From IMG/VR virus record IMGVR_UViG_3300032163_000022, positions 1 to 50,821 of that record: DNA of 50,821 nt. One strand, given 5' to 3'. Source of the stretch: a virus. The translations under genes and the position numbers were made by a program. Positions 1-50,821 of the stretch are shown here, piece by piece. Position 1 is the first letter of the stretch; every line of letters starts with the position of its first letter. The notes below the pieces were generated by a model, which did no database searches, was not told the origin of the DNA, and worked only from the letters and a program-made list of their open reading frames with translations.

Positions 1-1
1 C

Positions 2-25
2 ACCTTTGACTGGGGGGCAAGGTAA
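2..25 (+). CDS. Possible 3' end of an upstream gene (partial)
   Basis: A reading frame enters the window and ends in TAA at 23-25, immediately followed by the ATG of the next gene at 26. Only seven codons are visible (TFDWGAR), so no function can be assigned. The zero-gap spacing is what one expects of an operon partner in this densely packed genome, but so short a piece could be chance. Confidence 0.3.
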   Translation, partial: TFDWGAR

Positions 26-343
26 ATGGAGCGGGGTGACCGGCGAAATGAAGGGAAGCTGCGCTACGACCTGGTTTCCCCGGAAGCCATCAAAACCCTG
101 GCGGCAGTCTATACCGAAGGAGCCAAAAAATACGCGGACCGAAATTGGGAAAAGGGGTTGCCGTTCATGGAAATCTTCGCCTCCTTGCAGCGCCACGCCT
201 GGGCTTGGGCAGCAGGCGAGGATATGGATTCAGAAAGTGGGCTGCACCACATGGCACATGTCATGTGGAACGCCGCCGCCATCTTGCACCTCCGTCTCAC
301 AAAACCGCAGTTTGATGACCGCCCAATGAAGGAGGATACATGA
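26..343 (+). CDS. dATP/dGTP diphosphohydrolase-like protein (MazZ-type N-terminal family)
   Basis: This 105-residue protein matches from memory the small dATP/dGTP diphosphohydrolase family found in phages. The features seen are an RYDLVSPEAI start, a GAKKYADRNWEKGLP stretch, an RHAWAWAAGEDMDSESGL motif and an HMAHVMWNAAAIL helix with the His/Asp/Glu residues expected of an all-alpha metal-dependent NTP pyrophosphatase. Family members hydrolyse dATP or dGTP to the monophosphate. In cyanophage S-2L the MazZ member helps supply precursors for 2-aminoadenine DNA, but most family members occur without that pathway, and no PurZ or DpoZ partner is visible here. The start is ATG at 26, behind a G-rich ribosome-binding region. 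Its stop overlaps the next start as ATGA. Confidence 0.7.
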   Translation: MERGDRRNEGKLRYDLVSPEAIKTLAAVYTEGAKKYADRNWEKGLPFMEIFASLQRHAWAWAAGEDMDSESGLHHMAHVMWNAAAILHLRLTKPQFDDRPMKEDT

Positions 344-759
344 CATTATCCGAAGAAGCCCGGAACTACGCGGTCCTGGTAGCCCAAAGGCGTGACGCAG
401 AAGCTACCGTCAAGAAATTAACCACAGAACAAGCCACGATGGAAAAGTCTTTGCTTGAGCGCATGGGAGATGAAGGGATCGCCAGCCTCAAGGTCGAAAC
501 CGATGAAGGGAGGTTCACCATCTCCCCCCGTCGCGAGCTCCGGGCCAGTTGTATCCCGGGTCACGAGGCCGACCTGGCTAGCGGGCTCCGGGCCATCGGC
601 TATGACGACATGGTGAAGGAGTCCGTCAACGCGAATAGGCTCTCTGCCTATGTCCGGGAAATCGACGCGGCGGGCGGCGAAATCCCCCCCGAGATAGCCG
701 GAGCCATCCAGATCGTTGAACTATTCAAGCTCGGCGTTACACGATCCAGCAGATCGTGA
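340..759 (+). CDS. Hypothetical phage protein, helical N-terminus
   Basis: This is a 139-residue protein I do not recognise. The first 50 residues are charged and probably helical, followed by a short mixed region (VETDEGRFTISPRREL) and a helical C-terminus. Its start overlaps the stop of the preceding gene as ATGA, so it is translationally coupled. Position between a nucleotide-metabolism gene and a zinc-site protein suggests a role in early DNA metabolism, but this is only context. Confidence 0.75.
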   Translation: MTLSEEARNYAVLVAQRRDAEATVKKLTTEQATMEKSLLERMGDEGIASLKVETDEGRFTISPRRELRASCIPGHEADLASGLRAIGYDDMVKESVNANRLSAYVREIDAAGGEIPPEIAGAIQIVELFKLGVTRSSRS

Positions 760-787
760 AAGATAAAAGATAAAGGAGCAAAAATCA

Positions 788-1492
788 ATGGCAAAAGAAC
801 TGGCAGTCAAAGAAACAGCAACCTTCATGGTACTGGCGAATGCTCAGGGCGCCATCGAGGCCCTTAAGAGCAATCTGGAAGGCGAAACCCTATCCCCCAT
901 GGACCTGGATCGTGTCTCGATCCCGGCCGGTGGTGGTGTTACCTGGTGTGTTCCCACCCTGGAGGGCGAGGAGAACATCCCGGAGATCGTCGGCGTCATC
1001 GTCGGCGTGCAAAACTGCCGCGCCTATTGGCCCGGGGAGTTCACCGGCGGAGGTGATCCGCCGGATTGTGTCAGCGAGGACAACGTAACCGGCGTCGGCG
1101 ATCCGGGCGGGACCTGTAAGTTCTGCAAATTTGCCGAGTTCGGCAGCGACTCCCGAGGCAAAGGCCAGGCGTGTAAACAGATCAAGCGTCTGTTCGTCCT
1201 GCGCCCCTCTTCCATGCTCCCCCTGGTGGTCAATCTACCGCCCACCTCTCTCAAAGCCGGTACTCGGTATCTCCTGCGCCTGGCCGGCAACAGCCTCAAA
1301 TATCAGGCCGCGGTAACCAGAATCACGCTGGAGAAAACCAAGAGCAGCGACGGTATCGCCTACAGCACCGCCGTTTTCGCCCTAGCTGCCAAATTGGACC
1401 CCACCCAGGCCAAGGCCATGGAAGATTATGCTCATGCCATGGGCCCCCTCTTGCGGCGTTCCGTGACCAAAGAAGATTTCCCGATGGATTAA
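788..1492 (+). CDS. Hypothetical phage protein with a four-cysteine metal site
   Basis: This is a 234-residue protein. Cysteines at about residues 94, 110, 113 and 129 (DCVSE, CKFC, QACKQ) form a plausible zinc-binding cluster, followed by RLFVLRP and a beta-rich half with LPPTSLKAGTRYLLRL. I recall similar proteins of unknown function in many phage replication modules, where a single-stranded DNA-binding role has been suspected, but I cannot confirm that here. The start is ATG at 788 with AAGGAG upstream. A perfect hairpin follows the stop at 1501-1525, so expression may be separated from the primase genes. Confidence 0.8.
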   Translation: MAKELAVKETATFMVLANAQGAIEALKSNLEGETLSPMDLDRVSIPAGGGVTWCVPTLEGEENIPEIVGVIVGVQNCRAYWPGEFTGGGDPPDCVSEDNVTGVGDPGGTCKFCKFAEFGSDSRGKGQACKQIKRLFVLRPSSMLPLVVNLPPTSLKAGTRYLLRLAGNSLKYQAAVTRITLEKTKSSDGIAYSTAVFALAAKLDPTQAKAMEDYAHAMGPLLRRSVTKEDFPMD

Positions 1493-1500
1493 CACCAAGA

Positions 1501-1525
1501 GGGGCTCCCCGACGAAGGGAGCCCC
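1501..1525. terminator. Perfect 9-bp hairpin between genes
   Basis: GGGGCTCCC (1501-1509) and GGGAGCCCC (1517-1525) form a perfect stem around a seven-base loop. There is no U-tract after it, so it may be a weak or factor-assisted terminator or an RNA-processing/stability element separating the zinc-site gene from the primase pair. Confidence 0.45.
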
Positions 1526-1541
1526 CATCTTAGGAGAGATT

Positions 1542-1997
1542 ATGGACCTCATTGAACTATACCAAAAACACGGGTTTTCTTTCTTTCCGCTTCGCAAAAA
1601 TAGCAAAAAGCCTCTCTTTGCTTGGGCCGTTTACCAAACCCGCCGCCCCACCCAGGATGAAGTCAAAGAATGGCGAGATAAAGGGCTGTTAGATCAAGTC
1701 GCCATCGTCTGCGGGGCAGTCTCGGGTATCTTCGTGCTGGATGTGGACGACCCCACCACCTTCGAGGCATGGCTGAAACAAAACAACCATAATCTGCCGA
1801 TAACCCCCATGGTAAAAACCAGTGGGGGAAAGTACCATCTTTATTTCAAGCACCCGGGAGGCAAGATCAAGAACTCCCTCAAGAAAATCCCCGGTGCCGA
1901 CATCAAGGCCGATGGGGGCTACGTCGTGGCACCACCTTCAAGACATCCCAGAGGCGGTGATTATGAATGGAACGAGTTTATGAACTTGGATGACTAG
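1542..1997 (+). CDS. Primase-polymerase (Prim-Pol) catalytic domain, stand-alone
   Basis: This 151-residue protein is the bifunctional primase/polymerase N-terminal domain of the archaeo-eukaryotic primase superfamily. The visible signature is an acidic metal-binding motif LDVDD at 66-70, SGGKYHLYF at 94-102 carrying the conserved His, and PGADIKADGGYVVAPPS at 117-133 with the third acidic residue. It should make RNA or DNA primers for phage replication in the cytoplasm. The usual C-terminal primase domain is absent and is encoded by the next gene, which overlaps this stop. AGGAG precedes the ATG by five bases. Confidence 0.85.
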   Translation: MDLIELYQKHGFSFFPLRKNSKKPLFAWAVYQTRRPTQDEVKEWRDKGLLDQVAIVCGAVSGIFVLDVDDPTTFEAWLKQNNHNLPITPMVKTSGGKYHLYFKHPGGKIKNSLKKIPGADIKADGGYVVAPPSRHPRGGDYEWNEFMNLDD

Positions 1998-2004
1998 AGG
2001 ACTT

Positions 2005-3054
2005 ATGGCCCAGGAAAATATAGCCGTTCCTCCCCCCTGGATGCTGGATTTTATCGAACGGGAAGTCGCCCTGGTAGAGCTTGCTCAAGGTGACCTGCTC
2101 CCTCCTGATGAAGATTGGGTGACTGTTGCCTGGAGGGGGGTGCCTGTAGGGGAACGCAATAGCGTCGCCGCAAAACTAGCAGGATTCTACCTGGGCGGCG
2201 GCGACCCAGAACCCCGAGTATTGGAAATGCTCCGGGCCTGGAACACAAAAAACACCGAACCCCTGCCTGATAAAGAACTCCAAGCTAGTGTTGCCAGTGT
2301 CGCCCGCATGGAGGCTCGAAAACGGATCAAAACCGGGGCGCAAGAAGGGAAGAAGGCGGCATCCGAACCCAATAACCTATCCTGGGAAGAACAGCGTCAG
2401 GCCGCCCTGCAGGGCCTGGGTGAACGTCTGGGCCTGCCCATCAGCGACATCCGGGTCACCCAGAGCGATGATTCCGTCCTGGAATTTGCCCTGGGCGAAG
2501 ACGACAGCGTGATGATCACGGCGGCGGATCTCATCGAACAACGTCTCTTCATAAAAAGATTCGCCCAGGCCGGCCTCCTGGTGCCCAAAAAAATCGCTGA
2601 ACCAAAGGGGGGCGGCGCTTGGCATGAAGTCGTCAGACAAATATTCCGGCTGTCCATCCTGCAGGACGTGGGGCAGGAATCCAGCGCCCTTGGTGAGTTG
2701 CGGGAATTTCTGAACACCTATATAGAACGTTACCGGGGTTTGACGTATTTCTCGTCAAACCAGTCCATCCCTCACCATGTAGCCTTTTTTATCGTGCAAC
2801 GCAAAGGCGAGAAGCCGAAATTATATGCCAGGGCCACGGAGCTTTTTATGGAAGCCAGGTTGTCGCTCGGATTTAAGTCCCTCAGAAAAATGACGGTTCT
2901 TTTCCCCAGCCTGGGCCATGAATCGGAGCGTTTTAAATGGAACCGGCAAAACGTCCGTGTCTGGTGCATGAACCTGGATGGCTCGGAAGAGATAAAAGAG
3001 ATGGTCTTTAAGAAAGCCATGGACGGGAGAGAACGTGAAGAAGAAAAAGCGTAG
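2005..3054 (+). CDS. Primase C-terminal (PriCT-like) protein, split partner of Prim-Pol
   Basis: This 349-residue protein begins with a region resembling the PriCT-1 primase C-terminal domain (VGERNSVAAKLAGFYL, followed by a helix and a DKELQASVASVAR segment). The rest (about 130-349) is unfamiliar and may be a DNA-binding or helicase-loading part; I see no Walker A motif. I chose ATG 2005 because AGAGG lies five bases upstream. An earlier in-frame ATG at 1990 lacks a good site. The gene abuts the Prim-Pol gene, so the two products probably form one primase. This could be an ancestral fusion broken by a frameshift, but the good internal start suggests a stable split. Confidence 0.7.
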   Translation: MAQENIAVPPPWMLDFIEREVALVELAQGDLLPPDEDWVTVAWRGVPVGERNSVAAKLAGFYLGGGDPEPRVLEMLRAWNTKNTEPLPDKELQASVASVARMEARKRIKTGAQEGKKAASEPNNLSWEEQRQAALQGLGERLGLPISDIRVTQSDDSVLEFALGEDDSVMITAADLIEQRLFIKRFAQAGLLVPKKIAEPKGGGAWHEVVRQIFRLSILQDVGQESSALGELREFLNTYIERYRGLTYFSSNQSIPHHVAFFIVQRKGEKPKLYARATELFMEARLSLGFKSLRKMTVLFPSLGHESERFKWNRQNVRVWCMNLDGSEEIKEMVFKKAMDGREREEEKA

Positions 3055-3313
3055 AGATAATGGATTAAGGTCCACTTGGGCCGTTGATCTTAGAAAGTGC
3101 TGTCTGCATCGTTTCTATTATAACAAAGCTATGTGGGGCTGGATTGCCGAGGACCGCCTATGCAGGCAGAGGGTCACGAAAGAACATTGGGCATACTCGG
3201 CAGTAGATAGGATCAGAAGGAAAATCGCCGCAAAGAAAAAAGTATCTTTCCCGGTTCGGCTGACGCGCTACATGATTTTAAAGGGTTACATGACCAAAAA
3301 GAGAGGGCTATAA
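3035..3313 (+). CDS. Small basic hypothetical protein
   Basis: This 92-residue Lys/Arg-rich protein starts at GTG 3035 inside the end of the preceding gene, with GGGAGA upstream. It has conserved-looking aromatic and basic patches (RKCCLHRFYYNKAMW, AYSAVDRIRRKIAAKKK) and could bind nucleic acid, but I recognise no family. It is the last gene before the repeat-rich non-coding block at 3314-3630. Confidence 0.6.
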   Translation: MKKKKRRDNGLRSTWAVDLRKCCLHRFYYNKAMWGWIAEDRLCRQRVTKEHWAYSAVDRIRRKIAAKKKVSFPVRLTRYMILKGYMTKKRGL

Positions 3314-3630
3314 AATCTTTACAAGATAAAAATAACGGCGGTGCCGGTGGTACCGGCAAGGTGCCGCATGGTGGTGCCGCTAATAAAAAGCGTCAACCAT
3401 GCGGAAGGTGTCGCGGTTCCGGTAACATTTAAAACTTTTCACATGTTGAAAGTTTTCAAAAGTACGGCACTTGCGGCACCATGGGGTTTTTTATAAATTA
3501 TATTATTCACTTACGTGGTGCCACATAGGGTTAAATTTAGCGGCACCGTGCCGCCAAGTAGCGGCACCGATTTTCTAAAAACGAACAGAAAAAACTCAAG
3601 AAAGTAAGACCCAACTAAAAGGAGACCACC
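3314..3630. repeat. Non-coding block with iterated GGTGCCGC inverted/direct repeats; candidate origin or operator
   Basis: No gene is visible in these 317 bases. GGTGCC-type units point right at 3340, 3360, 3373 and 3517. Their complements (GCGGCACC) lie at 3473, 3540 and 3561, and a variant CGGCAC is at 3464. GCGGCAC-C-GTGCCGC at 3540-3554 is a near-perfect palindrome. CCGCATGGT (3364-3372) pairs with ACCATGCGG (3396-3404). Between the two clusters is an AT-rich run (about 3487-3513). Iterated sites, an AT-rich stretch, and flanking primase and HU genes are what one expects of a replication origin. An operator for a repressor is the main alternative. Confidence 0.55.
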
Positions 3631-3903
3631 ATGACCAAAGCAGAAGTGATCAGGGAAGTGGCAGAGGAAGCGTCCATCACCAGGTGGGCGGCAGAGCTCG
3701 CGTTCAACCAGGTCAGGGACATCATCGTGAGCCAGGTGCAGCACACCGGCCGGTTCGCCATGGATGGCGTCGGGGTGTTCACCCTGGTGGAGCGGGCTGC
3801 CCGGGTAGGTCGAAATCCGCAGACCGGGGAGGCCGTGAAGATCCCCGCGAAGAATGTGGTGAAGTTCAAGCCGGCGAGGTCGTTCAAGGAAGCGGTGGAG
3901 TAG
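3631..3903 (+). CDS. HU-family DNA-binding protein
   Basis: This 90-residue protein has the full length and the diagnostic beta-arm signature of HU/IHF proteins: GVFTLVERAARVGRNPQTG followed by EAVKIPAKNVVKFKP, after an N-terminal helical dimerisation segment (MTKAEVIREVAEEA). HU proteins bend DNA as dimers and assist replication initiation, recombination and nucleoid organisation. AGGAG lies eight bases before ATG 3631. Its place directly behind the iterated repeat block suggests that it acts there, or is controlled from it. Confidence 0.93.
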   Translation: MTKAEVIREVAEEASITRWAAELAFNQVRDIIVSQVQHTGRFAMDGVGVFTLVERAARVGRNPQTGEAVKIPAKNVVKFKPARSFKEAVE

Positions 3904-3917
3904 GTGAAGGCCGGCGA

Positions 3918-3964
3918 CTACGGCAAAAGATTTGCGCCACATTAAGCCGTAGCCGCCTGGCGGC
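3918..3964. terminator. Hairpins between convergent genes; candidate bidirectional terminator
   Basis: CTACGGC (3918-3924) pairs with GCCGTAG (3946-3952), and GCCGCC-T-GGCGGC (3952-3964) is a second palindrome. They fill the gap between the rightward HU gene and the leftward recombinase gene. No long U-tract is present on either strand, so the terminator role is inferred from position. Confidence 0.4.
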
Positions 3965-3969
3965 TGCGT

Positions 3970-4596
3970 TCATGCCCTGAAGTTCTTCATTGCGTCCTCC
4001 AGCTCCTCGTCCACGATGTGAGTATAAATCTGCGTGGTCCCGATATTCTCATGCCCCAGGGCCTTCTGGACCACCCTGAGGTTCTTGGTGGCCCGCAACA
4101 GGTCCGTGGCGAAGGTGTGCCGCAGGGTGTGGGGGTGGACCTCCTTGTAGGTTATCCCGGCGGCCCGGGCCACCTCACCCACCATCCAACGAACATACCG
4201 AGCTTTTAAGGGGCCGCCCTTGAGGTTAGTAAAAATAAAGTCCTCAGGTTTCCCGGGTTGCTTGTTGAGGTATCCCAGGAGGAGCTTGACATCGGCCTCG
4301 CAGAGCCAAAGCATCCGCTCCTTCTTCCCCTTCCCCAGCACCTTGAGTTTGCCGGTGGTGGGCTCCAAGTCCCGGCGCCGCAGGTGTAAGGCTTCGCTGC
4401 ACCTGAGCCCCGAGTTGAGCAGGAGGCGCACCAGGCAGAGGTTGCGGAGCCGGGTGAGAGAATTAAGGGGCCGGCCACGGAGACGGTTGCCGTTCCCCTC
4501 GTCGGTGATCTCCCCTTCCGGGGGAGGAAAGAACTGTTTCAGGAGCATCTCTTGCTCTGACGCTATGAGAACCTCTGGGATTTTGCGCCTGGTCAT
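3970..4596 (-). CDS. Tyrosine recombinase/integrase, catalytic domain only
   Basis: This 208-residue protein has a complete tyrosine recombinase catalytic set: Arg65 (NSGLRCSEAL), a lysine near 89-91, His156 and Arg159 (HPHTLRHTF), His182 (ALGHENIGTTQ) and nucleophile Tyr191 (IYTH). It would cut and rejoin DNA by a covalent 3'-phosphotyrosine intermediate, either for phage integration or for dimer resolution. Only about 50 residues precede the catalytic domain, so the usual SAM-like core-binding domain (around 80-100 residues) is missing. It is the last gene of the leftward cluster, and its ATG overlaps the preceding TAA by one base. It may be a short XerC/D-type form or a truncated integrase. 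Confidence 0.88.
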   Translation of the reverse strand: MTRRKIPEVLIASEQEMLLKQFFPPPEGEITDEGNGNRLRGRPLNSLTRLRNLCLVRLLLNSGLRCSEALHLRRRDLEPTTGKLKVLGKGKKERMLWLCEADVKLLLGYLNKQPGKPEDFIFTNLKGGPLKARYVRWMVGEVARAAGITYKEVHPHTLRHTFATDLLRATKNLRVVQKALGHENIGTTQIYTHIVDEELEDAMKNFRA

Positions 4597-4805
4597 TAGT
4601 TGCCTCCCGCCGTGGTCCGGGCCGGGGGATCAGGTTCAAGGTTTTCCAGCCGATTCAATACCCGGACAAGGTAGTCATCGGCCTGGTCAAGCTCGAACAC
4701 CGATATTTCCCGCCCCCCGGCCCTGTCCAGGCTATTCCTGGATGATAAAATATCAATCCGGGCCTCTTTCAAGTTCGCAATGATTCCTTTCATTTGGCCT
4801 TTCAT
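4596..4805 (-). CDS. Small hypothetical protein coupled to the recombinase
   Basis: This 69-residue, probably helical protein begins at ATG 4805, five bases behind a GGGGAGG site. A GTG at 4811 is in frame but sits on top of that site. Its start overlaps the stop of the preceding small gene as ATGA, and its own stop overlaps the recombinase start as TAATG. The tight coupling suggests it could be an accessory (excisionase-like) factor, but no helix-turn-helix or other motif is clear. Confidence 0.6.
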   Translation of the reverse strand: MKGQMKGIIANLKEARIDILSSRNSLDRAGGREISVFELDQADDYLVRVLNRLENLEPDPPARTTAGGN

Positions 4806-4927
4806 ATCCACCTCCCCAGGTCCGCCCCTTCGGTTCCTTGCGGAGCAAACCAGACCGCCAGGGCCGCCAAGATCACGGCCCCGGCCAGGATGAAATAGAT
4901 GTTGGTCAGAAGTCGGTGAATCATCAT
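4802..4927 (-). CDS. 41-residue single-pass membrane peptide
   Basis: This frame reads MMIHRLLTNIYFILAGAV and continues with a hydrophobic stretch to about residue 28, then a short polar tail (APQGTEGADLGRWI). It is one clear membrane segment. Start and stop overlap the neighbouring genes as ATGA on both sides, strong evidence for real translation. I do not recognise the peptide. In phages such peptides can be holin-like, antiholin-like or superinfection-exclusion proteins. Confidence 0.55.
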   Translation of the reverse strand: MMIHRLLTNIYFILAGAVILAALAVWFAPQGTEGADLGRWI

Positions 4928-4992
4928 CTGCCCCCCAAGATCGCCAGGGCCAGAATGATTATCCAGATTGCCGCAGCCCAAAAGAGTTTCAT
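4924..4992 (-). CDS. 22-residue hydrophobic micropeptide
   Basis: The frame MKLFWAAAIWIIILALAILG plus GR has almost nothing but a membrane helix. It starts at ATG 4992 with an AGGGGG site six bases upstream, and its stop overlaps the start of the 41-residue membrane peptide as ATGA. The regular overlap and the good ribosome site argue for translation, possibly to couple the downstream gene; the length alone makes the call uncertain. Confidence 0.4.
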   Translation of the reverse strand: MKLFWAAAIWIIILALAILGGR

Positions 4993-5052
4993 GCCCATCC
5001 CCCTATCTTCTCAGTAGGAGCAGGGACCGCTGCCCCTGCCCTGCCCAAAGAG

Positions 5053-5265
5053 TTAAGTCCCAGGGGTTTCCCTTAAAAATTCGCTGGCAAGTCTCCCGAT
5101 CTCTTGGGATAGTCGCCTCAGGTTGCCGCGCCGGTTCTGATTCAAGGTTTCGGGTTCACATTCAGACAGGTCTTTTTGAGCTTGGCCGAGGTTAAGAATT
5201 GCCGCGGCTAAGGTTTGCAAGATTACCTGTCGGTCATGGTCCACTGTGGCGTGTGGTTTGGGCAT
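5053..5265 (-). CDS. Small hypothetical protein
   Basis: This 70-residue protein is mostly helical (DRQVILQTLAAAILNLGQAQKDL, then LRRLSQEIGRLASEFLRE). Its ribosome-binding GAGGG lies seven bases upstream, inside the end of the preceding gene, so the two are coupled. I do not recognise a family. It belongs to the leftward cluster of small early-type genes. Confidence 0.6.
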   Translation of the reverse strand: MPKPHATVDHDRQVILQTLAAAILNLGQAQKDLSECEPETLNQNRRGNLRRLSQEIGRLASEFLRETPGT

Positions 5266-5268
5266 GGC

Positions 5269-5454
5269 CTAAGCCCTCATGCCGCCATCAGCCTGGGCCT
5301 GGTCCATCAAGGCGCAGACCAGCTTGTGCCCATCGTAGCCCTCGGCCTCCGCCGCCTTCATCTTGGCCTGGGGGAACATTCCGAAGCGCACCCCGGTTTT
5401 CTCGTTCTTGTCCATCCCTTGCCAAACCTCTGCCGCCTTCTCGGTGTAGTCCAT
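5269..5454 (-). CDS. Small hypothetical protein
   Basis: This 61-residue protein (MDYTEKAAEVWQGMDKNEKT followed by GVRFGMFPQAKMKAAEAEGY) has a strong AAGGAGG site six bases before ATG 5454. The sequence looks like a small folded domain with a conserved Phe/Pro-rich centre, but I cannot name a family. It is part of the leftward operon. Confidence 0.65.
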   Translation of the reverse strand: MDYTEKAAEVWQGMDKNEKTGVRFGMFPQAKMKAAEAEGYDGHKLVCALMDQAQADGGMRA

Positions 5455-5472
5455 CTCATGCCTCCTTAAAGG

Positions 5473-5781
5473 TTATCCAAACGCCGCCGGGACGCGGGCC
5501 CTGCCCAGGGCTCGGTCCTCGTCCCACAAAATCACGCTCACCGGCTCCCGGTCATTCCCCGGCCCCACCGTCAACTGGTGGGCCTGGAGGTGGGCCTCCA
5601 GGTCTGCCGCCAGCCGTTTCTCCGCCAGGTTGAGGTTGTCGTAAGCAGCAGAGACCGCGGGGTTGTCGTGGCCTAACACCTGGTCCACCCAGGCAACCTT
5701 TAGCCTGGTGTCAGCCAGGACTCGCCGCACCATCTCCATCGCCTTGGCCCGGTCCATCGCTTTCTGAACCCCGTCGTTCAT
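5473..5781 (-). CDS. Hypothetical protein
   Basis: This 102-residue protein starts at ATG 5781, overlapping the previous stop as ATGA with AAGGAG eight bases upstream. A longer frame starting at 5802 is less likely. Its N-terminal two-thirds is helical (MNDGVQKAMDRAKAMEMVRR and a NLAEKRLAADLEAHLQAHQL segment), followed by a short strand-rich end (EPVSVILWDEDRALG). Function unknown. Confidence 0.65.
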   Translation of the reverse strand: MNDGVQKAMDRAKAMEMVRRVLADTRLKVAWVDQVLGHDNPAVSAAYDNLNLAEKRLAADLEAHLQAHQLTVGPGNDREPVSVILWDEDRALGRARVPAAFG

Positions 5782-5972
5782 GTCGTCGGCTCCTTCAAGC
5801 ACTCAGCCACCCACCCCTTCACCCATGCGGTCGTGGCTTCCACGTTCTCGCCAAGGGTCGGGAATAGGCGTTTAAGGTAGTCTCCATCAAGGGCAGGGAC
5901 ACAGGGCACGCCTCGCTGGAACGCCACCCTGCCCAGGTCAAAGGCTTCTTGGGTGTGGGTCTTGTCGCTCAT
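5778..5972 (-). CDS. Small hypothetical protein
   Basis: This 64-residue protein starts at ATG 5972 behind an AGGAGG site. The stretch EAFDLGRVAFQRGVPCVPAL followed by a LFPTLGE and AWVKGWVAECL segment looks like a compact conserved phage domain that I have seen as an unnamed protein, but no function is known to me. It is coupled to the next gene by an ATGA overlap. Confidence 0.7.
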   Translation of the reverse strand: MSDKTHTQEAFDLGRVAFQRGVPCVPALDGDYLKRLFPTLGENVEATTAWVKGWVAECLKEPTT

Positions 5973-6020
5973 GTCGTCCTCCTGGGGGAAGGCGCCGCCG
6001 CCCTCCCCAGCCCCGCAGGG

Positions 6021-6197
6021 TTACTTGTAAATGTTCAACCCCATCTTGATGTCCGCCCGGCCCGGGACGCTCACGTTCCCCTCCGTGGTGGCCACGATGC
6101 TTGACTTTCCCGACTTGGACCGCCCGAAGTCCTCTTTCAGGTTCACCCGGATCGTCAAGATGTCGCCCTCTACCTTCATATCCACGTTCTTCGCCAT
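6021..6197 (-). CDS. Conserved small protein (58 residues)
   Basis: The frame starts MAKNVDMKVEGDILTIRVNL and ends GRADIKMGLNIYK, with KEDFGRSKSGKSSIVATTEG between. It resembles a widespread short beta-strand-rich protein of phages and bacteria of unknown function, recognised from memory by its central DFG-SKSGK-ATTEGN pattern. GGAGGG lies seven bases before ATG 6197. It sits in the leftward cluster between two short unknown genes. Confidence 0.75.
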   Translation of the reverse strand: MAKNVDMKVEGDILTIRVNLKEDFGRSKSGKSSIVATTEGNVSVPGRADIKMGLNIYK

Positions 6198-6275
6198 GTT
6201 CTTGCCCTCCAGCCTTCAGGTTTAAGATTTAACCGCTCACTCCCGGACCCGGTCCCCCGGGCCAAGGGTTAGGGG

Positions 6276-6497
6276 TTAAGCCCTCCTGATGTCGGTTACT
6301 AAAATATCCCGGTAAACCTCCCGGGTTTCTCCCAGGAACTTCACCCTCCAAATCTCAAGCCGCGAAGTCTCGCTAACTTGTCCGGCGATCCCGATGCGGC
6401 CTTTTAGAACGGCCTCGCCTTCGGGTTGCTCTCGGGTGATTGGGTCTTGATAAATTCTGATGATGCTTCCGCTCTGCATATTCTCAGGTTGTGGCAT
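6276..6497 (-). CDS. Small hypothetical protein
   Basis: This 73-residue, strand-rich protein starts at ATG 6497 with GGAGGGG four bases upstream. The longer frame reaching 6626 has no good site and overlaps the neighbouring gene. The central part (GEAVLKGRIGIAGQVSETSR, then LEIWRVKFLGETREVYRDIL) looks like a small beta-barrel. No family recognised. Confidence 0.6.
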   Translation of the reverse strand: MPQPENMQSGSIIRIYQDPITREQPEGEAVLKGRIGIAGQVSETSRLEIWRVKFLGETREVYRDILVTDIRRA

Positions 6498-6510
6498 AAT
6501 TCCCCTCCTG

Positions 6511-6666
6511 CTAAGGTCTTTCGTCCCATAAGGTGATTTGCGGGGTGCGCCGGGGTGCGTACACCTTAGCCCAGGCCCGATAATTGGCGATCTCGCCCTG
6601 GATGCGCTCCAGCCGAAGCTGCTCATCCCGCCAGGTGGCCCAAAGCCGTTTGATGATCTTCCACAT
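6511..6666 (-). CDS. Small hypothetical protein
   Basis: This 51-residue protein reads MWKIIKRLWATWRDEQLRLE at the start and is basic and tryptophan-rich, probably an amphipathic helix that could lie on a membrane. An AAGGA site is nine bases upstream. Its start lies six bases beyond the stop of the first gene of the leftward cluster. Function unknown. Confidence 0.5.
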   Translation of the reverse strand: MWKIIKRLWATWRDEQLRLERIQGEIANYRAWAKVYAPRRTPQITLWDERP

Positions 6667-6671
6667 GGTCT

Positions 6672-6902
6672 TTAATCCTTAAGGAATTCAGTTAACGCGG
6701 TGCGGGTGTCGGCAAGCCAGCACTCAGCGTCGTCAAGGTTCCTCATCTTCCCGCCGTGAAATTCTCCGGCATTAAAAAGAGCCTCTGCCGTTGTATGAAG
6801 GGTTCGCAGGTTGCGGAGGCTTTTGTTTAAGCCATCCCTCACCTTTTGGGCGGCACGGTTCAGCCTCTCTTTATTCACCTTTTGCTTTTCTTCCCTGGTC
6901 AT
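6672..6902 (-). CDS. Small hypothetical protein, first gene of the leftward operon
   Basis: This 76-residue helical protein (MTREEKQKVNKERLNRAAQK onward) is the promoter-proximal gene of the leftward cluster; a TTGACA/TACCTT promoter lies 80-110 bases upstream. Its charged N-terminus and a DDAECWLADTRTALTEFL C-terminus give no family match. Being first in the operon, it could be an early host-takeover or regulatory protein, but that is position only. Confidence 0.6.
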   Translation of the reverse strand: MTREEKQKVNKERLNRAAQKVRDGLNKSLRNLRTLHTTAEALFNAGEFHGGKMRNLDDAECWLADTRTALTEFLKD

Positions 6903-6981
6903 GGTCCTCTATCCTCCCGTTTATCCTGCCTTTTATGCCTTCCTTCTTCCCTTCCCGCCGACGACCTCAACCGTCAATACC

Positions 6982-7010
6982 AAGGTATATCGTGGTTGCC
7001 ATATTGTCAA
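6982..7010 (-). promoter_or_regulatory. Leftward sigma70-like promoter
   Basis: On the minus strand TTGACA (7010-7005) and TACCTT (6987-6982) are separated by 17 bases. This is a perfect -35 box with ideal spacing and a fair -10 box, placed to drive the whole leftward cluster down to the recombinase. Confidence 0.6.
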
Positions 7011-7046
7011 GTCTTTTCTGCTTTTCCGGCATAATTAAATTTATCC

Positions 7047-7077
7047 TTGACATTTACCCCCATAACGTGCCGATAAT
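7047..7077 (+). promoter_or_regulatory. Rightward promoter candidate
   Basis: TTGACA (7047-7052) is followed 19 bases later by GATAAT (7072-7077). The -35 box is perfect but the spacing is long. The -10 region lies within TGCCGATAAT, the same nine-base unit that forms the perfect palindrome at 7951-7974, so a repressor could block this promoter. Confidence 0.45.
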
Positions 7078-7111
7078 CAAAGGGAATTCATAACCTCTAT
7101 CATCGTATATC

Positions 7112-7151
7112 TATATATCTATCTAGGCGGGCGAAGCTTTATAGATATATA
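7112..7151. repeat. AT-rich inverted repeat
   Basis: TATATATCTAT (7112-7122) pairs perfectly with ATAGATATATA (7141-7151) around an 18-base GC-richer loop. It lies between the rightward promoter candidate and the terminase small-subunit start, so it would sit in the 5' leader of that transcript. It could be a leader hairpin or a protein site. Confidence 0.45.
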
Positions 7152-7204
7152 TATATCTGATATATAAGTGTTTTTTGGAGATACCCCTTTTCAAAGAGGT
7201 AATC

Positions 7205-7915
7205 ATGGCTATCAAGACCACCAAAACCAGGCCCAGGCCCAAGACCAAACCAACCCCCAGCTCCCGCAGGGTTTGCCCTGATTGCCTGGCCTCCAGGCCC
7301 GACTACAACGGACGCCAGAAGTACCCGCCACCCTGTCCTCAATGCAAATCTGATAAGCCACCAATAAGATTCACTAAATCCTTAAAGCCACCGGAACCGC
7401 TAACAGGGGATGGGGTATTAGTTCCTGAAATTGTTGATAAAAGTCATGTGGTGAATCTCAAAGATGAGTTCACCCCTAACGAGCTTGCTTTTTTGGAAAT
7501 TCTCCTTTCAGGTGAGGAAACCGTTGACAATGCAATGATTAAGGCCGGTTACGGACACCTGGAAAAACGGAATAGGAATTATACCGCCAACCGGATAGCC
7601 CAAAAGCATGTTGAGCAGGCGGGAGACATCAAAAAAGTGATGCGTTCCGTCGGTGTGGGGGAGGTCCAGGTGGCCTTGAAGATCAAGAAGCTGATGGACG
7701 ATCCTTTGCCCACCATCCAGGCCCGGGGCACCGAGTTAGCCGCCAAGATACTCGAAATGACCAGCGAATCTATTGACTTGCAGCAGGGACTTCAAATCGT
7801 CTTTAAAACACGGGACGGGAAGATCATCCAGCCCACCCCTGTCGGCCAGGTCGGCCCCAACCAGGCCCCTAAAGCCCTGCCGGCCCCTGGCCCACGGGTC
7901 AGAATGATTAAATAG
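7205..7915 (+). CDS. Terminase small subunit-like protein with N-terminal zinc ribbon
   Basis: This 236-residue protein begins with a basic tail and a CPDC...CPQC zinc-ribbon motif (about 26-56). A helical domain follows (FTPNELAFLEILLSGEETVD, a YTANRIAQKHVEQAG region and a LPTIQARGTELAAKILEM helix) that resembles the DNA-recognition half of phage small terminase or related packaging regulators. The C-terminus is Pro-rich. It would bind the packaging start site and recruit the large subunit, but an unrelated DNA-binding role is possible because 4 kb separate it from the large-subunit gene. Start ATG 7205 has GAGG five bases upstream; a TTG at 7175 is in frame but poor. Confidence 0.55.
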   Translation: MAIKTTKTRPRPKTKPTPSSRRVCPDCLASRPDYNGRQKYPPPCPQCKSDKPPIRFTKSLKPPEPLTGDGVLVPEIVDKSHVVNLKDEFTPNELAFLEILLSGEETVDNAMIKAGYGHLEKRNRNYTANRIAQKHVEQAGDIKKVMRSVGVGEVQVALKIKKLMDDPLPTIQARGTELAAKILEMTSESIDLQQGLQIVFKTRDGKIIQPTPVGQVGPNQAPKALPAPGPRVRMIK

Positions 7916-7950
7916 TCAAGGATATTAGTGAGATAGCTAATAGATTTAGT

Positions 7951-7974
7951 TGCCGATAATACATCTTATCGGCA
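7951..7974. promoter_or_regulatory. Perfect palindrome TGCCGATAA-N6-TTATCGGCA, operator-like
   Basis: Two nine-base arms match without error around a six-base centre. No U-tract follows, which argues against a terminator. One arm (TGCCGATAA) recurs at 7068-7076 in the rightward promoter. A dimeric repressor binding both is the natural reading; no repressor gene is recognised in the window. Confidence 0.5.
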
Positions 7975-7995
7975 CATAAGCCCTTGTCTTGCTTG

Positions 7996-8020
7996 CCTGT
8001 CGCAAGTTCCTGTCGCAAGT
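7996..8020 (+). repeat. Tandem repeat of CCTGTCGCAAGT
   Basis: Two exact 12-base copies separated by one T lie at the left edge of the C-rich tract. Tandem identical units next to a terminase-like gene are compatible with a protein-binding site. Confidence 0.6.
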
Positions 8021-8345
8021 CTAAGCCCCCTGCCCTGGCCCGGGAGCGCAGCCCCCAGCCCCACGGCCCAGCCCCACAACCCCAGCCCCTAGCCTTGGCC
8101 GCCGCCCTTCGGTCCTGGCCCACCGCCTCCCCCTGTCCCCCTCTCCCCCTCTTCCCGGCCCCAAGGGGAAACCCGGAGACGGCCGGGTACCCCCCCTTAC
8201 ATAATATTATCAGTGTGGACAATTTTTCAATTTTAAAAGTTTGCCATTATGTCATTTTAACTTGACACGGGTAAGGTCGAGGTGGTAGGGTTTGGCAATC
8301 CTTGGGTGTAGTGGAGGTTTGGGATCTCCATAATAGAGGTGGGAG

Positions 8346-8546
8346 ATGCAAATACTGATTAAGCGTGGATCAGCCATGGGTGGCCTTTTGGGTGGACCAC
8401 CAAGGCCAGAAACAGACAAACTTTTTATTTATTTCGCTTCCCCCGAAGACGATATAGCCCATGGCTTTGAAGTTAATTTTGATCGCATCAGGAATTTGAA
8501 GCCTGGAGAGGAGTATGGGTCGAAGGACGGCCAGGTGACGGAGTGA
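8346..8546 (+). CDS. Small hypothetical protein
   Basis: This 66-residue protein has a strand-rich centre (TDKLFIYFASPEDDIAHGFE, then VNFDRIRNLKPGEEYGS). ATG 8346 is close behind GGTGGGAG; ATG 8376 is an alternative start. Its stop overlaps the GTG of the next small gene as GTGA. Function unknown. Confidence 0.55.
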   Translation: MQILIKRGSAMGGLLGGPPRPETDKLFIYFASPEDDIAHGFEVNFDRIRNLKPGEEYGSKDGQVTE

Positions 8547-8701
8547 GCGAAGAACGCAAAGAAATCACAGCCACGGAATGCGTCCGGAATTGGGGCGAAG
8601 GATGGGCAGCCAACCCGCCGCCCGATGGCCCGCCCTTCTTGCTGCTCTTAGCCTTGCTACTCGTGCTCAGCAACCCAGGGAATCCTGGAGTTAGCCCATG
8701 A
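8543..8701 (+). CDS. 52-residue membrane peptide with GTG start
   Basis: The frame starts at GTG 8543 (VSEERKEITATECVRNWGEG) and ends with PPFLLLLALLLVLSNPGNPG, one hydrophobic segment. It overlaps the previous gene as GTGA and the next as ATGA, filling the gap exactly, which supports real translation. I recognise no family. Confidence 0.5.
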   Translation: MSEERKEITATECVRNWGEGWAANPPPDGPPFLLLLALLLVLSNPGNPGVSP

Positions 8702-8901
8702 TCTACGAGAGACCGAATTTCAAGATTCGGTGGTGGGAGAAGGTCATTCTCTGGTTTTTACCGATGCGGACGACCCAGGACACGATGATGCCGGGGCCGG
8801 TGCTCTGCTATAAGGTTTGGCGGGGCCGGTTCTACTACCTTAGAGAAATTAAAGAAGGTCCGCCACGGCCCAGATACCTGGAAGGAGACGGGACTGAATA
8901 A
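8698..8901 (+). CDS. Small hypothetical protein
   Basis: This 67-residue basic, tryptophan-rich protein (KIRWWEKVILWFLPMRTTQD, then KVWRGRFYYLREIKEG) starts at ATG 8698, overlapping the preceding stop. The amphipathic WEKVILWFLP stretch might touch a membrane. No family is recognised. After its stop, 157 bases (8902-9058) hold no clear gene. Confidence 0.6.
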   Translation: MIYERPNFKIRWWEKVILWFLPMRTTQDTMMPGPVLCYKVWRGRFYYLREIKEGPPRPRYLEGDGTE

Positions 8902-9058
8902 GCGCCCGGTATTCGCCAGGACTACCGCCTCAGACCTCGGGAGGATGCCACGGTAAGCCGGGGAGAAAGCGAGTCGCTAAAGGCCACATGGCAATGGCTG
9001 CGTCTTGCAAGTATCCCCGGACAGAGGGCGTTTTATAGAGAATCCATGGAGGTTTTTG

Positions 9059-9382
9059 ATGGATAGAGATTATCCCATTTGCACAGGATTTGACGAGAAA
9101 AAATACATTGACGCCCTGGGGTCCCATGGTGGCAGCCAGGGATCAGCATGGTCTTGTCTCAAATGGCTGGACAATTATATCGAGGTCTATAAGGACTCAC
9201 CGCACCTCCATCATCAGGAAGGGGTGCAATATGCCAGGGAACGGCGTGAGAAGATTATCAAAAGGGGCCCCGTAGCTCCAAATGGTAGAGCGGCTGTAAA
9301 GCAGCGGGTTGACGGTTCGATTCCAGTCCGGGGCCTCCATACCAAACTTCTCGACCGCCCGGGGGTGCGGCACCATGGATAG
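9059..9382 (+). CDS. Small hypothetical protein, 3' end formed by a tRNA-like sequence
   Basis: The frame starts at ATG 9059 with GGAGG six bases upstream (MDRDYPICTGFDEKKYIDAL) and runs 107 codons. The first about 69 residues look like a normal helical phage protein ending in YARERREKIIKRG. The remainder reads through a tRNA-like element at 9266-9339 and has unnatural composition, so the gene seems to have lost its own end by insertion of, or fusion to, that element. Function unknown. Confidence 0.55.
   Translation: MDRDYPICTGFDEKKYIDALGSHGGSQGSAWSCLKWLDNYIEVYKDSPHLHHQEGVQYARERREKIIKRGPVAPNGRAAVKQRVDGSIPVRGLHTKLLDRPGVRHHG
9266..9339 (+). tRNA. Degenerate tRNA-like element with encoded CCA
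   Basis: A perfect seven-base acceptor stem (GGCCCCG 9266-9272 with CGGGGCC 9329-9335), discriminator T and CCA, a canonical D arm (TA-GCTC-loop-GAGC) and a T arm (GACGG-TTCGATT-CC.GTC) are present. The anticodon arm is four bases short: GCTGTAAAGCAGC folds only with a three- to five-base loop, so no normal anticodon loop exists. The T stem has an extra A. It is therefore a tRNA pseudogene, a tRNA-like structure, or a mis-assembled tRNA. It lies inside the 3' end of an open reading frame. Confidence 0.5.
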
Positions 9383-9417
9383 GTAAGAACCCTGGCCAAG
9401 GGGCTGATTTGAATGTA

Positions 9418-9445
9418 CGGGGCCTGGGCGGGCGCCTGGGCCCCG
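9418..9445. terminator. GC-rich hairpin, possible weak terminator
   Basis: CGGGGCC (9418-9424) pairs with GGCCCCG (9439-9445) around a 14-base GC-rich loop, followed only by GTTTAA. It lies between the tRNA-like element and the next gene. A leader or processing hairpin is equally possible. Confidence 0.35.
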
Positions 9446-9461
9446 GTTTAAAGGAGGCGAG

Positions 9462-9617
9462 ATGGCCGGCTGTCGCTGTTTTTGGGAAGACGATGGGTGC
9501 GTTTTGGGAGAGGAAGGAATTCAGGAGACGTGCCCGATGCACCTGGAGCGGGAGAACCCGGAGACGGGGGAGGCCCGGGGGCCGGTGGCGCCGCCGCCGG
9601 AGAGGGAAGGTCAATGA
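9462..9617 (+). CDS. Small cysteine-rich hypothetical protein
   Basis: This 51-residue frame (MAGCRCFWEDDGCVLGEEGI, then QETCPMHLERENPETGEARG) starts at ATG 9462 directly behind GGAGGCGAG. Cys4, Cys6, Cys13 and Cys24 could bind a metal. The stop TGA overlaps the ATG at 9614 of the next gene as ATGA, supporting translation in an operon with the methyltransferase. Confidence 0.5.
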   Translation: MAGCRCFWEDDGCVLGEEGIQETCPMHLERENPETGEARGPVAPPPEREGQ

Positions 9618-9937
9618 AAAGAAAGCCGGTTTCTTCGGACTTAATTTGGGCCGCCGCCTCAGATGTGAAAGAACACATGGAAAAGGTCATCATGGCCAAG
9701 GGAGACGGGGCTTCCCATCAAATCAGGCGTGTTTCGCTCCGTGATGTTCGACCCCCCCTTCATGGCCCGGACGGGGCCCGGTGCTACCTTGAAGGCGCGC
9801 TTCGGGGAACTGGTGGGGACCATCCGGGACCTGTGGAATTTTTACTTCCGAGCCCTGCGGGAGATTCACCGAGTCCTGGTCCCCGGGGGCTGGCTCATCT
9901 TCAAGTGCCAGGACGGGGTGCTCTCCGGGGTGAATAA
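9614..9937 (+). pseudogene. N-terminal part of a DNA methyltransferase gene, out of frame with the rest
   Basis: This frame has a well-placed start: ATG 9614 overlaps the previous TGA and follows AGAGGGAAGG. Its first 40 or so residues (MKRKPVSSDLIWAAASDVKE, then HMEKVIMAKGDGASHQIRR) look natural. After about 9730 the frame turns into Pro/Gly-rich nonsense, while the overlapping frame (9729-10106) becomes a clear methyltransferase. The two parts probably belong to one gene with a one-base shift around 9715-9745, either a real mutation, a programmed shift or a sequence error. Confidence 0.45.
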
Positions 9938-10106
9938 CTTTACCCACGCGGAGATTTATGCCATGGGCAAGACCCTGGGGTTTGTGCCCAAGGACCTCTT
10001 CGTGCTGCTGGCGAAGAACCGGATGATGCACCCGAAGCATAAAATCCAGCGACACGCCCGGAAGTACCATAGCTATTTCTGGGTGATGCAGAAGAGACCA
10101 CTTTAA
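9729..10106 (+). CDS. DNA methyltransferase-like protein (catalytic half)
   Basis: This frame carries the catalytic DPPF motif of amino-methyltransferases (FRSVMFDPPF), then a LREIHRVLVPGGWLIFKCQD strand-turn typical of the Rossmann-like fold, and a C-terminus NRMMHPKHKIQRHARKYHSY. Such enzymes methylate adenine N6 or cytosine N4 in DNA; in phages they protect against restriction. The SAM-binding glycine motif is not seen. No ribosome site precedes GTG 9729 or ATG 9744. In-frame sequence upstream of 9729 (GLPIKSG) also fits the fold, so the true protein probably begins at 9614 and shifts frame. Confidence 0.6.
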   Translation: MFRSVMFDPPFMARTGPGATLKARFGELVGTIRDLWNFYFRALREIHRVLVPGGWLIFKCQDGVLSGVNNFTHAEIYAMGKTLGFVPKDLFVLLAKNRMMHPKHKIQRHARKYHSYFWVMQKRPL

Positions 10107-10117
10107 AGGAGAAACCT

Positions 10118-10327
10118 ATGATTGACAAAGAGATTGAGAAACGGTTTACCTACCATCCACCCAAGGAAGGCCAGCCGAAGAAGTATGAAAAACTTCGTGA
10201 GTCGGGCAAAGAGCTTGCCTACCTGATAACCAATCTCTGTCCTGACTCCCGGGAGAAGTCCCTGGCCATGACCAAGTTGGAAGAGGCGGTGATGTGGGCT
10301 AACGCCGCCATAGCGAGGAATGAATGA
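10118..10327 (+). CDS. Acb2/Tad1-like anti-defence protein (cyclic-nucleotide sponge)
   Basis: This 69-residue, all-helical protein ends in CPDSREKSLAMTKLEEAVMW followed by ANAAIARNE, the signature I recognise as the Acb2/Tad1 hairpin family. Known members form oligomers that bind and sequester signal molecules of bacterial immunity: Acb2 binds cyclic di- and trinucleotides of CBASS, and Tad1 binds cyclic ADP-ribose isomers of Thoeris. The N-terminus FTYHPPKEGQPKKYEKLRES is typical of the short phage version. AAGGAG lies eight bases before the ATG, and the stop overlaps the next gene as ATGA. Which ligand it binds cannot be told from sequence. Confidence 0.72.
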   Translation: MIDKEIEKRFTYHPPKEGQPKKYEKLRESGKELAYLITNLCPDSREKSLAMTKLEEAVMWANAAIARNE

Positions 10328-10626
10328 TGCCTGACAACTGGAAACATCGTTCTGAGAACATGAGGTGCAAGACCTGTATGTTTTTTGTGCCCAAAATACC
10401 CTTCCAGCCAAGACCGATGGAACCGGAGAAGGGGCCGGGTAATATTCCCCCGGAACCCCCGGAACTGAACCTGGGTCCTGGGAAGATATACCTGAGACAC
10501 CCTGGATACGACCTGGGCCGGTGCCGGCGCCATGCCCCCACCCTGTCGGGCTGGCCGGCAGTCTTCGTCAACGACTGGTGCGGGGACCATAAAATCGACG
10601 AGGAGAAACTCCATGGGAGCGGATGA
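10324..10626 (+). CDS. Cysteine-rich hypothetical protein (CxxC...C...C)
   Basis: This 100-residue protein has CKTC near residue 15, then LGRCRRHAPTLSGWPAVFVN and DWCGDHK, which together make a four-cysteine/histidine metal or iron-sulfur site. A proline-rich linker separates the two halves. It is coupled to the Acb2/Tad1-like gene by an ATGA overlap. I have seen similar unnamed proteins in phage genomes, but I know no function. Confidence 0.65.
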   Translation: MMPDNWKHRSENMRCKTCMFFVPKIPFQPRPMEPEKGPGNIPPEPPELNLGPGKIYLRHPGYDLGRCRRHAPTLSGWPAVFVNDWCGDHKIDEEKLHGSG

Positions 10627-10885
10627 CAACGGCAATCTGGGGAAAGGGCCGGACCTGGATCTGAGCCCTGAGAATATCGCCCACCAGGTAGCGGTGGTGA
10701 TTACCAAAGACGGTCAGCCAGTCCTGATCGGCCCCATTGACGACCTACCTTTGGTCCTGAAGGTTCTTGCTGAGGGTATAACAATTCTCAGTAAGTTGGT
10801 GAGCCAGGCGTTGCCCAAGCGCATCATCCCGGTTACCGGCGGGTTGCCCCCGGGGGTGAACCTGCGGGGCCGGGCGGGAGAATAG
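10613..10885 (+). CDS. Small hypothetical protein
   Basis: This 90-residue protein starts at ATG 10613 with GAGGAG upstream, overlapping the end of the previous gene by 14 bases. It begins MGADDNGNLGKGPDLDLSPE and continues with a strand-rich QVAVVITKDGQPVLIGPIDD segment and a helix LVLKVLAEGITILSKLVSQA. No family is recognised. Confidence 0.6.
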   Translation: MGADDNGNLGKGPDLDLSPENIAHQVAVVITKDGQPVLIGPIDDLPLVLKVLAEGITILSKLVSQALPKRIIPVTGGLPPGVNLRGRAGE

Positions 10886-10901
10886 GGCCGAGGACTCCCT
10901 T

Positions 10902-11099
10902 ATGATAGGGCCATGTAAGAAAAAGAACAATGACATTTGTGGTGGATTGCCCTTTGCGGGAAGCATTTTGGAAAGAAGATTGCTCTACCGGAATGTGAAA
11001 ACGGCCTTAAAATGTCCAGAACGCCATAGGAAATTCGTTAATTGCCTTTTAGGTTTGGCTAAAATCATAGAAAAGTTAAACAATGGCCCACCTCGCTAA
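10902..11099 (+). CDS. Small basic hypothetical protein
   Basis: This 65-residue protein (MIGPCKKKNNDICGGLPFAG onward) has a GAGGA site eight bases upstream and three cysteines that may be structural. Its 3' end overlaps the next gene by 17 bases. Codon use is less GC-rich than in neighbouring genes. Function unknown. Confidence 0.45.
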   Translation: MIGPCKKKNNDICGGLPFAGSILERRLLYRNVKTALKCPERHRKFVNCLLGLAKIIEKLNNGPPR

Positions 11100-11283
11100 C
11101 GAATGGACCTTTGGGGTGATCAGGTGTGAAGCTTGTGGATATGAGTGGAACGCTGCTTCGGATGATTTGCCTATGTATAGCATCCCGGTAGCGGAGATCG
11201 TGACCGGGAAGAAAGAATTTAAGTGCTCTTGCCCTAAATGCGGACAACAGAAGTGTTCAATGATCGAGATTATGGGGGAATAG
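11083..11283 (+). CDS. Zinc-ribbon small protein
   Basis: This 66-residue protein shows CEACGYEWNA near the N-terminus and CSCPKCGQQKC near the C-terminus, a rubredoxin-like zinc ribbon with intervening strands. Such small ribbons often bind nucleic acid or serve as accessory subunits. It is the last rightward gene before the leftward AbrB/HNH pair. Confidence 0.6.
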   Translation: MAHLANEWTFGVIRCEACGYEWNAASDDLPMYSIPVAEIVTGKKEFKCSCPKCGQQKCSMIEIMGE

Positions 11284-11318
11284 TCCTATTCCCCTTTATT
11301 TACCGGCGTTATTCGCAT

Positions 11319-11741
11319 CTAACAGACTTCAAGTCCTATCATACTTCGTACATTATTAATAAATTGGCAGAAAGTTGTGTGAGAGAATGCCCTTGCTTTT
11401 TTGTGTTCCAAGGCATGGCATGAAGGGCATAACCATATAACATAAAGTGGATTGTTGTAATTAGGGTGATGACCATGTAACATATCCGTTACCGTTTTAC
11501 ACCTTTTGCAGAACCGAGCCTTTCTTTTTGTTTTGTTACGCAGATAATACCTAACTTTCCTACGCGCATTCATTTTTTCATCGTTGCCGCCCAAATATTC
11601 TTTAATACTACGCCTTCCATTTTTTATTGCTATACGGATTGCATTTGGGGTGACTGTGTAGTCTTTTGCAATTCTATTAAGGCTTTCCCCATTAGCTAAT
11701 CTTGTTTTAATAACAGACAAATCTTCGGCAAAAAGCTTCAT
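11319..11741 (-). CDS. HNH-like zinc-finger protein with N-terminal HTH
   Basis: This 140-residue protein has a helix-turn-helix-like N-terminus (LNRIAKDYTVTPNAIRIAIK) and an HNH/zinc-finger-like core: CKRC at 78-81, LHGHHPNYNNP at 88-98 and CPSCHALEH at 105-113. Similar short phage proteins are annotated as HNH endonucleases, which cut DNA with one metal ion. The start ATG 11741 has GAGGGG upstream and overlaps the AbrB-like stop as TAATG. The gene is AT-richer than its surroundings, which suggests recent acquisition. Confidence 0.65.
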   Translation of the reverse strand: MKLFAEDLSVIKTRLANGESLNRIAKDYTVTPNAIRIAIKNGRRSIKEYLGGNDEKMNARRKVRYYLRNKTKRKARFCKRCKTVTDMLHGHHPNYNNPLYVIWLCPSCHALEHKKARAFSHTTFCQFINNVRSMIGLEVC

Positions 11742-11938
11742 TAATAATCCCCTCTTTCTGATGGGATAATCTTCAAGAAATTCCCGCAAACCATAGAGAC
11801 ATTATCTCCTGGTTTGATCCCATGCCTTTCTACAAACCTCTTTGGTAGAGAAACGTAGAGGGTGCCGCGTTGATTAACAACCTTTCTGGATGCTACAAAC
11901 TCTATCCCGGTAACTTTTTTTACTTTTTTTGTGGTCAT
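11741..11938 (-). CDS. AbrB/MazE-like DNA-binding protein
   Basis: This 65-residue protein has the swapped-hairpin AbrB-type pattern: ASRKVVNQRGTLYVSLPKRF followed by VERHGIKPGDNVSMV. Such proteins are dimeric transcription regulators or antitoxins. No toxin of the usual kind follows; the coupled partner is an HNH-like protein. ATG 11938 has GAGGGG eight bases upstream. A promoter (TTGCAA-16-TATTAA) lies just upstream on the minus strand. Confidence 0.75.
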   Translation of the reverse strand: MTTKKVKKVTGIEFVASRKVVNQRGTLYVSLPKRFVERHGIKPGDNVSMVCGNFLKIIPSERGDY

Positions 11939-11971
11939 AAGAAAACCCCTCAAAATCGTAAGATAACACCA

Positions 11972-11999
11972 TTAATACATAAGTAAAATTGAATTGCAA
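11972..11999 (-). promoter_or_regulatory. Leftward promoter for the AbrB/HNH pair
   Basis: On the minus strand TTGCAA (11999-11994) and TATTAA (11977-11972) are separated by 16 bases. Position upstream of the AbrB-like gene and an AT-rich setting support promoter function. Confidence 0.4.
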
Positions 12000-12023
12000 G
12001 GGTAAAATTCACCCTTGTTTTTT
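11997..12023 (+). terminator. Rho-independent terminator
   Basis: CAAGGGT (11997-12003) and ACCCTTG (12011-12017) form a perfect stem with a seven-base loop, followed by TTTTTT. It would stop rightward transcription just before the terminase large-subunit gene. Confidence 0.75.
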
Positions 12024-12034
12024 CCTTTTATAAT
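12008..12034 (+). promoter_or_regulatory. Candidate late promoter of the terminase large-subunit gene
   Basis: A consensus TATAAT lies at 12029-12034. Only a weak -35 (TTCACC, 12008-12013, 15-base spacing) precedes it, so an activator may be needed. Transcription would begin about eight bases before ATG 12049, giving a nearly leaderless message. Confidence 0.4.
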
Positions 12035-12048
12035 GCTATCGCTTTAGT

Positions 12049-13515
12049 ATGGACCAGTTTCATTTACTGGATAAGTTTTCTCCTACTATCCAGGACTTCA
12101 TTTTATCAGAGAAAACGATCACCATTCTGGTGGCGCCTTTAGGAGAAGGCAAAACCTTCGGTTGTATCGCCACCATGATATACCACGCGGCACGTTGCGG
12201 CCAGCCGATAAGGTGCGCCATTGTTAGGGATACCTTAGAAAACATCAAGTTGAGCATCGTTCCTTCCGTGGAGGAGTTCTTCGAGGAATTTTTCCCAGAC
12301 AACCCCACCAGATTCTACCGCTTTAAGAATGAATGCAAGGAACTAACCATCTTCGGCAACCTCCGCATCGAAGTGGACCTGTTCGGCATTGATGACCCGG
12401 CCAGCCTGGGGAAGCTGCAAGGATCATCGGCTTACTCCCTGATTTGGCTGAATGAGCCCGCCCCCATCGCCGACAAAGCCAATGCTGGACTATCGGAAGA
12501 AGTCTATAACGTGGCGGGCATCCGGGCCGTCCGGCGCAAGGCCACCCCTGGCCGGCTGATCGTGGACATGAACCCGGCGGACGAGGAGCACTGGACGCAT
12601 CGCCGTTTCATTGAGGAAGAGGATTTCGACCCCAACTTCCCCCTGGTGCACAAACAGGTTTGGTTTGTGCCGTATGGCGAGAACCAGCACCTCAAGGAAG
12701 AGTCTCGCCAGATGGCCAAGAAGATGTACGAGAATGACGAGGCCGCCTACGCCCGGTACGTCAAAGGCGAGTTCGCCGCGGTGTACCGGGGTGAGAAGGT
12801 AACGCCGCAGTATAAACGGGAACGCCATCTCTGCCCGGACATCTTGGTCCCGGCCCCGGGGCTGGTCTCTTTCGCCTTCTTCGACTCCTGGCACAACCCG
12901 GCCTGCTGCCTGGGGCAGATCACCTCCACTGGCCGCCTGACCTTCATCGACACCCTGCGTTTACAGAATTCGGACATCCGCACCCTGATCCATACCCAGG
13001 TAATCCCCCTGCTTAATTCTCCCAAATGGAGGAACAAACCCAATTCCTGGCGGATCGGCGGTGACTTCTCCATGAAGCAGCCGGACCAGAGCAACCGGAA
13101 CGAATCGGCGGCCAGGGTCGTAGAAGAAGCCTTCCGTAAGTTTCTGAAGTTGCCGGGAATCTTCTTCGAGGCCGGCCCCTCCAAGTGGGACACCATGAAG
13201 CGGCACATCGCCCGGGCCCTCCAGGACGGCGACCATCGCGGCGACTCCCTGGTGCTGCTTTCCAACGATAACCGCCTTCTCGACAAAGGGTTGCGGGGGG
13301 CCTGGCACTACAAGACGGACAATTCCGGCAATGTTCTTAAGAATGTCAAGCCGGATAAGGACGTTCACAGTCATCCCTGTGATGCCTGGGCCAATGCGGT
13401 CGGGGTGTTGTTACCGGCCCTTGACCGCCGAGCTCACCTGGGGGACTACCGCAAGGCGGCGGTCAGGGTCAAACAGAGGATTCAAAGTTATGCGACGGGA
13501 GGTCCCAGGGCTTAA
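12049..13515 (+). CDS. terL: Terminase large subunit
   Basis: This 488-residue protein has the packaging ATPase and nuclease layout. The adenine-binding/Walker A region is APLGEGKT at 29-36. The Walker B-like segment is SLIWLNEP near 130-137, with Asn-Glu instead of Asp-Glu. The RNase H-like nuclease acidic positions include FFDSWHN near 278-284, GGDFSMKQ near 337-344 and HPCDAWANA near 442. It cuts concatemeric DNA and pumps it through the portal. No Shine-Dalgarno is seen before ATG 12049. Its stop overlaps the next start as TAATG. Confidence 0.9.
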   Translation: MDQFHLLDKFSPTIQDFILSEKTITILVAPLGEGKTFGCIATMIYHAARCGQPIRCAIVRDTLENIKLSIVPSVEEFFEEFFPDNPTRFYRFKNECKELTIFGNLRIEVDLFGIDDPASLGKLQGSSAYSLIWLNEPAPIADKANAGLSEEVYNVAGIRAVRRKATPGRLIVDMNPADEEHWTHRRFIEEEDFDPNFPLVHKQVWFVPYGENQHLKEESRQMAKKMYENDEAAYARYVKGEFAAVYRGEKVTPQYKRERHLCPDILVPAPGLVSFAFFDSWHNPACCLGQITSTGRLTFIDTLRLQNSDIRTLIHTQVIPLLNSPKWRNKPNSWRIGGDFSMKQPDQSNRNESAARVVEEAFRKFLKLPGIFFEAGPSKWDTMKRHIARALQDGDHRGDSLVLLSNDNRLLDKGLRGAWHYKTDNSGNVLKNVKPDKDVHSHPCDAWANAVGVLLPALDRRAHLGDYRKAAVRVKQRIQSYATGGPRA

Positions 13516-13754
13516 TGGACACCTCTGGTTACAAGGGCTGGTGGCCCATGAAGGTGTTTACCGGGACGGGGCCGGACGGGGAGCCGCAGGGCCAGGAATG
13601 TTTCAAGAGCGTGGTGGACGGGAAGCTGGTGATCCCGGAGAAGGGGTGGAGTGGCGAGCCGCCCTACCCAACGGGGGACCTGGCCCCTTGCCGGCACACC
13701 CCCTCGGACAAGTTCCGGCAGAACTATGACCTCATAGATTGGGGGAAAAGCTGA
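13515..13754 (+). CDS. Small hypothetical protein
   Basis: This 79-residue protein (MDTSGYKGWWPMKVFTGTGP onward, with EGWSGEPP-like aromatic/proline patches) lies between terminase and portal and is coupled to both sides by one-base overlaps. It may be a small head or packaging accessory protein. No family recognised. Confidence 0.65.
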   Translation: MDTSGYKGWWPMKVFTGTGPDGEPQGQECFKSVVDGKLVIPEKGWSGEPPYPTGDLAPCRHTPSDKFRQNYDLIDWGKS

Positions 13755-13999
13755 TGCCCGCACCAAGTAAAGCCATGCGTAAAGCGGCGGGGATGGCCAC
13801 GGCCATCCAGGAAGGCAAGATGCAGCCCAAACCCGGGACACCCTCGGCAAAAATGGCTAAGAGCATGAAGCCGAGCGATCTACGGGAATTTGCCACCACC
13901 CCGGAAAAGGGGTTACCGAAGCATGCCCCGAAAAAGCGCCGGCCCCCGGTGAAGATGGTGGGGGAGCACGTCCAGAAGATGCCTTTTCCTAAGAGATAG
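13754..13999 (+). CDS. DUF3008-like small basic protein
   Basis: This 81-residue protein begins MPAPSKAMRKAAGMATAIQE, and has a SMKPSDLREFATTPEKGLPK segment, matching from memory the DUF3008 family of short basic proteins common in phages and bacteria and of unknown function. The start is ATG 13754, overlapping the previous TGA; a TTG at 13739 is in frame but unlikely. Confidence 0.65.
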   Translation: MPAPSKAMRKAAGMATAIQEGKMQPKPGTPSAKMAKSMKPSDLREFATTPEKGLPKHAPKKRRPPVKMVGEHVQKMPFPKR

Positions 14000-14005
14000 G
14001 GACCA

Positions 14006-16171
14006 ATGGCCATTTACCTGCCCAGCGAAGATCAAGAAGCCGCAATGAAGCGGGCGATCCACCAGGCTAGCCGGGGCGGCCCCTCGAAAGCAGTGATGGA
14101 TTCCAAGGAGCTGCAGGAGCGGGAAGAGGCTGCACAAGCCTACGCCGGGGAGGATGAGCCGCACTTCGTCAGCTTTTTGAATGATTGCGTCAGGACCTCG
14201 GTGCAGGCCATGACCGACATCCGAATGGCGCAAGATGAGTGTTGGCGGGTTTACAACGAAGAAGAGCCTTACAACTACGCCCACAAAGAGACGTGGCAGT
14301 CTCGGGTAATTTACCCCAAGCCCTTCAAATTGGTGCAGTTCGGTATGTCCATCGTCCGCAAGGCCTTCGATGTGGAGTTTTTGTCCATCGAGAACGAGAG
14401 GGACGACAAGGCAGTGGAATTCTGGAAGAAGTTGATGGGGACCATGTTAGCCCGGAATTATGCCAATTTTCCCATCAATTTTGTGGACGCCACCGGCATG
14501 AGCCTGGCGGTGGGGCAGTCTATGGAGATGATCCCGGTGTGGCGACCGGGCAAGGGGCTGCGCTACATCTTGGTGGAACCCTGGAAGATTCACCGGGATC
14601 CGGACGCAGTTTCCCGGCAGCCGCAATCAGGGATGTATTGGATTCACCAGGAATACATGCCCTATCACCTCCTGAAAGAATGGGAGCGGGAGGGGCGTTT
14701 TGTCAATATCGGCGACTTCGGCCCGGCCGGGAGTTGGGGCCAAAGCCAAGATCCCAATCTTTCGGAAACAGAGATTGCCCGACGGAAGGCCATGGTGTGG
14801 AGCAAATCCTCCTACCAAAAGGCGGCGTTAACTTCGGAGTTTTGGGGCACGGTTTTGGACCGAAGGGGAGAGATGTTGCTACCCAACGCCTCTTTTACCA
14901 CCGCGGGGGGTCGGGTTATCGGTCTTCCCAAGGCCAGTCCTTATCCCACCCTGAGGTGGCCAGGCATCGGTTTCAGCGCCCTGCCGCACCTTCTTAGATT
15001 TGATGGAAGAGGCCTGATCCAGGGGATCAAAAGCCTTTGGTATCTGATGTGCAACCTTATGAGCCTCCATGCCGACCACCTGAACTGGATGGTTAACCCG
15101 ATGATAGAGGTCGATGTTCAGTCTTTAGTGGACCAAAGGGACGTTGACGTTTATCCCGGAAAAATCTGGCAGACCCATGGTTCAGCCCAGGGTCAAAAGG
15201 TGGTGCGGGCAACCGATATTAAGTCCCAGGTAGGCGAGGCCATTGCTATTTTGAATTTTTACGACCAGAGACACCAGGACGGCGGCCTGATGGATTACTC
15301 CGCTATGGGTGCACCGGGCTATCGGGCCGAAGTGACGGCCCGGGAAGCCGCCCAGAACCTGGACCAGTCCATGACCATCGTGGGATCCATGGGGAAGAAC
15401 CTGGAGGATGGGGCCCTGAATGCAATTTTGGCCGGGGCTGAGACGGTGGCCATCAACATCACTTACGAGGAATTGGCGATGTTGATGGGGCAGGAGGTGG
15501 CGGAGCCGTACCGGGTGCCAGTTTCCGATGAGTTTCCTACCGGCCTCAACTTGCCCCAGTTGACCACCGGCAATTTCCGGGTTGCCGGGATTTCGGCATT
15601 GATGAAGGACGCAGAGATTTGGCGGAACCTGCGGGATGTGATCTTACCCATGAGCGAAAATCCCCTTTTTCAGCCGTATCTCAAGCCATATTCAATCTGC
15701 CTTTCCACCGAAAAGCGTCTCCAACTGCAAAATGAAAATGTTTTTGTGGACCAGGATACGGCAAAGAGGGTGGATGACGCCCAGCAGGTCCAGCAGGAAG
15801 CGGCAATTAAGGCGCAGCAGGCAGCGGCGGCGGCGGAGGCGGCCCTGGCCGAAATGAAGGCCCAATCGGAACAGGCCAAGGCTGAGATGAATTTAGCCAA
15901 GGCGAAAGAACACGAGGGCAAGGCGGCCTTGGCCTTGGCAAAGGCTGAGTCCGAGGGAAGGCCTGAACCGGGAACAGGTGCTACCGGGGTCGAGGATGAG
16001 TTTAAGCCAGACCTGACCCTGGCCCAGGCTGAACTTACCCAGCGTCAGGCAGATACAGAGGCGGCCAAGGTGCAATTAGTCCTCGCTCAAGCCCACCTGG
16101 CCTTGGCGCAAGCCAAAGCTGCGTTGCGGCCCCCGCCCGCCCCGGCGTCTGATTCGGGAGGGGCCAAGTAA
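14006..16171 (+). CDS. Portal protein
   Basis: This 721-residue protein follows the terminase gene and has portal-type sequence: an N-terminal helical region with ETWQSRVIYPKPFKLVQFGM, a central LVEPWKIHRDPDA and EYMPYHLLKEWEREGRFVNI part, and a LIQGIKSLWYLMCNLMSLHA stem region. Residues about 580-720 are an Ala/Gln/Glu-rich coiled coil, likely the barrel or crown. The portal is the dodecameric vertex through which DNA is packaged and ejected. The call rests on length, order and general pattern. Confidence 0.8.
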   Translation: MAIYLPSEDQEAAMKRAIHQASRGGPSKAVMDSKELQEREEAAQAYAGEDEPHFVSFLNDCVRTSVQAMTDIRMAQDECWRVYNEEEPYNYAHKETWQSRVIYPKPFKLVQFGMSIVRKAFDVEFLSIENERDDKAVEFWKKLMGTMLARNYANFPINFVDATGMSLAVGQSMEMIPVWRPGKGLRYILVEPWKIHRDPDAVSRQPQSGMYWIHQEYMPYHLLKEWEREGRFVNIGDFGPAGSWGQSQDPNLSETEIARRKAMVWSKSSYQKAALTSEFWGTVLDRRGEMLLPNASFTTAGGRVIGLPKASPYPTLRWPGIGFSALPHLLRFDGRGLIQGIKSLWYLMCNLMSLHADHLNWMVNPMIEVDVQSLVDQRDVDVYPGKIWQTHGSAQGQKVVRATDIKSQVGEAIAILNFYDQRHQDGGLMDYSAMGAPGYRAEVTAREAAQNLDQSMTIVGSMGKNLEDGALNAILAGAETVAINITYEELAMLMGQEVAEPYRVPVSDEFPTGLNLPQLTTGNFRVAGISALMKDAEIWRNLRDVILPMSENPLFQPYLKPYSICLSTEKRLQLQNENVFVDQDTAKRVDDAQQVQQEAAIKAQQAAAAAEAALAEMKAQSEQAKAEMNLAKAKEHEGKAALALAKAESEGRPEPGTGATGVEDEFKPDLTLAQAELTQRQADTEAAKVQLVLAQAHLALAQAKAALRPPPAPASDSGGAK

Positions 16172-16539
16172 TGGCACATCAACCCATGGGCGCTGGCGGG
16201 ATAGACGTGGAGATCGGCACCGGGAAGCCCCGGGCAGTCAAAACCCTGGAACAACGCCAGAATGAGGCGGCCCTAAAGAAACAGCAGGCTACCGTAGAGA
16301 CCATCAACTTCATAGCGGATTTACGAGACAATCCCGGCTTGGCCTTGGTGGTGGAGGCTCTGAAAACCCGGCTGGTGGAACTGGCGGCGGCAGACCCCCA
16401 ATGTCAGGCTTTCAAGAAAATCATCGTTGGCTGGCGAAATAAGATAGACCCCGTCCCGGCGCTGGCGGAGCAACTGGTCCGTCATGCTTTGGGACCATTG
16501 AATATTTTAATGAGAGGACCACAGGCCGCCCCGGAATAG
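16171..16539 (+). CDS. Hypothetical protein downstream of portal
   Basis: This 122-residue, mainly helical protein (EQRQNEAALKKQQATVETIN, then DNPGLALVVEALKTRLVELA) starts by a TAATG overlap with the portal stop. Its position suggests a head-assembly role. Strong hairpins follow its stop at 16576-16662. Confidence 0.65.
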   Translation: MAHQPMGAGGIDVEIGTGKPRAVKTLEQRQNEAALKKQQATVETINFIADLRDNPGLALVVEALKTRLVELAAADPQCQAFKKIIVGWRNKIDPVPALAEQLVRHALGPLNILMRGPQAAPE

Positions 16540-16575
16540 GGATTCCGGCCTGAGCAGTAAAATAAAATTGGGGTT

Positions 16576-16603
16576 CTCTTAACCGTCGGCCAACGGTTGA
16601 GGG
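16576..16603. repeat. Long hairpin downstream of the portal operon
   Basis: CTCTTAACCGT (16576-16586) pairs with ACGGTTGAGGG (16593-16603), three positions as G-T pairs, around CGGCCA. It lies just before a classic terminator and may stabilise the 3' end of the upstream message. Confidence 0.5.
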
Positions 16604-16618
16604 ACGTAAGCATTAAAG

Positions 16619-16662
16619 AGAGGGCAGTTAGGTGCCTAATCACCTGACTTGCCCTCTTTTTA
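16619..16662 (+). terminator. Strong rho-independent terminator
   Basis: AGAGGGCA (16619-16626) pairs with TGCCCTCT (16650-16657), and the stem continues inward (GTTAGGTG with CACCTGAC, one bulged T), capped by CCTAAT and followed by TTTTT. It separates the terminase-portal genes from the scaffold-capsid genes. Confidence 0.85.
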
Positions 16663-16711
16663 TTGGCCCCGGCTGCGGCCCGCAAGGATTCCCGCGGATA
16701 AGGAGAATTTC

Positions 16712-17695
16712 GTGGCAGACGAGACCAAGCCGGAAGGAATCGAGGCGGTTGGCTACTCTTCGGCTGACCTGATGGCAGAGCTTCCCCAACAGGTTTTTGA
16801 CGGCGAGTCCATCGTGACCCGGGAGGCGGAAGTTGAACCAGGTCCCGAAGAGATCATCTCACCGGAAACCCTACCGGAAGACACCCCCAAACCCGGGGAT
16901 AAACCTGAGCCGCCCAAACCCCCGGAGAAGAAATACAAATCGTGGGAAGAGGCGGAGGAAGGGGCCCGAGAGCACCAGCGTTTCGCCACGGAGAAAGCGG
17001 AAGAGGCCAAGCGGGACCGCGAGGCCCTGGAAGCAGCCGAACGCGAACGGGACGATCTCAAACAAAAGCTGGAGGCAGCGCCTCCGAAGCCGGTGGCCCC
17101 GGCCAAGTCTGCCGAGGAATTGGAGGCTGAACAGGAGGGCCGGATCGAGGCCGCCCTGGATGAGATCAACGAACTGGACGAGTTCGACCCGGAATACAAG
17201 AAAAAGGTGGCCCGAGCCTGGCGCAAGGCTGGTCTCGGCGGAGCGGGACAGCCCGCCCCGGACCCAAAGGCTTTGGACGAGATCATCGACCGCCGGGTGG
17301 AAGAGCGGCTAAAGGCCCGAAAACCATCTGGGCCGAGCATTTTGGAACAGGCCTTCGACCTGGCGGGCAAAGCTGGCCTGGACATGAATGATCCAGACTC
17401 AGTGGACTCCGTCCAATTTGAGCACATGAGGAGAAAGCTCCCGGAGGAATACGACACCAAACCCCTTCAGGAGCAAGTGGATTGGGTGGTGGGCGAAGTT
17501 CGGAAACGCACCGGCAAAGTGGTGCAAATGACGGACGAGGAGCGGGAAAAGGCTCGCAAGACCCAAAAGGCCAACGCCGTTCTGGAAAAGGGCAACAACC
17601 GTCCTCCTCCCCCCAAAAAACCCGATGACAGCGAACCCTACACCTCCGCCGGCATCTTGCGGGAAGTCCAGGAGGAACGGCGGATACGAGGATAG
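16712..17695 (+). CDS. Capsid scaffolding protein
   Basis: This 327-residue, highly charged protein lies directly upstream of the major capsid gene. The N-terminal third is acidic and proline-rich (PKPGDKPEPPKPPEKKYKSW), followed by a long coiled coil (FATEKAEEAKRDREALEAAE onward) and a polar C-terminus. That pattern and position fit the internal scaffold that shapes the procapsid and then leaves it. The start is GTG 16712 with AAGGAG six bases upstream. A longer frame from 16649 would run through the terminator region and is rejected. Confidence 0.8.
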   Translation: MADETKPEGIEAVGYSSADLMAELPQQVFDGESIVTREAEVEPGPEEIISPETLPEDTPKPGDKPEPPKPPEKKYKSWEEAEEGAREHQRFATEKAEEAKRDREALEAAERERDDLKQKLEAAPPKPVAPAKSAEELEAEQEGRIEAALDEINELDEFDPEYKKKVARAWRKAGLGGAGQPAPDPKALDEIIDRRVEERLKARKPSGPSILEQAFDLAGKAGLDMNDPDSVDSVQFEHMRRKLPEEYDTKPLQEQVDWVVGEVRKRTGKVVQMTDEEREKARKTQKANAVLEKGNNRPPPPKKPDDSEPYTSAGILREVQEERRIRG

Positions 17696-17707
17696 GAGGT
17701 TTAAAAG

Positions 17708-18676
17708 ATGGATGCTCACACCTGGAATGAAATTGGGAAAACGGGAATTCTCGGCAACCACCAGTTGAGCAAAAAGCTCTACAAGGTGGTGCTGGGGGAA
17801 TGCGTGGTTTTCCCTTTCACCAATGACCAGGGCATCGGCTTCAAGCGGAACGCCGGTGAAACGGTCAACCTGATGCACGTCAACGAACTGCCCGATCCGG
17901 ATTCCGCCGAGACGGAAGAGGACGGCCAGATCCCCACCGACAAACTGACCTTCGGGAACCGGGCCATAACCCTCAAGGCTTATGGCCGGGGGGTGAAATT
18001 CACCGAACTGGCGGAAAACCTGTCGGTGTTCAAACCCAGCGATGTCCTGAAAGAGAAGCTGCAGGACCAGATGACCCGGGTGATGGATACCATGGCGGCG
18101 AACGCCTTTCAGGAAGCCGCCGCGGTGAAGGTCGTGTTCTCCCCCACCTCCCTGACCGGCGGGGTCTGGGCGACGAGCGGCACGCCGGGGGCCTTGGCTG
18201 TTGCCCCCCTGACCCTGGACCACTGCAAACTCATCTCTGCGTATATGCGGGACACCATCCACGTCCCCTTCTACACCAAGAACTACTACATCGGGTTCAC
18301 CTGCAACAAAAACATCGAGTCCCTGACCGATGACCGGGGCCTGATCCAGTGGCACCAGTACCTCGGCAAAGGCGACCTCCTCTTCAACAACGAAATGGGG
18401 ATGGTCCACAAGATTCGTTGGATTGAGGTCAACCGCGCAGCGGCTTTCTCTAACGTGGCCGGCACCTCTTCGGTCTTTGGCGAAGGCGTGGTCTTCGGCA
18501 AGGAAGGGGTGGCTTATCTGGAAGCGGTGGCACCGCATCTGCGGATGAACCCCAACTTCCAGGGCAATTTCGGCACCGTGCAGGCCATGGCCTGGTGGGG
18601 CGTCATCGCGTTTGGGTCGATCTGGAACCTGCCCGACGACGGCAAAGCCAAGATCATCCGGCTCGATAGCCTGTAA
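17708..18676 (+). CDS. Major capsid protein
   Basis: This 322-residue protein is in the canonical capsid position behind the scaffold gene, with an AGGAGG site. The pattern TDKLTFGNRAITLKAYGRGV followed by KFTELAENLSVFKPSDVLKE and DQMTRVMDTMAANAFQEAA resembles HK97-fold capsid proteins of the N4 gp56-like family (from memory). It forms the icosahedral shell. A hairpin follows at 18692-18716. Confidence 0.8.
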   Translation: MDAHTWNEIGKTGILGNHQLSKKLYKVVLGECVVFPFTNDQGIGFKRNAGETVNLMHVNELPDPDSAETEEDGQIPTDKLTFGNRAITLKAYGRGVKFTELAENLSVFKPSDVLKEKLQDQMTRVMDTMAANAFQEAAAVKVVFSPTSLTGGVWATSGTPGALAVAPLTLDHCKLISAYMRDTIHVPFYTKNYYIGFTCNKNIESLTDDRGLIQWHQYLGKGDLLFNNEMGMVHKIRWIEVNRAAAFSNVAGTSSVFGEGVVFGKEGVAYLEAVAPHLRMNPNFQGNFGTVQAMAWWGVIAFGSIWNLPDDGKAKIIRLDSL

Positions 18677-18691
18677 ACCGCAAACCATGAC

Positions 18692-18716
18692 GGGGGACGG
18701 TGCAGGCCGTCTCCCC
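18692..18716 (+). terminator. Imperfect GC-rich hairpin after the capsid gene
   Basis: GGGGGACGG and CCGTCTCCCC pair with one bulge around TGCAGG, followed by TTC. This may reduce read-through or protect the capsid message. It has no U-tract. Confidence 0.4.
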
Positions 18717-18733
18717 TTCGGGAGGTAAGGAAG

Positions 18734-19234
18734 ATGTTATACGGCGAAGGAATTAAGGAAATTGATTCGGCTATCGCGGATGCTGCCCTGGCTACCGCCA
18801 TCGTCCTGGAAGCCGCGGCGACCACGGTGGTCTTGCTCAAAACCATGAATACCCCGGGTTTTGTGCGGGCCTTCGGGTTCCGGCCCACGGTGACCTTCAA
18901 CTACGACACCCTGGTGACCAAGGGCGTCCTGACCCTCTACCGTTATCCGGCGGGGGTGGCAGGAAGCAAAGTGGCCCTGGGCACCATCAACAAGGAAAAC
19001 GGCGACGTGGCGCTGAAGGAATATTTCGTGAAGGTTTCCAACACACCGGCGCTGACGGTGCCCCCTTTGCAGCCGCCCGCCAACTACGAGGCGGGGGACG
19101 TGCTGGCGATCTGGATCACCACGGCGGCCACAGGTGGCGCCAGCATTGCGGGCGATTACCAGCCCATCATCTGGGTCTCTGACCGGGGCGAGAACATCCC
19201 CAACCAGGGGCAACTGGTGAACCGCACCCCGTAA
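18734..19234 (+). CDS. Putative capsid-associated (decoration-type) protein
   Basis: This 166-residue protein has a short helical N-terminus and then a beta-rich body (RAFGFRPTVTFNYDTLVTKG, then YEAGDVLAIWITTAATGGAS). Its place immediately after the capsid gene and its own GGAGG site and downstream terminator (19249-19278) suggest an abundant virion protein such as a decoration protein. This is inference from context; no family was identified. Confidence 0.6.
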   Translation: MLYGEGIKEIDSAIADAALATAIVLEAAATTVVLLKTMNTPGFVRAFGFRPTVTFNYDTLVTKGVLTLYRYPAGVAGSKVALGTINKENGDVALKEYFVKVSNTPALTVPPLQPPANYEAGDVLAIWITTAATGGASIAGDYQPIIWVSDRGENIPNQGQLVNRTP

Positions 19235-19248
19235 CGGCAATCTCAGAC

Positions 19249-19278
19249 GGGCCCCAGGGCTCCTTGGGGCCCCTTTTT
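19249..19278 (+). terminator. Rho-independent terminator
   Basis: GGGCCCCA (19249-19256) pairs perfectly with TGGGGCCC (19265-19272) around an eight-base loop, followed by CTTTTTG. It ends the scaffold-capsid-decoration transcript. Confidence 0.85.
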
Positions 19279-19292
19279 GAAGGAGAAAGGCT

Positions 19293-19886
19293 ATGGCTGA
19301 AATCGCAATAACTGATGTGGTCACGACCATATCGTTACAGGATATGGATTATTCACAGCAAGGCAGGGTGAAAAGTTTCCCGACCATCGCCTTTGGCGGC
19401 GGGGGCTTGAAATACGACACCTACGGCATCCCGGTTCCGGATTTTAAGAAATTCGGGATGAAAAAGGTGGTCAAACGCCTTCGCATTGAACAGCCCCCCG
19501 ACGGCTATGAGTACCGGTATGACAAGACTCCCAGGGTTGCAAACCCGGTGGCGCCCTACGGCACCATCCGGATTTTTGGGAGTGCCGGGTTTACGCCTGC
19601 GGGGTCGATAGCGGTTGCCGACCATACCCACGACATGAAAGTCATCGGCGGAATCACTGCGGATGAAGATGTGGGGGTATTGGCTTCTGGTCCCACCCTG
19701 GGCAAACTGGCGGCGACGGACCGGACCATTGTTGGGGCCGATAGCGCCACCAAGGGCGGTGTGGTAGCCAAGACCGGCCTTACCGCTACTCTCACTGGCA
19801 CCGCGGTGGCTGCTGCGGCCTTGGTGGAACTCGGCAATGTGGTAGTGCCTGCCACAGTTCTTGAACTGGAAGTAATCGGCCAGTAG
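19293..19886 (+). CDS. Hypothetical structural protein
   Basis: This 197-residue protein has a polar, aromatic N-terminal half (FGGGGLKYDTYGIPVPDFKK) and an Ala/Val/Thr/Gly-rich C-terminal half (TLGKLAATDRTIVGADSATK onward) of beta type. AAGGAG precedes the ATG. Location in the head module suggests a virion component. Function unknown. Confidence 0.65.
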   Translation: MAEIAITDVVTTISLQDMDYSQQGRVKSFPTIAFGGGGLKYDTYGIPVPDFKKFGMKKVVKRLRIEQPPDGYEYRYDKTPRVANPVAPYGTIRIFGSAGFTPAGSIAVADHTHDMKVIGGITADEDVGVLASGPTLGKLAATDRTIVGADSATKGGVVAKTGLTATLTGTAVAAAALVELGNVVVPATVLELEVIGQ

Positions 19887-19904
19887 GCCGGAAAGAGGAA
19901 TCTT

Positions 19905-20411
19905 ATGGGTCAATTTATTACCACCAAGCAATTCGGCACCTTGGAGGTGGAGCAGTCCTTCCACGAACCGCCCTACCATATCGCGCTATGCACCAACGGG
20001 GCCTATGTGCATATCTCCGGCCTGCCGGTGAAGAACGAGGCGGAATTGCGCAAGGCCGTCCCGGTGGAATTCCTGGCGGATGCCTTGGACTGGTTCCGCC
20101 ACCGCCATGAGAGGGAAGGGAACCCGCCTCTCAAGGTTCTGATAGAGCCGGATGGGTCCTGTGTCTTCGAGGACGGGTCCCCCATCATCAACACTTCGCA
20201 GTTGACTCAGGCCCTGAAACCGGGGCCGATGCTGGATGCGGCGTTGCTGTGGTTCACCAAGCGGCATATCGCCAAAGAGGAAGGTGAGAAATCGGCAGCC
20301 AAGAAGGCGGCACCCAAGCAGGCGGCGAAGAAGAAACCGGCGGCGAAGAAGAAGGCTCCGGCGCGGTCTGCGGCTCCGTCCCCCGCTCCGGAAGCTGCGG
20401 CCACGGTGTAG
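19905..20411 (+). CDS. Hypothetical protein with histone H1-like Lys/Ala tail
   Basis: This 168-residue protein has a folded N-terminal part of about 125 residues (TTKQFGTLEVEQSFHEPPYH and a second half with LKPGPMLDAALLWFTKRHIA) followed by a 40-residue tail of AAKK/KKPAAKKKAPA repeats ending in Ala/Pro. Such tails bind DNA non-specifically. Its place among virion genes suggests contact with packaged DNA, but the tail could also be a flexible linker. Confidence 0.65.
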   Translation: MGQFITTKQFGTLEVEQSFHEPPYHIALCTNGAYVHISGLPVKNEAELRKAVPVEFLADALDWFRHRHEREGNPPLKVLIEPDGSCVFEDGSPIINTSQLTQALKPGPMLDAALLWFTKRHIAKEEGEKSAAKKAAPKQAAKKKPAAKKKAPARSAAPSPAPEAAATV

Positions 20412-20414
20412 GCC

Positions 20415-20570
20415 ATGGCCGAAGGCAAGGTGCGCATCTGCCCCAACCCGAATTGCCGCCTGGTGACGGACCCGGACCCGCGGATTTACAAGGACGCGGA
20501 CATTAAGTGTCCCCGGTGCGGCACGAAATGGGGGCGGAAGCGGCCAGGTCAAGGAGACGATGATGAGTAA
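20415..20570 (+). CDS. 51-residue zinc-ribbon protein
   Basis: The frame MAEGKVRICPNPNCRLVTDP and then DPRIYKDADIKCPRCGTKWG has CPNPNC and CPRC, a two-knuckle zinc ribbon, with a basic-acidic tail. It starts four bases after the preceding stop and overlaps the next gene by eight bases. This kind of tiny ribbon is common in phage structural operons; function unknown. Confidence 0.6.
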   Translation: MAEGKVRICPNPNCRLVTDPDPRIYKDADIKCPRCGTKWGRKRPGQGDDDE

Positions 20571-20844
20571 GAATATCCCTGAAGTTGATAAAGAATGGCG
20601 CCAACGTGTCTCTTTTGACTTCGGCGAGGGTGGTATGAAGCAGCCGGACGGCTTTGGAGACCTATCGGTGGACGATGAGGTTACCGTGGTGGTCACCGGC
20701 AAGGTTTCCAGCATCCGGCAAGATGCGGACACCTCCAGCTTCTCTTTGCAGATGGAGAAGATCACCCTCAAAGTTCCCGGGAAGGGAAAAACTTACACCA
20801 GCAAAGAGCTCATGCAGGAAGTGCATGAGTCCAAGAAGCGATAG
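20563..20844 (+). CDS. Hypothetical protein
   Basis: This 93-residue protein has a beta-rich centre (VDDEVTVVVTGKVSSIRQDA followed by FSLQMEKITLKVPGKG) that resembles a small OB- or barrel-type domain. ATG 20563 is six bases behind AAGGAG; ATG 20560 is only three bases behind. Function unknown; context is head completion. Confidence 0.6.
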   Translation: MSKNIPEVDKEWRQRVSFDFGEGGMKQPDGFGDLSVDDEVTVVVTGKVSSIRQDADTSSFSLQMEKITLKVPGKGKTYTSKELMQEVHESKKR

Positions 20845-20856
20845 GTCGGGAAGGCC

Positions 20857-21519
20857 ATGACTCTCCAGGAATTGGAAAACGAAATTTATTTGCATGTCAG
20901 GGATGACTATCTCAAGGTGAATTTCTTCAAGGCCTGGATTAATGAGGCCATCCTGGTCATCGCGACGGAGAATCACCTACCTGCCCTGGAGCGCAGTGTG
21001 CCGTTCAACCTATCCGTGACCACCGCGGCCTGGCTTTACGACCTGCCGGAGGTCTATCTCAAGGGCCTTGTTAAGTGCCGCAACAAGGACTGGCAGCCCG
21101 TAACCATCCTGCGGGACCACAGTGATCTTGATACCAGGGACATTGACCATGACGAAACCGGAGAGGCTATCACCCATGTGGCCGTGAAGGACCGCAAGCT
21201 GGGAATCTTCCCCAAGGCCAACGACACGGCCCGGCTCTGGTTTTGCGATAAACCCGAAGTTCTGGACATGCCCAACGACCCCGTGGTGTGCATCCCGCCG
21301 CAATTCCAGCGCCGGGTGATCATCCCCAAGGTCGTCATCATCGCCTTCCCGGTGATTATGGACATGGGCGTGGATATGCCCCACAAATCCCTGACCTACT
21401 GGCAGGGGGAATACTCTAATGGCCTTTACGGAAGCCCGAGGGGGGAGGTTGGCATGGTGCCTTGGCTGGTGGCGCAAAGAGGTGTCCGGCGACACGGCGG
21501 CCGCCAGCCGTTGCCTTAA
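20857..21519 (+). CDS. Putative head-tail adaptor protein
   Basis: This 220-residue protein begins with a helical segment MTLQELENEIYLHVRDDYLK and a FFKAWINEAILVIATENHLP helix, then a strand region AAWLYDLPEVYLKGLVKCRN. That arrangement resembles adaptor proteins of short-tailed phages (for example the SU10-type) that sit under the portal. It precedes the nozzle-like gene. The assignment is from pattern and order. Confidence 0.6.
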   Translation: MTLQELENEIYLHVRDDYLKVNFFKAWINEAILVIATENHLPALERSVPFNLSVTTAAWLYDLPEVYLKGLVKCRNKDWQPVTILRDHSDLDTRDIDHDETGEAITHVAVKDRKLGIFPKANDTARLWFCDKPEVLDMPNDPVVCIPPQFQRRVIIPKVVIIAFPVIMDMGVDMPHKSLTYWQGEYSNGLYGSPRGEVGMVPWLVAQRGVRRHGGRQPLP

Positions 21520-21530
21520 CGAGGGATGAC

Positions 21531-22847
21531 ATGGCGAGACAGTTGGTGGCCTACGGCTTCAACGGGATGTCCAACCTGAAGAAGTCGCCAGGATACTTCT
21601 TGGATGACACCAAGCGGGCGACGCCCCAGGTGGTCTTGAATGCCGACGTCTTCGATGATGGCGCGGTGGTCCTTCGGGGATGCTATCGCAAACTCATCAA
21701 CCTGCCGGGGGCTCATTCTCTATGGGGCGAATCGCCCAACCTGTGTGTCGCCACGGGGGCCGCCGGCTCCCCTTCCCTGTTCCGGGTGGAGGCGGTTTCG
21801 GCCCGGGAGCTTTGTCAGGTCTCGGGGCCGGACCGGGCCCGGATGGACTTCGCGGAAGTTGACGGCCGCGTCTATGCCGCCAACGGCTATTGGCAGGGAG
21901 TCTATGACCTGGGCCAGGACCTGGTGCATGGGTGGGGCCTGTCCTTACCCCTGGCGCCGGACATTACCCAGGTCGAAGGTGACTTGCCGCCGGGCATCTA
22001 TAAGCTCTGCTACACCAGGTTCGAGGCCCTGAACCGCGTGGGGGGAAACGGCCCCGTAGCCGAAATCTCTTGGGTGGGCGGCACCGCCGGGATTCAACTC
22101 ACCGATTTGCCGGATGATGTCCTGGTCTGGATCACCCAGCCCAATGGGGCCGAGTTCTATCTGGCCCTGGTCGTAGCCGGTAAAATCACAACCCCCTACT
22201 ACACCCAACCGCTTCCGACCTTCGGAGTGGAGCCGCCGCCTCCCTTGACCTCACTGGCTTTCGCCCATGGGCGGGTTTGGGGGGCCTCCGGCAAGAAGGT
22301 TTGTTACAGCGATGAGTTCATGTACGAGAACTTCCGGTCCGGGGGTTATTTCCCCTTCCTGGAGGACATCACCCTGATTGCCCCCGTCAACGAGGGCCTG
22401 TTCATCAGTTCTTTTGATAATACCTGGTTTCTGAAGGGGACGGTTCCGGCCAAGATGACCTTGGAGGACGTGGGCGGCGGCGCCATCCCCGGCACCCTGA
22501 CCTGGACCATGATGGAAGGCGGGGCCTACGAGCCGAAACAGTCCCGCACCCTCTGCCCCGTCTGGATGTCCCCGCAAGGCGCCATCATTGGTAAACATAA
22601 CGGGCACCTCATCCATATCACGGAAAACCGGCTGAAGATTAATGCTATGAGCCGGGGCGCGGGGTTTCGCCGGCTTCTGCAGGGCGTCATTCAGCAAACG
22701 GTTATCTCCCTCTACGGCTCCACCAAGGGGGATTTTGATGCAGACCTCCACGATATTTTTGAGCGCGGACGGATTTACATACCCGCCCCCCTGGAACACC
22801 AGGTTTACGGCGGCGTAATCATCGGTGGCGAAGGAGAGTACCTATGA
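21531..22847 (+). CDS. Putative tail nozzle/hub beta-propeller protein
   Basis: This 438-residue, strand-rich protein has a repeated blade-like pattern, including LTSLAFAHGRVWGASGKKVC and YSDEFMYENFR, which recalls the beta-propeller tail-hub proteins of short-tailed phages. Such a protein closes the head-tail channel below the adaptor. ATG 21531 follows GAGGG; a longer frame from 21462 lies inside the preceding gene and is less likely. It is coupled to the next gene by an ATGA overlap. Confidence 0.55.
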   Translation: MARQLVAYGFNGMSNLKKSPGYFLDDTKRATPQVVLNADVFDDGAVVLRGCYRKLINLPGAHSLWGESPNLCVATGAAGSPSLFRVEAVSARELCQVSGPDRARMDFAEVDGRVYAANGYWQGVYDLGQDLVHGWGLSLPLAPDITQVEGDLPPGIYKLCYTRFEALNRVGGNGPVAEISWVGGTAGIQLTDLPDDVLVWITQPNGAEFYLALVVAGKITTPYYTQPLPTFGVEPPPPLTSLAFAHGRVWGASGKKVCYSDEFMYENFRSGGYFPFLEDITLIAPVNEGLFISSFDNTWFLKGTVPAKMTLEDVGGGAIPGTLTWTMMEGGAYEPKQSRTLCPVWMSPQGAIIGKHNGHLIHITENRLKINAMSRGAGFRRLLQGVIQQTVISLYGSTKGDFDADLHDIFERGRIYIPAPLEHQVYGGVIIGGEGEYL

Positions 22848-23542
22848 GCCTTTATGTGCCAAACGAATCTGAAATCGAAATGATGCGGGCAATCCTGGCG
22901 GTCCAGGCGTGGATTCTGGGGCTTTACAAGAACGTGGTTTCGCCTGACGGCTCTATGACCATGCTCCAGCTTGTGGAGATGCCCACCGGCGGTGGCAGGA
23001 CCTATGCTCAGAAGGTTCTCACCCAGGAGTTCGCCGCCGCCCTGGCCGCAAACAAGTGGTATCTGTCTCTGAACGCCGCCGGGAAGGCCGAAGGCGCCTA
23101 TCACAATACCTACCTGGAATGGGAATTTGCCGCGGCGGATGTAGCCGACGTCAATACCGTCCGGGGGGTGTTCGCCTTCTGCTATGTCGTGCCTTTTGAC
23201 GCCGGGCAGAGTGAGGGGCCCATCAAGGTAGGCGATACCGTCACCGGCCACACCTCTGCCGCTACGGGCATCGTGACCGGCGTGGTGGTTACGTCCGGGG
23301 CCTGGGCCACTGACGATGCCGCCGGGTATCTGTTCATCAAAACCAAGACCGGCACTTTCCAGAACGACGAAGAAATCTGGGTCGGCGGGGTGAAGTGGGC
23401 CGTCAGCAACACCGGCACCCTGTTCGCCGGGGACGCCCACAAGAAGCTGGTCTTCCTGGAGGAACTGCCGGAGGCCAAGCTGATCGACACCGCCGGGCAG
23501 AAGATCCGGTGCAACGTGAAATGGTCACTGAGCACCCAATAA
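22844..23542 (+). CDS. Virion protein, member of a local three-gene family (1 of 3)
   Basis: This 232-residue protein shares the pattern LGLYKN, then P-TGGGR-YAQKVL, with the genes at 26047 and 26468. In addition it carries an inserted region (about 120-195) with GDTVTGHTSAATGIVTGVVV and TGTFQNDEEIWVG, which looks like a beta-carbohydrate or fibre-associated module. It overlaps the nozzle-like gene by ATGA. Probably a tail or fibre-attachment protein; function unknown. Confidence 0.65.
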   Translation: MSLYVPNESEIEMMRAILAVQAWILGLYKNVVSPDGSMTMLQLVEMPTGGGRTYAQKVLTQEFAAALAANKWYLSLNAAGKAEGAYHNTYLEWEFAAADVADVNTVRGVFAFCYVVPFDAGQSEGPIKVGDTVTGHTSAATGIVTGVVVTSGAWATDDAAGYLFIKTKTGTFQNDEEIWVGGVKWAVSNTGTLFAGDAHKKLVFLEELPEAKLIDTAGQKIRCNVKWSLSTQ

Positions 23543-23545
23543 GCC

Positions 23546-24598
23546 ATGACCCCGAGCGCCGCCAGTAAAAGTGACCTGGAGCACCGCCTGGACCATGAGA
23601 ATTTTGGCGAGGTCTATCAGGTCCACTATAAAGAGGGGATTATAAAGGATTTCGGTCTGTCCTCCACCAATCCCCTGACGCTGGACGACACCTGCACCGT
23701 GGAGGTGGACGGCGGCGCTTACCCGGGGGTGCCTATCTTCTACCATTGCCGCCAGGGTTACTACGACGACCAGGTGGCCACCAAACGGGAGGGCGGCGCC
23801 CTGAATCATGGGGCCTGGGCGTTCCGAGCCGGCCAGAAGGTGAAGGTGATGATGGACGGTGACGTGCCTTACGCCGTCATCGGCCACAATGAACCGCAGA
23901 CCTACGGCCAGGACCCCAAGGCCCCCCGGAAGTGCCTGGATGTCTTTCGTATCCAATGGCACCGCACCATCGGCGGGGGCCGGGCTCCTTATCAACCCCC
24001 GGAATTGCCGATTGGAGAGCATTGGCTTAATTGGTTCATGTTTCAAACCACCTGGCACAGCATCTTCTACCGGGCCTCTATCCAGGAAGAAGTTACGGGT
24101 ATAGATGACCCGTTTGTCGAGCCGGATGGTGATGTTATCAGTTTGCCCCACCGGGCCAAGCATATCTTCGGGATGAGAGAGCAACAGTTCGGCACGGTGG
24201 TCTTCTACCTGGGGGACTGGCTCATCGTGGTGGGCCCGGCGGCTTATATCCTCAGCGTCTATGCGGTGGGGATGCCCGGGCCTATCACCGGGAGCGTCTG
24301 GGTCAACGCCGGCATCTGGACCCCGGAGCGGGAAGAAATCTGGTTAGAGAACGCCCGGCGAAAAGAGCAGGTCTATGGCACCGGGGGCGGGCATTTCGTC
24401 CCCATAAATACGGATTTGCTCACCGGCTACCCTTATGCGGACACCTATATCCAATCGAAGTTCACCAAAACCTTTATGGACCGCTTCAAGGGCATAGCCG
24501 CCGGATATTCGCCCAAGTGGATCCTCACCGAGTTCTGGACTTACGATTGGGACCGGGAAGCCACCGATCCCAACACCCTTAACACCCCGGCAGGATGA
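23546..24598 (+). CDS. Hypothetical virion protein
   Basis: This 350-residue protein is rich in aromatic and Gly residues (FGEVYQVHYKEGIIKDFGLS, later MREQQFGTVVFYLGDWLIVV). No known domain recognised. It lies four bases behind the preceding gene and overlaps the subtilisin-like gene by ATGA, so it may be a substrate or partner of that protease. Confidence 0.65.
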   Translation: MTPSAASKSDLEHRLDHENFGEVYQVHYKEGIIKDFGLSSTNPLTLDDTCTVEVDGGAYPGVPIFYHCRQGYYDDQVATKREGGALNHGAWAFRAGQKVKVMMDGDVPYAVIGHNEPQTYGQDPKAPRKCLDVFRIQWHRTIGGGRAPYQPPELPIGEHWLNWFMFQTTWHSIFYRASIQEEVTGIDDPFVEPDGDVISLPHRAKHIFGMREQQFGTVVFYLGDWLIVVGPAAYILSVYAVGMPGPITGSVWVNAGIWTPEREEIWLENARRKEQVYGTGGGHFVPINTDLLTGYPYADTYIQSKFTKTFMDRFKGIAAGYSPKWILTEFWTYDWDREATDPNTLNTPAG

Positions 24599-26034
24599 GA
24601 GCGATGCTGGAAGACCACAGAAAATGCCAGGACCAAGGACTTCAAAATTACCATGAAGTCCTGAAGGTGCTGAAAGGGGCCGACGAAAAACTCTATGAGT
24701 TCGTGGCGCGGACCCTGCCTCACAAGCATTGGCACCGGATGGTCTATGCCCTCCAGTTCCAGAACCCGGAACTGTACGACAAGCTCCATGAGCTTATTGA
24801 TTCCATGCGGAAGGGCAAGAGGGTGGCCAAGGCCAGGCCCGAGAAGAACATCCTGGAATATGCCTGGGACCTGGCACAGGAAATCGGCCAGTCCTACAAG
24901 TGTGAAGAAGGAGTGGTTGAGGAAGTACGGCCCAAAAGGACCGTGACCGTCTTTTTGAAGTTCCCGGAGAGGATCATCGGACTCCCCAAAGACGTGATGG
25001 CCATGTCCCATAATCTGGCCAAGGATTATGGCGGGCGCCGAAAATGGACCTTCGGTTTTGATAACCGCATGTTCGTCACGGACCTGGAGGACACCGCCAT
25101 CGAGGAGCTTCGGAAAAGCCCCCTGGTGGAGCGGGTAGAGGTTGACTCGGAGGCCCATATCCTCTCCAACGAGATCCCGGCCTATAACCCTTCCGGGGTC
25201 AACACCGATTGGGGGGTGACGAGGATTAATCCCGGGTTTGCCTGGGCTCAGGGCAATTATGGGAAGTCCATGTCCGGCCGGCGCATGAAGGTATGCGTCA
25301 TAGACACCGGCATCAAGTCCTCTCACGAAGCCTTTTGGAAGGGTGGCGTCTGCGTTTTCAAAGGCGGCTACAACTTCGTGGGGGGGAATCCCAACCCCGA
25401 AGATGATCACGACCACGGCACCTACTGCTGCTCCATCGTGGCCGCCCAGCATAACGCCATCGTGGGCAGTTACCGGGGCGTCGCCCCGGACATCGACCTC
25501 TATGCCTGCAAGGTTCTGGATTCTAAAGGGTCGGGCTCTATGGCGAATATTGCCGCCGCGATTGATTGGGCCAGGACTTATGGCATGGACATCATTTCGA
25601 TGTCCCTGGGGGGGCCCTCCGGGGGGACCTCTCTGCAACAAGCCTGTGATAGCGCCTGGTATGCGGGCCTCCTGGTGGTGGCGGCGGCTGGCAACTCAGG
25701 TCCAGGGGAAAACACCGTCCTTTACCCAGCCAAGTATGCGAGCGTCATGGCGGTGGCGGCGATGGATTATTTTGAGGGGATCGCCGATTTTTCCTCCCGG
25801 GGCCCGGAAACGGAGGTCTCTGCTCCTGGCCGCTACATCGCCGGGGCCTGGGCCGGTTTTACTTTCACCAATTATAAGATTGCAGGCTCCAACGACAAAT
25901 ATATGTGCGCCTCCGGCACCAGCGCCGCCTGTCCCCACGTGGCGGCGGGGGCTGCCTTGCTAAAAGCCTGGTATCCGTCCATGACCAACACCGAGATGCG
26001 CCAATGGATTCGGGAGCATTGTAGAGACCTGTAA
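24595..26034 (+). CDS. Subtilisin-like serine protease (S8 family)
   Basis: This 479-residue protein has the full subtilase triad: Asp237 in VCVIDTGI, His274 in DHDHGTYCC and Ser443 in ASGTSAACPHVAAG, with the oxyanion Asn near 367 in AAAGNSGPGE. Residues about 110-200 look like an I9-type propeptide (VTVFLKFPERIIGLP to SPLVERVEVDSEA). The first 90 residues are an extra helical region. No signal peptide is seen. It may mature virion proteins or degrade host surface or defence proteins. A subtilase in the middle of a phage tail module is unusual. Confidence 0.9.
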   Translation: MRAMLEDHRKCQDQGLQNYHEVLKVLKGADEKLYEFVARTLPHKHWHRMVYALQFQNPELYDKLHELIDSMRKGKRVAKARPEKNILEYAWDLAQEIGQSYKCEEGVVEEVRPKRTVTVFLKFPERIIGLPKDVMAMSHNLAKDYGGRRKWTFGFDNRMFVTDLEDTAIEELRKSPLVERVEVDSEAHILSNEIPAYNPSGVNTDWGVTRINPGFAWAQGNYGKSMSGRRMKVCVIDTGIKSSHEAFWKGGVCVFKGGYNFVGGNPNPEDDHDHGTYCCSIVAAQHNAIVGSYRGVAPDIDLYACKVLDSKGSGSMANIAAAIDWARTYGMDIISMSLGGPSGGTSLQQACDSAWYAGLLVVAAAGNSGPGENTVLYPAKYASVMAVAAMDYFEGIADFSSRGPETEVSAPGRYIAGAWAGFTFTNYKIAGSNDKYMCASGTSAACPHVAAGAALLKAWYPSMTNTEMRQWIREHCRDL

Positions 26035-26046
26035 GGGGAAAACGAC

Positions 26047-26457
26047 ATGGGCACTCCTAAGTGGTGTGACGAAGGCGAAAACCGAGTCCTCAATATTCTT
26101 TTGGGGGATACCCCAGTGGATGGAGCCTATTACCTGGGCCTCTACAAAAACAGCGTAGAGCCGGGGGAGGATGCCAAGGTTTCCGACCTTACCGAACCCT
26201 CTGGTTTCGGCTATGCCCGCAAGCCCCTATCCCGGGGAACGACAAACTGGACAATCACCGGGAATGAGGCGGTCTATGCCGCCGAACAAACCCTTTTGGC
26301 GCAAGGCGGGGATTGGGGAAACATTTATGGCTACTTCATAACTACCACCTTGACCGGCACCGGGGGGAAGCTCATGGGGCTGGAACACCTGGGTTCCGCC
26401 TATTCGGTGCTGGACGGCAAAGGCATCAAAATAATTCCCAAACTTAAATGCTCATAA
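26047..26457 (+). CDS. Virion protein, member of the local three-gene family (2 of 3)
   Basis: This 136-residue protein begins MGTPKWCDEGENRVLNILLG and contains YYLGLYKNSVEPGEDAKVSD and a GFGYARKPL stretch, ending with a strand VLDGKGIKIIPKLKCS. It is clearly paralogous to the next gene (WCDEGE versus LCDEGE; YLGLY; YAR; IYGYFI versus CYGYFI). Likely a small tail or fibre component. Function unknown. Confidence 0.7.
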   Translation: MGTPKWCDEGENRVLNILLGDTPVDGAYYLGLYKNSVEPGEDAKVSDLTEPSGFGYARKPLSRGTTNWTITGNEAVYAAEQTLLAQGGDWGNIYGYFITTTLTGTGGKLMGLEHLGSAYSVLDGKGIKIIPKLKCS

Positions 26458-26467
26458 GGAGAAGGCG

Positions 26468-26938
26468 ATGTTAGATCACATCTGGAATATCCTCGGTAAC
26501 TTGGCTTGGGGGCTGGCCCTGGTCCCCTTCTTTCTCATGGCGAAGCTCTGCGATGAAGGCGAAGCTGAGATTGGGGACATCTCCTTAAAGCAGGCTTCCC
26601 AATACGCTAACCTGTACCTGGGCCTCTATACTGCACCCACTTCGGAACCCGCCGAGGACGCCACCTTGACTACGCTGACGGAGCCCTCCGGCGGCGGGTA
26701 TGCCCGCATCGCCCTGGCGGCTGCCGACTGGACGAAAGCAGGGAGCGTCTTTACTCAAGTGCAAAAGACCTTTAGTGCGGTGGGGGCCGCCTGGGGCAAC
26801 TGCTACGGCTATTTCATCTGTACCGTGGTCTCCGGCACGGCGGGCAAATTATGGGCCGTGGAGCAGTTTTCGGATGGTCCGTATAACGTCCCGGATGGTG
26901 GAGCGGTGAAGGTTACGGCCAAGATGACCCTCTCCTAA
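26468..26938 (+). CDS. Virion protein, member of the local three-gene family (3 of 3), with hydrophobic N-terminus
   Basis: This 156-residue protein has the family pattern (LYLGLYTAPTSEPAEDATLT, GGGYARIAL, WGNCYGYFIC). It differs by an extra hydrophobic N-terminus, IWNILGNLAWGLALVPFFLM, which looks like a membrane or signal-anchor segment. The start with AAGGAGAAGG favours this long form over an internal ATG at 26537. The addition of a membrane segment to one paralogue suggests a different location from its sister. Confidence 0.65.
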   Translation: MLDHIWNILGNLAWGLALVPFFLMAKLCDEGEAEIGDISLKQASQYANLYLGLYTAPTSEPAEDATLTTLTEPSGGGYARIALAAADWTKAGSVFTQVQKTFSAVGAAWGNCYGYFICTVVSGTAGKLWAVEQFSDGPYNVPDGGAVKVTAKMTLS

Positions 26939-26952
26939 AAGGGGTAAAGCAG

Positions 26953-27948
26953 ATGGCAAGAGAACTGATTGACGGCTTCGAGGGTGGCCTTACGCTGATG
27001 GCTACTAAAACGAGCGGCTGTACGCTTGTCTCAACTTCCGGGTTAAACCTGAGTGGAGATTACTGCCTGGCAATATCAACCGGCATGGGCGAGAACATTA
27101 AATATACCATAGTTTCTGACGATGAGAAATACTTTGCTTTCAAATACCACACCGACACGGTAACTTATACGACTTATATGAATCACATTATGGCCCTTTA
27201 CAAGGATGCCACCGCAATTTTTCAATTAAAGAGAAACGGCACCAGTTATAAATTGGAAGCCTACGTTGGGTCCACTCTGGTAGCCACAGGCAATACTCCC
27301 CTGGACTTTTCCACTACCCATTTGATTGAAGTAAGGGTAAAAGTGGCCGACTCCGGTGGCATCATCCAGGTAAAACTCAATGGCGTTTTGGATATTGACT
27401 ACTCCGGTGACACCAAACCTGGAACTGACACGCAGTTCAATCTCTTTTATCTTGGTTCCGCTTATGGCAGCAGCTATGGGCATGGCTGGTATGACGACCT
27501 CGTAGTAGATGACGCTGCCTGGATTGGCGACACCAAGATCCAGGGCATTAAACCCACGGCGGCAGGGAACTCCGCCCAATGGACTCCTTCGGCGGGGTCC
27601 AATTTTCAATGTGTGGATGAAGTGCCGCCCGATGATGCCGATTATGTGGAGACCAATACAGCCGCCATCCTGGATACCCATACTTTCGGTGATTTGGTCG
27701 GCTCCATTCAAGCCATCAAGTGCGTCCAGGTCCATGCCCGCAGCATGAAAGAAGGCGCACCTACCCCCCAAAACCTACAACTGGCGGTGCGCTCCGGGGC
27801 AACTGATTATTTTAGCGGCAATAAAGCGGTTCCCGCCGCAGCTCCCAAAGGGTTGTTCAATATTTGGGAAACCGACCCGGCTACCGCGGCGGCTTGGCTG
27901 GCAAGTGGAGTAAACGCCGCAGAGTTCGGCTATAAAGCTGTGGCTTAA
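26953..27948 (+). CDS. LamG/concanavalin-like tail fibre or receptor-binding protein
   Basis: This 331-residue protein has an N-terminal jelly-roll pattern (residues about 40-195: KYFAFKYHTDTVTYTTYMNH, IFQLKRNGTSYKLEAYVGST, HLIEVRVKVADSGGIIQVKL, WYDDLVVDDAAW) typical of LamG-type lectin domains, and a different strand-rich C-terminal part. It would bind a cell-surface sugar or be structural in the tail. Codon use is somewhat less GC-rich at the 5' end. Confidence 0.6.
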   Translation: MARELIDGFEGGLTLMATKTSGCTLVSTSGLNLSGDYCLAISTGMGENIKYTIVSDDEKYFAFKYHTDTVTYTTYMNHIMALYKDATAIFQLKRNGTSYKLEAYVGSTLVATGNTPLDFSTTHLIEVRVKVADSGGIIQVKLNGVLDIDYSGDTKPGTDTQFNLFYLGSAYGSSYGHGWYDDLVVDDAAWIGDTKIQGIKPTAAGNSAQWTPSAGSNFQCVDEVPPDDADYVETNTAAILDTHTFGDLVGSIQAIKCVQVHARSMKEGAPTPQNLQLAVRSGATDYFSGNKAVPAAAPKGLFNIWETDPATAAAWLASGVNAAEFGYKAVA

Positions 27949-27960
27949 TAGGGGGCCGAA

Positions 27961-30177
27961 GTGCCAACCCGATTTTACTTGCCCGAAGCCATTGATGCTC
28001 CTAACAGTCCTGCTTTTGCGGCTGATTGGGAGAGAACTACTGGTGCCCTGCGGCATTGGATGGGGCCGGTAAAGCAGAATACCGCCCTCACCACCACCCC
28101 CGGTCATACTGAAATTTCTTCCTCTCAGCCCTACGATTTCCTGGTGCGCCAGTATGTCAGCGACCGCCTTACGGCACAGTCCATTTCCGGCACGGTCAAG
28201 GGGCAAATCAGGGTCTATGAAAATAACGCCCTCGCTGAATATTGCCGGGGCATTGTTATCAAAGTGGTTTCCGGCGACGGCTCGACGCTGCGGGGCACCT
28301 TACTTACCCATTTCCCCGGTTCCCTGGAGTCGGAGTTCGCCACCGCCCTCACCAACCGTTTTTTCCCTAATTCCCAATCTCTGTCTCCGGTAGATGCCCA
28401 GGCCGGAGACCGCATAGTCATTGAAATCGGGGTCCGTTCATTCAACACGATAACCTCGGCCTATAATGCCTACTTCCGTTTCGGAGATGCTGCGGCTTCG
28501 GACCTACCGGAGGATGAGACCTCCACCCTGGATTACAACCCGTGGGTAGAGTTTAGCCAGGCCCTCACCTTCCAGAATCGCATCAGGGTTTATCAGAATA
28601 TTACTCAGACTGAATATGAGGTTCCTCCCAAGCTCAAAGTTACCCAAAACATCGTCCAGGTTGAATATGAGGCCACCCCGCCAGGGCAATTCGTTTATGC
28701 CGGCAACATCACCGTTACGGTTGACCCCACGGCGGCGGGCTATGACCCGATTTACGCCAAGGTGGGCGATGTTACCGTCACCGTGGACCCCACGGCGGAA
28801 GGCTATTATTATCAGCCGCCCGGCGATTTCATCTATGTGGGGAATATCCCGGTTGCCATAATCCCTTCTTCCACGACCTTTAATGTCCGTCATTATGTGG
28901 GCTATTTGACAGTCGTGGTTGACCCGACCGCCGAAGGGTACTCTTGTCCGGTGCGCCAATACGTCGGCAATATCCCCGTAACGGTCCTGCCGGGAGCCGT
29001 TTATAAAATGCCGGTCCCGGGTTGGGATTACGTAAGCGGCTACGGGTGCGTGGATTTTACCGCCCTGGGGGATCCGCCGCCGTTCTGGTGCATTGATACC
29101 GACGGTCTCGCCTTTGCCTTCGACAACACGGCGGCTAAGTTCGACCTGTACGCCGAATATGCGATGGAGACTGAAGGCGGGGTGGAGGTTGGTGGGGAAT
29201 GCACTTTTGAAATTGTGGACCCCGGCGTCTTCATCTTCACCACCGCGGGCGGGGTGGCCGTGGGCGGCAAACTCGACATCGAGACCCCCGAACCCTGGAT
29301 TACCGTCGTAGATATTGAAGGCGGGGTGGCCGTGGGCGGCAAACTGGCCATCACGGTTTACGACCCCACCACGACCCTTATTACCGAGTTTACCACCAGT
29401 AAGGGCGTGGCCATCGGCGGGGCCCTGGATTTCTCCTTCGTGGAGCCAGCAGACCTCATCACCACGATCTCCCTGGCTGGCGGTGTGGTGGTGGGGGAAC
29501 GGCGTTACCCGCCTATCGAGACCTTCACCCCTGACGCAGAAGAGGTTTATTACGAGTTCACCACCGGCGGCAGCGTCTATGTTTCTGGGGCCCTGGAGTT
29601 CGACATCCCGGAACCAGGGGTCTATGAGTGGACGGTCCGCCGCGGCGGGGTCAAGGTTGCCGGGGCCTGCACCTTCGGTTTCTGGTTGCCGCCGATTACC
29701 GAGTTCGACATCATGGGCGGCGTCCTGGTGGAAGGCACCGCGGTTGAGGATGCAGAACTTTATGAGACCTGGGTCCTCACCGGCTTCAGCTTTTCGCCCT
29801 CCATGTATAGCGGGTTCAATTTTAATTCCTATGCCACCCGCAACGGCGAAGTCCTGGCTGCCAAAGAGGACGGCATCTATGTGCTGGAGGGGGATGGCGA
29901 CGATGGGCGGCCGGTCCATTCCGGCCTGCGCCTGGGCCCGGCTAATTTCGGGGTGGACAACCTCAAGGGGATACGGGCTATCTACCCGGGCGACGCCGGG
30001 GTCCCGGAAGCCCATGTGGTGGCGGAGACCAAGGGCCGGGAGGGCTATTTTAAGCTCCAGAGGGACCGTTTCAGCGTGAGCACCGACCTCCAGGACCGGC
30101 TGATGACCATAGAAATTTCGGACTTTGAGCGTCTAAGCCATTTTGAGATCATCCCGGTGGTCAGGGTGAAGCGATGA
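27961..30177 (+). CDS. Large repeat-containing tail fibre-like protein
   Basis: This 738-residue protein starts at GTG 27961 with GGGGG upstream. The first 240 residues are a phage structural domain (RFYLPEAIDAPNSPAFAADW and a LSPVDAQAGDRIVIEIGVRS segment). Residues about 245-360 contain tandem units of the type GN-I-VTV-PTA-GY, and residues about 405-600 contain a second set built around GGV-VGG. Both are strand-rich and may form a fibre shaft. The C-terminus is a separate domain with FSPSMYSGFNFNSYATRNGE. It overlaps the next gene by ATGA. Confidence 0.65.
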   Translation: MPTRFYLPEAIDAPNSPAFAADWERTTGALRHWMGPVKQNTALTTTPGHTEISSSQPYDFLVRQYVSDRLTAQSISGTVKGQIRVYENNALAEYCRGIVIKVVSGDGSTLRGTLLTHFPGSLESEFATALTNRFFPNSQSLSPVDAQAGDRIVIEIGVRSFNTITSAYNAYFRFGDAAASDLPEDETSTLDYNPWVEFSQALTFQNRIRVYQNITQTEYEVPPKLKVTQNIVQVEYEATPPGQFVYAGNITVTVDPTAAGYDPIYAKVGDVTVTVDPTAEGYYYQPPGDFIYVGNIPVAIIPSSTTFNVRHYVGYLTVVVDPTAEGYSCPVRQYVGNIPVTVLPGAVYKMPVPGWDYVSGYGCVDFTALGDPPPFWCIDTDGLAFAFDNTAAKFDLYAEYAMETEGGVEVGGECTFEIVDPGVFIFTTAGGVAVGGKLDIETPEPWITVVDIEGGVAVGGKLAITVYDPTTTLITEFTTSKGVAIGGALDFSFVEPADLITTISLAGGVVVGERRYPPIETFTPDAEEVYYEFTTGGSVYVSGALEFDIPEPGVYEWTVRRGGVKVAGACTFGFWLPPITEFDIMGGVLVEGTAVEDAELYETWVLTGFSFSPSMYSGFNFNSYATRNGEVLAAKEDGIYVLEGDGDDGRPVHSGLRLGPANFGVDNLKGIRAIYPGDAGVPEAHVVAETKGREGYFKLQRDRFSVSTDLQDRLMTIEISDFERLSHFEIIPVVRVKR

Positions 30178-30434
30178 AAAAGCATGAAGGCTGTGAGGAT
30201 TGGTTCTTTTGCGATGGTTATCAGACGGAAATGAAGCTCTGGCATTGCCTGGAGAATCAGTTAAGCGATTACTGTCTCCCTGGGTTCCCCTGCCATGAAT
30301 GCCCGGCGGCTCTAACTATCAAACCGGCGCCTCGGAGACGGGCCTTGCGGGTCACATATCCGCCGGAGTTTGCCAACATGACCCCGGCGGTGCGGCGGTC
30401 GATACTGGCCGATTTGGGAGAAACGGATGGGTAA
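30174..30434 (+). CDS. Small cysteine-rich hypothetical protein
   Basis: This 86-residue protein begins MKKHEGCEDWFFCDGYQTEM and has CHECPAAL near its centre; six cysteines could form metal sites. The C-terminal half is basic and Pro-rich. Start and stop overlap its neighbours. Function unknown. Confidence 0.6.
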   Translation: MKKHEGCEDWFFCDGYQTEMKLWHCLENQLSDYCLPGFPCHECPAALTIKPAPRRRALRVTYPPEFANMTPAVRRSILADLGETDG

Positions 30435-31647
30435 AGAATATCCTGCCGACGAGGCCGCCAAGTGGGGCCAGGAGCTTGACGGCATCTCCCGGAAATACCA
30501 GGGGGAGGTGCGAGGCGCCCTCATGGAGGCGGCCGGCCGCGGCTTCCCCGCCCCGCCGGGGCCGGTGCTGGAGCTTATCGTGGCCACCGGCTTCCAGGCC
30601 AAGGTCAAGGCGACGGAGGCCAACGCCAAGGTCTATCAGGACTCCACCGAAAGGTGGCTCAAAGAGGAAGAGACCGACCAGAAGGTGGTCGTCGGCCTGG
30701 CCAAGCTCGACCTGGAGATCCTCAAAGCCGATTACGACAACGCCCATGAAATGGCGAAAGCCTACGCCGACATGACCCTGGACGAGAAGAAGGCCGCCAT
30801 CCAGAAACTCCAATCAGACGTGGAGCGGCGCCAGGCTTACATCATCGAGGAAAAGGCCAATATCGAGCACGAGGTCAACTACTGGAAGAAGCTGGCCATC
30901 CAAGCCGAGGGGATCGCCCTGGACGCCGAGGTCCAGCTTATCCGGGAAAAGGTGAAGACCGCGGAAGAAAAGCTCAAGATCATCGTCTACCTCTATGAGG
31001 TCATCGCCGCCGAGCAGATTGTCATTATCGCCGAACAGCGCCGGGCTGAAACCATGAAGCTCGTTATCGAGAAGCTGAAGCAATTAACCGAAGTCAAGAA
31101 AACCATGATCCCCCTCTATGAGCAGAAGGCCAGCGCCCGCCTGTTGGATGCGGAGGCCGTCAAGGACGAGGCGGAGAACAAGAAGCAGATCGAGGAACTT
31201 GGCTACCGGCGCATCGAGTTGAAGCGGGAGCAGGAGGAAGCCGACCATCAAGTCCGCCTGGCCGAAGAAGATTATGAAGAGGCCCGGTTGGAGTACGTGC
31301 GGGCCGACCGGCTGACGGAGTTGACCCGGGCCGAGGCCAAGACCCTCTTGATGGAGTATGAGGCGGAAGTTAGAGAGAAGCTCATCCACATGAAAAAGGC
31401 CCTGGAGAAAGAGGAACGCCGTTTCAGAGTTGACCAGAAGGCTTTTTGGGAACGGTACGGCTGGAGTAATGAATTTGACTTCATGACGGTCCAACGGGCC
31501 ATCTACCTGCTGGACTTCTATCGCCAGGTGCAGACCATGGTGGAGCTTGCCAAGGATAAGGCCGCCACCGTGGATACCGGCAAGTCGCAGGTCATCGTCC
31601 GGCATTCTGCGGCCCATGTAGATCAATACATCAGCAAGGGGACATAA
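30427..31647 (+). CDS. Long coiled-coil virion protein (1 of 2)
   Basis: This 406-residue protein is nearly all charged helix from residue 50 on (TEANAKVYQDSTERWLKEEE; AAIQKLQSDVERRQAYIIEE; LEKEERRFRVDQKAFWERYG). No enzyme motif is seen. Length, helicity and place before the giant gene fit an internal head or ejected protein. It overlaps its neighbours and shares style with the next gene, though I see no clear sequence identity. Confidence 0.65.
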   Translation: MGKEYPADEAAKWGQELDGISRKYQGEVRGALMEAAGRGFPAPPGPVLELIVATGFQAKVKATEANAKVYQDSTERWLKEEETDQKVVVGLAKLDLEILKADYDNAHEMAKAYADMTLDEKKAAIQKLQSDVERRQAYIIEEKANIEHEVNYWKKLAIQAEGIALDAEVQLIREKVKTAEEKLKIIVYLYEVIAAEQIVIIAEQRRAETMKLVIEKLKQLTEVKKTMIPLYEQKASARLLDAEAVKDEAENKKQIEELGYRRIELKREQEEADHQVRLAEEDYEEARLEYVRADRLTELTRAEAKTLLMEYEAEVREKLIHMKKALEKEERRFRVDQKAFWERYGWSNEFDFMTVQRAIYLLDFYRQVQTMVELAKDKAATVDTGKSQVIVRHSAAHVDQYISKGT

Positions 31648-33044
31648 TGGATGCCACCGCTTTGAAGGAACGCACCATAGGCCGCAACACCGGTCTCTGG
31701 CAGAATTGGGACGTGGCCGGGATTGCCGTGGGGTTGGAGGGCCTGGAGAACCTGGTGAACCGGGTCAGCCGCGATATGGTGCGGATGCCCCTGGCCATCA
31801 TCGATGGTGCGGCTCAATTCCAGGCGGAGCAACGGGATAAACTCCACCAAGTGGACCTGGAGGAAGTGGAGGGCCACCGCCTCATCGCCAAGGAGAAATA
31901 CGAGACCCAACTGCAAGTCCTGGCCTACAAGGTGGCCGGGGAGGAAGTCCTGCTGGCGGCGAAACGCTATGACGTGGCCGTCCAGTCCTTCATCATGGCG
32001 GCCAAGGAGTTTGCCGCCGAAGTGGAGCGGGAGCAAATCGCCCTGCAACGGGACCGGGCCCAGATGGACATAACCAAGGAAGAAGCCCACCTGGAGGAGG
32101 TCAAGAGTAAGATTCAGCTTGAGTATGTGGAGCGGGCCCAGGTGGAGGTGGACATCGCCAAGGCCAAACTCCAGGTGGCCCAGGCCAACGTCCGGGCGGT
32201 TATGGCGGGTATAGAGGCCGAAGAAGCAGAACTGAAAGTGGTGCAGGCCGAATTGGAAGTTGCCATGATTCAGGCGGAGAAGGCCACCCTCATTGCCGAC
32301 ATCGCCCATATTTTTGCGGACATCGTGGTGCGGGGTCTGGCCAAAATCAAATTGGCGGTGGACACCGCCGAAATCGAGGCCGGGTTTGGCTTCATCCAAC
32401 AAAAGTTGGATGACCTCCTGGCGATCTGGAGTGACAAAATCGCCATCGAAGAACTGCGGGCCTACTTTGAAGAACTGCTCCGCCAGGAAGTACCCAAGCA
32501 GACTGAGGCGGCAAAAGAGTTGGAAGATCTGAAGAAGACGCAGCAACGGGCCGAAACCGAGGTCTTTTTCTTTGAGAAGGATAAGGTGGACGGCGACAAC
32601 ACCATCCCGGAGATGAGGGCCGGAGGGCGTTCCCAGGCTGACCGCCAGGAGATTCACGATGCCCTGGAAGGCGTGGAGTTTAAGGGTTCCGGCCAGAGCA
32701 TCACGGATTGCGCCTTAGAAAAACAGGACAATCTCTTTGACAAGAAAGTGGCGCTGGCGTGGCTCAAACAACACGGAGACGCCGAGAAGGAAGGCGTGGC
32801 TAAGTGGGCTGAACTACTGATCAACGCCGCTCATCGCAAAATCAGTAAATATCGGGAAATCTTTGAATACGAGAAGCGGGAGTTTTCTCAGAGGATCCAC
32901 AAAGGCTTTTTTTATGTCAGCGCCCCGGGGGCGTCGGGCGGTGGGATTCCAACCTCCCAGGACCCCGTGGTGGATTTGATTGACCAGGACGTGGCCAAGG
33001 CGGAATGCCAGGCTCAGGGTTATGTGGACCCGGAGAATCTGTGA
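31647..33044 (+). CDS. Long coiled-coil virion protein (2 of 2)
   Basis: This 465-residue protein has a helical body to about residue 290 (REQIALQRDRAQMDITKEEA, IEAEEAELKVVQAELEVAMI), then mixed sequence and a flexible end (GFFYVSAPGASGGGIPTSQD). It begins by a TAATG overlap with the preceding coiled-coil gene and probably works with it as internal or ejection protein. No enzymatic domain recognised. Confidence 0.65.
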   Translation: MDATALKERTIGRNTGLWQNWDVAGIAVGLEGLENLVNRVSRDMVRMPLAIIDGAAQFQAEQRDKLHQVDLEEVEGHRLIAKEKYETQLQVLAYKVAGEEVLLAAKRYDVAVQSFIMAAKEFAAEVEREQIALQRDRAQMDITKEEAHLEEVKSKIQLEYVERAQVEVDIAKAKLQVAQANVRAVMAGIEAEEAELKVVQAELEVAMIQAEKATLIADIAHIFADIVVRGLAKIKLAVDTAEIEAGFGFIQQKLDDLLAIWSDKIAIEELRAYFEELLRQEVPKQTEAAKELEDLKKTQQRAETEVFFFEKDKVDGDNTIPEMRAGGRSQADRQEIHDALEGVEFKGSGQSITDCALEKQDNLFDKKVALAWLKQHGDAEKEGVAKWAELLINAAHRKISKYREIFEYEKREFSQRIHKGFFYVSAPGASGGGIPTSQDPVVDLIDQDVAKAECQAQGYVDPENL

Positions 33045-34354
33045 TGTTCGATTTTGATAGCCTCTTTAAGATGCCCGACTTCTCCATGCCGGATTTTGCT
33101 TTGCCGGGCGAGGGGTTTTCGGACAAGGGGCTCTCCGCCCCTGAAGCTCCCTTGGGGCTGTCCGGGTTTACCAGGAGCCCACTTCTGGAGGGACTGACCA
33201 AAGAAACCAGGGAGCTTTTGAAGACCCAGGAGAAAATCAAGGCGGAGGCTTATTCGCCGGAAATTATGAAAATTCTGGAGGAAGAAAGGAAAGCCCTGGA
33301 GGAGGCCGGAGTAGATGTGTGGGAGGTACAAGACGCTCTGCAAAGGGACCTGATGGAACGGGCGGCGATTGAGGCGTCTTTAATCCATGAGACGTTGAAT
33401 ATTTACGCCATGATGGGTATCAAGGCCCCCTACCTGGAAGCCACGTGGTTCGCCTTCCGGGAAGACGGGATGGACGACATCTTGGAAAAGGCGGGCAACA
33501 GTCTGGACAAGTCCATGTTCGAGCGCCTGAATATCAGGCCGGTCATCGTCAGCGATGAGAGCGCCGAAGGGAAAGAACGCCTCTTCCTGGCCAGGTTTGA
33601 ATTACCGAAATACGGGCAAACCCCTGTGTATGAGGAAGCCATTCTCCCCATGGCAAATTATAAGTGTCTGGGGTGGATAGATTTACTGGCTGGCTTCCAA
33701 TACGGCTGTTGCGAGATGTTGATGGTGGTGGGGGAAGTTACCACCAGGACGGAAGAATTTCCCGCCCAGCCGGGGGAGAACGGGCCGGTGCCGCCGGTGC
33801 CGGATGATTTCTTTGATGAAAAATTTAAAGAAGACAAAATCGTCCATAATCACCTTTGGCTGGAATCAGAGAACGCTGAAGGCTTGGTGGAAGGGCTCTC
33901 CAGTGAACCGGTGCCGGAAGGCCCCCACTGGTTCTTCCGGGTCAACTGCATCGAAACGCAGAAATGGCCCTACCCGGGGGAGTTTATCGGCTTGGGGAGC
34001 CGGATATTTCCCAATTTACCTTGGACATTGGCCAAGCGGAGCCCTGAATACCACCCTTTCATTTTCAGTGGAGCGTTTTTAGACACAGTTTTTATCACCA
34101 GCGCCGAAGTCATTGATATTGAGAACACGGCGGCGGGCTACTACAAGGTCAAGGTGCGGTGGCGGGAAAAAGAAATATGGGCCTACCCCACCGATTTCGC
34201 CCAATACGAAGTGGGCGACCGGGTGACCATCTGTAAGGACGTGACGACCACGAAGAACTCTGAGCTATGGAAAAACCCTGATTTATGGTCTTTCGATGAG
34301 GAGATTTGGCGGGTAGTCCCGATAACTTACTACAACAAGGGTCTTAGCTGGTAG
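33044..34354 (+). CDS. Hypothetical virion protein
   Basis: This 436-residue protein starts at ATG 33044, overlapping the TGA before it. It has a short repeated N-terminus (FDSLFKMPDFSMPDFALPGE), a helical region and a strand-rich second half ending in YKVKVRWREKEIWAYPTDFA and a WSFDEEIWRVVPITYYNK end. No family recognised. Its place between the coiled-coil genes and the giant gene suggests an internal or tail protein. Confidence 0.6.
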   Translation: MFDFDSLFKMPDFSMPDFALPGEGFSDKGLSAPEAPLGLSGFTRSPLLEGLTKETRELLKTQEKIKAEAYSPEIMKILEEERKALEEAGVDVWEVQDALQRDLMERAAIEASLIHETLNIYAMMGIKAPYLEATWFAFREDGMDDILEKAGNSLDKSMFERLNIRPVIVSDESAEGKERLFLARFELPKYGQTPVYEEAILPMANYKCLGWIDLLAGFQYGCCEMLMVVGEVTTRTEEFPAQPGENGPVPPVPDDFFDEKFKEDKIVHNHLWLESENAEGLVEGLSSEPVPEGPHWFFRVNCIETQKWPYPGEFIGLGSRIFPNLPWTLAKRSPEYHPFIFSGAFLDTVFITSAEVIDIENTAAGYYKVKVRWREKEIWAYPTDFAQYEVGDRVTICKDVTTTKNSELWKNPDLWSFDEEIWRVVPITYYNKGLSW

Positions 34355-34365
34355 GAGGGATGAAC

Positions 34366-35346
34366 ATGGCTTTTACCACTGATGTTTATGATGACCTGGA
34401 CCAGCAGAATCTAAGATTGGCGGCGGTGGACCGGGCGAATCCGGGCCGGACAGAACCGGCGGCCAGTCTGCGGCAAGCGGCTCCCCCGAATCCCGGGGAG
34501 CGCAGTTTTGGCTTCCGGTCAGGGGCGGTCCAGGTGGGAGGTGTGGCGGACCAACACCTCAATTTGGCGACTGAGGCAGGGAAGGAATTGGGAGCGCCCA
34601 CTTCTTTTAATGCCGGCGCCGGGGCCCCGGCCCCCATCGGGGTGATCCGGGGGATGCGGCAGACCTTCGCCACGGATGAGGGGGGACCGCAACTGTCGGA
34701 ATTCGCCACGCCCCTGCGGGCGGCCCAGGCCTACAATCGGGCCGCGGGGAAGGGGGAGTTTGAACCCGAGAAGGGTCCAGCCCTGAGGTTGTTGGCGGAG
34801 AAAAATCCCGAGAGAATAGCCCAAGCCAACCTTGTCACCGAGAAGGGGTTCAGGGATGTCCTGAATGAGCGGTTGCTGAAGGAGTATGGGGTGGAGGACA
34901 AGGAGAAAGGTTTGATCTTGCCGCCCGCTATCCAGAGGTTGGCCTTGGGGCATCGTCCGCAGAGCAAAGAAGAAGTTGAAAGCATCTTTCAGCAGATCGC
35001 TCCGGAGGGCGGGAAGATTAAGGCGGTCAATCGGTGGAACGACCCCAAAACCGGCATGGCCATACGCCGGCAACTTTTGGCCACGACCACCGATCCCGCG
35101 GAGCAGAAGCGCATCAAGGAAGAGATGGTCACGCCGGAAACCCTGGAATGGTTTGAGGGGCGGCGTACCGGGCAGCCGGGGGCACCGGCCGCAGCAACAC
35201 CTCCACCCGTGGCGACGCCGGAGGTTACGGGTTCGGCGGTCAGTGGATTGGGTCGCCTACCGTCGTTAAGGGAATTTGGCGTGACACTGAGCCGTCAGTT
35301 CGTAGAGGAAGAAGAAAATCCGCGTGGTTTTCTGCGGACACCGTAG
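34366..35346 (+). CDS. Hypothetical virion protein, Ala/Pro-rich
   Basis: This 326-residue protein has a low-complexity N-terminal third (NPGRTEPAASLRQAAPPNPG), a helical centre (NLVTEKGFRDVLNERLLKEY) and an Ala/Pro-rich linker before the C-terminus. ATG 34366 lies seven bases behind AGGAGG; ATG 34360 is too close. It may be an ejected internal protein or accompany the giant polyvalent protein. No family recognised. Confidence 0.6.
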   Translation: MAFTTDVYDDLDQQNLRLAAVDRANPGRTEPAASLRQAAPPNPGERSFGFRSGAVQVGGVADQHLNLATEAGKELGAPTSFNAGAGAPAPIGVIRGMRQTFATDEGGPQLSEFATPLRAAQAYNRAAGKGEFEPEKGPALRLLAEKNPERIAQANLVTEKGFRDVLNERLLKEYGVEDKEKGLILPPAIQRLALGHRPQSKEEVESIFQQIAPEGGKIKAVNRWNDPKTGMAIRRQLLATTTDPAEQKRIKEEMVTPETLEWFEGRRTGQPGAPAAATPPPVATPEVTGSAVSGLGRLPSLREFGVTLSRQFVEEEENPRGFLRTP

Positions 35347-35355
35347 GGGAGATCA

Positions 35356-38300
35356 ATGCCTTTCCTGGATGAAGAAAAAGGTCTAACGAGTCTAAGATCG
35401 GCTACTCCGTCAGTAGAGGCTCCCAAACTGCCGTCCGGTTGGTGGGATATCCCTGCCGAACCCGCGTCTGCCGAACCCGCGCCTACCGAGTCCGCTGACC
35501 GCCCCAAATTCATGTCGGAAAGCGATTTTGACTATCAGGTAGGGCGTCAGGAGCACCAAGCCCTGATGAAAGAATCCGGGGCGGTGGACGTAGAACGGTC
35601 TATGCCGGGGGAAATCGGTGCCTCTGTAGTACGGGGAGGGATAGGACTCGCCAAACTGCCGGTGCAGTTGGCCAAAATCATCGGGGCCGATGTCCTGGGG
35701 AGCGAGACGGTCAAGAAGGCCACGGTGCCTATCATCGAGAGTCTGGAAGAGACGGCCGCCTCCCCGACCTGGAAGCCCTCCAAAGAGGCCGGTGGCGCAC
35801 CCATTGACTTAGACCGCATAATCCAGGCCCCCGGGGAAGTAGCCGGTCAGATTGCTTCTCAGGTGTCCAACCCGCGGTTTTGGGCGGCGCAGTTGCCGGA
35901 AGGGGCCATGTCCATGGTGCCCTACTTCTTCGGCAACTGGATGGCCCGGATGGGCGCCACGGCTTTGAAATACGGTAAGGCCCTGGAAGTGGCCAAGGTA
36001 GCAGGGGACGAGGCCAAGATCGCCGAGATCGGCAGCAAGCTGGCCCGCATCGGGTCCATAGGCGGGTATGGCATGGCCATGGCCCAGGAAGCAGCCCAGG
36101 GAGAGGAAAAGGTTCGGGAGTATGAAGAGAAATACCCGGACAAAACAATACCCTGGGCCACCCGGGTTATTTCTATCTTGGGGACCGGGGTGGTGGCTGG
36201 CAGCCTGGAAGCTGTCTCCTTGGAGCGGATTTTTTCCGGCAAGGCAGGAATGACCCTGGTTCGCAAGATTCTGGACAGCGTGGCCACGGAGGGGTTGACG
36301 GAAGGGGCGCAATCCATCGTGGAGAACGCCTTTGCCAAATATGGGTTTGATCCCGACCAGAAGCTCTTGGAGGGTGTGGTTGAGTCTGCTCTGGTGGGGG
36401 CAGCCTTGGGGGGCCTTGGGGGTGCGGTGGAGCATCACCGGGTAAGGGTCCACGAAAAGGCGGTAAAGGCCCGGGAGGAATGGGCCCGCCAGCAACAAGG
36501 ACACATAGACCTTCAGGCGGCTCAGGAGGGGGCTCTTCGGGGCGAGGTCTATGCCGGGATGCCGGGGCCGGAAGAAGTTCCCCCGGAAGTTAGACCAAGC
36601 CCGATTGGTCCTGCCCCTGAAGGAACGCCGGTGTTATATGGTGAAACCGGCAAACCTATCCGACCGACCGAAGAGGAAGTGCGGCTTCAAGAGATTTTGG
36701 CGAAACCCGGTTGGGAGCGCACCGCGGAAGAGAAATTATGGGTTGACCGCCACCAGAGAGAGCTTGACAACTTGGGTCAAACCATCACCGGGGAGACTTC
36801 TCAGCCCACCCCCTCTAGGTTGATCCTCCCGCCGGCCTTTGGCGGGCCTCGTCGTGCGACCCCGACACCTATGGGGGTTTCCGGAGCAGAAACGGTTGCG
36901 GTGGCCACCGCACCAGAAGCTCCCAGCTTGAATGAACGGGTCAGCCAATTGATTACCGCAGTGGAAGAGACAGGGGATCCGAACGCCGCCCAAGAATTGA
37001 ACCAGCTTCTCATCGCCAACCAAAAGGGCATTGGGGACCTCTTCCGGGTGCCGGAGAGAGAGATTCCCGGCCTGGAACCCATTGCCAAGCGGCTTGAAAC
37101 TCTTATCCGCCAGGTAGAGGAAACCGGCGACTCCCAAGCCGCCCGGGACTTGCACGGTCTCCTGGCCGCCAACCGGGAAGTCTTGAGCGGAGTTACCCGC
37201 CGGGAGATTGCCGGGAGAAGCGGATTACCCCAGGCCCCTATGGGAATCACCGGGGCGGAAGTGGCAGAGGCGGCTACCAAGAAACCTATACCGGCCCCGG
37301 AAGCGGCGGCAACCCCACCCCCCGGTGTTCCCCCTTCACCGGAGATTCCTCCCGCCGCTTCGGGACCGACCACCGCGGACACGATCTTCCGGCCTGGGGG
37401 CAAGCTGGTTCTCGATGACGGAACCATCGTTACCATATCGGGGCCGAAACCTCCCCCGGGCGGCCCCCCTTCGGCTCCCCCGCCCAAGGGCCCCACGGCC
37501 ATAGGCTCAGGCACCAAAGTCACCCTCGCGGACGGGTCTGTTGTTACCGTCAAAGAGGAACAAGCTCCTTATGGCGGCCAGGCTTTTGAGGTGGTGGACG
37601 CTGACGGCAACGTGCACCGCATCGACATTTCTCGGGTCCGGGGTTACCTCGACGAGGGCGGTCAGGAGGCTCAACTACCAGAAACCCTCCGACCGAAACC
37701 TGCGGCTCCACCAACCGTTTCCGCCCCGAAGCCTACCAACCTGCCTCCGGGAATTGCGCCCAGGCCCGCCAAGATCGACACGGTGGCACTGGCGAAGATG
37801 TTCTACACTTCCGACCTGCGCGGCAACATCAGTCTTGGCAATTTGATGGAGCAGGTTCAGAAGCGCCACAACATTCCTCCTGAATGGCTTCAAATGCCAT
37901 CTTACCGCAAGCAGGTCGAGGAAGCCCTGGAACTGGCCTTAGTCTATGCCAACCGGAGCACCGTGGCCGGGGATACCCAAGGAGACGTGGCCGGGACCCT
38001 GCGTAAACTGATTGACCTTTACAATCGGCAGCCGGCCCTCACCTCCCGGACATCCACCACCATCAGAAACCAGGCTTACTCCACCCCGGCGCCCCTGGCC
38101 TACTTGATGGATAAGGTTACAGGGATTACCAAGGATTCTTGGGTCTATGAGCCCACCGCGGGCAACGGCATGCTCCTGATCGGGGCGAATCCGAAACAGA
38201 CCTTGGCGAATGAGATCGACCCGCTCCGGGCTGAACATCTGCGGTCCCAGGGGTTCGACGTGCTTTCCCAAGACGCTCAGAGCTTGGTAGGTAAGAAGGG

Positions 38301-41300
38301 CGGCCCGCAAGAGAACTCAGTGGACGTGGTGATCGCCAACCCGCCTTTCGGCAGCCTGGACACCCCGGTGGATTTTGACGGCTACAAGGTTTCCAAGCTG
38401 GAACACCTGATCACCCTTGATGCCCTCAAGGCCATGGACGACGACGGGCGGGCCGCCTTCATTGTCGGCGGCCATTCTTTCGCCAATCCCCTGGGCGGCA
38501 TCATGGGTAAGCTCACCAACGCTGACCGGGTGTTTTTCAACTATCTCTACTCCCACTATAACGTCACCCACCATATCAACATCGACGGCAAGGTGTACGA
38601 GCGCATGGGCACCAAGTTCCCCATTCGCCTTATCACCATCGAAGGCCGCAAGGTTCAGCCCGACAAAGCGGCGGCGCCTTACAAAATTGAACAGATAGAG
38701 GTTGCCAAAACCTTTGAGGATGTTTATAAGTTATTAAAAGGAGACATAGATGCCCGCGCAGAAGGTGTTGTGGCTCCCGGACTTTCTCAAGGACAGCCGG
38801 CCGGCCCGGGTCGGCCTGGGGGTATTTCTTCATCCCCAGGTGGCGAAGAGAGGGCCGGAGGCGTGGGAGTACCTGGAGGCTTGGAAGGAGAAGGTCCGAG
38901 ACCTGGTGAAGAAACACGAGAAGGAGGACCCCCAGGGGGTCTTGTGGACCTTGCAACTCCTGGGGCCGGGATCGCAGGTGGCGGACCAGTACTTCCGGGG
39001 GGACGAGAAGCAGGAAGAACTGGTGGACGCCATCCGGTCTCACCCGGAGACCGGGGCGCAGGAGTATCTCCTGGCGTATCTCCGCGACCCAAGCCCGGCG
39101 AACAAGCAGGACCTGCTGGACCATTACTCCCAGGACCCGAAGGAAGACCATCTCAGCCCGCAACAAGAACTGCAGGAACAGAAGGACCTCAACCTGGACG
39201 AGTTCCTCCTAAGTCTATAGGCTCCGGCACCCAGGTCACTCTTCCTGACGGGACCGTCGTCACCATCAAGGAAGAGCAGACCCCCTACACCCGTTCCCTC
39301 AGAGAAGAACAAGCCCCCTACGGCGAACAGACCGTCGAAGTTGTGGATGCCGACGGCAACGTGCGCCGAATCCCCATCTCCCAAATCCAGGGTGTCGTTG
39401 ACGAGAGCGGCAAAGAAGTCAAGCTCTCCGATGAGGACCGTCAGGGCCTCAAGGTTTTCCAGAAGAACCAATGGGTTGAAACCAACGACGGCGCCACCGG
39501 CCAGGTCGCCAAGGTGCGCGGTTGGGGCGACAAGATGGTGCTCACCGTCCAGGGGCCGGAAGGGGCGATCACCGTCAAACCCGCGGACGTGAAAAACATC
39601 CTGGAAGGACCACCTGCAGCCAAGGAAGAAAAGACCCCGACCCCTGAGTCCAAAGCCGAAGGAACCAGCCTCCAGGTCCCCTACAAGCCCACCTCCAAGG
39701 GACAGCCCATGAATACCGTGGCCCCGCGGTACATGGCTGAAGCCGTTGGCAATTACCTGGAAAAATTACAAGAAGAGATTGGCGACCTGGACGAGTTTGT
39801 GCGGGGCCGTCTGGGCTACAAGACCAAGAACGAAATGTTTGGGGTCCTGGGAGCCGAACAGGTCGAGGGCGTGGCCCTGGCCATCGACGCCATAGAACGG
39901 GGCACCGGCGGCTTCGTGATCGGCCACCAGACGGGCGTGGGCAAGGGCCGCATGGTGGCGGCCATTATGCGTTACGCCAAGAACCAGGGGTTAGTGCCCA
40001 TCTTTCTGACGGAGAACGACGGTCTGCATTCGGCCATGTATCGGGATATGCAGGACATCAACGCTGACCTCAACCCTCTCATCGTGGCCAGCAACAAAGA
40101 TCGGGCCCGTATCGTGGACAATGACGGCAACGTCATCCGTGAATTGGACAAGCAGGCCATCACAGAGGCGGTCAGAAATCGCCGCTTGCCGGCTGGCTAT
40201 GATGCCATCTTTACTACCTACTATCAAATAAATAGCCGGACCATAACCGGCAAGATGGAACTGTTAAGGGCTTTGGCGCCTCAGTCCATCTTGATCCTGG
40301 ACGAGTCCCACAAGGGGGCCGGGGACAAGAGCCAGACCGGGGCTTTTCTCCGGGCCCACATGACGGACCAGGCGCGGGGGGTGATCTACTCTTCGGCCAC
40401 CTACGCCAAACGGCCCGACACCATGGCCCTGTACCATCGCACCGAGTTGGGCAACCTCAACGTGGACATCGACACCGTCATTGCTAACTTGGTGATGGGC
40501 GGGGTCCCCCTCCAGGAGTGGATTGCCCACCAATGGGCCCAAAGCGGTCAGATGATCCGCAACGAACTCTCCTTCGCCGGCATCGACATCCCGGTGGAGG
40601 TGGACACGGAGAATATCACCCGGGACCGGCAACGGTCGGACGATCTGACCACAGGTTTGCGGGAGATTCTCAGGTTTTCCAAGGCTTTTAGCGAATGGGT
40701 AGCAGACCTGAACGATGATTTCCAAGAGCAAGGCGAACAAGTGGAGCCGGGTTTCCGGGGTGGGATCTCGAACACCAATTTTGCCTCGGTGATGCACAAC
40801 AAGATTTCCCAGCTACTCTTCTGCCTACGGACAGACTCTACCATCAAGGAGGCCTTGACAGCTCTCAGGCAAGGTAAGAAGGTGGCCATTGGCTGTTACA
40901 ACACCATGGAAGCCTTCGTGGATGACATGCTGGAGGCAGGCACCATCAAGGTGGGCGATGAGCTTAATATGAATTTCGCCCAGGTGGTCCGGAAGGCTGC
41001 GGATAGCGTCTTGGTTTATAGAATCGACCATGGCCAGGGGGCTCTGCCAGAAAAGGTGATCGTAAAACCTGAAGATATGCCCCCCCACCTCCAAACCTTG
41101 TGGCGCAACCTAGTGGCCCTCCTTGAAGGCACTACGACGGATGTGCCGGCCATGCCCATTGACTACATCGCCAAGGCCCTCATCAAGGAAGGGTTCAAGG
41201 TGGGCGAGATTACCGGCCGGCGGCACGTTCTGGATTGGGAGCAGGAAGGAAACATCCTCAGGAGGCGAAGTGATAAGGAGAAATCCGACAAGAACACCCC

Positions 41301-44300
41301 TGTTAACGCCTTCAATGCCGGCGATTATGACGCCCTCATCATCAACAGTGCGGGGAGCAGCGGGATCTCCCTTCATTCCGGCGAGAAGTTCAAGGACCAG
41401 CGCCCCCGGCACATGATCCTGACCCAGATGAGCAATGAGATCAACGAAGCGGTGCAGCTCCTAGGGCGCATCCATCGTACCGGGCAGGTCAACCTCCCCA
41501 GCTACATGATCAAAATTAGCTCCCTCCCAGGGGAAAAGCGACCCCTGGCCATCCTCCAAAAGAAACTGGCTGAATTGTTCGCCAACATCTCCGCCAAGGG
41601 AGAGTCCGCCTACTCCCTGGATGTGAACGACATCATCAACCAGTACGGCGACCAGGTGATCGCCGAGATGTTCGCCGACGACCCCAGCCTGAATGACCGC
41701 TTGAGTGGGGTACTGGATAACGTCATCGACCACGAATTCATCGAGGCCGACAAAGACGGACGAATTCACCAAATCCTTACCCAATATGCGGAGACTGGCA
41801 AGCTCACCAAGCGGGTCACCGGCTGGACCTCCTTGCAGCCGGTGACGGTGCAGGAGGAAGTGTGGGCGGCCATCGACGCCAAGTATGAAGACCTGGTGGA
41901 GCATCTGAAGCAGATCGGCGAATACAACCTGGAAAGTGAACACCTGGATCTTCAGACCAAGACCCTGAGTAAATCCGTGTTGGTGGCCGGCAGCGCCCAG
42001 GGGAAGAGTGAACTTTCCAGTCCCACCTATTTCGAGACGGTTGAGGCCAAGGTCCAGAAAAAACCCATGACCAAGGCGGAGATCGAGAAGCGGATGCAGG
42101 CCAACCTCAAGGGCAGGCAGCCGCAAGACCTGGCCGATGAGATAAAAACGAAGATTCAACAAGATTTTGAACCTTGGATCACAGAAAAAATTGCCCTAAT
42201 GAGAGGGGCGGGAACCTCGCAGGACACGATAAACCGATTCGAGCAGGGGGCCAGGGGGGCCCTGACCTACACCTTGCGCCACCTGGATGAGTACCAAATC
42301 GGCACGGCGGTCAAATACGAGTTGCAGGCCATGGCCGGCGTAATCTACGACCTCAAGTATAAACCGGTCACAGGAGGCAACCCGGCTACCCCCGGCAACA
42401 TCAAAATCAGCATGGCGGTGGACTCCACCATGCGGATTTTCAAGACCTCCCTGGCTGGAATAAGCACGGGTACCACCAGATATAAAATGTCGGCTTTGGA
42501 TGGATGGTTGGATGCTACCCCACATTCACAAAGTTGGGATGAGAAACTGCCGGACCAGACCTTTGAGACGCGCTACCTGGTGACCGGGAACCTCCTGGGG
42601 AATCCCATCGACGCCGGACAGATGACTTTCTTCACCCGGGACGACGGCAAATTGACCACCGGCTTCCTGATGCCCCTCAACTTCGACCTGTCCAGGCACC
42701 CGGAATTGCAGAGGGTGATGCTGAGCCAATCGCAGGCGGAGACCTTATTGAAACGTGAGGGGTGGATGAGCGACTCGGGGTATGAGGTCATCGTCCAGAA
42801 AGTCCCCCCGTCGATGGGCCCGGGTTATCGCCTGGAAGTCCCAACCTCGAAGGCCAAAGGGGGCAAATATTTTCTTAACAAAGAGCTCCTGGCCCTCGTC
42901 AGGAACGGAGAATTTTATCGGTCCCGGGGCCGGATGGTTGGCGACATTCAAAGCCGAGAGGATGCGCTTGCCGCCATTGGCCTCCTCTACAAACTCGGTA
43001 CGATTTTCTCCACTGACCGGACTACCGCCGACAATATCTTCGGCAACAGCCTTGGCGGGGCCCCCGGGGTTGCAGAAAAAACCGTGCCCTATACCCAACT
43101 GACCCCCAAACATCACGCCGAAGAGGTGAAACTGGCCTATGGCTCCGAGAAAGCAGCAAAGCAGGTCGTCCAGGAAACCGCCCGGCAGATCGAAAAAGTC
43201 CACCGGACCCTTCAAGGAATACCCAGCCCAGGAGTGCCAGGGGTTTTGGCCCGGTATCGTTCCCGCATCGCTCAAGAATATTCTAAACAGGGATGGATTG
43301 ATCTGTCTGGACGCCAACTCGAACCCGGTAGAGAGGCCCAGCAAATAGCCGAGCTTTTCCAGGTTTTTCGCAACCCCAAGATGGAGATTCTACACGCCAT
43401 CTATACAAAGGACGGGGTGATCGTGGCCCACAATGCCATCACTTCCGGCCAAATTAATTCCGTGCGACCGAAGAATATTGCCCAACACCTCTTCCGGCTA
43501 CAGGAAACTGCGAAGCGCCTGGGGGCTGACAAGGTTCATATCCTGCATAACCACCCAAGCGGTAGCCCCGACATGAGCCTGGCCGACCGTTCCATGGCCA
43601 GGGTACTACGAGAGGGGTTTACGTCCCTGGGTGAAGCCAAGGGCGAGACAACCGGGGTAGTAGGGAAAACTGGTGAGGGCCAGGAAATCGAGGGCCTGGG
43701 CAACCTCATGGGCGAGTTCATAGTCATTGACCATGGAAAATTCAGCTATCTCTATGAGTATCCAGGCCAGGGGCACCACATTAATTACGGTGATTATAAG
43801 GTGTCGCCGGAGCTTCGACAGGCCCATACCAAGGGGATGATAATAAAAAATGCGAGCGACCTGGCAGCTTTTATTAGCACCATAAAATATGACCAAAACA
43901 AGGTGGTCCTGGTCCATTTGACTTCGGCCAACGAGGTCAACGGGTGGAGCGTCCACAATAAGACCATTCTGGATAAGCCGGTAAAGCAAGTGAAACAGAG
44001 CCTCAGGCAAGAAATGAAGGCTTTTAATGCCAACCGCACGGTAATCGTTACCGAGGACGGGGCCGTGGTCAACAAGATGCTCTCCCAGGAGATTGAAACC
44101 GGGGCGCAGGATAACCTCAACCTGACTTCGATGGTTTTGGACATTATCAATGCCCGCGGGGAAAACCTCCGAAAGTCGGCTGACTTCTTGTGGCAGTTGT
44201 CAGGGCGCCAGGCCGGGAAAGAGGCCTGGGCGATGTGGGAACCTCAGGCGTCTTATAGCCCCGCCGAGGCCGAAAATGTCTTGACCGACTACGACCGGAA

Positions 44301-47300
44301 GATGTTGGCCCCGGGGAAACGCACCATCTGGGAGAAAATCAAGGCGGTTAAGACCGGGGAAGGCACCAAGGGGTTCTTGGAGAAATTCTATACCGAGGTG
44401 GTGGACCGTTACGCCCCCATGGAACGGGCCGAAGAGAAGCTCAAGAAGGCGGGGATCACTGTGGGCCCCGGCCAGAGCGTCACCAACGCCCTGTCTTACA
44501 TGAGGGGTCAAGAGGGGCGGGTCCGGCAAGCTCTAACCGGAGATCACGTCTATCAGAACGTCATGGAGGCGGATGAAAACGGCCGGATGATCTTCACCGG
44601 CGAGATCAAGGAGGTAGGAGCCAGCCTGGATAAACGCCTGGAACCCATCAAGAAGCTGGCAGCCAAGCGGGGGGAAGAGGTCCCCAAGGTGATGCACGAC
44701 CTCTTCAACCGCCTGATGGTGGCCCAACGGGACCTGGAGTTGGCTGGAGAGACCGGGTCTCGGGCCCCCGGGGAGATCAAGGGTACCCGGCCGGAAGATA
44801 GCCGGGCGGCCCTGGACGCCCTCAAATCTATCTATGGGGAAGACTTCAAGGTTTTGGAAACTACGGCCCGGAGCGTCCGGGAATGGGGAGACCAGGCCAT
44901 CTTACAACCCCTCCTGCAGGTGGGGTTTATCGACCAGGCCCGTTACGATGAGGTCAAAGCCAAAAATGAATTCTATATCCCCTTTAAGCGCCTGATGGAG
45001 GACATCGACGACTACATCAACGCCAACGCCGCGGCCCTGGGAATCAAGGGCCGAGTGATCCAGAAAATCGAAGGTTCGGAGAGGGCCATCCTGGATCCGT
45101 TGCAGATGTGGATCGAACTGGCTTACAAGGCCAACTACGCCTTCGCCCGGAATTATGTGGTGCAGAACATCGCCGTGCTGGGAGAGTATGGGGATCCCGA
45201 CATCAAGGAAGTGGCGGCCAAATACCTGCCCGTTGATTTTGCTCAGAAACAGGAGATTGACGCGGTGCTGCGGCCCCAACTGGTCAAGCTCGCCAAAGCC
45301 CTGGGTATCGACGTAAAGGTCATGGGCACGATGCGCAGCCGGCGCCTGGGACAGTTCAAGAAATGGCTCAGCCAAGAAGTTCAGGCTGGCGGGATAACTT
45401 CGGAGGTGGCGAAAGAGATCCAGGTGAGGTTTGCCACCTTCGAGGCAACCCTGGCGCATGAGGTGGGCCATGGGATCGACGACACTTACGGCCTGGTGAA
45501 GCTGCTCATCGAACAGGGCACCCCGGAGATGAAGCGGGAGCTACGCCGCATTGCCGATCAGCGGGCCGATAATCCCTCCAACTCCTATAAGCGGTATATC
45601 CGCAAGAAAGAGGAACAGGTGGCGGAGTTCGTCAGCCGCTACATCATCGACAAAAGATCGGTGGAGCGCCTGGCTCCCAACGCCCTGGCGAAATTTGAGG
45701 GTTATCTGCGGCAAAACGACAAGCTGAGGCCCCTCCTGGGATTCAAACTTTCCCACCAGGCCGGGATGCTGGAAGCCATGAATCGGGTTTGGGCCCGTTC
45801 TCCTTTGCCGCCAGAACCCGGGACGATCCCCTACTACCGGGACGGAAAGCAACGGTGGCTCAAGGTCCCCCCGGACATTTTCCAGGCGACCCAGAGTATG
45901 ATGCCGTCGGAGATCGGGATATTGTTGAAGGTGGCCAAGGCCCCGGCGGACCTGTTGCGGGCCGGTGCGGTGATGACCCCGGAGTTCGGCCTGGCCCGAA
46001 ACCCCTTCCGGGATGTGGTCCAGGCTTACCTTTTTAGCCGCTTCGGATTCAATCCCCTCAAGTGGTTCAGGGATGCTTATGGCCTGGTAGCCAAGGATAA
46101 AGACACCTTGAGGTATCACCGGGAATGGGAGGCCGGCGGCGGCCCCCTGGCGACGTTGGCGCAGTCTATGGTGGACCCGGAAAAGATCACCAGCGAAGCC
46201 ATCATGGGGAAGAAAAAGGGCATGGTTTACCATGTCCATCCACTTGCGGCCCTGCGTCATGCCTCTGCCTACCTGGAGAATATGACCCGATTTGCCATCT
46301 ACAAGCAGGCCCGAGAGAAGGGGTTGAGCCATGCTGACGCTATCCACGAAGCCCGGCGCACCACCTTGGATTTTGCTCGAAGTGGAGCTCACCCGGTAGC
46401 TCGTTACCTCAATATGATCATCCCCTTCTGGAATGCTTCCATTCAGGGGGCAGACAAACTGATCACTGAGCTTGCCGGTCCCAACAAATGGGCGGTGATG
46501 CGCCGGATGTCCGTGCTCACCACGGCCTCCATTCTTCTGTGGACGCTGGCCCACCAGGACGACCGCTACAAGGAACTGGAGGATTGGGAGAAGAACTATT
46601 TTTGGCACATCCCTCTTGGCGGGAAGAAAGGGCCGATGATCCGCCTGCCCAAACCTTTCGAGGCCGGGATCCTCTTCGGGTCTATCCCGGAGCGGATGCT
46701 GGAGTGGGCAGTTGATAAAAATGTCAACGGGGTAAAAGCGGCCCTGGGGGCAGCCTGGCAGGCTCTAACCCCCGAGATCATCCCTGCCATCGTGCGTCCC
46801 ATCGTGGAAGGTAGCGCCAATTATAGCTGGTTTACGGGGCGACCCATCGAGGACGCGAGCCTATTGAACCTCCCCGCGGAGCTGCGGGCCAAACCCTGGA
46901 CTTCGGAACTGGCCAAGGCCGTCAGCCGTTACGCTGGCCCTGTGGTCTCTCCCCTGGTGGAATTGAGCCCGGTGAAGGTAGAACACTTCGTTCGGTCCAT
47001 GACGGGCGGCCTGGGCGCCAACTACTTCTTTCCGGGCATTGACGTGCTCTTGCGGAAGGCTGGGGTTCTGGAAGATATTCCTCAACCCACCAAAGACACC
47101 ATCGAAAGGATCTGGGGAGTGAGGGCTTTCTTCGCCAAACCACCCACCGGCTACCGGGCCAAGACGGTGAACGACTTCTTTGAGGCTTACCAAAAAGCTA
47201 TTCAGGCGGACCAAGGTTGGAAGCTCCTGTGGAACTCCGGGAGCATGGACAAACTTGATAAGTTCCTGGCCGACAACCCCGAGGCCATGTTCGCCCGGGT

Positions 47301-47862
47301 CGCTCGTAAACAGGTAGACGCGTTGGGGAAAATCAAGAAGGAAAGAGATTCCATCTACCTCTCCAAGACCCTGACTTCGGAACAAAAAAGGGTCAAGCTG
47401 GACGCCCTGGATGAAAAGATCGTGCAACTGGCCAAGGTGGGACAAGCCTTGATGGACCCGGAGGTGGCCCAGGCCCTCCAGATGCCCTCCCGGTTTAAGA
47501 CAGAGATGGGGACTCGGAAGTCCCTGGACCTGGACGGGTATTATAAGTTCGTGGCGGAGTCTGTGGGCGATGCCTACGATTCCATCCAGAAAGACCTCCC
47601 CCGCCTCCTGCGGATGGACGAGGCTCAGCGCCAACGGTATCTGATCAAGACCATCCGCCAAGCCCGGGAGGATTACCAGCCTATTCTTAAAAAGCCGGAA
47701 GATGTGATGAAGCCCTATCGGTTCTCGAACCTGATGGACAAGCCGACGCGGGCGGAACGGGCCGCCTGGCAACAGGTGATGGGCTTCCGCAAAAGCAACC
47801 CTGGATTTATGACCGGCTATCGAGTAAAGCCGGAAGAAGAAAGGAAGGAGGTGGGCCTGTGA
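35356..47862 (+). CDS. Giant polyvalent protein: DNA methyltransferase, strawberry-notch helicase, JAB and HExxH peptidases, LPD38-like
   Basis: One open frame of 4168 codons follows GGGGAGA. Residues about 250-370 hold hydrophobic helices. About 880-1130 is a DNA methyltransferase with EPTAGNGML (932) and IANPPFGS (995). About 1430-2150 is a superfamily 2 helicase of strawberry-notch type with HQTGVGKGR (1525), LDESHKG (1649) and RIHRTGQ (2038). About 2655-2830 is a RadC/JAB-like metalloprotease with HNHPSGSPD (2731). About 3368 has HEVGH and a later EEQVAEF, a zincin. About 3550-3800 resembles LPD38 (FARSGAHPVARYLNMIIPFW). The mix is that of the polyvalent proteins of phages. The methyltransferase-helicase pair resembles P1 DarB, which is carried in the virion and blocks type I restriction. 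Confidence 0.8.
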   Translation: MPFLDEEKGLTSLRSATPSVEAPKLPSGWWDIPAEPASAEPAPTESADRPKFMSESDFDYQVGRQEHQALMKESGAVDVERSMPGEIGASVVRGGIGLAKLPVQLAKIIGADVLGSETVKKATVPIIESLEETAASPTWKPSKEAGGAPIDLDRIIQAPGEVAGQIASQVSNPRFWAAQLPEGAMSMVPYFFGNWMARMGATALKYGKALEVAKVAGDEAKIAEIGSKLARIGSIGGYGMAMAQEAAQGEEKVREYEEKYPDKTIPWATRVISILGTGVVAGSLEAVSLERIFSGKAGMTLVRKILDSVATEGLTEGAQSIVENAFAKYGFDPDQKLLEGVVESALVGAALGGLGGAVEHHRVRVHEKAVKAREEWARQQQGHIDLQAAQEGALRGEVYAGMPGPEEVPPEVRPSPIGPAPEGTPVLYGETGKPIRPTEEEVRLQEILAKPGWERTAEEKLWVDRHQRELDNLGQTITGETSQPTPSRLILPPAFGGPRRATPTPMGVSGAETVAVATAPEAPSLNERVSQLITAVEETGDPNAAQELNQLLIANQKGIGDLFRVPEREIPGLEPIAKRLETLIRQVEETGDSQAARDLHGLLAANREVLSGVTRREIAGRSGLPQAPMGITGAEVAEAATKKPIPAPEAAATPPPGVPPSPEIPPAASGPTTADTIFRPGGKLVLDDGTIVTISGPKPPPGGPPSAPPPKGPTAIGSGTKVTLADGSVVTVKEEQAPYGGQAFEVVDADGNVHRIDISRVRGYLDEGGQEAQLPETLRPKPAAPPTVSAPKPTNLPPGIAPRPAKIDTVALAKMFYTSDLRGNISLGNLMEQVQKRHNIPPEWLQMPSYRKQVEEALELALVYANRSTVAGDTQGDVAGTLRKLIDLYNRQPALTSRTSTTIRNQAYSTPAPLAYLMDKVTGITKDSWVYEPTAGNGMLLIGANPKQTLANEIDPLRAEHLRSQGFDVLSQDAQSLVGKKGGPQENSVDVVIANPPFGSLDTPVDFDGYKVSKLEHLITLDALKAMDDDGRAAFIVGGHSFANPLGGIMGKLTNADRVFFNYLYSHYNVTHHINIDGKVYERMGTKFPIRLITIEGRKVQPDKAAAPYKIEQIEVAKTFEDVYKLLKGDIDARAEGVVAPGLSQGQPAGPGRPGGISSSPGGEERAGGVGVPGGLEGEGPRPGEETREGGPPGGLVDLATPGAGIAGGGPVLPGGREAGRTGGRHPVSPGDRGAGVSPGVSPRPKPGEQAGPAGPLLPGPEGRPSQPATRTAGTEGPQPGRVPPKSIGSGTQVTLPDGTVVTIKEEQTPYTRSLREEQAPYGEQTVEVVDADGNVRRIPISQIQGVVDESGKEVKLSDEDRQGLKVFQKNQWVETNDGATGQVAKVRGWGDKMVLTVQGPEGAITVKPADVKNILEGPPAAKEEKTPTPESKAEGTSLQVPYKPTSKGQPMNTVAPRYMAEAVGNYLEKLQEEIGDLDEFVRGRLGYKTKNEMFGVLGAEQVEGVALAIDAIERGTGGFVIGHQTGVGKGRMVAAIMRYAKNQGLVPIFLTENDGLHSAMYRDMQDINADLNPLIVASNKDRARIVDNDGNVIRELDKQAITEAVRNRRLPAGYDAIFTTYYQINSRTITGKMELLRALAPQSILILDESHKGAGDKSQTGAFLRAHMTDQARGVIYSSATYAKRPDTMALYHRTELGNLNVDIDTVIANLVMGGVPLQEWIAHQWAQSGQMIRNELSFAGIDIPVEVDTENITRDRQRSDDLTTGLREILRFSKAFSEWVADLNDDFQEQGEQVEPGFRGGISNTNFASVMHNKISQLLFCLRTDSTIKEALTALRQGKKVAIGCYNTMEAFVDDMLEAGTIKVGDELNMNFAQVVRKAADSVLVYRIDHGQGALPEKVIVKPEDMPPHLQTLWRNLVALLEGTTTDVPAMPIDYIAKALIKEGFKVGEITGRRHVLDWEQEGNILRRRSDKEKSDKNTPVNAFNAGDYDALIINSAGSSGISLHSGEKFKDQRPRHMILTQMSNEINEAVQLLGRIHRTGQVNLPSYMIKISSLPGEKRPLAILQKKLAELFANISAKGESAYSLDVNDIINQYGDQVIAEMFADDPSLNDRLSGVLDNVIDHEFIEADKDGRIHQILTQYAETGKLTKRVTGWTSLQPVTVQEEVWAAIDAKYEDLVEHLKQIGEYNLESEHLDLQTKTLSKSVLVAGSAQGKSELSSPTYFETVEAKVQKKPMTKAEIEKRMQANLKGRQPQDLADEIKTKIQQDFEPWITEKIALMRGAGTSQDTINRFEQGARGALTYTLRHLDEYQIGTAVKYELQAMAGVIYDLKYKPVTGGNPATPGNIKISMAVDSTMRIFKTSLAGISTGTTRYKMSALDGWLDATPHSQSWDEKLPDQTFETRYLVTGNLLGNPIDAGQMTFFTRDDGKLTTGFLMPLNFDLSRHPELQRVMLSQSQAETLLKREGWMSDSGYEVIVQKVPPSMGPGYRLEVPTSKAKGGKYFLNKELLALVRNGEFYRSRGRMVGDIQSREDALAAIGLLYKLGTIFSTDRTTADNIFGNSLGGAPGVAEKTVPYTQLTPKHHAEEVKLAYGSEKAAKQVVQETARQIEKVHRTLQGIPSPGVPGVLARYRSRIAQEYSKQGWIDLSGRQLEPGREAQQIAELFQVFRNPKMEILHAIYTKDGVIVAHNAITSGQINSVRPKNIAQHLFRLQETAKRLGADKVHILHNHPSGSPDMSLADRSMARVLREGFTSLGEAKGETTGVVGKTGEGQEIEGLGNLMGEFIVIDHGKFSYLYEYPGQGHHINYGDYKVSPELRQAHTKGMIIKNASDLAAFISTIKYDQNKVVLVHLTSANEVNGWSVHNKTILDKPVKQVKQSLRQEMKAFNANRTVIVTEDGAVVNKMLSQEIETGAQDNLNLTSMVLDIINARGENLRKSADFLWQLSGRQAGKEAWAMWEPQASYSPAEAENVLTDYDRKMLAPGKRTIWEKIKAVKTGEGTKGFLEKFYTEVVDRYAPMERAEEKLKKAGITVGPGQSVTNALSYMRGQEGRVRQALTGDHVYQNVMEADENGRMIFTGEIKEVGASLDKRLEPIKKLAAKRGEEVPKVMHDLFNRLMVAQRDLELAGETGSRAPGEIKGTRPEDSRAALDALKSIYGEDFKVLETTARSVREWGDQAILQPLLQVGFIDQARYDEVKAKNEFYIPFKRLMEDIDDYINANAAALGIKGRVIQKIEGSERAILDPLQMWIELAYKANYAFARNYVVQNIAVLGEYGDPDIKEVAAKYLPVDFAQKQEIDAVLRPQLVKLAKALGIDVKVMGTMRSRRLGQFKKWLSQEVQAGGITSEVAKEIQVRFATFEATLAHEVGHGIDDTYGLVKLLIEQGTPEMKRELRRIADQRADNPSNSYKRYIRKKEEQVAEFVSRYIIDKRSVERLAPNALAKFEGYLRQNDKLRPLLGFKLSHQAGMLEAMNRVWARSPLPPEPGTIPYYRDGKQRWLKVPPDIFQATQSMMPSEIGILLKVAKAPADLLRAGAVMTPEFGLARNPFRDVVQAYLFSRFGFNPLKWFRDAYGLVAKDKDTLRYHREWEAGGGPLATLAQSMVDPEKITSEAIMGKKKGMVYHVHPLAALRHASAYLENMTRFAIYKQAREKGLSHADAIHEARRTTLDFARSGAHPVARYLNMIIPFWNASIQGADKLITELAGPNKWAVMRRMSVLTTASILLWTLAHQDDRYKELEDWEKNYFWHIPLGGKKGPMIRLPKPFEAGILFGSIPERMLEWAVDKNVNGVKAALGAAWQALTPEIIPAIVRPIVEGSANYSWFTGRPIEDASLLNLPAELRAKPWTSELAKAVSRYAGPVVSPLVELSPVKVEHFVRSMTGGLGANYFFPGIDVLLRKAGVLEDIPQPTKDTIERIWGVRAFFAKPPTGYRAKTVNDFFEAYQKAIQADQGWKLLWNSGSMDKLDKFLADNPEAMFARVARKQVDALGKIKKERDSIYLSKTLTSEQKRVKLDALDEKIVQLAKVGQALMDPEVAQALQMPSRFKTEMGTRKSLDLDGYYKFVAESVGDAYDSIQKDLPRLLRMDEAQRQRYLIKTIRQAREDYQPILKKPEDVMKPYRFSNLMDKPTRAERAAWQQVMGFRKSNPGFMTGYRVKPEEERKEVGL
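37501..37675 (+). repeat. Internal duplication, copy A (IGSGT-VTL module)
   Basis: This stretch of the giant gene encodes IGSGTKVTLADGSVVTVKEE and EVVDADGNVHRIDISRVRGY. A second copy at 39221-39425 is similar throughout, with about 70 percent base identity by eye. Such short strand-rich modules resemble SH3-like linkers. The pair flanks the methyltransferase and the nested gene. Confidence 0.75.
38750..39220 (+). CDS. Nested gene inside the giant gene, different frame
   Basis: This 156-residue frame (MPAQKVLWLPDFLKDSRPAR, VADQYFRGDEKQEELVDAIR, NKQDLLDHYSQDPKEDHLSP) is buried in the giant gene in another frame. It has AAAAGGAG seven bases before ATG 38750. In its first 30 codons the third base is G or C in about 25; in the giant frame over the same bases about 12 of 30. 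The giant frame here reads only Gly/Pro-rich low complexity. So this frame has the better coding signal. The protein is soluble, helical, acidic at the C-terminus and of no recognised family. Confidence 0.65.
   Translation: MPAQKVLWLPDFLKDSRPARVGLGVFLHPQVAKRGPEAWEYLEAWKEKVRDLVKKHEKEDPQGVLWTLQLLGPGSQVADQYFRGDEKQEELVDAIRSHPETGAQEYLLAYLRDPSPANKQDLLDHYSQDPKEDHLSPQQELQEQKDLNLDEFLLSL
39221..39425 (+). repeat. Internal duplication, copy B (IGSGT-VTL module)
   Basis: This copy encodes IGSGTQVTLPDGTVVTIKEE, a short partial repeat of EEQ-PY, and EVVDADGNVRRIPISQIQGV, matching copy A at 37501-37675. It starts directly after the stop of the nested gene. The pair suggests that the methyltransferase-nested-gene block was inserted or duplicated by recombination. 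Confidence 0.75.
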
Positions 47863-48221
47863 AACCAGAACGCTATCTTAGGAGAAAGGTTGTCTTCCAG
47901 TTCGCCAACGGCGCGGCCGGCGCCGGATTAATTCAGAGTTCGGTCCTGGCTCTGGAAGGGGAACTTCTGTGGATCCACCAGCGCAATAGTTCCAACACCA
48001 ACGCCCGGACCGCGCAACTCACCCTGGAGGACGAAGACAGCTTCCAGATGTTTGACGGCACGGCCAAAGCGCATAACGCCAACTACGACTTTGAGTTCGG
48101 AGTCACCATCCGCCGCATCCTGAGCGGCAGAAACACCCTGAAATGTACCATCTCCGGCGACCCGGGGGCGAGCGGCTACACCGTGACCGTAGTGGTTTAT
48201 CTGAAAGGCCGTGATGGGTAA
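47859..48221 (+). CDS. Small beta-rich virion protein
   Basis: This 120-residue protein starts at GTG 47859, overlapping the stop of the giant gene (GTGA). It is strand-rich (ALEGELLWIHQRNSSNTNAR, FEFGVTIRRILSGRNTLKCT, SGYTVTVVVYLKGRDG). It could be a tail or head decoration protein, but I recognise no family. Confidence 0.6.
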   Translation: MKPERYLRRKVVFQFANGAAGAGLIQSSVLALEGELLWIHQRNSSNTNARTAQLTLEDEDSFQMFDGTAKAHNANYDFEFGVTIRRILSGRNTLKCTISGDPGASGYTVTVVVYLKGRDG

Positions 48222-48226
48222 GGGCC

Positions 48227-48340
48227 ATGGGACAGGGTAAGACGGTCCCAACTGACAACTACCCGGCGAAGGGCAAACTCGGGCGGCGCCAGAAGGCCAA
48301 GGCCAAGAAGCAGAAAAAAACTAAGAAGAAAAAGGGATAA
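48227..48340 (+). CDS. 37-residue lysine-rich peptide
   Basis: The frame MGQGKTVPTDNYPAKGKLGR is followed by RQKAKAKKQKKTKKKKG. It has an AGGG-like site before ATG 48227 and fills the gap between two genes. The extreme positive charge suggests DNA or RNA binding, perhaps in the virion. Short length limits confidence. Confidence 0.45.
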   Translation: MGQGKTVPTDNYPAKGKLGRRQKAKAKKQKKTKKKKG

Positions 48341-48351
48341 GGGGGAGGACC

Positions 48352-48690
48352 ATGGCTGTAAGCCTCTTAGAGATTGGCCAGTTTTTCTCTATCATCTTGG
48401 CGGCTGGCACCCCGGGCATGACTTACTATGTCATGGGCCGACTACATAAACAGCAGATTGGCCACATGGCGGAAAACTGCAAGGTCTGTCGGAAAAGCCT
48501 GGATGAAAAGATTGAGTGCCTGGATGAAACCCTGGGGGAAGTGGAGGCCCGCCAGAAGGACCTCCGGGAAAAGGACCTGCCGGATAAGTATGTCAAGCGC
48601 CGAGAACTGGAGGCCCTGGAGAAGAAGTGCGACAAGGAAGTGGAAATTGTCCACAAGCGCATTGAGAAGTATCACCCTGCCGCGGGCTAA
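48352..48690 (+). CDS. Membrane protein with coiled-coil tail
   Basis: This 112-residue protein has one N-terminal membrane segment (about 5-28, LLEIGQFFSIILAAGTPGMT) and a charged coiled-coil (LDETLGEVEARQKDLREKDL, RRELEALEKKCDKEVEIVHK). It lies ahead of the endolysin, so a lysis or exclusion role is plausible. Holin or spanin function cannot be told from sequence. Confidence 0.6.
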   Translation: MAVSLLEIGQFFSIILAAGTPGMTYYVMGRLHKQQIGHMAENCKVCRKSLDEKIECLDETLGEVEARQKDLREKDLPDKYVKRRELEALEKKCDKEVEIVHKRIEKYHPAAG

Positions 48691-48746
48691 GGGAGGGGCC
48701 CTAACATGGGAAGTTTTGCCGGCCATGGCAGATCGTAGCTCTGTGG

Positions 48747-48902
48747 ATGTGCGTCAGCCGGGGTTTGCGGAAGGCGGTGCAGGACCCGGTATGGCACCAA
48801 CTCACAGACAGGCGGCGTTACCGTTTGGCGCGACGCTGCATCCGGGATGAACTTTTTAAGCTGCCCATCAGGAGGAGTTTCTGGGAATGGCTGATCGGGT
48901 AG
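48747..48902 (+). CDS. Small basic hypothetical protein
   Basis: The frame MCVSRGLRKAVQDPVWHQLT, followed by DRRRYRLARRCIRDELFKLP and a FWEWLIG end, is natural-looking and basic, with an amphipathic tryptophan-rich end. No ribosome site is evident before ATG 48747, so the start is uncertain. It fills the gap (48691-48954) before the endolysin. Confidence 0.35.
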   Translation: MCVSRGLRKAVQDPVWHQLTDRRRYRLARRCIRDELFKLPIRRSFWEWLIG

Positions 48903-48954
48903 TGGGGCGCTGGCCCTAAATCGCCACAAAAGGGATCGATCCGGGAGGTGGGAG

Positions 48955-49656
48955 ATGAACTTCAGGGTGACAGCGACCAAGGGACTTTATATCCGCTCCG
49001 GGCCGGGCGTCGAATATGAGAGCGTCGGAGTCCTGGCAGATGGGAATATAGTCATCTCCCCCGACACCGCCGATTGGCTCCCCATCCTCCTGGAGGACAA
49101 CAGCATCGGTTGGGTGGCCCGGCAATATCTGGAAGAGGCCCTGGAGGAGGTTAGCCCGGTCGATGGGTCGGTCGATTTCACCACCCGGGAGGGCACCATC
49201 GAGGCCATCAAAGCTGAGTGCCAGAAGCAGGGCATCGGCCTCCCGACCCAAATCGCCTACGTTCTGGCGACCACCGAGTGGGAAACAGGGCGCACCTTCC
49301 AGCCGGTACGGGAGGCATACTGGAAGGATGAGGAGTGGCGCCGGCGCAATCTCTCCCGGTACTACCCTTATTACGGCCGGGGCTTCGTGCAGCTTACTTG
49401 GGAGGCCAATTACCGGAAGTATTCTCAAAAGCTGGGTATCGACCTGGTGGCCGATCCTGATAAGGCCATGGATCCCAAAATCGCCCTGTTCATCTTGGTG
49501 GATGGTTTCAAGACCGGAACCTTCACCGGGAAGAAGATCACCGACTATATCAATGACGAAGAAACCAATTTCCACAATGCCAGGCGTTGTATCAATGCCC
49601 TGGACAAGGCGGATGAGATTGCGGCCCTGGCGGAGAAATATGTAGAGGCGGCATGA
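48955..49656 (+). CDS. Endolysin: SH3-like domain plus GH19 chitinase-type lysozyme
   Basis: This 233-residue protein has an N-terminal SH3-type wall-binding domain (about 3-58: ATKGLYIRSGPGVEYESVGV, IGWVARQYLE) and a glycoside hydrolase 19 domain (about 80-220) with catalytic Glu108 in TTEWETGRTF and the YYGRGFVQLTW signature at 139-149. It cleaves peptidoglycan glycan strands to lyse the host. AGGTGGGAG precedes the ATG. No signal peptide, so a holin is needed. The stop overlaps the holin-like gene as ATGATGA. Confidence 0.9.
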   Translation: MNFRVTATKGLYIRSGPGVEYESVGVLADGNIVISPDTADWLPILLEDNSIGWVARQYLEEALEEVSPVDGSVDFTTREGTIEAIKAECQKQGIGLPTQIAYVLATTEWETGRTFQPVREAYWKDEEWRRRNLSRYYPYYGRGFVQLTWEANYRKYSQKLGIDLVADPDKAMDPKIALFILVDGFKTGTFTGKKITDYINDEETNFHNARRCINALDKADEIAALAEKYVEAA

Positions 49657-49958
49657 TGACCTGGCTTCGTAAATTCTTCTCCGGTGACAACTCAGATATC
49701 GACACCAAGGCGGTTTTGGCCACCCTTGCCTTCCTGGTGGCCGTGGTGGTCTATGGGGCCTATGCCCTGGTATTCCGTCGGGACCTCCCGCCGAACCTGA
49801 CCAGCATCACGCACGTTTTTATCTTAGCGGCCTTGGGAGGGGCCGGGCTAACCTTGCTCAACAAAGTCGCCGGGGGACCGTCTCCCCCGCCCCCGGATAA
49901 ACCCCCAGAAATTCCCGTTAAACCTACGGTTGCGGGAGAAGGAGGGCCGGTAGGATGA
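49653..49958 (+). CDS. Holin-like membrane protein
   Basis: This 101-residue protein has two membrane segments (about 21-41, VLATLAFLVAVVVYGAYALV; about 50-70, SITHVFILAALGGAGLTLLN) and a Pro-rich cytoplasmic tail. Directly after the endolysin and before the spanins, it is a good candidate holin that opens the inner membrane to release the endolysin. Confidence 0.7.
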   Translation: MMTWLRKFFSGDNSDIDTKAVLATLAFLVAVVVYGAYALVFRRDLPPNLTSITHVFILAALGGAGLTLLNKVAGGPSPPPPDKPPEIPVKPTVAGEGGPVG

Positions 49959-50218
49959 TCATCGCGTGGTTGCTCAAAACGGCCATAGGCAGAAGTATAG
50001 GAATAGCAGTTGGCACCGCCCTTCTTTCCGGGATGCTGTATGCCGGCTGTCAAATCAAAAGCTGCATCAGCCATAAGGCTGAGGTGAAAGCCGAAACCGC
50101 CGAAAAGACCCTGGAGGTGGAACGTGAAGACCAAAAGGTTAAAGAGAAGGTTCACCAAATGTCTGATGATGATCTTGCTGATTTCCTTCGCCGCGGTGGG
50201 GTGCACCAAAAGCATTGA
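49955..50218 (+). CDS. Inner-membrane spanin (Rz-like)
   Basis: This 87-residue protein has one N-terminal membrane helix (about 12-32, GRSIGIAVGTALLSGMLYAG) and a charged periplasmic coiled-coil (AEVKAETAEKTLEVEREDQK) ending in MSDDDLADFLRRGGV. This is the i-spanin layout. The o-spanin gene starts inside it in another frame. Together they bridge inner and outer membranes in the last lysis step. Confidence 0.8.
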   Translation: MIIAWLLKTAIGRSIGIAVGTALLSGMLYAGCQIKSCISHKAEVKAETAEKTLEVEREDQKVKEKVHQMSDDDLADFLRRGGVHQKH

Positions 50219-50381
50219 GTTTGTGCGGCCACCCCTCCAGCCGCCCCCGAAAATGAAGAGCGTCGCCCCCGACAAAAACGATCAGACCGGGGAGAAGGGT
50301 TACTGGATGAATCGGGGAGACGCGGAGGACCTGGGGGTCTTCTTCGGCCACGTCAATAATGTGAGGGATACCTGGAAGTAG
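50124..50381 (+). CDS. Outer-membrane lipoprotein spanin (Rz1-like), nested start
   Basis: This 85-residue protein begins at GTG 50124 within the i-spanin gene and has a signal peptide (RRFTKCLMMILLISFAAVGC) with lipobox AVGC at Cys27, then a Pro-rich stretch (FVRPPLQPPPKMKS). That is the o-spanin pattern. The overlap in two frames is typical of Rz/Rz1 pairs. It implies a diderm host. Confidence 0.8.
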   Translation: MKTKRLKRRFTKCLMMILLISFAAVGCTKSIEFVRPPLQPPPKMKSVAPDKNDQTGEKGYWMNRGDAEDLGVFFGHVNNVRDTWK

Positions 50382-50393
50382 GAGGCCCAGACC

Positions 50394-50492
50394 ATGACAC
50401 TCCGTGATGTTCCCTGGTGGGTGAAGGCCATACTTCTGTTCTGGTATCTGATTGTATGGCCCATTGAGAAACTACGTAAACTGCGGCGTTAA
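50394..50492 (+). CDS. 32-residue membrane peptide
   Basis: The frame MTLRDVPWWVKAILLFWYLI and VWPIEKLRKLRR has one aromatic membrane segment and a basic end. GGAGG lies eight bases before ATG 50394. It follows the spanin genes and may modulate lysis, but the length makes the call tentative. Confidence 0.5.
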   Translation: MTLRDVPWWVKAILLFWYLIVWPIEKLRKLRR

Positions 50493-50505
50493 TGGAGGGC
50501 CTGCC

Positions 50506-50703
50506 ATGGACTGTCCGGTGGTCGCGGTTCGGCATCGGTTGGACGGGATGAAGGAGTTGGCGGTGGAGCATCCGGTGGGGGACCTGGGCTATAAACCTCT
50601 GGCCCTCTCGCCCCTGACCGCGAACAAGATCATGCAGGAGCTTATCAGTCCTCAGAGGGACGGGGGCTGGGCGCGGATTCCGGTGAGGGGGGAGTGGAAG
50701 TAA
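50506..50703 (+). CDS. Small hypothetical protein
   Basis: This 65-residue protein (MDCPVVAVRHRLDGMKELAV onward) starts at ATG 50506 with GGAGGG upstream. A longer frame from 50452 overlaps the preceding peptide and is less likely. It is the last GC-rich gene of the lysis region. Function unknown. Confidence 0.6.
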   Translation: MDCPVVAVRHRLDGMKELAVEHPVGDLGYKPLALSPLTANKIMQELISPQRDGGWARIPVRGEWK

Positions 50704-50737
50704 ACCTCTTGGTAGTGTCCTAATTTGACCGTTTGGT

Positions 50738-50770
50738 ATTTTATTTTGGCAAAGATTTTGCAAATAAAAT
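50738..50770. repeat. AT-rich nested inverted repeat
   Basis: ATTTTATTTTG (50738-50748) pairs with CAAATAAAAT (50761-50770), with one extra T in the left arm; the inner part GCAAA-gat-TTTGC also pairs. It lies in the AT-rich gap before the last partial gene. It could be a terminator for the lysis genes on either strand or an operator. Confidence 0.45.
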
Positions 50771-50787
50771 TAAGGAGAATGACAAAG

Positions 50788-50821
50788 ATGACGATGAAAA
50801 AGATATTGACAAAATTGTTTA
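50788..50821 (+). CDS. Start of a gene cut by the window end (partial)
   Basis: After AAGGAG (50772-50777) three in-frame ATGs occur at 50779, 50788 and 50794; the best spacing is 50788. The visible peptide (MTMKKILTKLF) looks like the beginning of a signal or membrane sequence. Base composition is much more AT-rich than the phage genes before it. Confidence 0.5.
   Translation, partial: MTMKKILTKLF

Follow-up and report, generated by a model that had tools for sequence, protein, structure and literature searches.

A probable out-of-frame gene nested in the methylase-helicase linker of a giant DarB-like viral gene

Does one stretch of viral DNA between a methylase and a helicase encode two proteins on the same strand, or is the long frame that crosses it an accident? 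The question is raised by a 50,821-base virus record from IMG/VR, analyzed whole and referred to here as the window, in which a 4168-codon giant frame (35356-47862) contains a smaller frame in the +1 phase. The first-pass annotation had reported the latter as a 156-codon, ATG-initiated ORF at 38750-39220, out of frame in the 4168-codon gene, and these coordinates are exact. It offered two readings: two genes overlapping over 470 bases, or a giant frame produced by the fortuitous fusion of two formerly separate genes. Features of the locus are collected in Table 1.

Table 1. Coordinates of the nested ORF, its start signals and the surrounding parts of the giant gene
Feature	Position in window	Strand	Remarks
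Giant polyvalent gene, 4168 aa: methylase, Strawberry-notch helicase, RadC-like JAB, LPD38	35356..47862	+	Pfam/PHROGs
Repeat domain SGTxVTLxDG...VDADGNV, first copy	37507..37690 (end approximate)	+	Before methylase
N6-adenine methylase-like domain	37900..38748	+	NPPF at 38338; ends just before nested start
Shine-Dalgarno AAAAGGAG	38736..38743	+	6 bases before nested ATG; read from sequence
TAG in nested frame	38747..38749	+	Immediately 5' of ATG; read from sequence
Giant-frame Gly/Pro-rich linker over nested gene	38749..39225	+	Stays open; no measurable amino-acid constraint
Nested gene, 156-aa acidic protein	38750..39220	+	ATG start, TAG stop; conserved in L003/L006, L004/L005, L007, L008
Repeat domain SGTxVTLxDG...VDADGNV, second copy	39223..39435 (end approximate)	+	Directly after nested gene
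Strawberry-notch-type helicase region	39841..41931	+	AAA_34, Helicase_C_4; Walker motif TGVGKGR at 39931

The giant gene lies downstream of the terminase, head-tail and major head genes. An adenine methylase with NPPF is fused in it to an SF2 helicase, and by its predicted domains the giant is the methylase-helicase dyad of the DarB-like polyvalent proteins, whose archetype is P1 DarB (Iyer et al. 2017, PMC5512222). Shared with that type are the fusion of an adenine methylase to a SWI2/SNF2-type helicase, LPD38, and the location downstream of phage head genes; the helicase here is of the Strawberry-notch subtype. The Pfam N6_Mtase match to the methylase domain was weak and below cut-off, and the PHROGs match is a DNA methyltransferase. 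The nested gene starts at the methylase end and stops before the helicase part of the giant.

The predicted nested protein has a mass of 18.1 kDa, a pI of 4.9 and an ordinary amino-acid make-up, in agreement with the natural amino-acid use noted earlier. The strong ribosome site described at first pass is present, with a spacer of 6 bases rather than seven. Third-position G/C had been counted correctly at 25 of 30 nested codons against 12 of 30 giant codons, and across the entire overlap GC3 is 0.83 in the nested frame versus 0.32 in the giant frame. The giant frame is indeed Gly/Pro-rich across the overlap, Gly making up 28% and Pro 18% of its residues there, and is without Phe, Trp, Tyr, Met, and Asn. 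Length by itself would not make the nested ORF convincing, since the genome is GC rich, spurious ORFs of more than 100 aa are numerous in the window, and, with the giant's amino acids fixed, the nested frame would be open by chance with a probability of 0.03-0.17. It is conservation that makes the ORF more than chance.

Four window-type relatives were found, two represented by IMG/VR contigs (L003/L006 and L004/L005) and two by MAG contigs whose record titles name Thermodesulfobacteriota (L007) and Deltaproteobacteria (L008). Identity of the nested protein to that of the window is 83%, 74%, 76%, and 57%, respectively, against 77%, 69%, 70%, and 50% for the giant linker encoded by the same bases, the nested protein being the better conserved in each of the four. 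This is the reverse of the pattern, linker residues conserved and nested frame not, that the first-pass annotation had named as counting against a nested gene. The ATG, AAAGGAGACAT, and a C-terminal ending of SL followed by the stop are common to all five window-type sequences; nested lengths are 154-163 codons, and indels are whole codons. The TAG before the ATG reads TCG in two relatives; there the stop upstream of the ATG is instead a TGA, five codons away. A programmed frameshift-fused product was considered and rejected, as a stop stands just before the nested start.

Database searches with the nested protein, proposed earlier as a check, gave no family and no relative beyond these four loci. 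There was no believable relative in Pfam, PHROGs, NCBIfam, PADLOC, or PDB, and none beyond the four, free-standing or otherwise, in phages, plasmids, and approximately 300 bacterial genomes (two samples, apparently largely overlapping). Weak matches in G176 and G204 sit in unrelated ORFs, the G204 gene reading like a DNA polymerase III subunit. A PDB match to 7ue2 (RPB_PLP3_R6, E 1e-4), extending over 42 residues, was put down to helical composition. For the window-type nested protein, AlphaFold with five close sequences gave a model too poor to use (pLDDT 42.6).

The way substitutions are distributed distinguishes the overlap from its surroundings. In the flanking methylase and helicase regions, they concentrate at giant codon position 3. 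Within the overlap they fall most often at giant position 1, which is nested position 3, followed in most pairs by giant position 2 (nested 1) and then 3 (nested 2). This codon-phase switch between overlap and flanks gave a chi2 p=5e-18 for the four closest sequences and, with seven pairs from three groups taken together, p=3e-68, pairs within a group not being fully independent. We also obtained rates in both frames, as had been suggested, by classifying each change in both; these carry no correction for multiple hits and derive from a small number of sequences. In the four closest sequences, nested dNN/dNS was 0.44 (bootstrap 0.29-0.66), indicating constraint, and giant dNN/dSN in the overlap was 1.06 (bootstrap 0.72-1.60), while the giant synonymous rate dropped from 0.30-0.36 to 0.11 in the overlap. 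Codon usage of the nested frame scored +0.18, like the phage's own genes (0.16 +/- 0.07), and that of the giant in the overlap scored -0.33, below the phantom +1 frame elsewhere (-0.15). When the whole giant gene was scanned, the nested ORF was the sole +1 or +2 stretch of more than 100 codons open in all five sequences, and the five scanning windows with the lowest position-3 share in the 12.5 kb start at 38767-39088, i.e., at the nested ORF. By this substitution pattern, the nested frame is demonstrably under purifying selection for its protein.

The giant frame, for its part, remains open. We looked for giant-frame stops at homologous loci, a further check proposed at first pass, and found none in the 21 loci examined, against 1.8-9.2 expected per locus when the synonymous codons of the nested proteins were re-sampled; the probability of having no stop (P0) was <0.01 in 16 of the 21, which are related within groups and are not 21 independent tests. 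Methylase and helicase also lie in one frame where there is no nested gene, as in L011 (a more distant giant with a short Pro-rich linker), Acinetobacter phage MD-2021a, and plasmids of Nostoc, Agrobacterium, Sphingobium, and Methylobacterium. Since the giant is stop-free in 21 loci and fused even where the nested gene is absent, it does not appear to be a chance fusion. We interpret the giant linker as a spacer whose openness is selected and whose sequence is free.

A nested +1 ORF recurs at the same junction in Bacteroides phage BS-TP4 (PQ571277.1), whose host is B. salyersiae BG8. It lies at 10044-10388 and is absent from the annotation; the record lists only a 16-kb gene over it. All eleven IMG/VR relatives of BS-TP4 retain the ORF, at 104-124 codons, making 12 loci in this group. 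The start context AGACA(A/G)ATG and the C terminus (D/E)W(D/E) are both shared. The phase flip is seen in 10 of the 11 tabulated pairs, the exception being L039/L040 with just three overlap differences, and nested dNN/dNS is 0.34 (four pairs). An IMG/VR scan with the Bacteroides-type family matched the same nested sites only. From nine sequences, AlphaFold predicted a small, mainly helical protein with short strands (pLDDT 91.4, pTM 0.84), for which Foldseek found no match in PDB or BFVD at E <0.001. Between L039 and L040, the nested segment is mostly 0-1% different and the flanks mostly 9-19%, up to about 19-25%; between L012 and L039, the nested segment is about 40% different and the flanks mostly 8-20%. 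These divergences indicate that the nested segment recombines separately from its flanks in this group, with a local recombination tract as the apparent source of the L039/L040 pattern.

Further nested ORFs occupy the junction in other elements. The bacterial genome G303 has two giants (G303a and G303b) carrying another nested protein, preceded by the Shine-Dalgarno sequence GGAGGTCAAA. Between the two, the nested proteins are 72% identical and the linkers 63%, and changes at giant positions 1/2/3 number 33/23/27 in the overlap versus 37/35/78 in the methylase. The corresponding loci, L033 and L034, hold methylase-helicase genes of 4000-5000 codons that have diverged to about 80% identity, each with its nested gene. 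The nested protein of Thioflavicoccus plasmid pTHIMO01 is a relative of the G303 type. On that plasmid (Thioflavicoccus mobilis, L024), methylase and helicase share an unbroken frame of 1340 codons (about 2960-6980), which is missing from the PLSDB gene table and contains its own nested +1 ORF. The nested proteins of G143 and G239, 26% identical, probably share a third kind as judged by their sequences, and G325 has a candidate nested ORF of 88 codons that is not significant alone.

Profile comparison of the window, Bacteroides, and G303 nested families detected no homology, and a 14-column C-terminal resemblance among nested families had no significance. By sequence comparison, then, the slot in phages and other mobile elements is occupied by at least four families of small acidic proteins, always in one relative frame; because nested families lack detectable homology, a common origin of the slot is no more than a possibility. 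A conceivable, qualitative reason for the recurring frame is that few stops arise when an acidic Leu/Glu-rich protein is read there. In P1 darB there is no protein-like +1 ORF before the helicase; a +1 stretch of 177 codons is Arg/Ser-rich and was judged spurious.

Taken at the level of sequence, conservation of both frames, the direction of constraint, and recurrence are all evident, and a true same-strand overlap of two genes is very probably the correct account. Conservation, the phase flip, and recurrence uphold this, the first of the two original readings. A chance ORF, thrown up by GC bias and by Gly/Pro/Glu-rich repeats in the giant frame, would draw on the estimated probability of an open +1 frame (0.03-0.17) and the other long spurious ORFs. 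It is scarcely credible when the protein, ribosome site, and stop are conserved, the phase flips, and no other such stretch exists in the gene; the substitution pattern already contradicts it, and nested ORFs recur in independent groups, one with a confident fold model and others with free-standing homologues. The fortuitous fusion originally proposed would leave the linker untranslated in the giant, with methylase and helicase as independent products of the sequences that flank the nested gene. Its unconstrained linker amino acids (dNN/dSN about 1), their low complexity, and a broken locus, L053, that lost giant continuity in the linker would fit. Yet absence of stops from 21 of 21 loci, where the nested amino acids predict 2-9, and the persistence of the fusion in homologues without the nested gene make this reading very improbable.

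An insertion of the homing type is also improbable, if slightly less so. The model would be ShiLan, where a phage methylase gene keeps its own frame open across an inserted, out-of-frame HNH endonuclease gene (PMC11855218); a mobile element here could be tolerated by the same logic, and in the Bacteroides group the history of the nested segment does differ from that of the flanks. However, there is no endonuclease or other family match in Pfam, PHROGs, NCBIfam, or PADLOC; the site is a domain boundary, not a conserved motif; and the Bacteroides-type AlphaFold model matches no known structure. Nor is there an empty site within any group that has the nested gene, which is present in 5 of 5 window-type and 12 of 12 Bacteroides-type loci and absent only in distant homologues.

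If the overlap is real, which frame came first? A G303-type profile search recovered free-standing genes of 114-136 codons in genomes of G303's phylum, with unrelated neighbors and, in most cases, without an overlapping open frame. These include L054-L062, a small chromosomal protein family with a MTWRPERIMNFFM motif and without a Pfam or NCBIfam name. One free-standing relative (L056, 1442-1835) has an overlapping 131-codon open frame in the giant-linker phase, perhaps a relic of a former methylase-helicase gene. Two relics were noted: one of the G303 type in which the nested ORF persists and the methylase is gone, and L053 (genome G306), a broken giant whose methylase frame continues into the C-terminal half of the nested protein. 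Free-standing relatives together with codon usage favor entry of a small gene into the linker, with the giant overprinting it, and the nested frame is probably the older on this evidence. The opposite origin, with a real overlap but an older linker in which the small gene gained a start and ribosome site de novo, is unlikely, though possible for the window type, for which no free-standing relative turned up in the collections searched. It has in its favor the short Pro-rich linker without a nested ORF in the more distant giant L011 and the fact that overlapping genes usually arise by overprinting (PMC8227390). Against it stand nested codon usage that matches ordinary phage genes where the giant's in the overlap does not, the chromosomal homologues of the G303-type family, most without an overlapping frame, and the better conservation of the nested protein than of the linker.

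Under the favored overlap of two genes, the giant mRNA would give two products: the 4168-aa methylase-helicase, read through with a flexible Gly/Pro linker encoded by the overlap, and, as a distinct product, the 156-aa acidic protein, presumably made by internal initiation at the Shine-Dalgarno site where the methylase domain ends. In the most likely history, the linker between methylase and helicase received a small gene while the giant frame stayed open through it, so that overprinting would have been by the giant and not by the small gene. What the small protein does can be proposed only tentatively. A role as partner or regulator of the DarB-like methylase-helicase, produced in excess of it, is suggested by the junction location in several groups; we consider this a serious possibility, a little short of even. 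Our next choice, also possible, is independent cargo, e.g., for anti-defense or host takeover; the unrelated neighbors of one family's free-standing relatives argue for it and weaken a methylase-specific role. A PADLOC search gave no match of substance for the nested proteins. More speculatively, the DarB-like methylase-helicase junction might be a general cargo slot for unrelated small out-of-frame genes in phages, plasmids, and other elements of distant hosts, with the giant frame kept open as a linker and the small proteins forming a hidden class of regulators or anti-defense factors tied to injected methylase-helicases.

The nearest precedent of the nested gene is the ShiLan insertion, likewise a small other-frame gene in a phage DNA-methylase gene, with the host frame open and the insert invisible to annotation. 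ShiLan's gene lies between conserved residues, is patchy, has no ribosome site, and encodes an HNH endonuclease. The genes described here lie instead at the methylase-helicase junction, are in every close relative found, encode small acidic proteins, and, in the window and G303 types, have a conserved Shine-Dalgarno site. Virus overprinting, as described in PMC8227390, is similar in that two proteins come from one sequence with one frame of low complexity and weakly constrained. It differs in that the low-complexity frame here is the long gene and in that the slot recurs with unlike nested proteins. Because the low-complexity frame is that of the long gene, overprinting probably ran the opposite way. 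Overlapping frames did not come up in a text search of Iyer et al. 2017 (PMC5512222), and searches confined to the open-access literature found no report of a nested gene in a methylase-helicase linker.

Gene callers discard such ORFs, as the one in BS-TP4 illustrates: the genome of an isolated phage encodes a nameless nested protein that is conserved, is confidently modeled, and matches no known fold. With the loci described here, bacterial viruses gain a recurrent group of same-strand overlapping genes that can be aligned and whose free-standing homologues reveal the direction of overprinting; the loci also point to an unstudied partner or cargo of DarB-like anti-restriction enzymes.
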